Shown here: piece by piece, positions 1 through 64,000 of the stretch
Layout of the letters: each line of letters starts with the position of its first letter
Position numbering within the stretch: position 1 is the first letter of the stretch
Source: Panagrolaimus kolymaensis
Lineage: Eukaryota; Nematoda; Chromadorea; Rhabditida; Panagrolaimidae
Assembly (NCBI GenBank): GCA_028622995.1
Contig: JAJQJQ010000002.1
Span: forward strand, 8,184,001 to 8,248,000
Reading direction: 5' to 3'
DNA length: 64,000 nucleotides
Program-made: the position numbers and the translations under genes
Notes under the pieces: model-generated
The model's database searches: none
Told to the model about the DNA's origin: nothing
What the model saw: only the letters and a program-made list of their open reading frames with translations

Positions 1-7
1 CTAAAAA

Positions 8-2559
8 ATGGTTTTTCATATTGGAATTTCTCCTGAACAAGGTAATATTGTGGCATATAATGAAAGCAGCAAAGAAACGTTTGAATATTTTATCGATAAT
101 GGTAAAAAAAATTAAATTAATATTATATAATTTACATCTGTCGTTTTAGTTTTATTTAATAATATTGACAAGGTGGAATCAATGTTTGAAGAAATAAAGG
201 CAAAAATTAACGGTGACCTTGGATGCACATGTATTTGTGTGGCATGGTACTATAATAATGATATTCGAAAAAAGTTTATTGAAAAAGGAATGCCTCACGG
301 ATTTAATAAAATAAAAATCATTAATTCCGAAACTTCGCTATATTTAGATCTTATTTTACGTGCAAAATTTAATTCTGCTTCTGATAATTTAATTTGGATA
401 GTTTGGAAAGAAAATTATTATTTATGGGAAAAAAGGAATATGAAAAATGCAATGGTCAAAAAATTGCAAAAAGTTTCACCTTTAACCGGCGAAGATTTTT
501 TAAAAATGAAAGAAGAATTTGGCGTTGATAAAGATCCAAACTTAGTTATTTATGACAACAATCTGTGTGAAACTGAATTAAAATATATAAAAACTGTTTT
601 TCCAAATTCAACGTTGTTTACTTATAGAATTACTTCACCAAACCCACCTGTTATAAAAGCTCGAATAATGGCGGCTAGTAATTCAGAAGTTATGCAATAT
701 AATACAGATGTACATCTTGACAAAGAAATACATGTTGAAATAAATGGGAATTTTATTTTTATTTTTGAGCATGGCTTACCATTGCCATCGGAAAAAACGG
801 TCGTCGTGCCTATAATAAAAAACAAAGATGTCTTAGAAGTAAGTAATAATAAACTATTTATGTGTTAAAAACTCTTTATTTTTAGGTTATTGCTTATCCT
901 TTTAATATACTTTATCATCAGAGGGTTTATTATGAAAAGATACAAATAACTCCTCAAATGTTAATGTCAGGAGAAATACTATACACATTTAAAATTGATG
1001 AAAATAGAATATTTTCAACGTATTATTCTTTAAACATCAAAAATATTGAAAGCCATTTTAATAACATTTATCTTGAAAATTCTCAGGTTAATCCACAATT
1101 TAATAATATTCATAGTTTAATTACTAAATAATTAAATTTAGCCATTATACGATATACCAAAAAAGATCAAAACTAATGACTCAAAAATTTATGCCATTGG
1201 AATTGATTTAGGAACTTCGAGATGTTTCGCTGCCGTAAATCGTCGAAATGGAATTGAAACAGTTGGATTAGACAACAGAGGTGAAAGACAATTACCATCT
1301 TACGTCGGTTTTGATGAAAAAAACGTAAAATGTGGACAAATTGTTGTTAATCGATTAACAATTTCTGCAAAATCAACCATTTTTGATTCAAAACGTATTA
1401 TTGGTAGAAAGCTTGAAGAAGTTATAATTGATGAAAATTGGCCGTTTGAAGTTATCAACGTTGAAGAGAGTTTAGCATTGAAAATTCAAAGTGATGTTAC
1501 TAACGTTGTAAAGCATCCAGAAGAAGTATCATCAGTTTTATTAAAACACATAAAACAAAAAGTGGAAGAGTTTCAAGGAAAAAAATTAGATGAAGTTGTG
1601 ATCACTGTGCCCGCTGCATTTACAAAGGAACAAAAACTTGCGACTCATATTGCTGCAATGATTGCTGGGTGGAAAATCATTCATCTTTTACCGGAACCAG
1701 TTGCAGCATCCTTTGCTTACTTTATTAACAGGGAAATTCCTAATAAATCAAATGTATTATTATTTGATTTTGGTGGTGGAACTTTAGATGTTTGCATTTT
1801 TAAAATCGAAAATAATAAACTTGAGATTGTTGGAAACACTGGTGACACTAATTTAGGAGGCAGAAATTTTGATAGACTCTTAATTAATTATTTCGCTAAA
1901 ATTTTGGAAAAGGATTACCAAATTGATGTAAATGAAAAGGATAAATCCAAATATCGTTTAATGGAAAAATGCATGGATATTAAACATACACTATCCGGTC
2001 AAAATGATGCAAGGTATGCTTAGAGAATTTTAACAAAAGGAATTTTTTGCTTTGTCATTTTAAAACCAAAGATTTATTTTAATAATTACAAATATGTTGC
2101 TACTAACAAATTTAATAAATAAACTTCTGAAAATTTAGAAAGCGATTTTTGGGAAAATAAAATAAACTTTTTCTGGATCAACAGTATCCTTATAACTATT
2201 ATATTTTAAAAGCTTTTATTTTTAGCTTAGATGTTAGCGACTTCAAAGTGAACGATGAAAGTCACTTAAATGTTACAAGGCAACAATTTGAAGAAATGGC
2301 TGTAACTCTTTTAAACAAAGTTAATTCAACAATACGACAAAGTTTGAAAGATGCAAATTTAAATTCTACGAAAATAAATAAAGTCCTGATAGTTGGTGGG
2401 GCTTGTCGAATGCCAATGATAAAAAAGTTACTTGAAGACACCTTTGCTAAAGCTGAACAATGTTGTGAAGAAAACCCTGATGAAGTTGTGGCTATTGGTG
2501 CTGCATATTATGCCTATCATTTAAAAACTGTGTCGGAATCTTATTGTTCACTTATATAA
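8..2559 (+). CDS. Tandem Hsp70-like protein A (pseudo-Hsp70 + Hsp70 nucleotide-binding domain)
   Basis: Predicted exons are 8-101, 150-838, 886-1086, 1142-2013 and 2226-2559; phases agree and give 729 residues. The C-terminal ~390 residues are an Hsp70 nucleotide-binding domain: GIDLGTS phosphate loop at about 1200, FDFGGGTLDVC phosphate-2 loop at about 1760, NLGGRNFD at about 1850, VLIVGGACRMPMI adenosine motif at about 2385. The protein stops right after this domain, so it has no C-terminal substrate-binding domain. The first ~330 residues open with a weak copy of the same loop (HIGISPEQGNIVAYN) and end with a stretch like the Hsp70 beta-sandwich (ILYTFKIDENRIF). Length, first-exon size (94 bp) and layout match the gene at 18006-20735. 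Likely cytosolic, as no signal peptide is seen. ATP binding by the second domain is plausible; function is unknown. The start lies only 8 bases into the window, so an upstream exon cannot be excluded. Confidence 0.8.
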
Positions 2560-2890
2560 TTTTTCATCCCTTTTTTATTTTACATTATCATATTCCCTTT
2601 CAATGCTCTTCTAGCGTCCTCGATTCTCTTTGTCTTTTACAAAATCTTGATTTACACGGTACCATTGTTGATATGTTTCAATTATGTTATCAGCTATTTT
2701 TATTATTACTTAAAAATAAATTTATTTTATATTTACAAATTTACTTAAAACACAGGAAAAAAATTGCGTAAAATTTATTAAATTCAATTTAAAAATTATT
2801 ATTGTTAAAATTCAAAAAATAAAATTTCAAAATATGTTAAAAATGGTATGATTTCATTCACATTTGCATTCACATAGGTAAAAGACATTA
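2560..2890. other. Intergenic, no gene seen
   Basis: AT-rich sequence between two convergent genes. It presumably holds both 3' untranslated regions; no coding, RNA or repeat signal was found. Confidence 0.5.
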
Positions 2891-3175
2891 TTATCCAAGA
2901 ACGATATCCCTTGAAATTTCATCGGTATGTGAAACAACAGTTTTAACATTTTTCTTTAATTCATGCGCGCCTTCTTTTAAACTTTCTTTAAAATTATGTG
3001 TGGCTTCTTTGATATCTTCTTTTAATTCTTTTGCGGATTCTTTGATATTTTCACTAAAGCTTAATCGTCTTTTATCTGGTTGTTGTTGATCCTCTTCTTG
3101 GGCATTAAGAATTTTTTCTTGGTATTCCATATCTGGTGGCAATTGAAGTGGTTGTTGTTGTTCAGGGGAAGCCAT
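2891..3175 (-). CDS. Small amphipathic protein with 11-residue (LEA-like) repeats
   Basis: A single-exon frame of 94 residues. After a Gln/Pro-rich head of ~40 residues come three consecutive 11-residue repeats of the pattern K-E-x-A/T-x-x-h-K-E-x-h (KESAKELKEDI, KEATHNFKESL, KEGAHELKKNV), then a short tail. Such 11-mers are the hallmark of group 3 LEA proteins, which are disordered in water and fold into amphipathic helices on drying; apolipoprotein-like helices look similar. No signal peptide, so probably cytosolic. Group 3 LEA proteins are known in anhydrobiotic nematodes, but three repeats are few, so a stress role is inference. It is convergent with the upstream Hsp70-like gene. Confidence 0.55.
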   Translation of the reverse strand: MASPEQQQPLQLPPDMEYQEKILNAQEEDQQQPDKRRLSFSENIKESAKELKEDIKEATHNFKESLKEGAHELKKNVKTVVSHTDEISRDIVLG

Positions 3176-5711
3176 TTTTGGAAATTTAAACGAGTGAAAG
3201 TGTGAATGAGGGATGATTGGAAGGAAGATTATTAAAATCTAAAAATGAACGAGATTTACTAAAAAATAAATTCATATCAAAATTCTTTAAACGCGGCAAT
3301 GGAAAATAAAAAGAGCGAAATAAGGACGTCGGAAAAAAATTTAAATTTCGATACTTCAAATCCAAAAACTTTTTATTAAGAGTCTCCACACAGAAAGTTG
3401 AATATGTTAAATATTTTCAGAAAGGCCAAAATAAAAATTTATAAAAATTCATTTGGGGGTAGATAGTGGTGTTCCTAATTTTCTAAGCAAGAATAGAAAA
3501 TTAATAACAAAAAAAGTTAGAAGCAACTGTGTGACTTACTTTTCCAAATATTTCTAAATGAATAAATGAAAGAAGAAAAAAACACGAAAGTAAGATTTTT
3601 TTTGAACAACAACCAAAAAAAGAAAGTTCATCAGCCATAAACTTTCCTTGAATGCTTTTGTTTTTCTAATATTTTTCCATTCTCAAAAACAAAACAAGGA
3701 TAATTTCCTATTCAAGTTAACCTCTCACTCACAAACTCAAAAACTTATTTTTTTGCAAAAAACGCTTACTTTTTTGAAAAAAAAGAAACCCAATTAAAAG
3801 TCCAACAACAACTAAAAGAAAAATAACAAAACAAAAGCAAAAACCAAAATGTTTTTTTTATTCTTCAAAAAAATTTTGTTACGTTTTTTAAAAAGCACAA
3901 AGAAACTTGGATGAAGAAATGAGACTAAAAAAATAAATAAATATAAGTTTTTGAGAAAGAAAAAATTGAAAGATTTAAAGCAATTTTATTTATATTTTTT
4001 CAAACAGCAATCAAATAAAATAAAAATGAAAAGATATAAGAAAAAAAATAAGATAAACAATTTATCCGATAAAAAAATATTATTTTTATTTTTATTTTAT
4101 TAGATTTCATAAAATCTTTGAAGATTTTATTTTTGAAAATCACAAAATTGGTTCTATTAACCAATAAAAAATAGAAAAAGAAATAAAATAAAATTGTTTG
4201 CCAGCGGGCATTAAAGTTTTTTTTCTTTTGCTTTGACATTTTCTTTATTAATTCTTTCTTTCTTCCTCATTGTGGCGTGTGAGGCTTTCTCGAGTCCATG
4301 CTCTCATGTGCTTTAAACAACAAAGACCAAAACTCTCTAAAGCACGCACATTCACTCTCAAGGTCACTCATCTCACTCGTCTCAGCTTTCCTGCTACATA
4401 GCTAACTCCAATTTCTTCAAAGAAAAAAAAACATATTTCGAAAACAAAAAACACCAAAGACTTTTTTGCGCTCAGGAAAAACGTATGTGAACTTATAGCT
4501 TTGAACATTAAAAAAAATATGCCAAAGAAAAAAATGAAAGAGCGCCGCCGCTGAAAAAAACAAAAAAAGCTTTTGACACATTTTTCATTAAAAAAGCTAT
4601 TCATTTTTAAAAAAGCAGCCGATAGACGAGAGTTTAAAAAAGTAATAACAAATTTTTGAAGAAGAATGGCCGACAAAAAAAACAAACAACATAAGTTTTT
4701 CAGAAATGTATTTTTGTGTGTCTAAAATTAGTGAGTGACAGCAGAAGCTTTTTTGCAGCAGGAAAAAAAACAAGAGTGTGAAAGGTTGAAAGAGTCAAAA
4801 AAAAATAACAAAGTTTTTGTTTTTCTAAACCTATAATTAATGGATGTGACTGGCGGCGGCAAAGGCTGTTGTTTTATTATTTTTTTTCTTGTTAGCTTTC
4901 TTTCGAAAATGGGCATTAATGTGTTTATGTATTTACATATTTAGAAAATAAATAAATAAAATTTTAAAAAAACATGAAAACAAAAAATGTTACTTTCTTT
5001 ACCGTAAGTGGAATAGTTATGAAACCATTGGAGTCAAATAACAAAGCTATGACGAATTTATAGGGTGAAAAATGCAAATATTTTTATTTTATTTTTTTCT
5101 TCGATTTATAAAAAAGAATAAAGTAAATTTTTGTTTGTTTGGTTATTGTTTGGTTAAAAGCATTTTTTCAGAGGGCAAATTTTAATAAATTCAAATGAAT
5201 AAATACTTTTTTTGTAATTATTTAAACTTTTTGAATTAATCGAAATTTTAAATTTTGCATAAAAATGCTTTTATGTTTGATGTTTATCGACCGCATTATA
5301 AATAGGTACCATCGCTCTTTAACTATGCACCATTAAATTTTTTTTGTAGTCATCAAATTGCATAACAATATCATCATCGACCAGAGTCTTGTTTTGCTAT
5401 TGAGAAACAACAACCAAACTTTTTTTTAAGTTAGTTCCGTTAATTTTACTCCAAAATTTAGAGGGAGTGCATTTTTAATAATAATAAAAAAGAAGAACAA
5501 GGAGCATCAAAAGACAAAGGTTAATAACCTCCATCATTTTTTTTTCTTTTGACAACACAGTAGCAAATAAAAAAGCAAAAACGGAAAAAGATAGATAAAG
5601 CAATCAAAGCAGAAATAAAAGAGAAAAGAAAAATGCTGCCTGCTACAATCGAAGAAAAAAATAAGCAAAGCAGCAAAGTCCCGTTTTTTGAGGCAAAAAA
5701 AAAGTGAAAAG
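3176..5711. other. Long intergenic region, no supported gene
   Basis: About 2.5 kb of very AT-rich, homopolymer-rich sequence. Open frames here encode Phe/Lys-rich low-complexity peptides with no splice structure or recognisable motif. The region separates the LEA-like gene from the sphingomyelinase and may hold its promoter. Confidence 0.5.
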
Positions 5712-5728
5712 CCTTTCCTTATCAGTGA
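5712..5728 (+). promoter_or_regulatory. Extended GATA site upstream of the sphingomyelinase gene
   Basis: CCTTTCCTTATCAGTGA. Its reverse complement contains ACTGATAAGG, the extended GATA consensus bound by intestinal GATA factors such as ELT-2 in C. elegans. It lies 86 bp before the predicted start codon. The same 17 bases recur at 36225-36241 between two Hsp70-like genes. Binding is inferred. Confidence 0.45.
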
Positions 5729-5813
5729 GGTTTCATTCATAGGCATTAGTGGCAAAGTTATTTAGGTGGCTGAAACAATAAAATCATCATTAAAAACATT
5801 TAACCCTCCTAAA

Positions 5814-8197
5814 ATGAAGTTGTCGTTGATAACTTTATTAGTGGGTATTGGGATTATTAGCATTGGTTTAGCTGTGCCTTTATCCAAAGTTGAAAATGTT
5901 AGAAAGGAAGCTCAATTCGCTGAGGTTTGATTCAGATTCTTTTTGAGATTTGGAAAGAAAATGGTTTTTAGATTCAAAACAAAATAAATAGCTTTGAACC
6001 AAAGCCTCAAGCTCGTGGTCTCACATGCGACTTATGCAAACTTTTGATTCAAGGAATAAAAGTTTTAATTTCTCAAAATAAAACTGAAGATGAAATTGAT
6101 AAATTTGCTATGTAAGTTTGATGATATTCGTTATTATTTCGAACTTTTTTTAAATTTTCACTTTTACACAAATTTGATTTTTTTGACCATTTTAGCAACA
6201 CCTGTATTAATCTTCAAATTGAACAACCCTATGTGTGTCACCGAATAGTCGAAGAGTTTGGAAATGAAATATATTTCGCTCTTGAACATTCATTCTTAGA
6301 ACCTCATGAATTTTGTGGAGTTTTTGTTAAGGATTGTCCAACGGCTGAAAATCCATTGGATCAACCATGGCCTTTAGAAATTCCTGGAAATAAGCCTCCA
6401 GTTAAGCCATGGCCCACCGTACCTGTAAGTAGTTTCTCGAATCAAAAATTTCGGAAAAAATAAAATAAAAGTTACGGTATTTTTTGATTTTTTTAGGAAG
6501 GAAAACCAACGATGAGAGTTTTACATTTGGCTGATATTCATATTGATCGAGATTATGCCGTTGGAAGTGAAGCAAATTGCTCCAATGAAGAAGGATTCAT
6601 TTACGCTTTTTGTTGTCGAGATTATCCTCCAGATAAATCTCCTAATGGCAACAAACCCAAAGCCACAATAAACACTCCAGCACCAAAATGGGGATATTCA
6701 GGAAATTGTGATATTCCATACATAACTTTTGAAGGATCAATGAAATATATTTCTGAAACAGAAAAAATTGATTATATTATTGTTACTGGAGATTTGGAGC
6801 CTCATGCTATTTGGGATTATACTCAAGAAACTACCACCGCAAATATTGTTAATATTACTAATGTTTTCCTTAAATATTTTCCTAATATTCCTATTTTTCA
6901 AGCTGTTGGTAATCATGAAGGTGTTCCAATGGATGCGTAAGCTTTAAAATTATTTTTTATTGAAATAAAAAATGAAAGTAATAAATATTTAGCAATATTC
7001 TACAAACTTTTGTTACTATCATTTTTTTTCTTTCATTACAAAAATTAATTTATTTACTTAGATTTTAATGATGATTTTTTTAGATTTGCTCCCCATAGCA
7101 TTTTGGAATACAGTACTCGTGGCCCACAATGGCTTTATAGCGTTTTGAATGAAAATTGGGGAAATTGGCTTCCAGAATCAGTTAAAGAATCACTTCAATA
7201 GTAAGTTTTTTGCTTCATGGGAAAAATTTCATAAAAACTAACTTTTGTTTGATTTTAGTCGAGGAAGTTATTCATTCCATCCATTTGATAATTTAAAAGT
7301 TATTTCTTTAAATACTGTTTATTGTTCACATTGGAATTTGTAAGTTTTATTTCCCAAAAAAAAAGAGTTTGATTTTGAGAACAAAATATTTTACAAAATT
7401 TTATTTAGCTATCTTTACATTAATGCCACCGATCCCGATCTTACCCTTGATTGGTTTGCTAAAGAATTACTTGATTCTGAACAAAAAAATGAAAAAGTTC
7501 ATATCATTTCTCATATTCCATCTGGGGATAGTTATTGCCTCAAAGCATTTTCAGCAAATTATTATTCTTTGATTAATCGATTTGAAAATACTATTGCTGG
7601 TCAATTCTTTGGACATACTCATGATGATCACTTTTACGTAAACCTACATTTAAATTTTTTTCTAAACCTAAATTTTTTTTTTGCAGATGTATTTCGATGA
7701 TGCAAACCCTAAAAATCGTGCAACTCATACCGCTTTTATTGCCCCTTCGTTGACGACTTATTCTTACATCAATCCAGCTTATAGAATTTATACCATAGAT
7801 GGAAATTATCCTGGATCAAGTTTCACTGTGATTGATGAAGAAAATTATTACGCAAATTTAACTGAAGTTAATGCGAATGATAAACTTGAATTCAAACTTG
7901 AATATAATAAACGCGTAAGAATGATTTTTTCCTAGTTGAAACACATATTTTCTTTCTCAAAGCAAAATTTTTAATTTTTAGCAAGATTACAACATGAAAG
8001 ATTTATCACCCGCTTCCCATCATGATTTGTTAATGAGAATGCTCACGGATGACGCGCTTTTGGATAAATACATTACTCATTTTTATCGAAATGACATGCA
8101 ACTCAAAACTTGTGACGCCGCATGTCGAAAAAAGTTTATTTGTGATGCCATGACCGGAGAAGCAGGAAAAGAAGACATTTTTTGTGCGGGACTTTAA
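5814..8197 (+). CDS. asm: Secreted acid sphingomyelinase (sphingomyelin phosphodiesterase)
   Basis: Nine predicted exons: 5814-5924, 5972-6111, 6196-6424, 6497-6936, 7084-7200, 7259-7339, 7409-7637, 7687-7914, 7982-8197. All phases agree, giving 596 residues. The protein starts with a hydrophobic signal peptide (MKLSLITLLVGIGIISIG), followed by a saposin-B domain with paired cysteines (LTCDLCKLLI, NTCINLQ, YVCHRIV) that presents lipid. The metallophosphoesterase domain shows the zinc-ligand motifs in order: LHLADIHID, VTGDLEPH, GNHEG, SHIPSGD and GHTHDD. The C-terminal domain has conserved cysteines, ending FCAGL. The enzyme cleaves sphingomyelin to ceramide and phosphocholine in lysosomes or outside the cell. 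Size and domain order fit the ASM family well. A GATA site upstream hints at gut expression. Confidence 0.93.
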
Positions 8198-8274
8198 ACA
8201 ATTTAAAAGAAAATTAAATAAATTTTAACAGTTACAAATAAAATTATATTTTATTTATTTAAAAATGTGATCTA

Positions 8275-8649
8275 CACTGAGAAAAATTTTTCGTGTCACA
8301 CTTTTGGTGTGACAAGGAAAATAAATATATGGTGGTTGGTCCGATAAATTTTGTAAGGTTTAAATTTTTTTATTTTAGTTTCTCCACAATGTGTACTGAA
8401 CAGTTTTATTATTTTGTGGTTGGAAAAAAAAAAGTATTCAAAATTCTGTTGTACAACAACGGCACACCTGTGTGACAAAATTTTGACTACTTTTTTTTTT
8501 CCAACCACAAATTAATAAAACTGTTGAGTACACTTTGTGGAGAAACGAAAATAAGGAAAAATAAACCTTACAAAATTTATCGAGCCAACCACTGTATATT
8601 TATTTTCCCTGTGTGACCGAAAATGTCACACTTTTTATTTTTCTCAGTG
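8275..8649. mobile_element. 375-bp palindromic MITE with TA target duplication
   Basis: The two ends are inverted copies (CACTGAGAAAAA and TTTTTCTCAGTG), and the whole element folds back on itself with scattered mismatches. It is flanked by TA at 8273-8274 and 8650-8651, the target of Tc1/mariner-type transposases. There is no coding capacity, so this is a non-autonomous miniature element lying just after the sphingomyelinase 3' end. Confidence 0.85.
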
Positions 8650-8984
8650 TATGCATACATAAAGTTTTTAGTTTGATTAAATTTAAAAAAAGTTTTTACC
8701 CGTAAAAAAGTTAAATAATTGGTATTTGTCACCGCTCTCAATGGGTAGTTTGTGTTGTCAGCAGCTAGAAAAAATATTGAGTAAACACATTCTTATAACC
8801 TGACGTTTTAATCTAAAAACTTTTTACTACGAGCTACCGTCTAATAATTACTGGATAGATACATCATAGTTTATTTTTTTGGAAAAAATAGTTATTAATT
8901 TTTTTTCGCTTACTTTTGTGTATTTAATTCAAAAAATATCTAAAGTAAAAATTTGAAACTAAAAAAGCCATCCAAATTAAAAAA

Positions 8985-10016
8985 ATGTCGAATGAAACCG
9001 AAAACCTTAGCCACGGTCCTCCTCCATATGAAAGTCCTTCGATGGAATTTATTGATTATTATAGCTATATTTTTTTATTAGGTTTCACACATGTTGGTCT
9101 TATATTTAAAATATTAGTTTTTATATTTTTTATTTTTCATTTTATTTAAAAAACTCCAAATATTTGTTCTTTATATTTTTTTCTTTTAATGCTTGGATTT
9201 GCCTGGGATATTATCACTTTTCTAACTAGCACAATTTATTTTATAAATGATTATATTAATATTTTGGACATGCATTGGGTTGATGTTGTAAGCGATGTAT
9301 GTCAATGGTATAATGCACAATTTTCTGCTATTTGGGTTTTAGTTTTATCTTTAAATCGTTTAACAGCGATTATTTGGTATCGAAATCATCAAAATTTTTG
9401 GTCTCGACATTACCCAAAATTTATATTCTTTATGTTTATTTATCCATTTCTCTTAAATGGTTACAGTTTTATTAATTACAAATGTCGATTTTTATTTCGA
9501 GATTGCAATGACCCAAATTATTGGTTTGAAGATGCAATAGTAACCGGAATTGCCAGTGGCATCCTTGCTGTGATTGCACTTTTTGTCGGCATCATCACCG
9601 TGTATTTTTATTATTTGGAAATGAATAAAAAAGAATCTAATACGCCAGCAACAAATCAAAAAACTGAACAAAAATTAGTTATTCAAGCTTTTATTTTATC
9701 TTTCACCTATGTTTGTTATTGCCTTTTACAAGCATATTGGCAATTTCTTAAAACAATTGTTCAAACTATAGGAATATATTTTTTATCCATTCAATTTGCC
9801 AAAGTTTTTATTTATCATATTTTTCATATTTCTGCATTTATATTAATTTTTGTTTTATCGTAAGCTTTTTTACTTCTCCAAAATTTATTTTAGAATTAAT
9901 TTTTCTTTTTCAGCCCACTCTTACGAGAGCAGTTATTTAATTTATTATCGCTTAAAAATGAATTCATAATTTCACAAAATTATATAGTGCGTTTTCTGAA
10001 TAAATTTTTTTATTAA
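8985..10016 (+). pseudogene. srg-like serpentine chemoreceptor 1, with an in-frame stop
   Basis: Two exons, 8985-9859 and 9914-10016, would give 325 residues with seven hydrophobic segments. Residues and exon structure match the two downstream paralogues: NRLTAIIWY after the third helix, then RHYPKF, FRDCNDPNYW, KLVIQAFILSFTYV, and a short last exon ending each receptor. Codon 55 is TAA (9147-9149) where both paralogues have AAG (Lys-Lys-Thr after the first helix), so the full-length product cannot be made without readthrough. The remaining frame after the stop is uninterrupted, so the mutation looks recent. An ATG-started product from about 9189 would lack the first helix. Class gamma assignment rests on the NRLTA/W motif pattern and is tentative. 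Confidence 0.75.
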
Positions 10017-10360
10017 CTCTGAAAATAAAATATTTTTTTGAATCATTGATGTCAATAAATGCAAATTCCAACAAAACAAATTCTTTAAAAAAACAAAGTA
10101 GTTAAAAAAGAATTGAATTAAATTAATTTTTTTCTTTCCTTTACAAGCAAAATAAAATATTTATGTAGCAAATTTCACAAGTTTTTGTAGTTTCTTTTTT
10201 TTTCTTTCAAGTCAGTCAAAACTGTAAACAAACAAATCCATCGAAATTACTATAAAAAGCATTTTTAACGTATCTAAAAAAAGTAATTTTCACATGGCAA
10301 AATAAAAATAGCCGCATTGTGAAGTAAAAAAAGAGTTTATATTTTTTTTATTCTAAAAAA

Positions 10361-11400
10361 ATGTCTGATAGCCAAGTCATTGGAGGTGGAATAAAATATG
10401 AAAATCCTTCGATGCATCGATTGGATATTTATTGTTATTATTTCATCAAATTTTTTGCTTATACCGGATTAATTTTTAAAATATTAATTTTTACATTTTT
10501 ATTTTATCATTTAATTAAGAAAACTTTTAAAAATATTTGCTTTTTATATTTTTCGTTGTTGATGCTTGGATTTTTTTGGGATATTATTTCTCTTTTAATT
10601 GGAGCCATTCGATTTGCTAATGAATTTACACATACTTTCGATGGGCGATGGATCACAGTGGCTAGTGATGTTTCTCAATGGTATACGGTTCAATTTTCTG
10701 CTATTTGGACTTTGATTTTATCTTTAAATCGACTCACCGCGATTATTTGGTATCAAAATCATCAAAATTTTTGGTCACGACACTATTTAAAAATTGTGAT
10801 TTTTATGTTTATTTATCCATTTCTCGTAAATGGATATAGTTTTATTAATTACAAATGCCGATTCTTATTTCGAGATTGCAATGAACCAAATTATTGGGTT
10901 GAAGACGCTTATGTCACAGGGATTGCCAGCGGCATAGTTACCCTTGTTGCTCTCATCGTAAACATAATTACTGGATATATTTATCATTTTGAAATAAGCA
11001 TGAAAACTAAAATTCCATGTTTACAAAAAACGGAACATAAACTTGTTATTCAAGCTTTTATTTTATCTTTCACTTATGTATGTTATTGCTTTTTTCACGC
11101 GTATTGGCAATTTCTTAAAGCAAATATTAATGTTATTGGAATATTTTTTTTATCCATTCAATTTTTAATGGATTTTAGTTATTCGCTTTTTCATATTTCT
11201 GCATATATTTTACTTTTTGTTTTATCGTAAGTTTTTACCTTTAAAATTTTATGGGTGATTGTTCTGCATTTTATAATAGTAGCTATTTTTTTAGGCCACC
11301 GCTTCTCAAAAAATTATCCAAATTTTGTCGAGTAAAAAAACTTCGAGATTATAAATTTTCTATTAAAGTTATAAATAGTAATAGCAGTTTTTGTCAATGA
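10361..11400 (+). CDS. srg-like serpentine chemoreceptor 2 (intact)
   Basis: Exons 10361-11226 and 11295-11400 give 323 residues with phases in agreement. About seven hydrophobic helices are visible; the third ends in LSLNRLTAIIWYQNHQNFW, the loop after helix 4 has CRFLFRDCNEPNYW, and helix 6 contains KLVIQAFILSFTYVCY. Nematode srg-type receptors are G-protein-coupled chemosensory receptors in the cilia of sensory neurons. This is the only undamaged member of a three-gene tandem array on the same strand, spaced about 0.3-0.6 kb. Family naming is from motif resemblance only; other sr families (srx, srt) are possible. Confidence 0.75.
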
Positions 11401-11979
11401 TGGCTGATGAATCTGGACTTAGAATTCCTTAGCTAAAAAACATTCGATCACATGCGTCATAAAAACTAAAATATAAAATATAAAATATAAAAAAAATATT
11501 CAACAACACCTTCTAAATTTATTTATCGAATTTATATTTTTGTTAAAATGGTTATTCAATAAATAAAATCCTTATAAATAAATAAATTGCTTTTTTTACG
11601 TGTTTGGCTTTTTCAATCGAATTAATTTTTTCACAATAAAAAAATCTCAACGGTCTCTATTAACTCAAAAAAAAAATGAGTGACGTGTTTGGAATTTAAT
11701 TTAATGAAATGCTTTACAAATGATTTTTAAATTTAAAAACGAAATATTTTCATTTAATGAATATCTAACTTTTTTTGTAATTAAATTTACTTGTAACTGA
11801 AATGGAGAAAAGAAAGAGGAAGGAAGGAGAATGGAGCGACGAATAATTCAAAAAGGTTGAAAAGAAATTTATGTTGAGAAACTATAAACAAAAATTTGAC
11901 TTTCGTCAGCCAAAAAAAAAATAGTTCGTGAATAAACAATATCTAAATTTTTTGATAACCTTTTTTTAGAATTAAAAAA
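11401..11979. other. Intergenic spacer in the receptor array
   Basis: AT-rich spacer holding the 3' end of receptor 2 (an AATAAA-like signal near 11560) and the upstream region of receptor 3. Nothing else is recognised. Confidence 0.4.
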
Positions 11980-14401
11980 ATGCCAACGCCCGTCATTCAC
12001 GAAGGCTTAAAATTTGAAAGCGAAACTTTATTACAACTTGAATTTTACTGTTTCTTTTTTTCCAAATTTATAACTTACACTGGATTAATTTTTAAAATAT
12101 TAACATTTATATTTTTTACTTTTCATTTTATAAAGAAAACTCCAAATATTTGTACCTTATATTTTTCATTATTAATGCTTGGATTCTTTTGGGATATTAG
12201 TACACTTCTTTCGGGTGTCATACATTTCATATTTGAACCTACGTTTATGTTAGGAATTACTCCACTTTCAGTTATCAATATTACTTTTCAATGGTATAAT
12301 GCCCAATTTTCTGCTATTTGGACCTTGGTTTTATCTTTGAATCGCCTCACCGCGATTATTTGGTATCAAAATCATCAAAATTTTTGGTCACGACCATACA
12401 TGGGCAAGTGAGTGTGTCAAGATTTTTTTTGTTACTAAACCTCAACATTTTTCGTAAAACTTCGTTAAACTTCGTAAGACTTTGTTAGACTTCGTAAGGT
12501 TTTCTTAGACATTGTAAGGTTTTGTAGCGGTAGAAATGTGTAAAAAGGATAAAATCTTTATTTCTTTAATAACTTAAAGAATTAAAGCTTTATAATTAGA
12601 AATAAGAGGTTATAAACTATAACCATATAACAAAACTATCTAAGGTTTATTTTAAAAATTAATAAATAATAATAACTACAAAAAAGGAAATAAGGTTTTT
12701 ATTTTTAAAAACCGCAGCTCGAATTAAATGATACTGCTTATTTTTATTATATTAATTAGATATTTTTTGAATTCTGATTTCCTTGAAATCTAGATTTAAA
12801 GTTAAAGATTGAGACGCTGACTAAAATATTTTTTAAGATTTTAGTATTTTAATGCGATTTCTAAAATTGAATAAGAGTTTCAAAAAAACTTGATTGTTTA
12901 TCAAAAAAAGAAGGTTCTTTATGTTTAGAAAAATCAAATTTAAGTTTTAGCTTTTTGCTGTAAGAATTCACGATTTTCTCTGGATAACCGCTTGATGACG
13001 ACCAAAATAATAAGATGTTACAGTTTTCTCTGTTTTATATTTTTACAAACTTTAAAATATAAAAAATTAATAAGCGTTAAAAAAACCGTTTTTTATTCCA
13101 AGAAATCAGATAATAATGTTTTTTATTAATTCACAATATTATAAAATTGGAAAAGGATTAAAATATTGCGTAAAAGTGAGCGTTTCAGAAAATTTAATTT
13201 TTTTTAACTTTGGAGTTTTCAAAGAATGAAGAAAAATTTTAAGAAAATCCGAAGAATCAGAAAATTTTTACATTTTTCATAATTTTTTTGGAATCTTAAA
13301 AAACAAATGGAAAATATGCGGGTTAAAAATGGGAAAATCAACTTTAGTCGTCTTTTAATAATAAGCAACAAAAATATCAAGTTTTGGATTTCTAATATGA
13401 ACTGGCAATGGAAATTATTAAGTTCAAAAATTGATAATAAACATTCATGTTTTGAAAAAAAATCAAGACTAATAGCTAGTCGGGAAAAAATTGATTTTTT
13501 TTGATTAAAAAAAATTAGCAACATGGCGTAAACTAAAAATATTTAGTAATATTATTTGAAAAAAAGAAGTTTTATTTCATTTATGAAGCAAATTAAGGAA
13601 AAAATGTACGTTTAGTTAAAAAATAAACCTTAAAATATAAATTTTTTAATTGATAAATTAAAATTTTTTTCAAAATTTTTCATTTTTTTTTACCTAAAAT
13701 AAAGCTTTTTTTCAAAAAATTTCAATTTCTTTACTAAACCTCGGCCAAAAACTCGACTAAACACTAAACCTTCGGGTGTGTGAAAACACACCCTAACACA
13801 CCCTGTGCCCATGTATGGTCACGACACTATTTAAAAATTGTGATATTTATGTTTATTTATCCATTTATCGTAAATGGATATAGTTTTATAAATTATAAAT
13901 GTCGATTTTTATTTCGAGATTGCAATGAACCAAATTATTGGGAAGAAGATGCAATAGTTACTGGAATTGTCAGTGGCATCGTTGCGGTTGCTTCACTTAT
14001 TGTCTCAATTTTTACTGTATGTTTTTATCGATCTCAATCAATCAGAATAAAAGAATCCTCAAATCAAATAACTGAACAAAAATTAGTTATTCAAGCTTTT
14101 ATTTTATCCATCACCTTTGTGGGTTATTTTATGCTTCATGCGTATTGCCAATTTTTTAATAGCAACGTTGATGTCATAAATATTTTTTGGTTGAGTGGAA
14201 GATTTTTTATGGATTTAGTTTATAATATTTATCATTTATCTGGGAATGTATTAATTTTTGTTTTATCGTAAGCTTTTTTTTTTTAAATTGTTTTTTCATT
14301 TTAAAAGAAGAGCATTCGTTTTCAGAAAATCGCTTCGCGAGCAGTTATTTAGCTTTTATGGCTTAAATAAATTATGCTGTTTCCAGAATGTTTCAGGCTG
14401 A
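11980..14401 (+). pseudogene. srg-like serpentine chemoreceptor 3, split by a transposon
   Basis: Coding pieces are 11980-12394, then 13826-14267 and 14326-14401. A 1423-bp element (12395-13817) plus one copy of the 8-bp duplication GTCACGAC separates the first two, exactly within the conserved FWSRHY region. If element and duplication are ignored, the phases join cleanly (415 + 442 + 76 bp, 310 residues) and match receptor 2 throughout, including FRDCNEPNYW and KLVIQAFILS. No other lesion is seen, so the insertion is probably young. As it stands the receptor would terminate shortly inside the element (PYMGK). Splicing out the element as an intron is not supported by good splice sites at its ends, though a GTGAGT lies 14 bases inside its left end. 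Confidence 0.8.
12395..13817. mobile_element. Non-autonomous DNA transposon, 1.42 kb, 8-bp target duplication
   Basis: The terminal inverted repeats are CATACATGGGCA at 12395 and TGCCCATGTATG ending at 13817. The target duplication GTCACGAC is perfect at 12387-12394 and 13818-13825. An 8-bp duplication is typical of hAT and P superfamilies. Inside the left end are degenerate repeats of the unit ACTTCGTAAG (12450-12525), resembling subterminal transposase-binding repeats. There is no transposase frame; the interior is AT-rich with a short self-complementary stretch near 13300-13500. It interrupts receptor 3. Confidence 0.9.
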
Positions 14402-14995
14402 AAAAAATAAATCTATTTTTTATTTCGATAAATAAAAATATAAACTTTACTTTTTCATAAAGATAAAAAATGATAAATAAACAATTTGCTAATAAATACC
14501 ATGTTTCCGATAAGCTTACATAGGCTTGCATTCAAGCGATTCAGTAATAACAAAGGGTTTTATTTATTTGAATAAAACTTAATTTTCCATCTTCCTCGTT
14601 TTCGATAAGTACAAATTTTATTCTTAAACCAACATCAGAAGCAAGCAACGCCAACAACGATACAACTAGAACTTTCTCAATTAGTGAGTAATGTAAAGGA
14701 GAAAAGGCATATAAAAGTTAATTTTTTACGAAAACTTGTTTTGATTGATTTTTTTATAAAAAGGCGAAATTTTATTTTGTGTTGAAAGGTTTTGAGAAGA
14801 AAGGCGCCAATTTTTTTCTGCTTTTCCAACATTTTCATTGCCAATGATTTTTTCAGTTTTATAGTTTTGTCGTTTTTTTATTGTTGCAATAAAAGCTTTT
14901 CTATTTATTTCAATAAAAAATTTTTTTTTCGTGGAGTGTTGTATCTTTTAAAAATAATTCTAGCTTTGTTTCAGTGACTTTTTTCAACAATCGTT
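14402..14995. other. Intergenic, promoter region of the MATH-BTB gene
   Basis: AT-rich; a short open frame at 14792-14977 is Phe-rich and unsupported. A TTTCAG acceptor-like site at 14969-14974, just before the ATG at 14996, may be a trans-splice or 5' UTR splice site. Confidence 0.4.
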
Positions 14996-16149
14996 ATGGA
15001 TACCACTGCAACAACAACTTCTTCAAAAGCTTCAACAACCTATGTAAGACTTTATTTTAAAATTAAATCTATGTAATTTCTTCCCATTTTAGAATCTTGA
15101 ATGTCCCATTTCAATCAAATGGATCATCAATGAAAAAACATTGACATCTTTGAGAGATTCAACAACTAATGGATACTTGGAAACAGAAAAATTCGACGCT
15201 TTAAATATTCCTGATGTCAAATATTTTATTTCAATTTATCCTTATCAACCTATTGGAAAAAATGTATGGATTAGCTTGAATTTAGTACGTGGAAATGAAA
15301 AGAAAATGAAAACTAATGTTAAATATACTATTGAATCTGCTGGAATAACCAAGACCACGGAATTTAACTATATATATTCACTTGGTTATGGATTCGTATT
15401 ATGTGAAACTTCTGAACTGTTTGATCCAGAAAAGAAATATATTGTTGATGGAAAATTAACTATCACTTGTGAAGGAACCTTGAGTGTTGAAAGAGAAAGA
15501 ATTGCTGCATATGAAAATGGAATCAAATTTGATGATGAACATATTGGTCAAAAGTTATGGAAGAATGACGACAAAGATTTTACTATTAATGCTGGTAAAA
15601 AGTCGATCAAAGTAAGCTTACATTCTTATATTCCAATCACATTGTATGCTTTTTAGGTTCATAAATGTATCCTCTCTGCTCAATCTCCAGTTTTTAAAGA
15701 AATGTTCGAATCTGATATCAAAGAATTTATGGATATTAATGATTTCTCTTTCAAGGTCATCCAAAGCGCTCTTCAATTTTGTTACCTTGGTGAAGCTTCA
15801 AATGTTTTGGATTTGAAAGACAAAACGAAACTTTTGCAATTTTCTGTCAAATACGGTATTCGTGATCTTAAGGTTGTTATACTATTATATGAACTTCTTT
15901 TAACATTATGTTATCACTTTATAGACTCGTTTTGAAGCTTCTTTGATTGAAGATTTATCCGCCTCAAACGTTTCTCAACTTGCAAATTGTTCGATTATTA
16001 CCAACGCTGTCAAGCTCAAAGAAAAGTGTGCCGAACTTTTAACACATTCACTCAAACATGGAACTCCTGTAAATGATATTGGCCTTCTTGATAAAGATTT
16101 TGCTCTCACAATTCTTACCGATGCTTGTTGTAACGTTATCGAAACTTGA
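14996..16149 (+). CDS. MATH-BTB domain protein (Cullin-3 substrate adaptor type)
   Basis: Exons 14996-15043, 15093-15611, 15657-15872 and 15925-16149 give 335 residues. After a Thr/Ser-rich leader comes a MATH-like beta-sandwich (CPISIKWIINE through the ITCEGTLSV strand, residues ~20-135), then a BTB/POZ fold. The BTB begins with DFTINAGKKSIKVHKCILSA, continues SPVFKEMFES and LQFCYLGEA, and ends in helices with LADYN-type spacing (KLLQFSVKYGIRDLK; SNVSQLANC). MATH-BTB proteins bind substrates through MATH and Cullin-3 through BTB to ubiquitinate them; the family (bath genes) is much expanded in nematodes. Exon phases are all 0, which is typical of this family here. The product is most likely cytosolic or nuclear. 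Confidence 0.88.
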
Positions 16150-16598
16150 TCTTTCTTTCTTTGGTTGTAAATTTTGTTGTCTCTTTTGTATTCATTCATT
16201 TTTTTGTATCGTTTGTGTTTTTATAAAATTTATAGAATTTGTTTAAATTTTTGTAATTGGATTGAATAAGAAATTAAACATGGGCTTGAAAAGCTTATAT
16301 CCATAGGAACAACTTTTTGACGTTAAAACTTTGTTAAATTTTTCTTGAGTTCATTTTTAACTTTCCCCTGCGTTTTCATGTCTTTGTTTGATGACATATC
16401 TCCGTTTATTATCCTTTCATTTATTTTTTTGTTGGGTTTAAGCCATATAAAAAAGCAAACCGAATACTTGAAGAAAGTTTTAGAAAAGCAATAAGAAGTG
16501 CATATTTTCCATTGATTTGGGTATTATAAAGCACAAACCTTTTTTAAAATAACCTAACTTTACTCTTGTGAATTTTAGAAGAACGATTTCACAACTTT
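16150..16598. other. Convergent intergenic region
   Basis: It holds the 3' ends of the MATH-BTB gene and the opposite-strand GST gene. No further feature was recognised. Confidence 0.4.
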
Positions 16599-17492
16599 CT
16601 AAGATTTTTCACCCATGTGAAAAAGAACATTCTTTCGTTTTTCCAAATAATTTTGAAGTTGTGGAAATGCATGAATTCTTTCAATGTGTTCAATCAATTC
16701 TGGATAATCTTCGAAGCATTCAGAGTCATATCGACGAACCAAATTTAAATATTGACTAATTACAAAATCAACCCATGTTATTCCACTTTTCATATAAAAC
16801 CCCGAATTTGCTTCTTTGAGAGTTTTTACGAGAAAAGTAAAATTTTGTTTCACCGCTGGAAGAAAAGAATCTTTGCGAAGTTGGTCCTAAATTATTTAAT
16901 TTTGCTTATTTGAAGAATGGAAAATGGGAAAAATGTTTGATTACTTTATCACCTTCATCATAGCCTTGTAAGACATACATGTAAGGAGAAAAATGGTCAT
17001 ATTGCATATCTCGAAGAAAATCAGCTAATGCATCCACTTGAGCTTGCTCGAATTCATCTTTGCCCGCCAAATCTGGAAATAAAAAAAATATTAAGGAATT
17101 TTTTTTGTTTTTTGACCAAAAATAAAAAAGTTTCCGTATTTTTTCTACAGTTTTTTATTTCATTTCGTGACCTTTCGTAATAAAACTCTTTTTTAAACTT
17201 ACTATATTTTCTTGCAATAAATCGAGCAATTGCAAAACTTTGAGGAATTATTTTTTCATCCACTTCCAAATATGGTAATTTTCCATGTGGTGTTGCTAAA
17301 ATTTAAAAGTTTTTTTCTTCAAAAAGTTTATAATTTTTTTCGCGGGGAGAATATTTTACTTGATTTGATTGATTCCCAATCATTAAATTTTATTCGAATA
17401 TCATCAAATGGAATTTGTAAATAATGAAACATAAGTCGAATAGGTTCAGCAATGCCGCGAAGATCAAAATAAGTTAATTTATAATGGACCAT
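16599..17492 (-). CDS. Glutathione S-transferase, sigma-like nematode class
   Basis: Four exons in gene order: 17492-17360, 17295-17203, 17072-16945, 16886-16599. Phases agree and give 213 residues, the usual size. The N-terminal thioredoxin fold starts MVHYKLTYFDLRGIAEPIR with the catalytic Tyr at position 8; TPHGKLPYLEVDEK and QSFAIARFIARKY form the glutathione-binding loop and following helix. The C-terminal helical domain carries GITWVDFVISQYL and ends with the expected helix (HAFPQLQNYLEKRK). The enzyme conjugates glutathione to electrophiles or acts as a prostaglandin isomerase in the cytosol. An ATG one codon upstream (17495) is also possible. Confidence 0.93.
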
Positions 17493-17495
17493 CAT

Positions 17496-18005
17496 GCCCA
17501 AAAGCGGCGATGCAGCTTTGAAAGGTGTTGTAAAAAAAAAAAGCAAACAAACAAAAAAGAAAAAACTTTGTAGGAACAAAAAAATCAATCAATAAAAGGC
17601 AAAAAAAAGAGGCGTTGAGCTTTTATCACTCAAAAATGAATGTTCTAATAAATTTTTGACATTGCAAATTTAAATTTTAAAATATCTCAGAATAATTACT
17701 TTTAAAATTTTTAATGAAATATATTTCCGATAATCTCAAAAAATTAAACATAAAAACTTTGCATATATTATTTTTTTTATTACAAAAAATCTTATTTAAC
17801 TTTAAAAAAATTATGTTTCCCAATTTCTTTCTTATCACTAATAATTCCTTCTTTTTTTATATGTACTTTATTCTTTTTTTCCAATTCTTATTTGTCTTTT
17901 CTTTCATCAATGTTCAAAATAAAAGAAAGAAAGTATTACTCATCGCTTCATTGTCGGTCGAGTCGTGGTTGTCGTGGTTTTTTTAAAACCAAAAACAAAT
18001 AATAA
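17496..18005. other. Divergent promoter region (GST / Hsp70-like B)
   Basis: AT-rich sequence between divergently transcribed genes; it should hold both promoters. The open frame at 17714-17986 is Phe/Ile-rich and not supported as coding. Confidence 0.4.
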
Positions 18006-20735
18006 ATGTTAAAACATATTGGAATTGAGCCACATTGGGGAAAAGTTTCTATTTATGATCCATTAAATCAAGAAATTACTACTATCAGTTTAAATTATCG
18101 TAAGTTTTATTTATTAATTATTTAAAATTCTGGAAAAATTATTTTTATTGAAAGAAAAGTCCAAAGTTCAAACGTTTTTCTAAAAGTTCTCGGCGAAATT
18201 CCAAAGTTATAAATTTTGAAGTTTTCGCTGTTCAACCCAAAATTTTTTATAATTTTTTTAGATTGCAATTATCCAAATGAATGCAATCATTTATTTAAAA
18301 TAATTAATCATACAATTGGTAAAGTTGGAATAGGCCAAGTGGTAATTTGTTGTGATGGATCAGATTCAAATGATTTTCTTAAAGCTTGCATAAAAGCCGC
18401 TAAAAATAATGGATATTATTCAGTTCATCTAATTTCAAGAGATGTCGCTTTTTATATTCAAGCTGTGGAACAAACGATGAATCATGTATTTGAAAAAATG
18501 ATGGTTTGTATTATTTATGTTTATGGCGAAAATGGAATATGTATGCAAATTTGGCTTGTTGAAAATCAAGGCGCTGTTTTGCAACATTCTTTTGTTACTG
18601 TAAGTTTTTTAAGAAAATTTTTAATCTAAAAATATTTTTATAACTTTCCAGGACAAACGCGAATCCACGGATTGGGAAATATTAAAACAAAAAATAAATG
18701 AAACACAAAAAACTTTACCAATTTTTATTGTTGAATCGTGTTTGAAAAAAGAATTTACTCATTATTTTCAAATAAATCCAAAAATATTTGAATATTCATT
18801 TCAATTTTTTTCTGAAGCCGCAGTTACTAAAGCTCGAATAAATTCGGGTGACATAATTGTTGCAACTCGAAATGCTCAAAATACTCTTGGGAAAGATATA
18901 ATTTTAAATATTGCGGATGAATATATTTATGAAATTCCGAAAGCCATTGAATTGCCTTTTAATGAAAGTATTAGTGTCACATTAACGAAAGAAACAGAAA
19001 ATTTATGCAAAGTTTGTTTGTTTGAGATTTTTAAATTTAAAAAAAGAAATGTCGAAGGCTAAATATAATATTTTTAGGTAAATGAAATTTTCCGTGAAAC
19101 TTTTACAAAAGTTTATAGTCTTCCAAAAAATAAGGCCATTGATATTTTATTTTCAATCAACGAAGATGGAATTTATTCTTTTACAGTTGAAAATTCTTTA
19201 GGTTAGTTTCTTTATCAAAATAAAAATCTTTTGGTCCTATTCTTCCCTCGAAAATTATTATTTTTACTTTTGCGAATCTCACAAAAAAATCACAGACAAA
19301 TTTTGTTTCTTTATTTATTTCAATTTTTAATTTTACAGAAAAAATGATATTTTTCGTTTTTACATTTTTAGTACGAAACCCTTCTCAACCAATTCGAACA
19401 CAACCTTCATTGATTTACCAAGCATCTATTAACAACGACAGCAATATTTATTTATTACCCGAGCCCCACTCATTTTATGATTGCCCTCATCCAATAATAG
19501 GAATAAATTTTGGAACAACTCAATGTTTTGCTTCCATAAACTCCGATGAAGGCGGCTTCGATGTTATTTCTTTGGATCCAATATCTTCGGGAAATTCTTT
19601 AATTTCTTTTGTATCTTATAGCGATGAGAAAACGAAATGTGGTGAAGCTGCAATTTATAAAATTAGAGATGAATCAAGTTATACTATTTTTGATTTCAAA
19701 AGAATTTTGGGAAGAAATTTATCCGAAGTTAAAGTGGATATTCTTTGGAGATTTGAACTCGCCGAACGAGAAAATGGAGTCGAAATTGGTGTGAATACAT
19801 ATTCCGGGAAAATGTGGTTAACTCCGGATGATGTTTGTTCAGTTATTTTTAAGGCCATTAAAGATGCAGCTGAAAAAGAAACAACAAATTCCAAACTCAC
19901 TGATGTTGTGATTACTGTGCCTTTGTCATACAATAAAGAAAAAATTAATGCTATTTTTAATTCGGCTAAAGCAGCAGGTTGGGATACAGTATATATAATG
20001 TTGGAACCCATAGCAGCGATATTAGCATATAATTTTAATTATCCCATTCAAGATCAAAACACTATTTTGCTATTCGATCTTGGAGGCGGACATTTAAATA
20101 TTTGTATTGCAACCATACTTGGAAGTTATTTGCAAGTTCTCAGCAGTGGATTTGATGATAATCTTGGTGGTCGAGATTTTGATGAACTTTTATTAAATTA
20201 TTTTACAACAATTTTATTAACTAAATTTCAAATTGAAGTTATGGCTTCTGAAAGGAAGAAATTTAAATTAATGGAAAAATGTCAAAGAATTAAACATAAT
20301 TTATCTTTGAGAATGGAAGATAAGTGAGTTTCAAAGCCATCCAAAATTGTTACACAAAGTATTGGAAAATTTGAATTTTGTTTCTTAATTTTGTAATTTT
20401 TTAGATTAGAAGTAGATGATTTTAATTCAAACATCGATGCAGACATTGAAATCAAGCGAAACATTTTTGAAATAATTTCGAGTGAATTACTTGCACGAAT
20501 CAAAACTACCATCAGTAACACCCTCCTCGAAGCTAATTTCGATCCAAATCAAGTTCAACAAATTTTAAAAATAGGTGGAGCAAGTAAAATGCCAATGATT
20601 ACAAATTTATTACAAACAATATTTCCAAATTCGGATATAATTTCTTTGAATGATTCAGAAAAACTTGTATCAAATGGAGCTTCATTGTATGGTTGCATGC
20701 TTAAAGGAGTTTCACATAAACCTTCTTTTTATTAG
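18006..20735 (+). CDS. Tandem Hsp70-like protein B (pseudo-Hsp70 + Hsp70 nucleotide-binding domain)
   Basis: Exons 18006-18099, 18262-18599, 18652-19011, 19078-19201, 19372-20323 and 20405-20735 give 732 residues. The first ~330 residues track Hsp70 in order: HIGIEPHWGKVSIYD (phosphate-1-like), GQVVICCDGSDSNDF and VHLISRDVAFYIQAV (where Hsp70 has AVITVPA and NEPTAAAIAYG), EAAVTKARINSGD (where Hsp70 has GAAVQAAILSGD), then IDILFSINEDGIYSFTVEN, matching the beta-sandwich strand of the substrate domain. Catalytic glycines are missing, so this half is a pseudo-domain. A second nucleotide-binding domain follows (GINFGTTQCFA, FDLGGGHLNIC, NLGGRDFD, KIGGASKMPMI) and the protein ends there. An alternative acceptor at 19338 is also in frame and would add about 11 residues. 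Paralogue of the gene at 8-2559. Confidence 0.82.
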
Positions 20736-21325
20736 ACTTTTTTTGTTTGGAAAGTTTTTATAAAAAATAAAGTAACTTTTTATCTTTGGTTTTATTTACA
20801 ATAAAACAATTTTGTCAAAAATAAATAATAACAAAAAAGTAATAGCACAAACACTCAAGAAAATCCAACACCATAGTTTCCAATTAAAATAATAAAAAGA
20901 AAGTCGTTATGTAATAATTTGTTTACGTAATAATAAACCTGAAGAAAAATTGTTAAAAACTGTTTCACTTTCTTTTTTACTTTGATTGCCTCAAATCAGG
21001 CGTTTATCAGTTGCTTTAATATTTTTTTCAAAACCTTTTTCAAAAAAAAATCCTTTTCAATTTATTATCCAAGCTTGTTAGAAGTTAAAACTTTATTTAT
21101 CAGTTTTTTAAATGATTTTCTTTATCATCCTTCCTATATTTTGGATGTATTTGTTTTATTAATTTTGTCTAACTTTTTTTTTTCATTTTAAGCGCTACAA
21201 CCCGATCAATCAATTTTATCCAAAGAAAATAAAACAAAAGTAACTAATCAAAGGTAAAAGTTTTCTTTATTTTTTTTTTGTGTTACATAAATTGTTTCAG
21301 GAAAGCAACTAAAATAATTACAAAA
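20736..21325. other. Intergenic, upstream of the kinase gene
   Basis: It contains an AATAAA signal for the Hsp70-like gene near 20766 and a block at 20911-21050 that recurs upstream of the homeobox gene (23790-23929). No gene is supported. Confidence 0.5.
20911..21050 (+). repeat. Upstream block, copy 1 of 2
   Basis: About 140 bp resembling 23790-23929: GTAATAATTTGT-TACGTA at the left, then AAACTGTTTCACTTTCTTTTTTACTTTGATTGC and a TTTTTCAAA-CCTTTTCCAAAAA-like tail. Each copy ends a few hundred bases before a start codon, so it is probably a duplicated promoter segment. Confidence 0.6.
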
Positions 21326-23364
21326 ATGGCAAACGAATTAGGAAACATCAATCATAATTTGGACATATTTACACAAAATATTCAAGAAAATAAAGAAAGG
21401 TTTAATGAAAATACAATAATACTCTCGGTTGATGTTGGCAAAAAATTTATTAGTCATTTGTAAATTCATTTATTTTTTATTTATATACTCTGAACAATTT
21501 TTTTAGAACGAAGAATGTATACCGTATTATATGCAAAATTGGATATGGTGGTTTTTCTGTTGTTTGGCTCGTCATCGATACGAAAAACAAAGAATTCAAA
21601 GTGGCGAAAGTTTTTAAATATGATCATGGTATTTCAAAGTTAGAAAGAAGCGTAAGTTTTTTTACTTAGTAAATAGGTATACCACTCAACTGCTTTCTTT
21701 TTGCTTTGTATGAAAAATAATTTTCCCCAGCAATAAGCTTTAATTTTATGAGTTACAAACTTATTATCTATCATTATTTGAATTTTGTTTTCATTGATCA
21801 CTTTGTTACAGATTCTTCATCAAACTTCAAATCAACCTAATATTTTGCGTTTTTATGAACACTTTTTCATTGATTCTTGTGAACGTGATGGTTGTGTTGC
21901 TATTTATGAACCACTTGGAAAAGATCTTAATAATTTGATGAAAGAAGCTTCCAAACATGGTGGTTTATCTATTTCCTTCGTAAAAAAAGTTGCTAAACAT
22001 ATTCTTATGGCGCTCAAAACTATTCATGGTCTCAATGTTGTTCACACTGATATCAAACTTGAAAACATTGCTACTTGTGTTTCTCAACAAAGTTTGCGTC
22101 GTGAAATGGAAAAAATTGTTAAATCTAAAAGTCTCTCATCACTTCGAATGGTATGTCAAAAAAACTCTAAATTTGATGAAAATGAAAAAAGAAAGTCGTT
22201 GAAAGAAGAACTAAATGGAATACCAAAGGTGGGCAACAATGAATCGTCAGAATTGATTTTTAAACTAATTGATTTTGGAAATGCTATGGTAAGTTTATTT
22301 TAAGTTTATTGAACAAATTTAATAGCATATTTTTAGAAAGAAGGAACAGAAAGTCCTACGGGTACTAATGGTTTTCGGCCTCCTGAATATTTTTTTGGTG
22401 CTCCATTGCTTCCATCCCATGATATTTGGTCACTTGGTGCTACAGTAAGTTTATCTAAATCTTCTCTAAAATATAATGCTTAGTTGCCAAATTTTTAGAT
22501 TGTTATCTTATTGACTAACAAAATGTTTCTCAAATTTCAAATGGGAACAGTATCTGTAATTTACGAAAACGAAATAACTGCATTAAGAAAAATTTTTGGA
22601 AAATTTTCTCGACGTTGTTTTAAAGATTTCCCAGCTATCAAAGATCCTGATGGATATAAAATGAAATTTTCTACTGATCTTCCAGATGGTTATGTAGCTA
22701 TATTTACAACCAAAAAATATAATTCTAAAAAAGTGAAAAAACAAATCAAGAAATTTTTACAAACAAAATTTAATAAACTACAAATGCATGAAAATGATCG
22801 AAAATGTCTCATTGATTTCCTGTTTCACATGCTTAATACTGTTCCATCAAAAAGAAAGTCAGCTGCTGAATTACTTCTTCATCCTTGGTTGAATGGTGTC
22901 AAAGATGGTGATAAAACTGGATTTGTCGATATTGCTCGTGATGATCGAGATGAAGACAAACTTAATTGTGAAGATGCTGATTATGATTATGATACAAGTT
23001 TATATGGAAGTGAAGATGTAACAGATTCAGATTCATATGAATCAGTAGAAGATTCTAACAAGACAATCAGCGGTAAGTTTATTTTATTTATTTATTTGTT
23101 TACAAATGGCAATTTGTTTATCTTTCTTGTTTTATATAATTACTAATTAATTCATTTTTAGAGTTTGGATCGGGTGAAAGTTATTCAGAAGCAGATGCTT
23201 CTTATGCTCCACCAGTATGTTTTGGTTATTTTGTCTTTAGCTTCTTCTAATAAAATTATTTTTTGTTTGAAAGCTTTTCGGATGATGAACTTGGTGAATT
23301 GCTTTCTGATAATTCGGCTGATATTTCATCGAGCGCACTGGACAGTTACGTTGAATTGGATTAA
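21326..23364 (+). CDS. SRPK-like serine/threonine protein kinase
   Basis: Exons 21326-21459, 21507-21651, 21812-22288, 22337-22444, 22499-23072 and 23162-23214 join in phase (497 codons). The Gly-rich loop is KIGYGGFSVVWLV and the ATP-anchoring lysine is in FKVAKVFKY. The catalytic loop VVHTDIKLENI has HTD in place of HRD, as in SR-protein kinases; DFG is in LIDFGNAM, and the activation segment ends GTNGFRPPEYF. A ~75-residue insert between HTD and DFG and a long charged spacer before HPWL also resemble SRPKs, which phosphorylate Arg-Ser splicing factors. The acidic C-terminus (DDRDEDKLNCEDADYDYD) is unusual. The end is unresolved: an acidic Ser-rich frame reaching TAA at 23362-23364 looks coding but no splice phase joins it; reading through the other acceptor stops near 23270. 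Confidence 0.82.
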
Positions 23365-24111
23365 TTAATGCTCAAATATGATTTCTTTATGAATATGCGA
23401 TTTTGATTTTTTGTAAGTTATTTTTATTCTCAAAAGCTAAACATTTTATATTCTTTCATCTTTTTAGATAGCTGCATGAAATTTATGGCAATATTATGGC
23501 TCAAATTTAACGTGAATCGAAATGGAGAAAACCTTAGTTATCAACACGTTAATTAGCATTAAATATTATTTTATTATTGTTTCTTTTTTTCATAGTTGAA
23601 TTATGTAATATGCCAATAAATAAATAGAACTTTTTTGTGAAATCGTGAAAGAACAAAAACAATAGTTTGAAATTACATACATAGAAAACAAATCCTTGCC
23701 ATATGTGAAAAATTAATAACTGAAAAAATAGCAAAGATATTCAGGAAAAACTGATATCGTAGTCACACATAAAAAAGAAATTTTTTAAGGTAATAATTTG
23801 TCTACGTAGTATTGAAAAAAGCCCATAAAAACTGTTTCACTTTCTTTTTTTACTTTGATTGCTTCAAGAAAGCCTTTATTCGTTGCTTTTCAATTTTTTT
23901 TCAAAGCCTTTTCCAAAAAAAATCTTTCCATGACCCAAAGGTGCTAAAATGCTTTTCGCGCCAACCAACTTTCATTTTTTTTGTTCATCTTTCAAAATCA
24001 AATAATTTTTTCATTCATCTTTCAAACTTTATCAATCTTGTTTGATTTTTTTTATCTGCTGCTCTTTTTTGGTTTATTTTGGTTAAAGAATTTGTTATTA
24101 TTTATTCAAAT
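23365..24111. other. Intergenic, upstream of the homeobox gene
   Basis: AT-rich. It holds the second copy of the upstream block (23790-23929). No gene is supported. Confidence 0.45.
23790..23929 (+). repeat. Upstream block, copy 2 of 2
   Basis: Second copy of the block at 20911-21050, sharing TAATAATTTGT-TACGTA, AACTGTTTCACTTTC and TTACTTTGATTGC with small indels. It lies ~180 bp before the homeobox start codon. Confidence 0.6.
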
Positions 24112-24899
24112 ATGGCTCAAACTGCAATGAACTTCTTTCAACAATACTCTCAAATGATGCTCATGAATTCGTTGGCTGCTGCTGGTGGAAAATATCCTAT
24201 TGATTTTAAACCTACAATGTTTGGCACTCCATCATCGCCTCTTCATCCAGTTTCTCCAAAACAAGAATCAGTAAGTTTATTTGTTTGATATTCATTTAAC
24301 TTTCAAATATCCATTTTTAGGAGCCTTCGATATCTCAAGAAGACCTCATGGCTTCAATTACTGCTTTGGTCAATATTTCGAACATCTTCGCTGCTTCTTC
24401 AACTATCAAAAATGAAGTGTTTTCTTCAACATCATCTTTGCCACCAAAAGCATCAACACCAACGAAACATCAATTGACGACTCCTTCTCCTCAAAGTGAA
24501 TACAAAGTTGCTGTCAACTCTGAATCCTCGAAACCTCTCCAAGATTGGATGATGGCCAACCTTCGACATCCTTATCCATCATCTCAAGAAGTCAGACAAC
24601 TTGCTCAACAAACGGGATTCACAAATAAGCAAATTCGAAATTGGTTTACCAACTCTCGTCGACGATATGAAATGAAGGCTGGAAATTCGCCTCTTCCATG
24701 GACAAAGAAAGATGCTCCTAAGATTGCTCTTGCTCAACGACGTTCTTCAACTCCACAATCTCAAATGACCGATGAAGTTTCTCCAATGAAGTCTCCAAAA
24801 ATTGAAATTGATGAAAATGTTGTTGATAATTGTTTTGAACTTCTTTCAATGAAATCACCGAAAGCTGAAATCGTCGACAATGAAGTTGATGGTCTTTGA
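24112..24899 (+). CDS. TALE-class homeodomain transcription factor
   Basis: Exons 24112-24270 and 24321-24899 give 245 residues. The homeodomain (about residues 130-180) keeps the atypical three-residue loop and KN-type core: LQDWMMANLRHPYPSSQEV, LAQQTGFTNKQIRNWFTNSR and RRRYEM. HPYP and WF-N-RRR are diagnostic of TALE proteins (Meis/Pbx/Iro groups), which bind DNA in the nucleus, often as cofactors of Hox proteins. The N-terminus is Ser/Pro-rich; the C-terminus has two SPMKSPK/SMKSPK-like repeats that could be proline-directed phosphosites. No MEIS or PBC domain is visible, so the subclass is unclear. It appears to be a fast-evolving, shortened TALE gene. The start is placed at the Met beginning MAQTAMNFF. 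Confidence 0.88.
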
Positions 24900-25148
24900 T
24901 ATGGCTTCCATTGATGTTAGCTTGTTTGTTTATTAGGTTTATTTTGTATTGTTGAAAGATGTTTGCCTGATTATTTGATATGTATTATTTTGTTTTGTGT
25001 GTACTTTTTTTATTTGCTATTGTTTTCATTTTCATTTTGTACACTTGTTTGTCTTTTACTTTTCAATAAATCTTTTTGTCTGATTTCACTTTTCATTTTC
25101 CTTTTTCCTCACTTTTGATCGAAAACACAGGCAAATTGTTGGGCATTA

Positions 25149-25368
25149 ATATAAACCGCTGAAATAATAAATTTTTTTGCCAAGTTCAAAATTTTTCAAA
25201 ACACCGTGTTTTTTTGTAAATTTTACAAAAAATGCACTGCTCTTTTTGTAAATGCCCCGCAAGTTTACAAAAAGAGCAGTGCATTTTTTGTTAAATTTAC
25301 AAAAAAACAGGGTGTTTTGAAAAATTTTGAACCGGGCAAAAAAATTTATTATTTCAGCGGTTTATATG
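25149..25368. mobile_element. 220-bp near-perfect palindromic MITE
   Basis: The left arm begins ATATAAACCGCTGAAATAATA and the right arm ends TATTATTTCAGCGGTTTATAT. The arms include TTCAAAATTTTTCAAAACACC / GGTGTTTTGAAAAATTTTGAA and GCACTGCTCTTTTTGTAAA / TTTACAAAAAGAGCAGTGC, meeting near 25258. The likely target is TA. Non-coding. Confidence 0.85.
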
Positions 25369-25768
25369 TTTACTCTTTGTGCGTTTACACTTGATTACAG
25401 GAATCAAAAGCATTGCAACTTCATAACATTCTCGCTGAGTTGTTAGATAACAAGATTTTTTAAGTAGAGGACGACAAAAATGAAACAATGCAGTTAAAAA
25501 ACATCGAAAGAAATTCAAGGATTGACTCATTAAATTCGAATCGATAATCACCAAATTTGTTTATATAAATTCTTCCAAATATTTTATCGTTATCCATAGT
25601 TCAGTAAATTTAGCGATTTGTATCACAAAGCAAATAAAAGTGTCAAAACGATGCCCATTTTTTTCAAGCAGTAAACAACAATAATTTCGCTGACCACCTT
25701 GTTTCTGCAGTCTTTATTTATACTATTTTTTGCAATCATTTTTTTTTGTTTAATCGTTTTCACCAAAA

Positions 25769-26584
25769 ATGGTTGATGCTGAGTTTATTCATCCAAATCC
25801 TGCAACTTTCAATTCAAATTCAGTTCAACGTCAATATTTTTCCCTTCCATTTGGGATTATTTCTTATATTAATGAAAATCCCAATTCTGCCAATGGACTT
25901 CAAAAGTTACAAAAAACTTGTAAATACTTTTTTAAACAAAATAAAATTATAATTATTCCCATCGAAGTTGTATATTATCAGGATTTATTTGTTAGTGGAT
26001 TTTATTACGAAAAAAAACTAAAATTTTATTTCAATAATTTTAAATATTGGTTGACAGATGCTTTACAAGCTGAGCATTATCAATTAGAAAATTTATTATA
26101 TATTTATCGTTGCAACCTTTTCGCTTTACATCTTTTCCATCAAAATTTAACTTTAAATGAAATGGATTTTCTTGTGAATGGCGGAAAAATAAATACGTTA
26201 TGGTTAGTATACGTAAATATTCGAAACGATGATGGTGATTTTGTTTCATGTGACTGTATACTTGAAAAAGTACCCAATATTTTGTGTTTACATTTCGACC
26301 CTGAAAGCGAAATCTTTACCTCCAAAACTTTTAAGAAAATGAATTCTTTAAAATTTAATTCGAAATTCGAGCGTTTCTGCTTTAATATTGGTAACTTCGC
26401 TGCAGATTTAGATTTGTCACTTTTATGTATTTTTATCAAAAACAATTCAGATAAACGTACCTACTTTGGATTTGGACTTTTTATGAATAATGCTGAATCT
26501 TATAAGCAAAATTTGCTATCTACTATCGATGAGATGTTCCAAGATTGGGATGAAGAAGAAAAACCCGAAATAGAAATTTATTAG
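25769..26584 (+). CDS. Lineage-specific protein with F-box-like N-terminus, copy 1
   Basis: A single-exon gene of 271 residues. It aligns along its whole length with the protein at 43719-44564: HPN at the start; LPFGIISYINENPNS; GLQKLQKTCKYFFKQNK; then WxLxEKVPNIL, EIFTSKTFKKMNSLKFNSKF and a shared DWDEEEKP end. The 35-residue N-terminal unit (hydrophobic, Pro, two helices, KxCKYFF) resembles an F-box, which would recruit targets to an SCF ubiquitin ligase; the rest looks like an F-box-associated domain. This is inference from pattern and the match is weak. The lack of introns and the dispersed copies suggest a retro-duplicated or expanded family. Confidence 0.65.
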   Translation: MVDAEFIHPNPATFNSNSVQRQYFSLPFGIISYINENPNSANGLQKLQKTCKYFFKQNKIIIIPIEVVYYQDLFVSGFYYEKKLKFYFNNFKYWLTDALQAEHYQLENLLYIYRCNLFALHLFHQNLTLNEMDFLVNGGKINTLWLVYVNIRNDDGDFVSCDCILEKVPNILCLHFDPESEIFTSKTFKKMNSLKFNSKFERFCFNIGNFAADLDLSLLCIFIKNNSDKRTYFGFGLFMNNAESYKQNLLSTIDEMFQDWDEEEKPEIEIY

Positions 26585-26815
26585 TATCTCAAACTTTTTT
26601 TTGGCTTTCTTAGCAGATATTTTGGAGAATTATGTTTTTTGCAAACCATTAATAAATAACGACTTAATGAATATGCATTGTTATAAATCTTTTACCTTTT
26701 TTACTATTTTACGAACTCGAAAATTTTTTTATGCAACTTTGTCAAATCATACGTTTTTTCCTTTTAATTAAATTTACACATTTAAAAAATCTGCAAAATG
26801 GAAAAATACCATGAC

Positions 26816-27089
26816 CAACGCTGGCGGTTTTCGGTTTTTCGGTTCGGTTTGATGAAAAATAGGTGGTTAAGAATCTAAGTTTTTTTATTAAAAAAACGTA
26901 AATTTTGTTAAAAAGGCTTAGAAACAAGTAAAAATACATAAAAAAGACAAAAATATGCCTTATTTTTTACTTTTATTCAAAAATGAACGTTAAAAAAATT
27001 CAAAAAAAAAAATTTTTAAACCGAACCGATAACCGAAAATTTCGACTGAAAAACCGAAAACCGATGATTTCGGTAAACCGCCAGCGCTG
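26816..27089. mobile_element. 274-bp hAT-like MITE with 8-bp target duplication
   Basis: The ends are CAACGCTGGCGG and CCGCCAGCGCTG, inverted with one mismatch. The target duplication ACCATGAC is perfect at 26808-26815 and 27090-27097. Inside both ends are runs of CGGTTTTCGGTTTTTCGG-type repeats in inverted orientation. It is non-coding. CA...TG ends with 8-bp duplications fit hAT. Confidence 0.88.
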
Positions 27090-27392
27090 ACCATGACCAT
27101 AGCTCAAGATGTAGCAAAAAATGAAAGCAAAAGGCCATTGAAAATACAAATAATAAAAAACTAATACTATCCTTGTCAAAGGTTGATTATTATTTCTAAC
27201 TCTATTGCTGGTTGAAGTTTCCATTCTTTCGCAAACTTTAATCGCAAACATCCTTATCCTAAGTTTTTCTTCTTCCTCTTTTCATCGTCAAACAAAAAAT
27301 TACAAGGTAAATCATATTTATTTTACAATGACGATAAAAGAATATGACACGAGATATCAAAAAGGAAAATATTAATACACGGTTAAAAAAGA

Positions 27393-28663
27393 TTACAAAG
27401 AATCGATACTATCTAATACAGCCGAAATTTCAATAGTGCGAATAAAGGGCTCACAAAAATGTTCACCGTTAACTTTATATCCACCACTACCATCTTCCAA
27501 AGCAGTTGCAGTTACCGTTCTTGATGGCTTAAATCTAACACATTTTTTACAAATGTAATATTCTTTGGGATTACAAAAGTAAAATTCATGCATTGAGTTT
27601 TTTCTTCGTTATCAAAGATGCGCAGTACAGGATTTTCTTTAGCATTCACTCCAGTTTCACAAAATGCAGCGCCAAATATTTGACTTATTGTATTATGACT
27701 TGTTTTAGATCGTTTAGTTTGAGCTGGCGAATTGTTTGATGGACTTGAAGATGAAGATGCTTGTCGTAATGTATCAGGAGAATCACCGGTAAAAGTAGAA
27801 GCATAGCTTGATGCTTGAAAAGGTTGGAAAGACGTCTTTCGAGTATTCGTTGATCTAAAAGAAAAAATGTATTGAAAATATCAAGCATAAATAACGTCAA
27901 AAGCAAGTATAAATAAACTCACGCTACAAGTGGAGCATAATTAGATGCGCGATAAAGTGGATTAAAGCTTGAAGCAGTTGAAAAGGTACCATGCATGTTT
28001 GAAAAACTTGGAACATTTGTTGAATACATAGATAAACTTGAAGATGAAGATGCTTGTCGTAATGTATCAGGAGAATCACCAGTAAAAGAAGAAGCATTAC
28101 TTGATGGTTGAATAGGCCGGAAAGACGTCTTTCGAGTATTCGTTGATCTAAAAGGAAAATTGTATTGAAAATATCAAGCATAAATAATGTCAAAAGCAAG
28201 AAAAAAATGAACTCACGCGACAGGTGGAGCATAATTAGATGCACGATACAGTGGATTAAAGCTTGAAGCAGTTGAGCTAGTACCATGCATGTTTGAAAAA
28301 CTTGGAACATTTGTTGAATACATTGCTAAACTTGAAGAGGAAGATGCTCGTCGTGATGTATCAGGAGAATGACCAGTAAAAGAAGAAGCATTACTTGATA
28401 GTTGAGGGCCCGGAACATCCCTAAAAGAAAAAAATGATAAGTAAAGAAGATCAATGGATTGCGCTCAAAGCACCTTATAAAAAGGATATGCATGGATATC
28501 GCCAAAAGTGAAATTATTACAGCTAAATCAAACTAACATAAAATGCGAGAAAAAAAACTTACAAATGTGAGAATTCTGATGTTGGTTCTTCTTTCACTTC
28601 ACTTTTAACTTGTTTTTCTTCTGATGATTGTTTAGTTGATGGCTCTTCTTTTTGCGATTCCAT
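27393..28663 (-). CDS. FLYWCH-like zinc-finger protein with duplicated Ser-rich exons (frame break near end)
   Basis: Exons in gene order: 28663-28563, 28420-28217, 28147-27923, 27854-27393. Exon 1 encodes an acidic Lys/Glu leader. Exons 2, 3 and the start of exon 4 are near-identical Ser-rich repeats (NASSFTG-SPDT, RASSSSSL, YSTNVPSFSNMHGT, SFNPLYRASNYAP), and the introns between them are also alike, so the exons were duplicated recently. The C-terminal part carries YYICKKCVRF, then GEHFCEP about 28 residues later, a Cys-Cys-His-Cys layout like FLYWCH or Mutator-type fingers. This part is in a different frame from exon 4, the shift falling at about 27590-27600 (near CAATGCATG), where the first frame would stop at about 27515. 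Either an indel, an unseen intron or early decay. Possibly a nuclear DNA-binding protein; function unknown. Confidence 0.6.
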
Positions 28664-28935
28664 TTGTTAGTTTTAAAAAGATACAAAATATTTAATTTGA
28701 AAGTGTTATTTTTGAAGTCAAGACAAAAACAAGATTCCTCCGATACAGAGATTCTTTGTTTTGGATGTATTGCCAAAAATGGAAGCGAAGGGAAATCTTT
28801 TATCGCTTTTTTTGAAATTTTTTGTATCATTCTGAAGGAATGAATATCTTTTTTTTTGTTGCATATTCAATTACAAGGTGTAAAAACATAAAGTTTTTAA
28901 CAAATAAATATTCTTGCAAGAACAAAATAACAATT

Positions 28936-29128
28936 ATGACAAAAATTAGTTATTCAAGCTTTTATTTTATCCATCACCTTTGTGGGTTATTGTTTGCTTC
29001 ATGCGTATTGCCAATTTTTTAATAGCAACGTTGATGTCATAAATATTTTTTAGTTAAGTGGAAGATTTTTATGGATTTAATTAACAATATTTATCATTTA
29101 TCTGCGAATCTATTAATTTTGATGTTTT
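28936..29128 (+). pseudogene. Fragment of an srg-like receptor exon
   Basis: About 190 bp almost identical to the part of receptor 3 at 14078-14270: CAAAAATTAGTTATTCAAGC, ATCACCTTTGTGGGTTAT, TAATAGCAACGTTGATGTC and ATTTATCATTTATCTG are shared. It carries a stop (TTTTAG for TTTTGG) and a one-base deletion. No start or splice context. It is a dead duplicated piece about 15 kb from its closest relative, inserted in an intergenic region. Confidence 0.85.
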
Positions 29129-29388
29129 AACATTTTGTAATTGGCTCATCTATGAATTCGACAAACTCTTCATCGCTTTATTTCATTAAGCCCTGTATGT
29201 TGAATAAGATAATGTATGTTTACAAACTGATGATTTTCAAAACCATAATGAATCAAAATACCAAAGTAATACTTTCTCATGTAAATAAACAACAAAAACC
29301 AATACAATAAATCGTTTATTCCCATTTACATACATAATTACAAGCTTATTAAAATACAATACAATCCAAAAATCCTATTAATCTCTTA

Positions 29389-30415
29389 TCATTTCTTGGG
29401 AAGCAAATGGGCATATATTGATTCAGCAACATCCATTAACATTGTATGAGCATGAGTGGCACCATCATTGAGATTGTAATAAACAGGTTTGCCATTGTCC
29501 AAGAATTGATCATAAGGTAGAGAATAAATGATTTTGTGACCAAACTAAAAACAAAGAAGGGTAAATGCAACAAATAATATACAATAGGAATAGGTTAGTT
29601 AACTTTTCACACATTTTGAAAGTACCAGTTGCAACAGCATATCCACCTTCATGAGTACATCCAATCTTGGCTAAACTTTGTCGAACGATATCACCAGCTA
29701 ATGTACAAAGACCATATCTAAAAATGAAATAAGGTGTGAGATATTCAGAATAAGGAGACAGCTTTACCGCATGTAGTTTGGATGAATTGCAGCAAGTTCA
29801 TGAAGACCAATCTTTTGACAATTTTTAGGCAGAAATTTTCCTGTTTGCCAAAAAAGTTCTTCCAAAAGTGTAGCAATTTGATTGATGTTGTGAGCTTTGA
29901 ATGGACAATTTCGAATTGCTGAAAAACAAATATGTGTTATAACAAATATCAAGATTCAAGAAAAGTGTAATCAATGGTCGAAAAAGTTGTATGGATTATT
30001 GAAAACAAAGAACATGTCATACAAGTAACACGAGTAGCATCAAAAACAAAAATAGTCTTACTTTCAGCATAATCAGGTTGAATAACAAATTTAGGATTAT
30101 CATCAAAAACTTCACCATGATACAAATCATTGAATTCTTCTAAACCATGATAATTGACAAAATATGCACCGATGAGTTTGTTTCCATCTTTCATGATAAT
30201 TGATTGGTTGCTTGAATTCCATTCAGAAATTTGAGGACCCAATAACGTGATGATGTCTTCTTCTTTTGCACCTAAAACATGAATCATTAAAGCTATAAAG
30301 TTATTAGAAAAATGAAAACTAACCGTTGTGATTTGAAATATTAGAGTACTTGCAAAAATGTTCAACCACAAAGTTTGTCATTAGTTCAATATCTCTTTCA
30401 TCCAATTTTTCAATC
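29389..30415 (-). pseudogene. GNAT-family N-acetyltransferase, probably decaying
   Basis: Exons in gene order: 30415-30324, 30271-30062, 29918-29768, 29717-29604, 29544-29389. The GNAT fold shows KLDERDIELMTNFVVEHF at the start, the acetyl-CoA-binding turn LAAIHPNYMRYGLCTLAGD, then KIGCTHEGGYAVATGTFK, and a final exon with GHKIIYSLPYDQFLDNGKP, as in nematode arylalkylamine-type acetyltransferases. Two problems are visible. The first piece needs an upstream exon, but that side holds only a 183-bp tandem repeat. The last exon is one base out of phase with the one before it (AA|GT donor, phase 2, against a phase-0 exon). It may be a pseudogene, or the last junction uses an unrecognised site. The ATG at 30381 is the only start within the block. 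Confidence 0.65.
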
Positions 30416-30512
30416 CTACAAAAGTCGATCACTATTTCTTTAGTGAAAGAAAAGCTTCTGATCGAGCTATGAGTCTTTGAAAAAAATAAATAACATTCAA
30501 AATTTGCATTTT

Positions 30513-31256
30513 CTAGTTTTGAATTAGGGCTTGAATTGGAGATATGGATTTTTTTATCCAAATAATTTTATTTAATATATTAAAATTATTCCAAACAGGA
30601 TTATTGATTCCGCCCACGGGAAGCAACTCAACTTTGATCAACTTTTTTAACATAAAAACACAAGCATCAAGCCTTGATGATGACATATGTGAATCTATTT
30701 TTGAATTAGGGCTTAAATTGGAGATATGGAATTTTTTATCCAAATAATTTTTATTTAATATATTAAAATTATTCCCAACAGGATTTTTGATTCCGGACAC
30801 GGGAAGCAACTCAACTTTGATCAACTTTTTTAACATAAAAACACAAGCATCAAGGCTTGATGATGACATATGTGAATCTAGTTTTGAATTAGGGCTTAAA
30901 TTGGAGATATGGATTTTTTTATCCAAATAATTTTTATTAAATATATTAAAATTATTCCCAACTGGATTTTTGATTCCGGCCACGGGAAGCAACTCAACTT
31001 TGATCAACTTTTTTAACATAAAAACACAAGCATCAAGGCTTGATGATGACATATGTGAATCTATTTTTGAATTAGGGAATGAATTGGAGATATGGAATTT
31101 TTTATCCAAATAATTTTTATTTAAAATATTAAAATTATTCTCAACTGGATTTTTGATTCCGGCCACTTGAAGCAACTCAACTTTGATCAACTTTTTTAAC
31201 ATAAAAACACAAGCATCAAGCCTTGATGATGACATATGTGAATCTATTTTTGAATG
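30513..31256. repeat. Tandem repeat, 183-bp unit, about four copies
   Basis: The anchor GATGACATATGTGAATCT recurs at exactly 183-bp spacing (about 30679, 30862, 31045, 31228). Units are over 90% alike. On the minus strand one frame stays open for 240 codons because 183 = 3 x 61; the unit reads LDACVFMLKKLIKVELL through KNYLDKK. The last unit has lost one T in a homopolymer, which shifts the frame. It lies directly upstream of the acetyltransferase. Whether it is translated is unknown. Confidence 0.85.
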
Positions 31257-31705
31257 TCCAATCTTATAACGAAAAAAATACTGTACACATGTTTGGCGCC
31301 AATATTTTTCAATGACTTTTTTTGGTTTTGGAATGTTTACTAATCAAACAAGTTTTCAAAGATTTTTTGAACATAAATAAATTCCGATATTTTTTTGTTG
31401 CGATTCTCGACATTTTATACACATCGAAACTAAGTGTTTTTGATAATAGCTGTTTGATTCTTCATATATTTATTGTTACTTTTACTTCGTTCTTTTATGA
31501 ACTCTTGTTTGATTTTTCGCGATAATTTATTTATTCCGCGTCGTTCAATCCGTGTCTTTATGATTATGAGCTGTATTTATTTTGTTACTTTTTCAGATTC
31601 TTCACTTTACTAAAATTTCTTCGTTGATTGTTCTTGATTGGTAAATAAAAGTAAGGGTTTTGTTGTTTTTTTTATTGGCATATTCTAACTTGTTCATTAT
31701 TTCAG

Positions 31706-31927
31706 ATGAATTCATCAAAGCTTCTCTTCATTGTTCTTCTCCTCATCCTATCCTTCAACGAAGTCAATTCTGGTCCATGGAGTTACGCCGCAGCTCAAGT
31801 AGCTTGTGCTGCTACTGCTGCTGGTATGTGTGGTGCTACTGGTGGTGCTGCTTGTCCAGCTGCTGTTGCTTACTATGCAGCATGCCAATCTTGGTGGTCT
31901 TGGACTCTATGGATCCCGTTTTATTAA
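31706..31927 (+). CDS. Small secreted Ala/Cys-rich peptide
   Basis: A 73-residue single-exon frame. The signal peptide is MNSSKLLFIVLLLILSFNEVNS. The mature ~50 residues are Ala/Gly-rich with four regularly spaced cysteines (VACAATAAGMCGATGGAACP and ...YAACQSWW) and an aromatic end. A TTTCAG acceptor lies directly before the ATG, indicating a trans-splice site or 5' UTR intron, which supports a real gene. A polyadenylation signal follows near 32055. It could be an extracellular matrix, antimicrobial or cuticle-associated peptide; I do not recognise the family. Confidence 0.7.
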   Translation: MNSSKLLFIVLLLILSFNEVNSGPWSYAAAQVACAATAAGMCGATGGAACPAAVAYYAACQSWWSWTLWIPFY

Positions 31928-32834
31928 AAGTGATCATGGTAATATGATTCAACAATGAAATATCTCAATGAATCTTTTTTTAATTTTAATACTTTTATTG
32001 TTTTTTTCATTGTTCACTTTTTTAACTTTTTGTTTTGTTTCGTTTTTTGTATATAATAAAGCTGTTCTCTTTTAATTTACTTGTGTCGTCTTTCATATTT
32101 TTTTCATTAAACTTTATTAAACGTAAAAGTCTGGTTAACATTGACTTTGTTAGCTGCATGTAACTCACAAGGGAATTTCAGAAATGAGCATACAATAATT
32201 GGATAGTCGCTTTTGTTTCTACCAGACTGCAGCTTTGTTCAGAACTCAGAAACATATTTATTTCGTGTATTCCATCGTCAATTATGGGTTTGTTATGAAA
32301 CCTAATCTCTTTCTTTTCCATGAAATTTGTAAACTTTTGCTTTCGATAACTTTTACATAATCAATAAAGGTGTTTGCTTCTTTTTTTCCTCTTGCTTTGA
32401 TGAAGCTTATCATCACTTTCATTTCTTAAAATATTTTTATTAGCTTGCTTTAACTATCTTTTTTTTTGAGAAATAAGGCAAAAGCAATTATTTTTACCTC
32501 TTCATCACTGCTAATTGGCTTTGGGTGTGGTGATTATTTTGTGTTAAAATAAAGATTTAATTGATTTTTATGAGAAACTTTTTTTTAAAGTTGCCAACGT
32601 TACTTTTTTTGTGGAAAACGTAGTAGTAGTTAAAGGATAATCACTTTCCTTTCATTTTTTCCATGAAGTTTATAAAACCTAATAACTGTAATATGATTTC
32701 GATCATATGTTTCCGTGACATGCGACAATAACAATAATGTTTTAATTTTCCTTTTTGTTTTGCTATATTTTTTCGAGTCTAAGCAAGCATATGATGTTCA
32801 ATATTTTTAGTCATTGCGAAAACCTCAAACAATC
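31928..32834. other. Intergenic, no gene seen
   Basis: AT-rich sequence between two genes for secreted proteins on the same strand. AATAAA-like signals appear near 32055 and 32365. No coding segment, RNA gene or repeat could be supported. Confidence 0.45.
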
Positions 32835-33857
32835 ATGACAAAAGCGAACACATTCATCCTTTGTTTACTTATTGGATCAGCTTTGGCTGATATCGATCCA
32901 CATATGTTTGTACCCGTTGCTGGATTCACATCAGCTTTTTATTCAAATGCCATTGATACTGGTGGACCAACTAATGGAAATAATTATGTTTGTGATACTC
33001 AACATCTTTATCAATCACAAGTAAACTTTTTTTAATGGGATTTAAAGCTTGAAAATGAAATTGCTTTTTAGGTTGTTTTTAGCACTGCCCTTGGAATTGA
33101 TTCAAATTTTTCATGGCAAAATTCAACTTTACTTTACACTGAAGTTGATAAATTCCTTTCAGCATCCATTGAAAATTATGTTAAAACTTGCCAGTAAGGA
33201 TTATTCGAAGTTTAATTTGCTTGTTAATGTAATTTGTTTTAAAGAGCTCGAACAATATTCTTCCAACAAATGGGTTCCACTTATGATGATTGCACCAATC
33301 CCTTATATTTAACAAGTTTACTCAGCCCAGCTGATAATATTTCTTTATCCTTTGCTTACAGCGCTCTTTGGAAACAACTTGATTTCATTTGCAATGCAGG
33401 ATTAGATAGTAAGTTTTCGAGAATTTTGTTTACAAAAAGGTGGAGCAAAAATTATAAAATTTTTTGCGTTTTTAGTTGGTCTCCAATCATTCAAAGATAT
33501 TATGAATGTTTATGGACAACCTGGAGCAGCTGCATGTTACCAAAATTTTGGAAATAGCATGGCCGGAGATCCAACTCAACGTTGCACGTAAGAAATACCT
33601 TTAATTTTTGTATTTTTTTTCTCGTCTAAACAGTTTTTGTTGTTATTAATTTTAGTTATCTTGGCACATACATGCTTTGCATTCAAGAAGTTTATATCTC
33701 ATACGCGGGCAATCGACCAGTGAGATTCTAAACCTTTTTTTTTCTCTAAAAAATAAACACTGATTTTCAGAATGGTTGGTGGATTTGTGAACGAGCTCGA
33801 GTTGGTTATGGTATTGGTTGCCCCAGTCTTCGTTGCAACGTCCTTACAACACCATAA
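32835..33857 (+). CDS. Secreted cysteine-rich protein (DUF19-like)
   Basis: Six exons, 32835-33020, 33072-33193, 33245-33408, 33476-33587, 33656-33719 and 33771-33857, join in phase to give 244 residues. A signal peptide (MTKANTFILCLLIGSALA) precedes a domain with spaced cysteines: YVCDTQ, VKTCQA, YDDCTN, FICNAG, AACYQNFG, RCTYLG, MLCIQ, WWICER, GCPSLRC. Even cysteine number and an all-exon-spread helical pattern resemble the nematode DUF19 (T20D4.11-like) secreted family, but this assignment is tentative. The acceptor before exon 3 (TTTTAAAG) is weak. Extracellular; role unknown. Confidence 0.75.
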
Positions 33858-33956
33858 ATAATTTAAACCTTTTAACTGACAATACTCATCAATATTTTTT
33901 TGTAAAACGTTTTATTTTTCCGATTTTTAAATATGTGAAAGAAACAATAAAGTTAA

Positions 33957-36102
33957 TTATTTCCATGGCATACTATATTGTACATCAAGTTTAATTTCAA
34001 CACCATTCATTTTTGCAACAGCTGTAAGAGTTCCATTTAGTTCGACGTTAAGGGTTATTTTAGCTTTGACACTTCCAGCTTTACCTATAGGTAAATCAGG
34101 AATTTCTATTTCAGCGATATATTTATCTTTGAAAATATCGTCATCGATACCTTCATAAATCTGAAACATTTTTTTTGAATTAAACGTTTTTGTCTTTAAA
34201 CACACGAGGCATGAAAGAGAATATTCTTAATAACGGCGAGTATTATAATGAGTTTTTGGTTGCGAGATTAGCCGATATTTTAGACATAAGTAAAAAAATA
34301 CTTGCCGGTATTAACGCCGTTCGTTGATTATCTTCAGATGTTTTTAATTCAAAAGTTTCTTTACAAGGAATTTCAGTATTATTTTTTAAAATCGGTTGAA
34401 ATTTTCCACCTGCAACTTCTATGCCTATACTCATAGGCAAAACTTCTCGAACATCCAATAGGCTCACTTCTGGCTTCATTGAAGCTTTTAAAATGGATGT
34501 CGCAAACATAGTTGCTCCAACCGCAACAACTTCATCAGGATTTACAACTTTAGAAAATTTTGATGAATGAAAAATATTTTCTAACATTTTCCCAACCATT
34601 GGCATTCTTGATGCTCCACCAACAAATAGGACGTGATCTATTTCAGTTGCAGATAATTTGGCGCCGGCAAGTGTATCAATGCAAGCCATTTGGAGCCTTT
34701 GAACTAAATCTTTACTCATATTTTCAAATTCGCTTCTTTTAAGGTGATAATCTTTGGCTTCTTCGTGGATATCTCCAAGATTTATCCTAAAGATATAAGT
34801 AAAGTATTTGCGGTGGAAATTTTTTGATTAAAATATTTTTGATCGTAGTATAAAATACTTGAAAAGTTAGACTATGTTTAAGCTAATTTAATATTACTTT
34901 CATAAATTTCTTTGACCTGATAAATAAAAATAACTTACGGCGTTTCTTCACTAATACTCAAAGCTTCTCTAACACTTTGAGCCATGGTAGTCATTTTAAA
35001 TTTTTTCTTTTGATTCAAACTTTGAATTGTTTCTTTACCAATATCATTTTTTAATTTTTCTTTCATCCAATTTACAATTAAACTATCAAAATCTCTACCA
35101 CCTAAATGTGAATCACCACCAACAGCTTTAACTTGAAAATATTTTTTGTTAATTTGCATTATGGTTACATCAAATGTTCCACCACCCAAATCAAAAACAA
35201 ACAATTTTTCATCTTCCTTGTATTTATGTTCGATTCCATAAGCTATAGCAGCTGCTGTAGGTTCAGTGATAATTTGAATAACATCTAATCCAGCTAATTT
35301 TGCGGCTTCTAAAGTAGCTCGTTTTTGGTCTTGTCCGAAATAAGCTGGCACACTTATAACTGCTTTTGTCATTTTACATGCCAGTCGCTTCTCCACAGAT
35401 TCTTTGATGCTTTTTAATAATCCGCTGGAGACTTGAATGGGCGATAAATTTCCAATCATATCATTCACAAAATATTCGCATAATCTTTTATCCTTTACTT
35501 TTTTAGATTTTATATCAAAAGTCCATTCTGATCTAAAACCTTTTATAAATGTATCGGTGATTTCTGTGGCTAATAATCGTTTGGAATCTGAAAAAAGAAA
35601 GGTCTATTAAATTTTTTTCTTTGAATTGTGAATGGATGCAAAATACAAAATTTAAAATGCTTTTATGTCAATCTTTACGGTATTCGCGTCACATTAAAAC
35701 TCATCGCTTTTATCAAAGTTTTTTGTTGGTGTTAAAATCTTACCATAATAAACATTAACTGGATTTGCTCCAGTTTTATCTTTAGCTGTTTTTCCAACAA
35801 AACTTTCTTTTCCATCATAATAATAATAGGATGGAGTTGTTCGAGCACCTAAAAATCCATTCATCATTTTTAGCTAAATTTAGTTTTAAATAAGCTTTAA
35901 TTTATCAAATTAAAAGTTTAATTACAAAGTTAGCTAACAACAACAACAACTTTTTTTGGGTTTAATCCAGCTTAACTTAAACCATTTACTTACTCAAATC
36001 ATTTGCCACAACATCAACCTTTTCATTCCACCAAACTGCGCCACAAACATTCGTAGTACCAAGATCAATTCCAAATGGAATTTCTTTATTATTAGTCGCC
36101 AT
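33957..36102 (-). CDS. Hsp70-family protein C, lid-less, with a GC-AG intron
   Basis: Exons in gene order: 36102-35994, 35848-35744, 35587-34939, 34786-34306, 34160-33957; 515 residues. The nucleotide-binding domain is close to canonical: FGIDLGTTNVCGAVWW, AVISVPAYFGQDQKRAT, EPTAAAIAYG, FDLGGGTFDVT, HLGGRDFD, VLFVGGASRMPMV, NPDEVVAVGA. A substrate-binding beta-sandwich follows (VLPMSIGIEVAGG ... DIFKDKYIAEIEI ... KITLNVELNGTL), but the protein stops there, ~125 residues short of normal, lacking the helical lid and C-terminal EEVD. The last intron works in phase only with a GCAAGT donor (34305-34300), a known minor GC-AG type. It is the most normal of the four Hsp70-like genes and probably an active cytosolic ATPase. 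Divergent from the gene at 36435. Confidence 0.9.
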
Positions 36103-36434
36103 TAAAAAAAAATCTTTTTTTCTTTCTCTTCCTCGAGTTTTTTCCAAATGTATAAATAAAAAAAGAAATAAGCTTTTATTGATTCATTTTTCTTTGCTTT
36201 TTTTCATTTTGACTTTTTTTGAATCCTTTCCTTATCAGTGAAAATGGCTGCTTTTCACCCTCTTGAATATTTTTGGTTGTTGCTGTTTTCTTATTTTTAT
36301 ACTGCAAGCAACGATTTTTTTTTTGTCGTTGTTGTTGTTTGATATTTTATTTATTTATTTATAAAATATTTTTCCTTCCTCACTTTCTGAAATCTTAGTC
36401 ATCATTCAAAAAAAAGGTGAAGACGAAAAAGAAA
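36103..36434. promoter_or_regulatory. Shared 332-bp promoter of two divergent Hsp70-like genes
   Basis: The two start codons face away from each other across this segment. It contains CCTTTCCTTATCAGTGA at 36225-36241, an extended GATA site identical over 17 bases to one upstream of the sphingomyelinase gene. I see no convincing run of heat-shock elements (three or more alternating GAA/TTC units at 5-bp spacing). Poly-T/Poly-A tracts flank the site. Confidence 0.5.
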
Positions 36435-38334
36435 ATGTTAGATGATCATCAATACATTGAATTATCGCCTAATATTCCTAATTATCGATTAGATAATAAA
36501 CCTGTAATTGGAATAGATTTAGGAACGGAATATTGTTATGCGGGACAATATATTCAAATGAATAATGGAAAAAGTTATGTTAAAATATTAAAAATTGGAG
36601 GAAATGGTAATAAAAGTTTTTGTTAGTTTTAAAAAAAGATTAATTTTGCGAAAGACATAGTTTTGAAGCACCCGAACTTGGTTACGCATACATTCAATCA
36701 AGCTTATCACAAAACATAAATATTTATTTTTTTAGGAAGAGATAGGCTATGGTCAGGTATAGCATTCGAAGGAAAAACTATACATGTTGGTGAAGCAGCT
36801 AAATATGAATTAAGTATACGTAAGCAAGAAAAGAAACCATTGAATGGAGCTTTTCGTAAGTTTCAAGAATGGAAAATTAATTTTCTGGTTCCTGAAGCCA
36901 TTTTCTTTAACCTCCAAACAATTTTGGCTTTTCAGGAATTCGTGAAATAACTGGAATGAAATATGATAAAATAAATAAAAAATCTCTTGATTATACTATA
37001 AACAACGATGACATTGGTCGAGCTGCCATAGTTATCACAGAAACAAGGGATCCTGTTGTGATATCGGGTTTAATCCTTCCTGAAGAGGTTAATAATCTCT
37101 TCGTTCAAAGCATCATTCAAGATTTATCAAGTGTTTATAATTTTATTCCACAAAATATTGTTATCACACAATCAGATAAAATGAAAGAAATTGATTCAAT
37201 TATTATGTATGGAGTTTTTAAGGTAAACAAATACAAAAAAATGTTTTTAGTTTTTTTCTTTCATCAGCAGCTTCGAAACCAGGATGTTAGGGCTTTCAAA
37301 AAACAAATGGGCAAAAATAAAAAACATAGATCCAAGCTTTCAAGGTTTGGCTCATATTTCTGTAAATCAACCATTAATTTACGAATTTCGCATTCAACAT
37401 TATATTTAACTTTAATCAAAATTTTGTTACTAAACCCTAAAATATTTTCAGCAATCCAATACCCAAATCGATCGAATTGTAAAAGATTGTGAAGCTGCAA
37501 TTTGTGCATACGGTTTACAAGTAATTGAATCAAATTATATTGTATTTTATTTTGGTGAAGCAGATAGTTGGGGAACTTTAATAGAAAATGGACGAATCAC
37601 ATCACATGTGAGAAATGGAATTTGTGGTTTACTAATTGATACGATGACTCGACAATTAAAGGGAAAAGAATTAAATGATAAAACTAAAAAACTTTCAAAT
37701 ACTTTAAATGAAATGTTACCAATTTTGGTTAAACAATGTTCAAATAATGTGGATGGAATAATTTTAGCTGGAACTGATATATTTCGACCCATGGTTCAAC
37801 AAATGCTTGCATTTTGGGAACCTCGATTTAAAGTTTATTCAAATATTCCAACGGAAAAAGTTATCGTTGTTGGAGCTACCGTAATTGCTGCTAAACGATT
37901 ATGCGAGTTTATTAAAGTTTGCAAAAAAATAATTTTAGACCTATCTAATTTTAGTTGATCAAATTCAAAGCAATCCATTAAATGGAGTCATACATGAAAT
38001 GGCTCAACTAACGCGAAGTTTGAGTTTATACAAGTAAAAAAATTTATCAAAAAACTTTTTACACCTTTAAAATTTTTTTAGTCGCGGTGATGCTTCTGAA
38101 GTATTTCAACCTCCTCCAACTTATGAATCCATCGTAAATAATACGAATAATAATCGACGAGAAAATCGTGAACGAGCTCCAACAAATACTCCACCAATAG
38201 AATTAAGTTCGCCCAGAGAAATCATGGCACCACCTCGATCACCTAATTGGGAAGCCGCTGAACCATTATTGGATAATAATATTGGCGATAGAGAAGAAAA
38301 TGAAAGGATGGTATTGGAAGTCACCAGACTATAA
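36435..38334 (+). CDS. Degenerate Hsp70-like protein D with PPxY tail
   Basis: Clear exons: 36435-36606, 36736-36855, 36936-37222, 37452-37916; probable end exons 37939-38033 and 38082-38334. The N-terminus has a good phosphate-1 loop (VIGIDLGTEYCYAG) and GEAAKYEL-like spacing. Later landmarks are ruined: where Hsp70 has FDLGGGTFDV there is IVFYFGEADSWGTL, and the adenosine motif is GIILAGTDIFRPMV; EKVIVVGATVIAA follows. The tail is Pro/Asn-rich with PPPTY (a WW-domain ligand), followed by basic and Ser-Pro segments. ATP hydrolysis is therefore unlikely; an adaptor role is possible. Two points are uncertain: a small exon may lie within 37223-37451, and the intron 37917-37938 would be only 22 bp, so that junction may be wrong. 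Confidence 0.68.
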
Positions 38335-38929
38335 ATAAAAAAATGAAATATCCCCTCTTTTTAAAAACTGAAATTACTTAATTTATATGCATAACTTAAT
38401 ATCTCACAAAATAAATAAAAGCAATTGAAAGCATAAATCGTGCAAATATTAAGCATTTAATTTTCTAAACAAATAACACCTTTCATTTTTTTACCAAATA
38501 AAAAACCCATTTTTTGGAGGCTATCTGTTTATGTTTATTATTGAAAATTATGCGTCAAAATTTATAATCAACTGCGCTTTCTCTTATTAAGTATTCACTT
38601 CTGGTTTTTGTTGGCGAAGAAAATAATAATTTCATTAAAAGAACATTTTTTATTTGCTGAATATTTTACTTCATACAAACACTTTGAAACAAATCAGAGA
38701 AACAATATTCAAATGTCCTTTTTTCATTTTTTTATTCGCAATGATTTGGTTGATAAATGTTTAAAATGGCTAAGAAAATTTTGATAATGTTTGCTTTTTC
38801 CTTATTATCGTTCCATTGCTTTTTTTAATCGATTAAAAACTTTATCAGTTAACAAAGAAAAAACCCACTAAAAACTCTCAACAACATATTTGAAGTTTAT
38901 TTTGCTAATATTTTTGCATTCGTTGAAAA
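38335..38929. other. Intergenic between two chaperone-like genes
   Basis: AT-rich, with AATAAA signals near 38330 and 38411 for the upstream gene. No coding signal. Confidence 0.45.
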
Positions 38930-40834
38930 ATGTGCGAAGAATTTTCAAAGAAAGAATTTACTCGTCAATCTTTAGAGTTGCTCGGAGAAAGAAATGAAGT
39001 TGTTGATAATGTAATTAATAATGCATTAACATTATTTTTCGGTAGCGAATCTGAAACCATAGTGGCAAAAGATTTTTATGAAGGAATGTAAGTTTTATAA
39101 AATTGGCTATTTTTCTTTAATAAAAGCAAAATTTTCAGTAATCACATAACCATAATTTCATATTACCTAAAATTACAATCTCATCCAAGTCCACCAACAT
39201 CAATTGAAGAATCAAAAACTCCATTCATATTTATTGGAAGCTCAAACAAACTTTGTAAAAATTATGTAACTAATTTATTTGAAACTTTATTTAATCGAAA
39301 AATTATTTCCATTGATTTAAATTTTATCAAAAACATTGAAGCATTAAAAGGTTCAAAAAGAAATATTGGAAAAATTTTACTTGCTTTAATTGAAGCCGAA
39401 TCAATTGGGTCGATTCTTTTATTGATTGAAAATATTGATAAATGTCAAGGTTTGCTATTTTCTTTATTGATTGATAAACAACAAAAAAAGGCGGTTGTTG
39501 GACTTTTTTAAATTTTTGTTTTTGCAGATTTATCAATTAAAACTTTTATTATCCAAATTTTTAATCCAACTATTAGTTCGGTGTTTTGTGATTCTTCAGC
39601 TGGATTAAATTTTAATTTAAAAGGTTGCATTATTGCTGGAACAGCTTTCAATGAAAATTCAGTGGATGCTTTGATAAGAAAAAATGCTACAATAATTAAT
39701 GTTCCTGAATTACCCGAAATAAACAAAATCGATAAAAGAAAAAATACAGAAAATCATCTTCAAAAGTTTGTTCAAAAATAAATAAAAAAATTTCGATAAA
39801 AAAACGAATGCTTTAGGAATTCATTGCCTTCTCAAATATCGTTGAGTTTTGAGAATAAATTATCTCCAAAATCAATGGAATATTTTTTGGTTGCCATCAT
39901 TGAATCCAAGAATTACCAAATCGAAATTGGAAATTCGTTGATCGATAAATTTGGGATTGAAAAAGAAATTCAAAAAGTTTTAAAACGAGCTTATGATCAT
40001 CAGAATCAGAATGGCGATATTATTGAAGCAATAAAGAGGGAACTAAAAATTCTTCCGCCATATCCAAATCTTGAAAGATGGCTTTCTGCGAGCACTTCAC
40101 GAGAATGTAAAGCTTTAATTTTTGGTGGAGATTCAGTTCATTCAATTATTATTAATGGAGATTTTATTAAATTTACGATTCCTCAAACAAATGAAATAAT
40201 TTTTATTCAAATAAATCAAATTGTTTCTGAATTTTCTCTTCCATTTGAAACTCATTTACCAATGCTAAAATATTGTTTAATGGAAGCTTTTGTTGATGAA
40301 AATTGTGGGGACATTATTGCAGAAAATATTGAAGCAGCTTATTCTTCAACATCAAATCATCAAATTTATGCAATCTCTGATGCCATTTCTTTGCAATTAT
40401 CTAAAAAGTTGAAATCGCCATGGACCAGTTTCATTACTCCAAGCATTGAAAATCCAATGTTTGGATTAAATATTTCCGCGGAATTCGTTCATCTCCAATT
40501 ACCTTTTCAATATGGAATGAAATATTCGATCATTGCTTCGAAACTAACTTTGCCTTTAACTATCGAATCCGTTTTTGCAACTAAATCCAAAATAACGGGA
40601 AACATAGATTCTTCGAAAATGCAGAAATTCGAAGAAACAATCTTAAAGACGACAAATTTTATAAATCTCAGAAACTTTCTTACTGACGCTTTAGAAGAAC
40701 TTTTTGAAAGTAAAGAATATGTTTGTCTTATTGGATACCATATTGAAGACATTTTTATTACTAATTTTTGTTCAATTCCTTATATTCTTATTCAAATTAA
40801 AGATATAAAAATCTTAGCATTTATAATAAAATAA
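38930..40834 (+). CDS. Degenerate AAA+ (Clp/torsin-like) protein
   Basis: Exons 38930-39087, 39139-39449, 39528-39765 and 39817-40834 give 574 residues. The order follows the second ATPase module of Clp proteins: ELLGERNEVVDNVINNAL (compare the GQ-x-EAV start), FIFIGSSNKLCKNYVTNLF at the Walker A position but without the GKT, SILLLIENIDKCQ at Walker B with the Asp-Glu pair changed to Glu-Asn, IIQIFN and FNLKGCIIAGTAFN at the sensor-1 strand, then YQIEIGNSLIDKF and DIIEAIKREL like the small helical subdomain. The last ~250 residues are unrecognised. With both nucleotide motifs broken it should not hydrolyse ATP. The remote match is by pattern only, so Clp, torsin or another AAA+ group are all possible. 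Confidence 0.55.
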
Positions 40835-41083
40835 AAGAATTTATAGGATTATGTTTATTTATTTTTTTATCAGCTTACTTATTTGCATTATACATAAGTA
40901 CAGTATTTTTATAAAGCTTAAGGGTCTTGGGTTGTTTGCTGCTTTTATCAATGTCATTCAATTTTTTTATCTTTATAAGTATAAAAAAATGAAACGTGGA
41001 AAAAAAGAATAATTCTGTCACCATATTGATTGGAACGAAAGTAATTCAAAAAAATTGCTTTAGTTTTTAAACCTTTCTTTTCC

Positions 41084-43308
41084 ATGGCTAAAAAACACTT
41101 GCGTAACTTTGTAAGAAAATTAATATGTATTTTTCCAAACAAGGAAAATGCAAAATCTTTAGAGGTAAGTATCGTTGCCCTTTGTTTTATTTATCAACAA
41201 AAAACTATTTAGGCGCTAAAAGATGTTGTTGAAGATAAATGCATAAATGTTGTAAAAGTTATTTCTGAAATTTTTGAAGGTGATGCTGAAACCCTAATTT
41301 TAATTCTTCATGAATTAACAATTCAAGAAGAAAAGTTTGGATCCCGTGACCATTCTCCTCAATGGAAAATGCTTAATGATTTGATTGATAATAAAACTGT
41401 AAGTAAGAATATTTGTTCCAAATGAAAGCTTGAAACTATGGTATGGCAGAAACCGACAAATCAATAATTTTACATAGTTAATTCCAAACTTCATAACAAC
41501 AGATAAAAATATTTCAGGCCTTTAAAAATTATGCTGACGGACTTGTTAAAGAAAAAAAATATGAAAAAGTTGTGAATGCAATTTCTGAAATTTATGCGGG
41601 TGATAGTGAAAGCCTTTTATATATCACCAATGAGTTAGGTTTTCAAGAAGAAAAAGATGGATTTCACAATCATTTACCACAATGGAAAACGCTATACGAT
41701 TTGATTGATAACAAAACTGTAAGTAAGAATATCTGTTCCACATGGAAGCATTTTTAAAATTTTCGTGAAAACCGGCAAATCAATAATTTTACATACATAA
41801 TCAATTCCAAACTTCACCACAACAACAAAATACACTTTTTACTAAAAATATTTCAGGCCTTTAAAAATTATGCGGACGAAATAGTTAAAAAAAAGAAATA
41901 TGAAAAAGTTGTGGGTATTATTTCAGAAATTTATGCTGGTAATAATGAAACCCTCACCTTAATTCTGCTAGAGTTAGCAGCTTTAGAAGAAAAAGCTGGA
42001 TCTCGAGATCTCTCACCCCAATGGAAAATGCTTAGTAATTTGATCCAAAATAAAACTGTAAGTAACGAATATTAATTCAATATAAAAAGCTTGAAATTTG
42101 AAAGGTAGTGACAAATTTTCATCGATCCAAACTTTCATGCAAAAAATACTTTTTAATATTTCATAATTTCAGGCCTTTAAAAATTATGCTGACGGACTTG
42201 TTAAAGAAAAAAAATACGAAAAGGTTGTGAGTGTTATTTCTGAAATCTATGCGGGTGATGGTGAAAGTCTCTTATATATTACCAATGAGTTAGCTATTCA
42301 AGAAGAAAAAGCGGGATCTCGAGATCTTTCACCCCGATGGAAAATGCTTTATGATTTGTCCGGTAAAAAAGATGTGAGTTTTTAACTAAAAATGTAACAA
42401 GTGTGAAAGCTTGACAAAATAAGCATAAAATAATCGACCCCTAATCTTCATTCAAAAAAATTTTAAGATTCAAAAAGTTTTAGGCATTCAAAACTTATGT
42501 GGATGGAATTATTAAAAAAGCGAGAGAGAAAAAAACTCGAGAAATCCTTCAAGATGCAAATAAGTTTATAGAAAAAATAACAAATGAAAGCATAACAAAC
42601 TCTAATGTTATCAATACTATCGATAATAATCGGCAACTTATTTCAACTTTATTCCCCGGTGGCGCAATTATTTGGTTAAAACTTCCATATTCAGCAAAAG
42701 TTTCAATATTAAACTTTGTTTCGACGACTGTTCAAAACCTGAAACAGCTTAGCATTTTAGCGTCAAATGGAAGCATAAACGGAGTCATCGCTAAAATCTC
42801 TCTTCTTGCAAGCCATGGAAAATTAGTATGCGTTGGATTAGCTGCTATCCCAATCATGTATGAAACATTTCGATCCATTTACTTATGGTATCATGGAAAA
42901 ATTTCTGGTAAACGAGCTGCGAAAGCTGTTACGCAAGTCAGCCTTTCAACAGCTTGTGGATTTGGTGGAGCGGTAGCTGGCGCAGCTATAGGAGGAATAT
43001 CTGGTCCTGTGGGAGCTATTATTGGAGGAATTGCCGGTGGAATTGGAGCATCTATTATTGGCGGAGCTATTGCAAAATCCTTATGCAAAAAAATATTTAA
43101 TCTTCCAAAAACTCAAGCTCTTGAAGATGCATATAAATATCTTGGAATTCATCATAAAGCATCAAATTCAGAAGTTATTGCAGCATTTAAAAAGAGAGCA
43201 TTGATGGATCATCCAGATAAAGAAAGTGGAAATCATGAAGCTTTTTGTAAATTACATGCATATATAACTATCATCCGTATTTCACGCGGTGAAATGGTAT
43301 TGAATTAA
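41084..43308 (+). CDS. Repeat-exon, glycine-rich membrane, J-domain protein (HPD intact)
   Basis: Exons 41084-41164, 41213-41398, 41518-41718, 41857-42057, 42173-42373 and 42484-43308, all phase 0, give 564 residues. Exons 2-5 each encode one copy of a ~65-residue helical unit (AFKNYADGLVKEKKYEKVV ... ISEIYAGD-ES ... WKMLYDLI-NKT). A predicted membrane region follows (LASHGKLVCVGLAAIPIMYE), then a Gly/Ala-zipper run (AVAGAAIGGISGPVGAIIGG). The C-terminus is a J domain: LEDAYKYLGIHHKASNSEVI, AAFKKRALMDHPDKESG, with the HPD motif needed to stimulate Hsp70. It may anchor Hsp70 at a membrane, with the repeats binding clients or partners. The end of the domain is near the stop codon, as in Tim14/DNAJC15-type proteins. 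Family not recognised as a whole. Confidence 0.82.
41518..42373 (+). repeat. Three tandemly duplicated 201-bp exons with their introns
   Basis: Exons 41518-41718, 41857-42057 and 42173-42373 are each exactly 201 bp and strongly alike, and the preceding exon (41213-41398) is an older copy. Introns share ACTGTAAGTAAGAATAT at the donor, AAATCAATAATTTTACATA in the middle and ATTTCAGGCCTTTAAAAATT at the acceptor. The duplication unit is therefore exon plus intron (~330 bp). Confidence 0.9.
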
Positions 43309-43718
43309 AAAAACCATTAAACTATTCTACGATATTGTTGTATGTATATCTCTTTAACTTTAATTTTGTGAAGAAGTTTTCCATAATTAATTTTGAATAA
43401 AAAAAAAATCAGACATTTATAAAATAAATACACTAAAAATTGACCTGCTAGGTTCAATAATAAAGAAAAATAAATTATCCGAGAACGCTTTCGCGCTTTT
43501 TTTTCTCACACAATGAAGGTGGACGATTTAGAAAGAGCACACATAAAGAAAGTAATCATAATTGGTTGCAAAGCGAAAATGATTCATTTATTGATTTATT
43601 CAACCAACATATTTGTTGCATTTTTATGGTCGTTGTTGTTATTGCCATTGCTGTGCTATAAATTTCTAATTTGTTGTGCTTTTTTTGGTTTGTAGTTATT
43701 ATTATTTTTGTTTAAAAT
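43309..43718. other. Intergenic, no gene seen
   Basis: AT-rich. A 60-codon open frame at 43513-43695 is hydrophobic and unsupported by splice or start context. Confidence 0.4.
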
Positions 43719-44564
43719 ATGACTGAAAATCAACTAGAATCAAATGTTATTCACCCAAATTCAACAACCTTTGAATCACTTCTTCATCAAAATTTTCCTT
43801 TTCCACGCGACTTAATTTCTCATATTACTATGAATCCTCTTTCATCTGATGGACTTGAAAAGCTTCTAAAAAGTTGTAAATATTTTTTTGCCAAAAACAA
43901 GATTGTTGTCGTCAACAAAAGTGTTCATCAAAACCCAGATTCAGTTGACCAGTTTTATTATGAAAATAAAGAAATTTATCTGAATCTAGAAAATTTTGTT
44001 TATTGGGTAACTGAATCACTCATATTTTGGAATAATACTTCGATAAACTTTTCTAAAGTCTTTTATCAATGCAATCTAAAAGCTTTACAAAATCAAAATC
44101 AAGTTTTGAGTTCAAGTGAAATCGATTTGTTGTTGAATGTTAAAAACATAACATGGCTATCGTTTAAAAAAATTGAAATCGAAAATGTCGAAGAAGGGTT
44201 TATTCCGATTGAATGGATTCTTGAAAAATTACCAAATATTTTATATTTTTATTATTATTCAAAAAATGAAATATTTACTTCAGAAAAATTTAAAAATATG
44301 GCATCTTTAAAATTTAATTCAAAATTTAGGCAATTCTCTATTATCATTGATAATTTGTCTGATGATACTGATTTCACGCTGTTGTGTGAATTTATTAAAA
44401 AGAATACTGGCAGGTTTGATGATGCAATTAACGATGGACCATCTCATTTTACATTTACGTTTAATGTTGCAAATTCAGAACATTGTCAAACTATTATACG
44501 ATCCTCTTTTGATTTGGAATTTCAAACTTGGGATGAAGAAGAAAAGCCAATTTTGTTTTTTTGA
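43719..44564 (+). CDS. Lineage-specific protein with F-box-like N-terminus, copy 2
   Basis: A single-exon, 281-residue paralogue of the gene at 25769-26584. Shared landmarks in order: FPFPRDLISHITMNPLSSDG, LLKSCKYFFAKNKIVV, YYENKEIYLNLENFVYW, WILEKLPNILYFYYYS, EIFTSEKFKNMASLKFNSKF, and TWDEEEKP at the end. The strand/helix alternation of the C-terminal two thirds suggests an F-box-associated (FBA/FTH-like) fold that selects substrates. It sits between two J-domain genes, which may be coincidence or reflect a cluster concerned with protein quality control. The family is not identified with certainty. Confidence 0.65.
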   Translation: MTENQLESNVIHPNSTTFESLLHQNFPFPRDLISHITMNPLSSDGLEKLLKSCKYFFAKNKIVVVNKSVHQNPDSVDQFYYENKEIYLNLENFVYWVTESLIFWNNTSINFSKVFYQCNLKALQNQNQVLSSSEIDLLLNVKNITWLSFKKIEIENVEEGFIPIEWILEKLPNILYFYYYSKNEIFTSEKFKNMASLKFNSKFRQFSIIIDNLSDDTDFTLLCEFIKKNTGRFDDAINDGPSHFTFTFNVANSEHCQTIIRSSFDLEFQTWDEEEKPILFF

Positions 44565-45024
44565 AAAATAAATAAAAAGAAATGTTTTTTGGTTTTCATT
44601 CTTATTTTTTTTTTAATTAAAAACAGTATAAATTATTATTTTTAAAATTACCTTTCTTTCTTTACCCATAAACAATTTTAAAAAACAGAGAACAACATTG
44701 CATTGAAATATTGTCCCCTAAGGAAAAATATTATTAAACTGCTCATACGTACAATAACCAAAACACAATGTGTGTTTTTTTATAAATAAAAATGTACATT
44801 TGCTCTCTTTAAAGTTAGCTAATGTAAACAACACTTGCCACTCCAGCCCCTTTTTAGTTTTATACTTATTTTTATTAAACGTAAACAAAGTAGCTTTTTT
44901 TAGCTTTACCGATTATTAGAACTTTAGTTACATGTGTTATAAAAAACGCTTAAAAGCCGCATTTTAGTTAATTCATAATTATTTTAAAAAATTATTCTTG
45001 TTTACTTTTTTTTTATTTTGCGAC
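44565..45024. other. Intergenic, no gene seen
   Basis: AT-rich spacer between two genes on the same strand; no feature supported. Confidence 0.4.
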
Positions 45025-46065
45025 ATGGATGTCAAATATCAACGTGTTATTGATTTGCTTTGGAAATTTTATAGCAAGGATATCGAAAGCTATACACTGA
45101 TTCTTCGTTGCTTGTCTGATGATTTAAAAAAATTTAACTTTTTTGAGGAATCATCTCACTGGAATCGACTTGCCTATGATGTTGACAATGAAGGAGTAAG
45201 TAAGCTTTTATTTTTAAATATATCTACTAAAATTGCGTTTTAGGACTTTAAAATTTTTGGGGATGGCCTTGCAGCTAAGCAAAGAAGTAATCCAGGAAAA
45301 TTTCTTGAGGATGTCATTAAATTGATTGCTAAAAAAGATAAGATTCGAAGTACAAATTTGGGTGAAATTACAGGCAGATACTGTAACCACGTAGCATATT
45401 TTTTTGGTGATGGTTGTGAAAAAATGTTGAAAAATCTTCCAGAAATATCCATAAAAGGCATGGATGGATATTTATCAAAATTAGGAAATTTTGCTGCCAA
45501 CGTTTCTGAAAAATTTGGGAATGGGTTCGTTAGTTTAGTCGCACAAATTTCGAGCTTCGCTAAAAATGGAAGATTGGGTAGTTTAACGCTTGCGCTTATT
45601 CCAATGAATCTTGAAACTATTCGAGCTGTTAATTTATGGAATAATGAAAAAATATCTGGAAAACGGGCAGCTGATTGCGTTTCCAAAGCACTAATAATTT
45701 TTGGTGTTGGTGCTTTAGGCGCTTATTTAGGTGGAACTTTAGCTGCATTTACTGGAAATCCAACCATAACATTTTTGGGTAATTTAACTGGTGGCACGCT
45801 TGGATTATTTCTTGCAAATGGTTTGGCTCATTATTTATGCGAAGCAATCTTTAATTTGCCTCCAACTCAAGCCCTTGAAGATGCATATAAATATCTTGGA
45901 ATTAGCCATCTTGCACCTGATTCTAAAGTTGCAGCTCGATTTCTTTTTCGATTTGAACTTGACCATCCCAACAATACATTAAGTGGATCTCAAGAAGCTT
46001 TTTGTAAATTAACAACTTATATGGCTTTAATTCGAGCTCATCGTGGTGAAACTATTAATGAATAA
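45025..46065 (+). CDS. Glycine-rich membrane, J-like protein (HPD changed to HPN)
   Basis: Exons 45025-45195 and 45244-46065 give 330 residues. It is a paralogue of the gene at 41084-43308 with only one N-terminal repeat exon (RVIDLLWKFYSKDIESYTLI ... HWNRLAYDV). The matching middle (SSFAKNGRLGSLTLALIPMN, NLWNNEKISGKRAADCVSKA) and Gly-rich stretch (GVGALGAYLGGTLAAFTGNP) precede a J-like domain, LEDAYKYLGISHLAPDSKVA followed by RFELDHPNNTLSGS. The HPD tripeptide is HPN here, and the Lys after it is lost, so stimulation of Hsp70 ATPase is predicted to be lost. It could still hold the same membrane position or clients. Shared PPTQALEDAYKYLGI shows recent common origin. Confidence 0.8.
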
Positions 46066-47847
46066 CTTTTTTTAGCTTAATTAATTTATTTATTGTGTTT
46101 TTTATGTTTTGCTTATTTTTGTAAACAACTTTTTTGTGCTTTTTTAAATAAATCTTTTGATTAAATAAAAAATTATAAAGTGTGGAAATCAAAATAACAA
46201 GTTTTGAGTAATAGAGACTTGAAAAACAAAATTAGCGAGCTAAAAATAAAAATTTGTCCAAAAAAATATATTTTGAAATAATATTAAATTACTACATTCA
46301 AACTTTAGAGAAAAAAAGTTTCCATGGTTGCAAAAATAAAAAAATAGGTGCGAAACTTTAGAATGAAAAAAATTTGGTTTTCATTTAAAGAACATTTTTG
46401 TTTATCTGATTATTATTACTATCACGCAATGTAAAGCGTTGATACTAAAAAAGCACAAACAAAAAATGGGTTAAATAAATTTGAAAATAAAAAAGAAGTT
46501 TTTTTGTTGCTGGATTTTTTACTTACAATAAACGAAAAACACTTTGTTTAGAAAAACATCGCTAATTTTTTCTAGTCGACATCGATTTCTCTTTTTTCTT
46601 CTCCTATGGAGGCGATGTACATATTCAACCCAAGCACAAAATAAAAAAAGGATAAAAGCAAAAAATGGCAAGCTTTTTTCTTCATTTTTTTTTTGCTTTG
46701 AAAAAAAACACAAATATCGATTTTGTCATGATCGAGCGTATTTATTAATTTTTTCGTTTATTATCTTTATCGGTTTTAAATATTTTATTAGATATTTTTT
46801 ATTTTTCAAAAAAAAAAAATTAAAAAATAAGTACATTTTTATTTTTAAAAATTTATTGGAATGGTTTCGAAATGTCCAAAATTTCCGAATTTTTTCAGTC
46901 CAAAAGAAACCTTTAATTAGTTTAGTTTAAAAATGTGAATAACTGCCCATTAACAGGAGCATCTCCCTCATCCACACATTCTTTGTGAGCTCTGCAACTC
47001 GAGTTAATCTTCAAAGTTTTTTTATTTGTTTTACAAATGGCATTTTTTAAAATAAACTTTTAACAGTAACATCTTAAAATAGCTAAAAATAAAGTGAATA
47101 AGAAATAATCAAAGAAGTTTTTGAATGATTACTAACTTTCTTCCAGCATAAAAAGAAAAAGGAATAATAAACTTTCCAAATACTTAACACTAAACGCAAC
47201 TTATAATCTTTAAAGGTTAAACCTGCTGCTTTTTACTCAACAAAAAAAACAAATTCAAGAAAGTACAAAATTTCATGCTTAACCAACAAAGGTTGAATAC
47301 AAAAGTTAAAAAGACAAAAAGTTTCGCCTCTTTTTTAACCAATAAATGCTTTGTTTTTCCTCAAATTGATAGTCGAAAAAGTGGGTTTGAAACAAAATTT
47401 TAACGGAAAAAAACGTACATAAAAAAACAATGCATCCACTAACGACACCAAAAAAGCAGCAATGAGTTGAAGAAGAAAAAATGAAGCTTTTACAACCAAA
47501 AAATTACCGTATAACGAACCAACAAAACAAAACAAGTAAATGCAAATAAGCAATCATAACTGTTACGGTACTTTCGTGTTAATGTTTAGCTGGTTTCCAA
47601 TGTTTGAAAATTAGCTGATTGGCATCTCACAACTCACAAAACAAAAACTGCAAAAATTAATTCATTTTGTATGGCTCAAACTCTTATGTAACAACGAGCT
47701 TCTTCCAAAAAAGCTCCAAATAATAAAAGCAAACATAAAACAGAATAACAACAAAAAACATAATAAACTCTTTATTTAAATCCATTACATATGTTTTACA
47801 AACATTACATACAAAAAATAGTTACAAATAATCAAAACGAAATAAAT
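46066..47847. other. Long intergenic region, no supported gene
   Basis: About 1.8 kb of AT-rich, homopolymer-rich DNA. Open frames near 46519-46930 on both strands are Lys/Phe-rich low complexity. No RNA gene, palindrome or repeat recognised. The right end carries the 3' end of the minus-strand gene. Confidence 0.45.
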
Positions 47848-48571
47848 TTATTCAAGGATAGCTATTTTTCCTCCAACACAAATAAAACTTGGTTCATAAT
47901 TTGGCATTACCATAGACATATCGAGCAACTTTGAAGTTCCATCAGGTTTAATCAATTTGATATGAAATTTGAGGATCATTCCATTTGCATCATCTCCATC
48001 AGTTACAGTTTGAATGCATATAGTTTCTGTTGAAGGAAGATCATGGAAAAATGGCTCTTGTTGATTTGATGGCGATGTTCTTGTTGATAAAGCAGCAGCA
48101 TCTTTTGATTCCATTGATGTTGATAATGCTTTTCCTTTCTTCTTTTTTGAGCTTGAATTTTCTGTTTCACCAAATGTTTCCCGAGTTGAAGTCATTGCTG
48201 ATGATGGAGAAGATTTTTCAGATACACTTGATGATGGTGACGATGATGATTGTTGTAATGGAACTAGACGAGGAATTTGCTTGAGTTTCTGAAACAAAGA
48301 AGGTAGGTAAAACGTTACAAATAACAGAATAATAATGGCTTTAATGGCTTTAATGGCTTTTTATAGCTTCAAACAGAAGAAGAAGAAAACATACATAAGC
48401 AACATTATCAATAGCAGAAACTAAAAGTTGTTTGACTTCCTTTCGAACAATTGATGGTTGAAGAAGTTCTCCATCGGATGATCCTTTCGATGATTTTTGA
48501 TGTCGTCGTTGATGTTGTCGACTGTGAAGGCGATGTTGTTGCTTTTGTTTTTGACGCTTTGATGATAACAT
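47848..48571 (-). CDS. Ser-rich basic protein of unknown function
   Basis: Exons 48571-48395 and 48288-47848 in gene order, phase 0 junction, 205 residues. The N-terminus is Gln/His/Arg-rich (QKQKQQHRLHSRQHQRRHQK), followed by a short helix-forming stretch (VRKEVKQLLVSAIDNVAY) and a Ser-rich linker with KKKKGK (possible nuclear signal). The C-terminal ~55 residues are a compact, conserved-looking segment with alternating strands (MILKFHIKLIKPDGTSKLL, VMPNYEPSFICVGGKIAIL). I do not recognise the family. A TTTCAG acceptor and a good GTATGT donor support the model. Confidence 0.65.
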
Positions 48572-49090
48572 TATTTCTTTATTCTTGTTTGTAGTCGATG
48601 AAAATCCCAGGAACCGGAAAGACTTCGTTCGTCAAGCAGCAACTAAAAAAAGTGAAGTGAAATGGAAAAAAAGGAAGGCAAGAGCAAAGAAGCGTTTTAG
48701 GAATTAGCTTTTTTATGGGGAAAAAAATGAGTAAGCATTCATGCAAATTTTTGGGTTGTAAAAGCCGTGGAAGCTGCTTTACCCTCATCAAATTACTAAT
48801 TATGAACTTTGGCAGTTTAGTGTTTGCTTTGGTAGTGGAAAAACCATAGCATAATTGTCTAACAAGAAAATGTAAAAAAAACATTCCACCTTGAAACACT
48901 TTTGGTGGATTCTCTTTCAGGTGTCAATGCAACTCTTGATACAATGTTAAAAATCACAAGAAATAATGGTTAGGTACAAATTTATTTTTACAATATACAA
49001 TTTTTCAAAATACACAAATTAGTACATAAATTAAAGTAATATACAAAATTTATTACAAAAAAATCAGTTATGTTGAACATCGTTAGCACT
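48572..49090. other. Intergenic, no gene seen
   Basis: It holds the 3' UTR of the ligase gene and the promoter side of the Ser-rich gene. Nothing else is supported. Confidence 0.4.
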
Positions 49091-50995
49091 TTATTGAGCA
49101 GCTTTGACAGCTTTTGATGCAGCATCTTGAAGATCTGAAGCTGTAATAATTGATAATCCACTGTTCTTGAGACATTCTTTAGCAGCATCAACATTCGTTC
49201 CTTCCAATCGAACAATCAATGGAACATTGAGCTTCATTCTTTGAGACGCTTTGATAATTCCAATTGCGATAGTTTCACAGTTGACGATGCCACCGAAGAT
49301 GTTGACGAGAATTCCTTTGACCTAAAAGAAAAAGTGTTTAGTAAAGTGAAAAACAAAAAACTAAACTTACATTTGGATCAGATGAAATAATTTTGAACGC
49401 ATGATAAACTTCTGTTTCGGTCACTGAACCACCAACATCAAGGAAATTTGCAGGAGTGCCACCATTGAATTTGATAATATCCATTGTAGCCATAGCAAGA
49501 CCAGCACCATTAACCAAACATGCAATATTGCCATCCATTTTGATATAATTCAAATTATGTTGATGAGCTTCAACTTCAGCTGGATCTTCTCCTTCATGAT
49601 CATCCAGTGCGAAGATTTCTTTTTGTCGAAAAGCAGCACTATCATCGAAATTAAGTTTGGCATCAACAACGAAGACTAAAAATGAAAACATAAAAGTTAA
49701 ACAAAAAAGTGAAGATCAAAAACTAGCAACCTCTTCCATCTTTAGTTTCTCCCAATGGATTGATTTCTATTTGAGTTGCATCTACTTGAATAAAGAATTC
49801 ATACAATCGTTTGATTTGTTCAGCGGCATTTGGAACGAGTTCATTTGAGAATGCCAGAAACTTTGCTATCTTCAAGTATTCTTCATCGCTGATTCCTTTT
49901 GCAATATTGATGGGAGTCTTTAGCATTAATTCAGGACTCTTTGTAGCAACTTCTTCGATATCCATTCCACCTGCTGGTGATGCAACAATCACAGGACCAT
50001 TTGATTCACGATCCATTAAAACAGCAAGGTATGCTTCATGTTTGAGAGGTGTTGCTTCGGATACCATTACTTTCTTTACTTGAACACCAGAAGGACCAGT
50101 TTGTTTCGTGACTAAATGTTTACCAAGCATTTGATGAATGGAAGCAAGAACATCTTCTTTCCTAAAAAATGAAGCGGTTAAAAGAGTGAAAAGAAAAAGA
50201 ATTAGACTATGAACAGCAAGCAGAGAGGTTAATGTGGATAAGTTTGGGAGATCAAGAAACCTATGTTGCATGTAAATAAGACATTACTCAACAATTTTTT
50301 AGTTTTAGCAAGTAGAGCTAATAACAACTAAGTACGATTATAAAAAAATCAGTGATAAGCAACGTTTAGCTTCAAGAATTATTGGTTTGGTAGAACAGCT
50401 ATTGCATCGTCTTTGTCTTCTATCATTAATCAGTTAATAATGGCATGGAATCTTATAAGTACATATTCAAGTCATTGTTCCATTTCCCATCTAAGTAAAG
50501 CAACATTTGAACAAATTTCCCATTTTAGGCATAAACCAATATGACTTCTCATAATAACATAATCTGTAAGTGTCAAAAAGCAAAAGCTAACTAACTTTTT
50601 GGTGATGTAAACACCTCCAAGATCTTCTGGACCACCAATAAATCGTCCTTTTCCACGACCACCAGCTAAGATTTGAGCTTTGACAACATATTCATTGTGA
50701 TCTAAAACAATTCATAGCTTTAGAAAATACAAAAAATCAACAAAGAAACTAACTGAAATCTTTGAGATGTTTTTCTGCTTCTTTGATACTTCCAGCAACA
50801 AATGAATGATGGACATTGCATCCTTTCTTTTCCAATAGAGCTTTACTTTGATATTCTTGAAGATTGAGAAGGCGAACTTGAGTGATTCGCTGAAAAACAA
50901 AAGAAGCGATGAATGAATGTAAAAGGTAAAGAAAAATAAACTAATAAACTTACTGAAGTTATGTTCTTTGCAATAATAATGTTATTTCTTAACAT
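49091..50995 (-). CDS. sucg-1: Succinyl-CoA ligase [GDP-forming] beta subunit, mitochondrial
   Basis: Six exons in gene order: 50995-50954, 50889-50754, 50701-50596, 50161-49731, 49675-49371, 49321-49091. Phases agree; 416 residues, normal length. The N-terminus is a short amphipathic mitochondrial leader ([14 protein letters not shown]), then [16 protein letters not shown] starts the ATP-grasp domain, with [37 protein letters not shown] and [15 protein letters not shown]. The CoA-ligase domain has [14 protein letters not shown] and [14 protein letters not shown]. The enzyme pairs with the alpha subunit to convert succinyl-CoA, GDP and phosphate to succinate, CoA and GTP in the TCA cycle; resemblance is closer to the GTP-specific (SUCLG2) than the ATP-specific form. 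Confidence 0.95.
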
Positions 50996-51997
50996 GTTGG
51001 CGGATGGAAGAAGATCAGCAGGATGTTGATTGAAAGTTGAATTGAAATAATTTGCGACGATTGAAAAAAGAAGAAAGATGAAGAGCGAAAGCAAGCAACT
51101 GCTGCAAAAAAGGCAATCAGCAAATAATGAAAGTGAATCAATGAAAACGCGTTTCACGCAAGTTGAATGGCAAAAAGTGTATGAATGGTAAAAATTTGCA
51201 TGAATGGGTTAATATAGTTTTTGGGCAAGGACAAAAAAGGGAAACCATCCATGTTTTTTTTCTTTCATAAAGCTTTTATTGATTCCTCAAATTTTTTGAT
51301 TGAAAATGGAAATATTTGAGTCTTGGAAGGTTGATGATGTTAAGAAAAGTTTTACCTAACGGATTTGCAATGAAATTATTTAGTTCAATTTTATAGTTAG
51401 AAAACATTGAAGATAAATTTATTGGTATGTAAGTACTTGGATTTCAACAAAAGCATAGAAATCAACGTTTTCTAACGTTATTGAAATATGGAAGATTGCT
51501 TATCGGAAGCAAAACGTTAGCCATTGAATGCTTTGCTTTTTACTTATTGCATCGTTTGATATCATTGTTACTAAGCCATATTGGTATTCAACATTAGTTG
51601 TTGAAGGAAAAATGTCACTATAAACTCAATCAAATTACAGAAGCTTTGAAGCTGCAATGCTTTTATTAAAAACTTGCTGGAATCAATGCTACAAATTTGG
51701 TTCAAAGATTAAAAGGCATTGTAATAAATCTTCTTTTTTTCTCTGCTGATAACAAACATGACATTGTTGAAGCTTATCGAAGTAACTAAACAAGCTATAT
51801 ATTCAATATTTTGATATCGTAATGCAATCAAAAAATCTGTGAAAGCAAAAAGTCAAACACAATAAAACCTTAAAAGCTGAGGATATCCAGTGAAATGTCA
51901 TAATACAAAGTTTTTTTACACATTTAAGAGTTTATTCATACAAAATACATACAATAACAAAACAAACAAAAAAACAATGATAAACTAAAGAGAGTAT
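50996..51997. other. Intergenic, promoter side of the ligase gene
   Basis: About 1 kb with no coding support. Slightly less AT-rich than the other gaps. A short open frame overlapping 50996-51157 extends the ligase frame upstream but is not conserved-looking. Confidence 0.4.
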
Positions 51998-53243
51998 TTA
52001 TGGAGCTTCTTTCAAATGTTCTTCACCACCATATTGTTCCAGCAATTTTCTCATTCTGTCATTTTTCAAAGTATCACGTTGCTCGTCGACTTTCTTCTTG
52101 AATATTTCTAGCTTTGTTGGTTCAGCAGTGGCATGAACATCGATGCCTTTTCGTTGAGCATGCCATGCAAACAGTTGAGCTTCATTGGCGTTGTTCACTT
52201 CTCCAGTATATCGAACATAATTTTCACCAGCGAAACGTGCAGATTCAACTTCTTTACCAGGTACTCCCTAAAAAATAACGATAAAAGAAGCAAATTAAAA
52301 GCAACAACGTGTTGTAAGACATCACCCAAAGTTAATAATTAAGCAAATACAAACATACCAAAAATGGATTTTCTCTCATCGATCTTGATTTTGGATCATA
52401 ATATGGACCATTTTCTTTGAGATTGTACAAATACTTGGCAGTGTCTTCTCGGATTCGTAAATTTCTAACAGTGATTCTTGTTCTTGAATCCATATCCATA
52501 GTTTGAGCTGGAGCCATTTCATCAGCATATTTATCATCGTCAGCTACTTCGCCATCTTCTTCTTCTTGTTCAGCATTGATTTCACTATTCTTCATCTTTT
52601 CTGCTTTCATAATCTTTGCAATTTCTGCCATTTCTTCATGTTCTTTTACCACGGTTTCAGAGTAAGTTGACGGATCAAATCCATTCCATCGATCACGTTT
52701 AGCATCATAATTCAGAGGTAAATCAGGCTAAAAAAGGCATTGATTAGTTTCAGAAGAAAATTTGAAAGGTAAACATACTTGAACGAAATCATCTGGAGCA
52801 AAATCAGCTTCAGTGTATTTGGCAGTAAGTTTTCGAGGACGATCAAAGCATTCAACCTTCTTATGTCCCATAGCTCCACAGTTCTCACAGGCACCTTTTC
52901 GAAACTTGCTAGCAATTTTGTTGGTTGTTCCTTTTGCATACCATTCATTCACATTTGCAAAGTTCTTTTGACGTTCTTCGTGAGGTCGTTGATGCTTCAA
53001 AGTTGGACCATTTGTTTGAATATACCATGGAGTTTTTTCGATGAATTCAGGAATATGTGGATTGATATCTCTTCCCGTTTCAATGTCCACCATAGCAGGA
53101 GCAGTACCAGCTTTGCGTTGTTCTTCCAAATCTTTGAGTCCTTTGAAATCATTTCTTTTTCTTTTTGTTGCTTCATCTTCTTCACCTGGTTCTTTAGCAT
53201 GTTTGATCAATTCTGATACAGGAAGCTCCGATGGTCTTTTCAT
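51998..53243 (-). CDS. slu-7: Pre-mRNA splicing factor SLU7, C-terminally shortened
   Basis: Exons in gene order 53243-52779, 52727-52359, 52267-51998 give 367 residues. Recognised by PHIPEFIEKTPWYI, the CCHC zinc knuckle CENCGAMGHKKVEC (C-x2-C-x4-H-x4-C), FDRPRKLTAKYTE, PDLPLNYDAKRDRWNGFDPS, RNLRIREDTAKYLYNL, PYYDPKSRSMRENP and LLEQYGGEEHL. SLU7 acts in the spliceosome's second step, helping choose the 3' splice site. Known animal SLU7 proteins are about 570-650 residues; this one ends three residues after EEHL, before the conserved C-terminal third. Either the gene is truncated, or further exons were not found: no donor is evident before the stop. An acceptor-like TTTTCAG at about 53255 suggests trans-splicing or a 5' UTR intron. 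Confidence 0.88.
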
Positions 53244-53357
53244 GTTGTTTATGAAACCTGAAAAGAATGATGACATAATAAAAGGTTTTGAAAGATTAAA
53301 CAAAGTAAGGACATGTCGCGAAGTACGTTATAACGAAGTCATTAAAGGACCATATTC

Positions 53358-53532
53358 ATTTCATCTTTTTTTCAAACACGCGGCTGGATATTCCATCATG
53401 CTGCAATATTGCAAAGCCCGTAAAGTACAGTAATTTGAACGTAAAATTACTGTACATTACTGTACTTTACGGGCTTTGCAATATTGCAGCATGATGGAAT
53501 ATCCAGCCGCGTGTTTGAAAAAAAGATGAAAT
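53358..53532. repeat. Perfect 77-bp inverted repeat with 21-bp loop
   Basis: Left arm 53358-53434 and right arm 53456-53532 appear perfectly complementary (for example GCTGGATATTCCATCATGC against GCATGATGGAATATCCAGC), including the 7-base homopolymer. The loop is 21 bases. It lies ~115 bp upstream of the slu-7 start. A transcript would fold into a long hairpin. Confidence 0.9.
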
Positions 53533-54023
53533 AAACAGGGCCCTTTAAACAAAAAAAGTGTAAAGCATTTTTCAAGGATGAAAAAATGGAGAGAAGAAAG
53601 AAAACTTGAAATATGTTTTTGATCTAAAGCTTGGAAGCTTCTTGTTACGATATTGGCGTTGCAAGATTCAAAAGGATTAGAAGAACTTGAAGGCTGCTTG
53701 CTTTTTTCTTTATCGATTTTGGGTTGTTGTTTATTGCTTTATCAATCACCCAACTTTGCACTCAACTGTAAATTTTTGAATTTTCTAATAATAAATCCAA
53801 CCAACGACTTGCGTTGACAAGAAGACGGTTATGATGGAAAAGGTTATGTATAATTTAAGGCCAGCATTTTATGTTACTTTTTTTCAAATCCCAAACACAA
53901 ATATTTTTAACATCAATGAATACCAAATTGTTTTAAAAAAAGTTTATTACACATATAAATAAAGTTATAAAAAATATACAATTATTATTACAAACACATA
54001 AATTTAATAAGTTTTTTGTTCGA
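53533..54023. other. Intergenic, no gene seen
   Basis: No coding signal. The right end holds the 3' UTR of the membrane protein gene. Confidence 0.4.
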
Positions 54024-56279
54024 TCATTGATGATGAATTTTCTTTGTTGATTTCTTGCTTATGTTGCTCTTGGTTTTCTTTTTCTTCTTGCTCTTTTCAT
54101 GATGATCAATAACAGCTGGAGTTGGCTTTGTTGTTACTTCTTTTGCAGGAGGAGGTTTGGTGTCGCTAATAGTGTTCAAAGCATCCAGATCATCAAAATA
54201 TTTTGGATTCTTTTCATAAGCTTTTTCGAGGATGTTGATTGGAAATGGCATTGCTTCACGTTGAACAGGAGAATAAGCTTTACGAACTTTTGCAGCTTGA
54301 CGACTAAAAACAAAAAACAAAGATTAGTTGACAAAAATATGTTATAAAAAAATCATACCGAATCCAAGTGCATACTTTCCTTCGATTGAATTCAGAAAAT
54401 CTTGGTTGAAGAGCTATGACATACAAAAGTGGAATGGAAAACTTTGAGATGAGTTCAAAATCAGCTCCAATATATTGATAATATTCAGCTCCAAAAGCAA
54501 AGTACGACAAGGAGACGGAAACAACAGGTGAACGAAGATAATGTAATCCATGACGTGGCATGTATCTGATTTCTCTTTTATCATTGAAGTAAACCCCAAC
54601 TCGATCCAATATTTCTACAGCTTCAGTTCTAAAAAGGCTATTAACATAAAGTTTGATCTTCATATAAAAGGAACATACGCAATCTTGTTTAATTCGTCGT
54701 ACATGGTGCTGAGCGGAACACAAAAGAGATTGATTTCACGATCATAGTTTTCTCTGCGAGCATGAGGATATCGACTAAAAGAAGGTGCGGTAAAACGAGA
54801 GATATAAGTAAAATAAAACTTTACCGTTCCATCTTTTGAATGATGTCATAATCTTCTTTACCAAGACATCCAAAACGAGATAATGATGCAGGAGGAGATT
54901 CAACAAGGACTAACACGTTTTTTATTGGAATACTTTCAAGTGAATCATGCTTGGTTGAATGCTCAGATTTCACGATCAATCGAGTTGGTTCAGGATATGT
55001 TACTTTGTTGAGGATCGTTGGTTTTTCATGCGCAGTAGGTTCAGCTGAAGGATGAGGAGGAGCTTCGATAGTTGATATTGGTTCCCCTGATAGCGCTAGT
55101 TCCTTTGGTTGTTGAATTTTGGATTCTTTCTTTGAGACTTTTGGTTCATATTTGGTTGTCGCTACAGCTTTTTCAGGTTCGGTTTCAGCAGCAAGAACTT
55201 CTTGAGATACAAGTGCTTCTTCTTTCGACTTTGGAACTTCCTTTTCTTGTTGAGGCACAGCAGCATCTTTCTTTGGATCACCACCAATTCTTCGTTTGAT
55301 GCAACGTTTCCATCTGAAAAAAAAAGCAAGCAAATTAGTAACATAGTAAAGCGTTAAATAAAGTAAGCATACACAATAACGATGATAGCAATGATGATAC
55401 AAAGACCAATGATTCCCAAGACAATTCCCAAAACAATCCATAAAGTTTGAGCACCTTCAGTGTTTTCTGTGGTTGAATGCATAACTATTGATGGCGCTGA
55501 TGTTGTTGAAGCAGCAGGTATTGTTTCATTGTCCTTTTTGATAATTGCATGTTTCTGAAATTTGAAAACTTATGATGAGGTAAAAGTGAAAGAAAGACAT
55601 ACGATTCTTAGAGGACATGATGGATCAGCTACAATAACATTCAAGTTCATATAACCATTTTCACCAATTTTAGGATCACAGCTGAACCATCCATTATTGA
55701 ATAGCAAAGATTCGTCAAATTTCATTTGAGCCATACTACATCCCATTCCATCATATTTTAGATTAACTAAAAAGAATATTACTTGTTAATTAACATATCA
55801 AAATATATCAACAAACCATTGTTCATGAACCAATATTTCGTTGCATCCATTTTAGCTTGAAAGTAACATTGTGATGAACCACATGAAGGAGATACAGCAT
55901 CATCCGATATTTTACCAATCACAGCATCATAACAAACGAAGACCCTGAAACAAAGGATTCCATAATAATAAATAAATAAATATAAAACTTACTCTCCCAT
56001 ACAATCCTTTTCACATATTCCTAAATTCAAGTTGCCACCTTTCAATAAAACTTCAATAGGACCAGATTTTGTTATGACGAGATCTCCACCATCTTCTAAT
56101 AAACCATCAGAAGCCAATGCACCATCAATACTGGAGAGTGATTTGCCAGCAATTTGTTTCAATGTTTGATTGATTGTCGAAGAACCAAGTTGAGAATCAC
56201 TTGAATTGTATCGTTGAGGTCTTGATGAAGAAGCAGCAGACGTGATTGATAGCATCAGAATCACCAAGAGTTTCAGCAT
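54024..56279 (-). CDS. Single-pass type I membrane protein, nematode orphan
   Basis: Eight exons in gene order: 56279-55993, 55944-55817, 55766-55603, 55554-55373, 55313-54825, 54774-54679, 54628-54359, 54303-54024. All phases agree; 631 residues. A signal peptide (MLKLLVILMLSITSAASSS) leads a ~210-residue ectodomain with paired cysteines (LGICEKDCMG, FVCYDAV, SPSCGSSQCYF, GMGCSMA, FSCDPKIG, DPSCPLRI). One transmembrane helix follows (LWIVLGIVLGIIGLCIIIAI), then a basic stop-transfer (WKRCIKRRIG), a Lys/Glu/Pro-rich linker, a folded-looking cytoplasmic region (RYPHARRENYDREINLFCVP, LHYLRSPVVSVSL) and a Lys-rich C-terminus. It could be a surface receptor or adhesion protein. No catalytic motif is seen. 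Confidence 0.82.
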
Positions 56280-57028
56280 TTTTTGAAAGTTGATTGATTC
56301 AAGCGAAATGAAAATCAGGAGAATGGATGCGACGACGTTGTTGTGAATTTGTAGTCGAATGACGATAAAAATGAGAAAAACGTTTGTCTAACGCTTTTAT
56401 AGGCAATGTCAAAATCATTCTAAAAAAATGAAGACATGTAAATTTCTTTGACTGACAAAACGTGAGTTACAGTTTTTTGATGCAAACTAAAAAAATTTGG
56501 GTTTTTATTTTACGAAGAAATTAATTTCCTTCTAAGAGAAAAATGGCCTTAAACTTGCTTCAGATTTTTTGTTTGTGAAATTGCTAATTTCCACTGCATC
56601 CATAACTTTGCCTTTAGAAAACGGTTGTATTACAAAAAGTTAAAATGGTTTACAAAAATCTTTATTAAACAAAAAAGTACATAAACGCTTTAATTATTTC
56701 TTTGATTTTGTTGATTTCTTTCTTTTTGGCTTTCTTTCTTTCCTGATCAACGAAAGCTCGAACTTTAGCTTTTTGGTGGCGGCTTTGTTACTATTTTTTT
56801 TGATGCTTCCAATGGTTGTCAAGCGTCTTCCTTTCTCAAGGTTGATTCAATCAAAAAATAAATCAAACTAAAACTCATGAGCGTTTATTTCTTTTCTCTC
56901 GTTATTTTTTTTATAAAGAAACTAGTTTTTTTTCTGTTACATTACAAAAAATAAACAAAAATAAAAGTGTTTATGTAATCTTTTCTTTAGGTCTTTATGG
57001 TTACATGAGAGAAATTAATAAATAATTA
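56280..57028. other. Intergenic up to the retrotransposon
   Basis: No complete gene. On the minus strand around 56690-56800 there is a Lys-rich open stretch ending in a stop near 56692 that could be a remnant, but it has no start or splice context. Confidence 0.35.
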
Positions 57029-58514
57029 AACACTGCTCCTGGCGCCGACAATATTCCATCAAAAGCTGTCAAAACAACAATTTCAAGTTTTGCTATAAGA
57101 CTTGCTGATGCTCTAAATGGATTACTACTCGGAAACAATCTGCCTCCTGAACTACTTCATTCGAAAACCATCTTGCTTCCCAAGAAAGGAAATAGAAACA
57201 ATATTGAAAACTATCGTCCTATTTCACTACTTCCTGTCTTGTATAAGCTGATGACTCGAGTACTTACTCAACGTGTAATGGATGCTGCTGAAACTTCTGG
57301 TGCTCTTCCTCCTCAACAAGCTGGATTCCGAAGATGTTACTCAACTATTGATCATATACATACCGCAAATCAACTATTTGAAAAGTGTCGTGAGTTCAAT
57401 TTGCCTCTTTTTGTTGTTTTTATTGACTTCAAAAAAGCATTTGACTCCATTGAACTTTCTGCTCTATGGAATGCTCTTCAAAAATTTGGTATTGATCCTG
57501 GTACAATTGAAATCATCAAAATGATCTATGCTGGTGGTACATCAAGTATAAATATTGGCTCTTCATCTATCAACATCAATGTCCAAAAAGGTGTAAGACA
57601 AGGAGATACGCTCTCGCCTATCCTCTTTGCTCTTACCCTTCAAACTGCTCTTGATCTTGTCAACTGGAATGCTGGAATCAACATCAATGGAAAAAAACTA
57701 GGATATCTCACTTTTGCTGATGACATCATGCTTTGCTCTCATTCATTGGAAGGTCTCCAATGTTTGCTCAACCAAGTCGCTGGAACTTCTGCTACTGTTG
57801 GACTCGAAATCAACGTCGATAAAACAAAGTGGATGACTAAAGCGAATACTCCTGATGGAACTTTACTTCTTGATGATCTACAAGTTGAATTGGTAAATGA
57901 ATTTATATATCTCGGTCAACTGATCTATTGGCCTTCAAAACCAAAACGATTCAACAAAGAAATCTCTCGAAGAATATCTGCCGGATGGAGCTCTTTCTTC
58001 AAAGCGAAGAATTTGCTGATGTCAAGAAGAGTCCCAATGAACTTGAAAAGAAAATATCTTCATCAATGTGTGCTTCCTGCCATATTGTATGGATGTGAAA
58101 CCTGGGCTTTGACTAAATCTGAAGAAGATCGTCTTGCTGTAGCTCAACGAAGAATGGAAAGAAGAATGCTAAACGTGAAATTAATCGATCAACATCCTCG
58201 TGAATGGCTTCGTGAAAGAACTGGTCTCAAAGATTTCGTTCATCAAGCAAGAAAAAGAAAATGGAATTATCTTCGTAAACTCCTGCTGCTTCCTGACAAT
58301 CGATGGAATCGTTTACTGACTGAATGGAAACCTGCTGGCAAAAGACCTCTTGGACGTCCTCCAACTCGCTGGATTGATGACATTATGAAACATACTCAAG
58401 AAAAAAATTTCCAACGTCTCAATGTCATTGCTTTGTCTGATTCGTGGTGTCGTTTGTTAGAATCTTTCGTCCTTCGAGACAGATAAAAGATAATAAATAA
58501 ATAAATAAATAAAA
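57029..58514 (+). mobile_element. 5'-truncated RTE-like non-LTR retrotransposon
   Basis: One open frame from about 57029 to 58486 encodes reverse transcriptase: NTAPGADNIP, RPISLLPVLYKLMTRVL, QAGFRRCYSTIDHI, VVFIDFKKAFDSIE, VQKGVRQGDTLSPILFAL, LTFADDIML (catalytic Asp pair), and a C-terminus with GRPPTRWIDDI typical of RTE-type elements. The endonuclease domain expected upstream is missing, so it is a 5'-truncated copy. The 3' end is a short (AAAT)n tract at 58490-58514, as in RTE elements. The frame is uninterrupted, so insertion is fairly recent. It ends directly against the VWD-lectin gene, whose upstream exons are absent. Confidence 0.88.
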
Positions 58515-58721
58515 GAGTAGCAGTTGTGGATTCAATTCAATTTGAAATATATGGACAAAAAATTAATATGAATTTCCTTGGTGAATTGTATGTTAATGAG
58601 CGACACCAATATTACCCATATTTTTACCCTGATAACACAAATCCACAAATTACCATCCGTCAAAACGGTGGATCAAAAACCATTGAAACTAAAGATGGAA
58701 TTAATATTCTTTTTGATGGTT

Positions 58722-60515
58722 CACGGCGGTATAGCTTCAATGAAAAAGTGAAGTTCAAATGGAAATGAAAAATTTGGTCGTTGGTGGTCGAATTGCCAAA
58801 AACCAAAGGAAAAGCTATTTTTTTAGTAAAAAATGTCTGTTTTTTTGCATATTTAATTATAATTCTCTACGGATATTCAGTTGAAAAATATTGAAACTCT
58901 CACAGAATATGTAATCGAATATTGCGGATAAGATCGTGAAGATAGATTTTCATAAAAAAATCAATGAGCCGAAATCCTAGCGTAAGAGTTTTGAGCATTT
59001 TGGTCATTTTTACGTTAGAAAAAGTGATTTTTTTTGGAACTTTTTCAGAAACAATTATGGCTAAATTCATTAAGTTGCTTTAATTTTATTCTGTGACATT
59101 GAAAATCTATAATCTTATCTTGCCTACAAATTGGTATAATTAGTTTTTCCGAAGACAATCTTTTTACGAAAATCCTGACGTAAGAGTTTTTTTCATGCAT
59201 GATAACATAGCTTTTTTGACAAAATTCCAAGGAAAACTATTTCATAAACACTTGTAAAAATTCAAAAATGGTCAAAAAACGATAAAATAAATCCCCTTTG
59301 AATTTCTAGTAACAATTGAATATTTTTTTGTTAAACTTGCTTTTGCACCACAACCACTTGAAGCTTTTATAATAGTATCATAGTAGCAAACGATGCTCAA
59401 AAAAATTATTATTTTCAATATCAACCATTTTGGCTTACTTTCATCATTTCTAGGCCTAATTTTGGTCGTAGAAACCGAATTTTATAATAATTACTGAGGG
59501 TGATAAGCAGGGCTTTGCGATATATCGAATATCGATATCGAATATCGAAATATCGGGGCTTTTTTTGGATATCCAATATCGAATATCGATATCGGAAAAA
59601 TAAATTTTAATATCGAATATCGAATATCGATATCGGGACTTACAAATATCGATATCGCAAAGCCCTGGTGATAAGCTTAAAATGGAGTTATAGCAAAGCG
59701 AAAAATTTTCATATTTAAAAAATTCATAGCTCATAAACTAGATAATGAAATGGACCAATGGTTATCAAATTCGTTTTCTACGACCCATATTACGTCTAGG
59801 AATGATGAGTTTAAAATTAAATCACACATTTTGAGTATTTTGATTTTTTTGAGCATCGTCTGCTACTATGATGCTATTATAAAAGCTTCAAGTGGTTGTG
59901 GTGCAAAAGCAAGTTTAACAAAAAAATATTCAATTGTTACTAGAAATTCAAAGGGGATTTATTTTATCGTTTTTTGACCATTTTTGAATTTTTACAAGTG
60001 TTTATGAAATAGTTTTCCTTGGAATTTTGTCAAAAAAGCTATGTTATCATGCATGAAAAAAACTCTTACGTCAGGATTTTCGTAAAAAGATTGTCTTCGG
60101 AAAAACTAATTATACCAATTTGTAGGCAAGATAAGATTATAGATTTTCAATGTCACAGAATAAAATTAAAGCAACTTAATGAATTTAGCCATAATTGTTT
60201 CTGAAAAAGTTCCAAAAAAAATCACTTTTTCTAACGTAAAAATGACCAAAATGCTCAAAACTCTTACGCTAGGATTTCGGCTCATTGATTTTTTTATGAA
60301 AATCTATCTTCACGATCTTATCCGCAATATTCGATTACATATTCTGTGAGAGTTTCAATATTTTTCAACTGAATATCCGTAGAGAATTATAATTAAATAT
60401 GCAAAAAAACAGCCATTTTTTACAAAAAAATAGCTTTTCCTTTGGTTTTTGGCAATTCGACCACCAACGACCAAATTTTTCATTTCCATTTGAACTTCAC
60501 TTTTATACCGCCGTG
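58722..60515. mobile_element. 1.79-kb foldback (palindromic) transposon in the VWD exon
   Basis: The tips are CACGGCGGTATA (58722) and TATACCGCCGTG (60515). The arms are about 0.66-0.68 kb (58722-59402 and ~59853-60515) and nearly identical; the left arm has an extra 11-base stretch near its tip. GGTT occurs on both sides (58718-58721, 60516-60519) as a 4-bp target duplication. Removing the element and one GGTT joins ...NILFDG to YTLCVSIPDC in frame, giving a normal VWD strand. There is no transposase. Mirror-image open frames of 61 codons in the two arms are a by-product of the symmetry. Confidence 0.88.
59509..59667. mobile_element. 159-bp hAT-like MITE nested in the foldback element
   Basis: The ends are CAGGGCTTTGCGATAT and ATATCGCAAAGCCCTG. 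The 8-bp target duplication is GTGATAAG at 59501-59508 and 59668-59675. The interior is a dense run of ATCGATATCGAATATCG-type palindromic repeats. CAGGG ends with 8-bp duplication are a hAT signature. Confidence 0.9.
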
Positions 60516-62093
60516 GGTTACACTTTGTGCGTTTCCATTCCAGATTGTGCTCCATTTTATGGATATAATAAACTTTGCGGTATTGGTGGAAATTATGATG
60601 GAAATTGCACGAATGATTTTGTATTAAAAAATCCTTCTGACGAACAACCATCAAATCAAAATGCTGAATGCAGATATGGTAATAGCGTTAGTGAATGGGC
60701 CAATTCATATATTACGACCGATTATTTCAATCCTGAAAATTCAACAGAACAATGTGAAGAAGGATTTGATACTGCACCATGTGTAAGACTCTGGTTTTTG
60801 TTTGTTTGATGAAACCTAATTTTATTTTTTAAGGATACAACTCAATCAAAAGAAGCTTGCAAACCCATTTTTGATACACCAACAGGATATGGAGCTTTTT
60901 ATGTATGTAATGAATTGAGTCAAGATTTGGTTTCAAGATCATTTGATACTTGCGTCACTGATGTTTGTCTTGCTCCTGATTTTCTTTGTAAAGCATTTGA
61001 AGATTATGCAAGATTATGTCAACGAACTCTCAACAGTAATTTTAAAGCTTTAAGAAAACGTTTAAAAAAATAACAAATAATATATTTTAGTTATAAATTA
61101 GGGTGATTGGCGAACAGCAGTTGGATGCCCAGCTATACAATGTCCAGCAAATTCCACCTTTGGTCTTTGTGGATCTTCATGTCAGCCAAGTTGTAATGAT
61201 CCAAATCCAACAGGGTGTAATAGAACGGAAATTTGTATGGAAGGATGTGAATGCGATTATGGTTTTGTAATTGATAACTCTAAATTGCCATTTGGTTGCG
61301 TTAAAAAAGAAGATTGTGGCTGTTATGATGATAATGGAATTTTCCATAGTTAGTGACACATATGCTTATAAGAAATATTAAATTGTATTTTAGCTGATCC
61401 CAATGATCCATGGTTAACCAAAAGTTGCACAAATAATAATGTTTGTTGGAAAGAGAAAAGATATACTCGACCATTTAATTGCGATTCAAACGAACAATGT
61501 TTGATTTCGAATGGTGGTGATGTTCAACCACGGTGTCAATCGCCGAAATGCCCCGAAGGATGGAGATATTATACAAACACATCCTCCTGCTACAAAATTC
61601 TTTATGAAGTCAGTTATTTTGATGCTGAAGCACAATGTGTTGAAATGGGATCACATTTGGTTTCAATTCATTCTGAAGCTGAAAATAATTTCACTCGAGG
61701 TTCGCCATACATAATTAATACAGATATTTGACTTTAAAATATTTTTATATTTGTTTAGATGCCTCTTCAATGGCAGTAAATACCGCGTGGACCACGGGAC
61801 CTATCGTTACTAGTTCAATCCCCAATACAACAACGAGCGATCAAACTTTGATTGGATTCTATCATAATGGAACAGATAAATGGGTTGATAATTCACAAGT
61901 AGATTATACGAATTTTATGCATCCATACCAAGTCAATCCTGATAATATTACCAACACCGCCGCTCCATATTGTTATTCAATGAGCACCGATGACATTGAT
62001 ACACGTTATGGATATAAGCATGGTCAATGGTTCTATGCTGATTGCAATAAAATTCAACGTAAAGCTGTTTGCAAAAAGCCAGCATCCGCTTAA

Positions 62094-62598
62094 AAATGTC
62101 CACACCAAAAAATAAAAAGTATGAAGAAATACTTTCTGAAATCTATTTTTTAAACTTTTTGTTCTCTCCTTTGAGAAATTACAATGGATTTAAAAATTAT
62201 TATTTGGATCAATATTATTATGTTTAAAAATAAAGCATTGAAAAAAGGCCGCAAACAAGCTCGATTTTTTTTACAAATCAAAAAAAAGAACAAACATTAT
62301 ACTTATAGCTTTAAAGAAATTTGCATTTTTTAATTAAGTACTAGCTTCCGAATTTTTTTTTAAAAATTGCAGAAATAACTTTTTAGAGCCTTGAGTTACG
62401 ATGAAAATAAAGATAAAAAAACACACTGTTCAGAAAATTATGCTTTCAAAAATAAGTCTCATACTTTTGAGTTAAATATTTCCATGACAACAAAAAATAA
62501 AATTTTTTATTTCAACAATTTTTTTATTCCTCTGTACACAAAAAAATTTAATGGAAGTTTTTCTGTTTAGTTTTTTTGATTAGAGAATTTTTTTTTAA
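62094..62598. other. Intergenic, no gene seen
   Basis: AT-rich, with an AATAAA signal near 62230 for the lectin end. No other feature. Confidence 0.4.
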
Positions 62599-63375
62599 AT
62601 GTATGAAAGAGAAATATTCGGTTCAATTGTTTTACTCATTTTTGGTGGAGTTTTATTTCGTTACATAAAATATTGGTTTTGGCCAAATTTTCCTTCTTCA
62701 ACAGATAAATATCAAAAAGCTATGCAACAACTTTGTTATGTTATTAATACGGATAGCTTTATGTTATTTCCTATTATAAATTTTTTAGTAGAAGAAGAAA
62801 AAAAGTGTGGTTCACGAGAAAAATGTCCTTATTGGAATATGCTGGCTGATTTAACAAAAAATAAATATGTAATTTTAAGGCTTTTTTATTTAATAAACAA
62901 CTATTGAAATTGTGATTTATGTTTTTAAAGATTATGCCGAGGCTCTTTATTGTATTCAACAAAAAATAATTACAGAAAAACAAGACGTTTTAATTAACAA
63001 ACGCGAACTTGGTAATAACATTAATTTTTTGTCTTTTGAGAATATTTTTTTGATAATAACTTGCCGCCAAATATTTTAGCGATAGACAAATATAAAAAAG
63101 TTGCTGTTAAAATATCAAAAATGCCTAATAATTTGATTATTTTACTTGCATTAGCTCAAGATGAAAAATTTCAAGGAAGTCGAGAAAAGAGTGGACATTG
63201 GAATATGCTGGCTGATTTAATAGATGAACCAAATGTAAACATAACTTTTTTTTGTCGTTTAATTATTTTGCGTTTTTTATAGACTTTTTTTGAATATGCC
63301 CGAACTTTTGGTGAATCTTTTTTGCGAAAACAAGCTTCTAAACAATCGGATGATAAAAGCGGCGATGAATATTAA
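62599..63375 (+). pseudogene. Membrane-anchored relative of the J-protein repeat family
   Basis: The N-terminus has a membrane anchor (FGSIVLLIFGGVLFRYI). Two copies of the helical unit found in the 41084-43308 protein follow: EEEKKCGSREK-PYWNMLADL-KNK and DEKFQGSREKSGHWNMLADLI. Pieces are 62599-62871, ~62929-63011, ~63082-63234 and 63283-63375, the last encoding FFEYARTFGESFL and a charged tail. The first junction is out of phase by one base (phase-0 donor TAT|GTAATT, phase-1 exon after TTAAAG), so either it is decaying or the splice model is wrong. No J domain is present. The second and third junctions are consistent. Confidence 0.55.
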
Positions 63376-63859
63376 TGAAAAATCCTTCCACAATTAAAAA
63401 TTTAAAGATACTAAAAACATGGAAAATTCATGACCATTCATTTTACAAAATAATTCTTTTATAATAAATCTTATTTTTCTAGACTCAACAACCTTTATTT
63501 ATTCAACGATTTTTTTTTTTTTTTTTGTAAATTAAAATTGTTCTGCACCATCTTTAATTATTTTTTTCTCAGTAAAATACATTTTTGTGAAGAAATTTTT
63601 TGTTGCTGTTTCTTCAGCTGCCAGCCGCCGATCCTTGTTATTTCTGGTATTCCATTGTTTCGGAAAAAATATTTAAGGGATTGTGATAAAAGATGAAAAA
63701 TTATAATTAATTGATATAGCTTCAATAGAGTTTTCAAAAATGGTTCGTATTTTGGCCATTTTTTGCTTCATCACTCTTTGATGTGTTGTTTTATTTTGAC
63801 AAAGTATTGGACGTAAGAACTTTATTTTATCATACAAAAGAAATGTTGGTTATATAATT
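63376..63859. other. Intergenic, no gene seen
   Basis: AT-rich, with a long T tract at 63511-63526. No coding support. Confidence 0.4.
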
Positions 63860-64000
63860 TTAACTAGCTACATTGGTTTGAGGTGTAGTTGTGGTAGGTG
63901 GTAATGTTGAATTAATAAGCAAAGTAGTCAAAATCGTTGTTGTTGAAGGTGTAGTTGATGTTGAGGGAACATTGGTTGTTGTTGGAGGCAATGTGGCCGT
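63860..64000 (-). CDS. C-terminal end of a Thr/Pro-rich (mucin-like) protein, partial
   Basis: The minus-strand frame is open from the window edge to a TAA at 63862-63860. It encodes 46 residues rich in Thr, Pro and Ser (TATLPPTTTNVPSTSTTPST, then LPPTTTTPQTNVAS), the pattern of O-glycosylated mucin-like or extracellular linker segments. The rest lies beyond the window, so domain content is unknown. Confidence 0.55.
   Translation of the reverse strand, partial: TATLPPTTTNVPSTSTTPSTTTILTTLLINSTLPPTTTTPQTNVAS

Follow-up and report, generated by a model that had tools for sequence, protein, structure and literature searches.

Truncated Hsp70s and the panagrolaimid Hsp70 expansions

Hsp70 proteins consisting of an NBD without a full substrate-binding domain (SBD) are represented by HSPA13/STCH and other truncated Hsp70s, and client binding is still possible for Hsp70s that lack only the lid. 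Non-canonical metazoan Hsp70s are reportedly treated in a published paper, and a search of literature titles and the starts of abstracts found none on SBD-less, J-uncoupled panagrolaimid Hsp70s. The docking arginine on the J-docking surface of DnaK is R167, as stated in two reports (PMC5519331, PMC7289447). N170, T173 and R151 also lie on this surface. In genome papers Hsp70 is counted by Pfam domain, and high numbers are taken as extra refolding capacity. The "Hsp70 expansions" of H. mephisto and Panagrolaimus, which share nematode family and "Hsp70" annotation with the genes analyzed here, are counts of Pfam Hsp70 proteins or domains in the relevant parts of those papers (PMC6872716, PMC6889759); the term "substrate-binding" does not occur in the main text of the former, and the SBD and J docking are absent from the discussion of Hsp70 in the latter.

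The window analyzed here is a stretch of 64,000 nucleotides from Panagrolaimus kolymaensis, in which genes A to F, H1 and H2 were derived from the DNA as spliced models with mostly consensus splice sites. Hand-checked models were used in place of automatic ones for H1, in which exons had been skipped, and for C and D, which had been fused. A preliminary description had proposed a 12-kb cluster of chaperone-like genes, and five genes of proteostasis-linked families do lie within 12 kb as spliced models at the places given, although several of the family and motif calls had to be corrected. The family assignments of these genes exceed chance. Four of the 22 automatic gene models in the window are Hsp70-like, against about 0.15 expected per 22 models at the H. 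mephisto rate (107 proteins in the largest Hsp70 group and 16,186 loci, as given in PMC6872716); this rate belongs to a different species and takes no account of local duplication, and clustering of Hsp70-like genes beyond chance is suggestive only.

Hsp70-like genes and their panagrolaimid relatives

The likeness of these genes to cytosolic-type Hsp70 (PF00012) lies in the NBD fold and the phosphate/Mg residues and, in gene A, extends to SBD-beta. Gene A (33957..36102, minus strand; exons 36102-35994, 35848-35744, 35587-34939, 34786-34306 and 34160-33957, with an inferred GC-AG intron after exon 34786-34306) encodes a protein of 515 aa (PF00012, E 1.1e-124) with an NBD at residues 7-388 and SBD-beta at 403-511. 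The protein stops after SBD-beta without a C-terminal tail, and a profile search for the lid gave no match, bearing out its earlier description as a lid-less Hsp70; downstream, a gene model convergent with it has its end at 33857. Its phosphate/Mg residues are identical to those of DnaK at positions 8, 10, 11, 12, 70, 171, 194, 196, 197, 199 and 201, the adenosine side is altered (E230R, E267Q, K270R), and, in a gapless alignment, the docking residues R167 and N170 are replaced by Q and T (DnaK numbering throughout), so that gene A departs from cytosolic Hsp70 in both lid and docking surface. The highest identity of gene A, 38%, is to ordinary Hsp70s, which are also its nearest tree rows by path. 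Grouping with ordinary Hsp70s was not rejected by the AU test (p 0.13; 52-row tree), and the grouping of gene A in that tree depends on the long-branched DnaK root and is unsettled in the bootstrap. On the favoured tree, gene A would be an in-between step, with the lid lost, SBD-beta kept and docking already altered.

The two further Hsp70-like genes reported elsewhere in the window correspond to H1 (8..2559, plus strand; exons 8-101, 150-838, 886-1086, 1142-2013 and 2226-2559), which encodes 729 aa with a complete NBD and no SBD, and H2 (18006..20735, plus strand), which encodes 743 aa with an H1-like architecture. Both stop 9-10 residues past the NBD match. The docking strip reads R167->H, N170->P and T173->V in H1 and R167->Y, N170->L and T173->I in H2, whose ATP site is also partly damaged (D8N, T199H, D201N). 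Since R167 and N170 are replaced in the gapless docking strips of A, H1 and H2, the J proteins encoded nearby would not be expected to dock on them in the classical way. For H1, the profile search for SBD and lid was made with the short model, the docking strip was read from the long model, and the N-terminal half of the long model was used in hhalign. This half, in H1 and H2, is probably a degenerate Hsp70-like one: in H1 it aligned co-linearly with an ordinary Hsp70 over residues 38-90 to 128-180 and 140-294 to 316-494, but with hhalign probabilities of only 14% and 3%, and the strand and helix order in a confident model of the relative P0011 is compatible with a reduced actin fold and a beta sandwich. 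Because matches to the NBD took up the fold searches, an Hsp70 origin of this half is likely but not shown.

The wider family was sampled as the best 120 of 1972 matches to one search with an SBD-less query, giving 53 Panagrolaimus and 67 other proteins, a sample without H. mephisto members or canonical panagrolaimid Hsp70s as control. Two unlabelled proteins falling within the panagrolaimid clade (P0020, P0041) were dropped from the comparison group, leaving 65 of the 67 for SBD and ATP-site counts. Pfam domains were run for 10 of the 53 Panagrolaimus relatives. One tree of 85 rows held 45 of the 53 Panagrolaimus proteins, 36 of the 67 others, A, H1, H2 and DnaK; the 52-row tree held 26 Panagrolaimus proteins, 23 others, A, H1 and DnaK, and omitted H2 and the long-branched P0008, P0022, P0040 and P0047. 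H1 and H2 group with panagrolaimid proteins in the 85-row tree. Among these best 120 of 1972 matches, an SBD following the NBD was found in none of the 53 Panagrolaimus relatives, 9 of which are models without letters at G341 and possibly truncated; P0026 alone gave a weak SBD-beta match, situated before its NBD. The sampled relatives of H1 keep the Hsp70 NBD fold and the phosphate/Mg site. The commonest replacement of R167 is H (17/51), and the adenosine side is changed by E230->R in 46/50 and E267->Q in 34/47, which makes ATP binding likely, not certain. On sequence criteria, gene A and the H1/H2 clade, H2 excepted, retain the phosphate/Mg site beside a changed J-receiving surface.

Compared with cytosolic Hsp70, the relatives of H1 and H2 have no SBD behind the NBD, and an additional N-terminal half, probably a degenerate Hsp70-like one, is present in some of them. 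They resemble HSPA13/STCH and other truncated Hsp70s in having an NBD without a full SBD, and differ in forming an expanded family with an altered J-docking strip, usually with a C-terminal NBD preceded by variable N-terminal parts.

Gene B (36435..38334, plus strand) encodes an NBD-like protein of 451 aa that passes the Pfam cut-off for PF00012 (E 3.6e-6). In the phmmer register, which was used here and from which the MAFFT register differs, the phosphate-2 loop DLGGGT reads YFGEAD and the adenosine motif VGGSTRIP reads AGTDIFRP, with loss of the GGSTR-type motif; the arginine equivalent to R167 is kept in this alignment, but beside no intact ATP site. Gene B is, as predicted from these motifs, a pseudo-ATPase, in keeping with its initial designation as an Hsp70 with a ruined ATP site. 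Its C-terminal tail contains PPPTYES, and its splice 37880/37939, which skips an in-frame VIAAKRLCEFIK, is uncertain.

AAA+-like and J-type genes

Gene C (38930..40834, plus strand; 574 aa) carries an AAA+ module at approximately residues 54-294. In a sequence search of the PDB at E<=10, Lon alone was matched (3m6a, E 0.0036), and the likeness to Lon AAA+, in sequence of both the large and the small subdomain, peaks from Walker B onwards (residues 130-245). Neither Walker A (GSSNKLCKN) nor Walker B (LIENIDK) is intact. Unlike in LonA proteases (LONP1/LONP2, bacterial Lon), an N-terminal part is not recognisable, nor is the serine-lysine protease domain in the C-terminal 280 residues. A Clp origin found no support, given the Lon-only PDB match and a likeness to E. 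coli ClpA and ClpB no higher than that of shuffles, and torsin had no row in the PDB sequence search (E<=10), a search by sequence only. None of 7996 scored candidates was homologous to C at E<=0.01, and viral contigs gave no homologue of its last exon; NCBIfam gave nothing at E<=10 and Pfam only Pou, at chance level. By its sequence, gene C is a Lon-derived pseudo-ATPase. What survives of the original Clp/torsin-like assignment is an AAA+-like protein with broken Walker motifs; its Lon derivation removes the Hsp104/Clp analogy.

Gene D (41084..43308, plus strand; 564 aa), with six exons each of whole-codon length, comprises four tandem repeats of 62-67 aa encoded by one exon each, a glycine-rich hydrophobic stretch and a C-terminal J domain with HPD (PF00226, E 1.6e-7; 31.7 bits against a cut-off of 27.8). 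Of its relatives, P0002 scored 36.0 bits on PF00226 and P0001 26.9, slightly under the cut-off. Foldseek matched the J domain of Sis1 with prob 1.00 and an rmsd of 1.4 (54 columns), but with an E of 0.13 and a model pLDDT of 47.7. Helices I-III are present, helix IV is missing and most helix-II basic residues are lost. The core shares 50-51% identity with two proteins encoded elsewhere, in which HPD is kept, and dN/dS among the repeats is 0.35-0.51 (6/6 pairs), which supports D as a real gene. Membership of the C19orf12 family was rejected: the PF20721 matches in D, P0001 and P0002 (E 0.0005-0.004, all under the cut-off) fall on the glycine-rich stretch, where P0002 also matches other glycine-zipper models, and reflect composition.

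Gene F (45025..46065, plus strand; 330 aa), a paralogue of D, has one repeat-like stretch, a glycine-rich region and a J-like end in which the motif is HPN instead of HPD and the helix-II basic residues are lost; neither Pfam (E<=1) nor NCBIfam (E<=10) lists a DnaJ match for it, and by its sequence F is a pseudo-J protein. Of the two membrane J-type proteins first proposed, D is borne out and F is corrected to a J-like copy with HPN, and the supposed third family member (62599..63375, plus strand; exons read by eye) shares with D only the repeat of about 67 aa, having an N-terminal hydrophobic stretch and two repeats over several exons, with no J domain seen. The nearest types to D are C-terminal-J membrane proteins such as DnaJC15/19 or DjlA, the last of which is also a weak NCBIfam match. 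D resembles such proteins (PF00226) in its HPD, helices I-III and a glycine-rich hydrophobic region ahead of the J domain, and differs in lacking helix IV and in its exon-encoded tandem repeats, as does F in its HPN. Between D and F lies the single-exon gene E (43719..44564, plus strand), assigned to no named family, with a paralogue at 25769-26584.

Origin and possible roles

The probable reading is that A to D, F, H1 and H2 are lineage-specific, fast-diverging descendants of proteostasis genes that do not form a working Hsp70/J/Hsp100 machine. A, H1 and their kin would act as J-independent, client-free ATP-gated switches, A perhaps weakly holding clients, and would signal either by way of their variable N-terminal halves or through contacts with other proteins. 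Ordinary Hsp70s encoded elsewhere may still be recruited to a membrane by D, and F may be a dead copy that competes or partners with D. The adjacency of the genes would reflect a region rich in families that duplicate, rather than membership of one complex. Lineage specificity with inactive members had been anticipated, and agrees with the loss of catalytic or docking motifs in B, C and F and with the placement of H1 and H2 among panagrolaimid proteins.

The disaggregation network of Hsp70, J protein and Clp envisaged at the outset is not upheld, with C derived from Lon and A, H1 and H2 devoid of R167 and N170. In its broader form, a working local network in which A, D and C cooperate on clients and B and F serve as adaptors or decoys, it could draw on the packing of five proteostasis-family genes into 12 kb, the HPD of D, the phosphate/Mg site and SBD-beta of A and the client binding known for lid-less Hsp70s; against the same two losses, the HPN of F and the failure to find a homologue of C among the scored candidates, we consider it quite unlikely. 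Mere decay, the region being a pseudogene graveyard amid gene turnover, would account for the degenerate motifs of B, C, F and H2, the doubtful splice of B, a nearby reverse-transcriptase ORF (57029-58483) and close duplicates such as E and its copy, yet long open multi-exon frames with mostly consensus splice sites, the dN/dS of the D repeat exons, the outside relatives of the D core with HPD kept, and the phosphate/Mg site retained in the H1 clade sample make it an unlikely explanation.

Altered docking could also be a compensated private code instead of a loss, with R167->H proteins of the H1 type paired with J proteins that, like F, read HPN. DnaJ D35N is known to be suppressed by DnaK R167H (described in PMC5519331 and PMC7289447), position R167 is H in H1, position D35 is N in F, and H is the commonest replacement in the clade. 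However, the changes extend to N170 and T173, F has lost its helix-II basic residues, the ES5 J protein P0001 has HPD despite the many altered Hsp70s in ES5, and the clade sample offers no SBD for coupling, so that such a code appears highly improbable.

A phosphate/Mg site kept beside a changed J site offers a natural test of the capabilities of an Hsp70 ATPase without its co-chaperone. We tentatively raise the possibility, itself doubtful, that the Hsp70 ATPase in panagrolaimids has been turned into a large family of J-independent, client-free switches, in which the NBD forms the C-terminal end of modular proteins with differing N-terminal parts (degenerate Hsp70, AIG1 GTPase, calponin-homology, spectrin-like), and which would serve as stress or immune receptors as NLR and GIMAP proteins do elsewhere. 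Should the expanded proteins lack a client-binding domain and J contact, the refolding-capacity reading would be wrong for at least the H1/H2 clade, and tolerance of heat and desiccation would need another explanation; were they indeed a switch family, the published "Hsp70 expansions" linked to heat and drying tolerance would largely be non-chaperones.

Gene models and the sample of Hsp70-like relatives

The DNA of the window is AT-rich, and spliced models were obtained with a small splice-aware predictor followed by a hand check, yielding predicted genes. Six of these, A to F, lie within the interval 33957-46065, all with open frames; E is single-exon, and the predicted models of A, B, C, D and F are multi-exon. 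Among the matches listed, Panagrolaimus supplies the nearest labelled relatives of both the Hsp70-like proteins and the J proteins of the window. E (43719-44564) and a locus at 25769-26584 form a single-exon paralogue pair (E 8e-52), and a Pfam search of both returned nothing significant. The window also contains a long, open reverse-transcriptase ORF at 57029-58483 (PF00078, E 1.4e-36) and a KN/TALE-type homeobox at 24321-24896 (PF05920).

Two Hsp70-like genes outside the interval, H1 (8-2559, + strand) and H2 (18006-20735, + strand), share the same architecture: a complete NBD, directly followed by a stop, lies behind an N-terminal half that probably represents a degenerate Hsp70. Using both as queries, 1972 matches were obtained at E≤1e-5, and the best 120 of the 1972 were taken, comprising 53 proteins labelled Panagrolaimus (davidi, ES5, PS1159) and 67 others. 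Two of the latter without a species label (P0020, P0041) fall inside the panagrolaimid clade of a quick 85-row tree and were removed, leaving a comparison group of 65. In this tree, H1 and H2 group with the panagrolaimid proteins (99% SH-aLRT), the H2 branch being long.

Residues and domains of the panagrolaimid Hsp70-like proteins

In DnaK numbering, D8, G10, K70, E171, D194, G196, G197, T199 and D201 are all kept in 45 of the 46 Panagrolaimus proteins with full letters, versus 64 of 65 in the comparison group. N170, T173 and R151, presumably part of the docking or interdomain surface, are kept in 0/51, 2/51 and 1/52 Panagrolaimus proteins, versus 65/65, 64/65 and 65/65 of the others. R167, a docking-surface residue according to PMC7289447 and PMC5519331, is kept in 2 of the 51 Panagrolaimus proteins with letters and in 62 of the 65 others. 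The commonest Panagrolaimus replacements are R167 to H (17), N170 to P (38), T173 to I (33) and R151 to K (40). The strip 204-222, contained in the part of the NBD where J helix II docks according to PMC5519331, shifts in mean net charge from -1.68 in the others to +0.96 in the 53 (A, +3; H1 and H2, 0).

None of the 53 has an SBD-beta behind its best NBD, versus 64 of 65 others, and a lid is found there in 0/53 versus 59/65; P0026 alone has a weak SBD-beta match, upstream of its NBD. At most 25 residues lie beyond the last NBD match in 46/53, and 9/53 models have no letters at G341 and may be cut short. A set of 118 positions is at least 95% conserved in the others and has the DnaK residue; 90% or more of the 53 retain 57 of these, and fewer than a quarter retain another 40, among which D85 is judged from a single letter. 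Some of these 40 (E230, E267, T344) are, we assume, near the adenosine, which counts against a retained ATPase; because of them, the Panagrolaimus nucleotide pocket reads, at the level of sequence, as altered on its adenosine side, the phosphate side being intact.

A Pfam domain scan covered 10 of the 53, all of them automatically predicted models in which some of the fusions may be artefactual. An AIG1 GTPase domain precedes the NBD in P0046 and P0052 (P. davidi and ES5), which occupy separate parts of the 85-row tree; P0050 carries two CH domains, P0038 a spectrin-like repeat slightly under the Pfam cut-off, and P0059 a macro domain behind a truncated NBD. AIG1 is the other family reported expanded in H. 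mephisto in PMC6872716, and the AIG1-NBD fusions, which may be an annotation artefact, would link both families reported as expanded.

Hsp70-like genes A and B

A (33957-36102, - strand) is an Hsp70 through the end of SBD-beta (NBD 7-388, SBD-beta 403-511); a search for a lid found none, the protein stopping after SBD-beta. A convergent gene model terminates nearby at 33857, and one A intron has a GC-AG reading. All 11 checked phosphate/Mg-side residues are identical to DnaK, and the adenosine side is changed (E230R, E267Q, K270R). In a gapless part of the alignment R167, which according to PMC7289447 faces the J-domain HPD loop, becomes Q, and N170 becomes T.

E230 to R and E267 to Q are common to A and the panagrolaimid clade, and a careful 52-row tree rooted on DnaK joins them with 99/99 support, the bootstrap being not quite settled and the branches of A and DnaK long. 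In the same tree ordinary Hsp70s are A's nearest rows by path, and grouping A with them is not rejected by the AU test (p 0.13). If the grouping with the clade is right, A would be an intermediate with the lid lost, docking altered and SBD-beta kept.

The first half of B (36435-38334, + strand) matches Hsp70 NBDs (Pfam 3.6e-6; PDB Hsp70s from 1e-7). In the phmmer register, its DLGGGT loop reads YFGEAD and its adenosine motif VGGSTRIP reads AGTDIFRP; splice 37880/37939 of the model is doubtful. The C-terminal tail (38082-38334) contains PPPTYES, which we take to be a PPxY-type WW-domain ligand motif.

J proteins and the proposed mechanism

D (41084-43308, + strand) consists of four tandem repeats of 62-67 residues, each its own exon (41213-42373), a glycine-rich hydrophobic stretch and a C-terminal J domain with HPD. 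All its exons are of whole-codon length, the repeat exons in phase 0, and therefore any repeat could be skipped in frame. The six repeat pairs give dN/dS of 0.35-0.51; in an intron comparison across the cassette, run without a shuffled control, the first two are 71% identical and the other pairs 53-63%. Foldseek supports a J fold for the predicted model of D, matching 54 columns to the J domain of Sis1 at rmsd 1.4 with prob 1.00, though the E-value is no better than 0.13 and the whole model is weak (pLDDT 47.7). Two relatives share 51% and 50% core identity with D and keep HPD; in one, P0001, the Pfam J match is slightly under the cut-off. The paralogue F (45025-46065, + strand; 37% core identity) carries HPN and no longer has the basic residues of helix II, leaving HPD in 3 of the 4 aligned sequences. 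The preliminary description is confirmed in part: it held for A and B as Hsp70-like and for the J domain of D, and its third J relative (62599-63375) shares just the repeat.

PMC7289447 reports that J stimulation is ineffective when the NBD arginine or its partners are altered, and that R167H suppresses DnaJ D35N, a suppressor also given in PMC5519331. Because of these results, we infer from the residue changes that the customary stimulation by J proteins would not operate in A, H1 and their kin. H1 carries R167 to H and F carries HPN for HPD, the change pair of that classical suppressor; this match is probably a coincidence.

H1 and its kin have no SBD, and therefore the client cycle cannot run; an ATP-dependent change of shape would be left, and its most plausible reader is the N-terminal half or a partner. 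D is predicted to drive ordinary Hsp70s still, and F, B and C (38930-40834, + strand; a Lon-derived AAA+ module without intact Walker motifs) would be pseudo-members that could act only by binding. The cooperating Hsp70/J/Clp network originally proposed finds no support here; its characterization as lineage-specific with inactive members is supported by the HPN of F, the degenerate motifs of B and C and the position of H1 and H2 among panagrolaimid proteins. What is new here, and of wider bearing, is an Hsp70 clade that lacks the SBD and in which the J-docking strip is changed.
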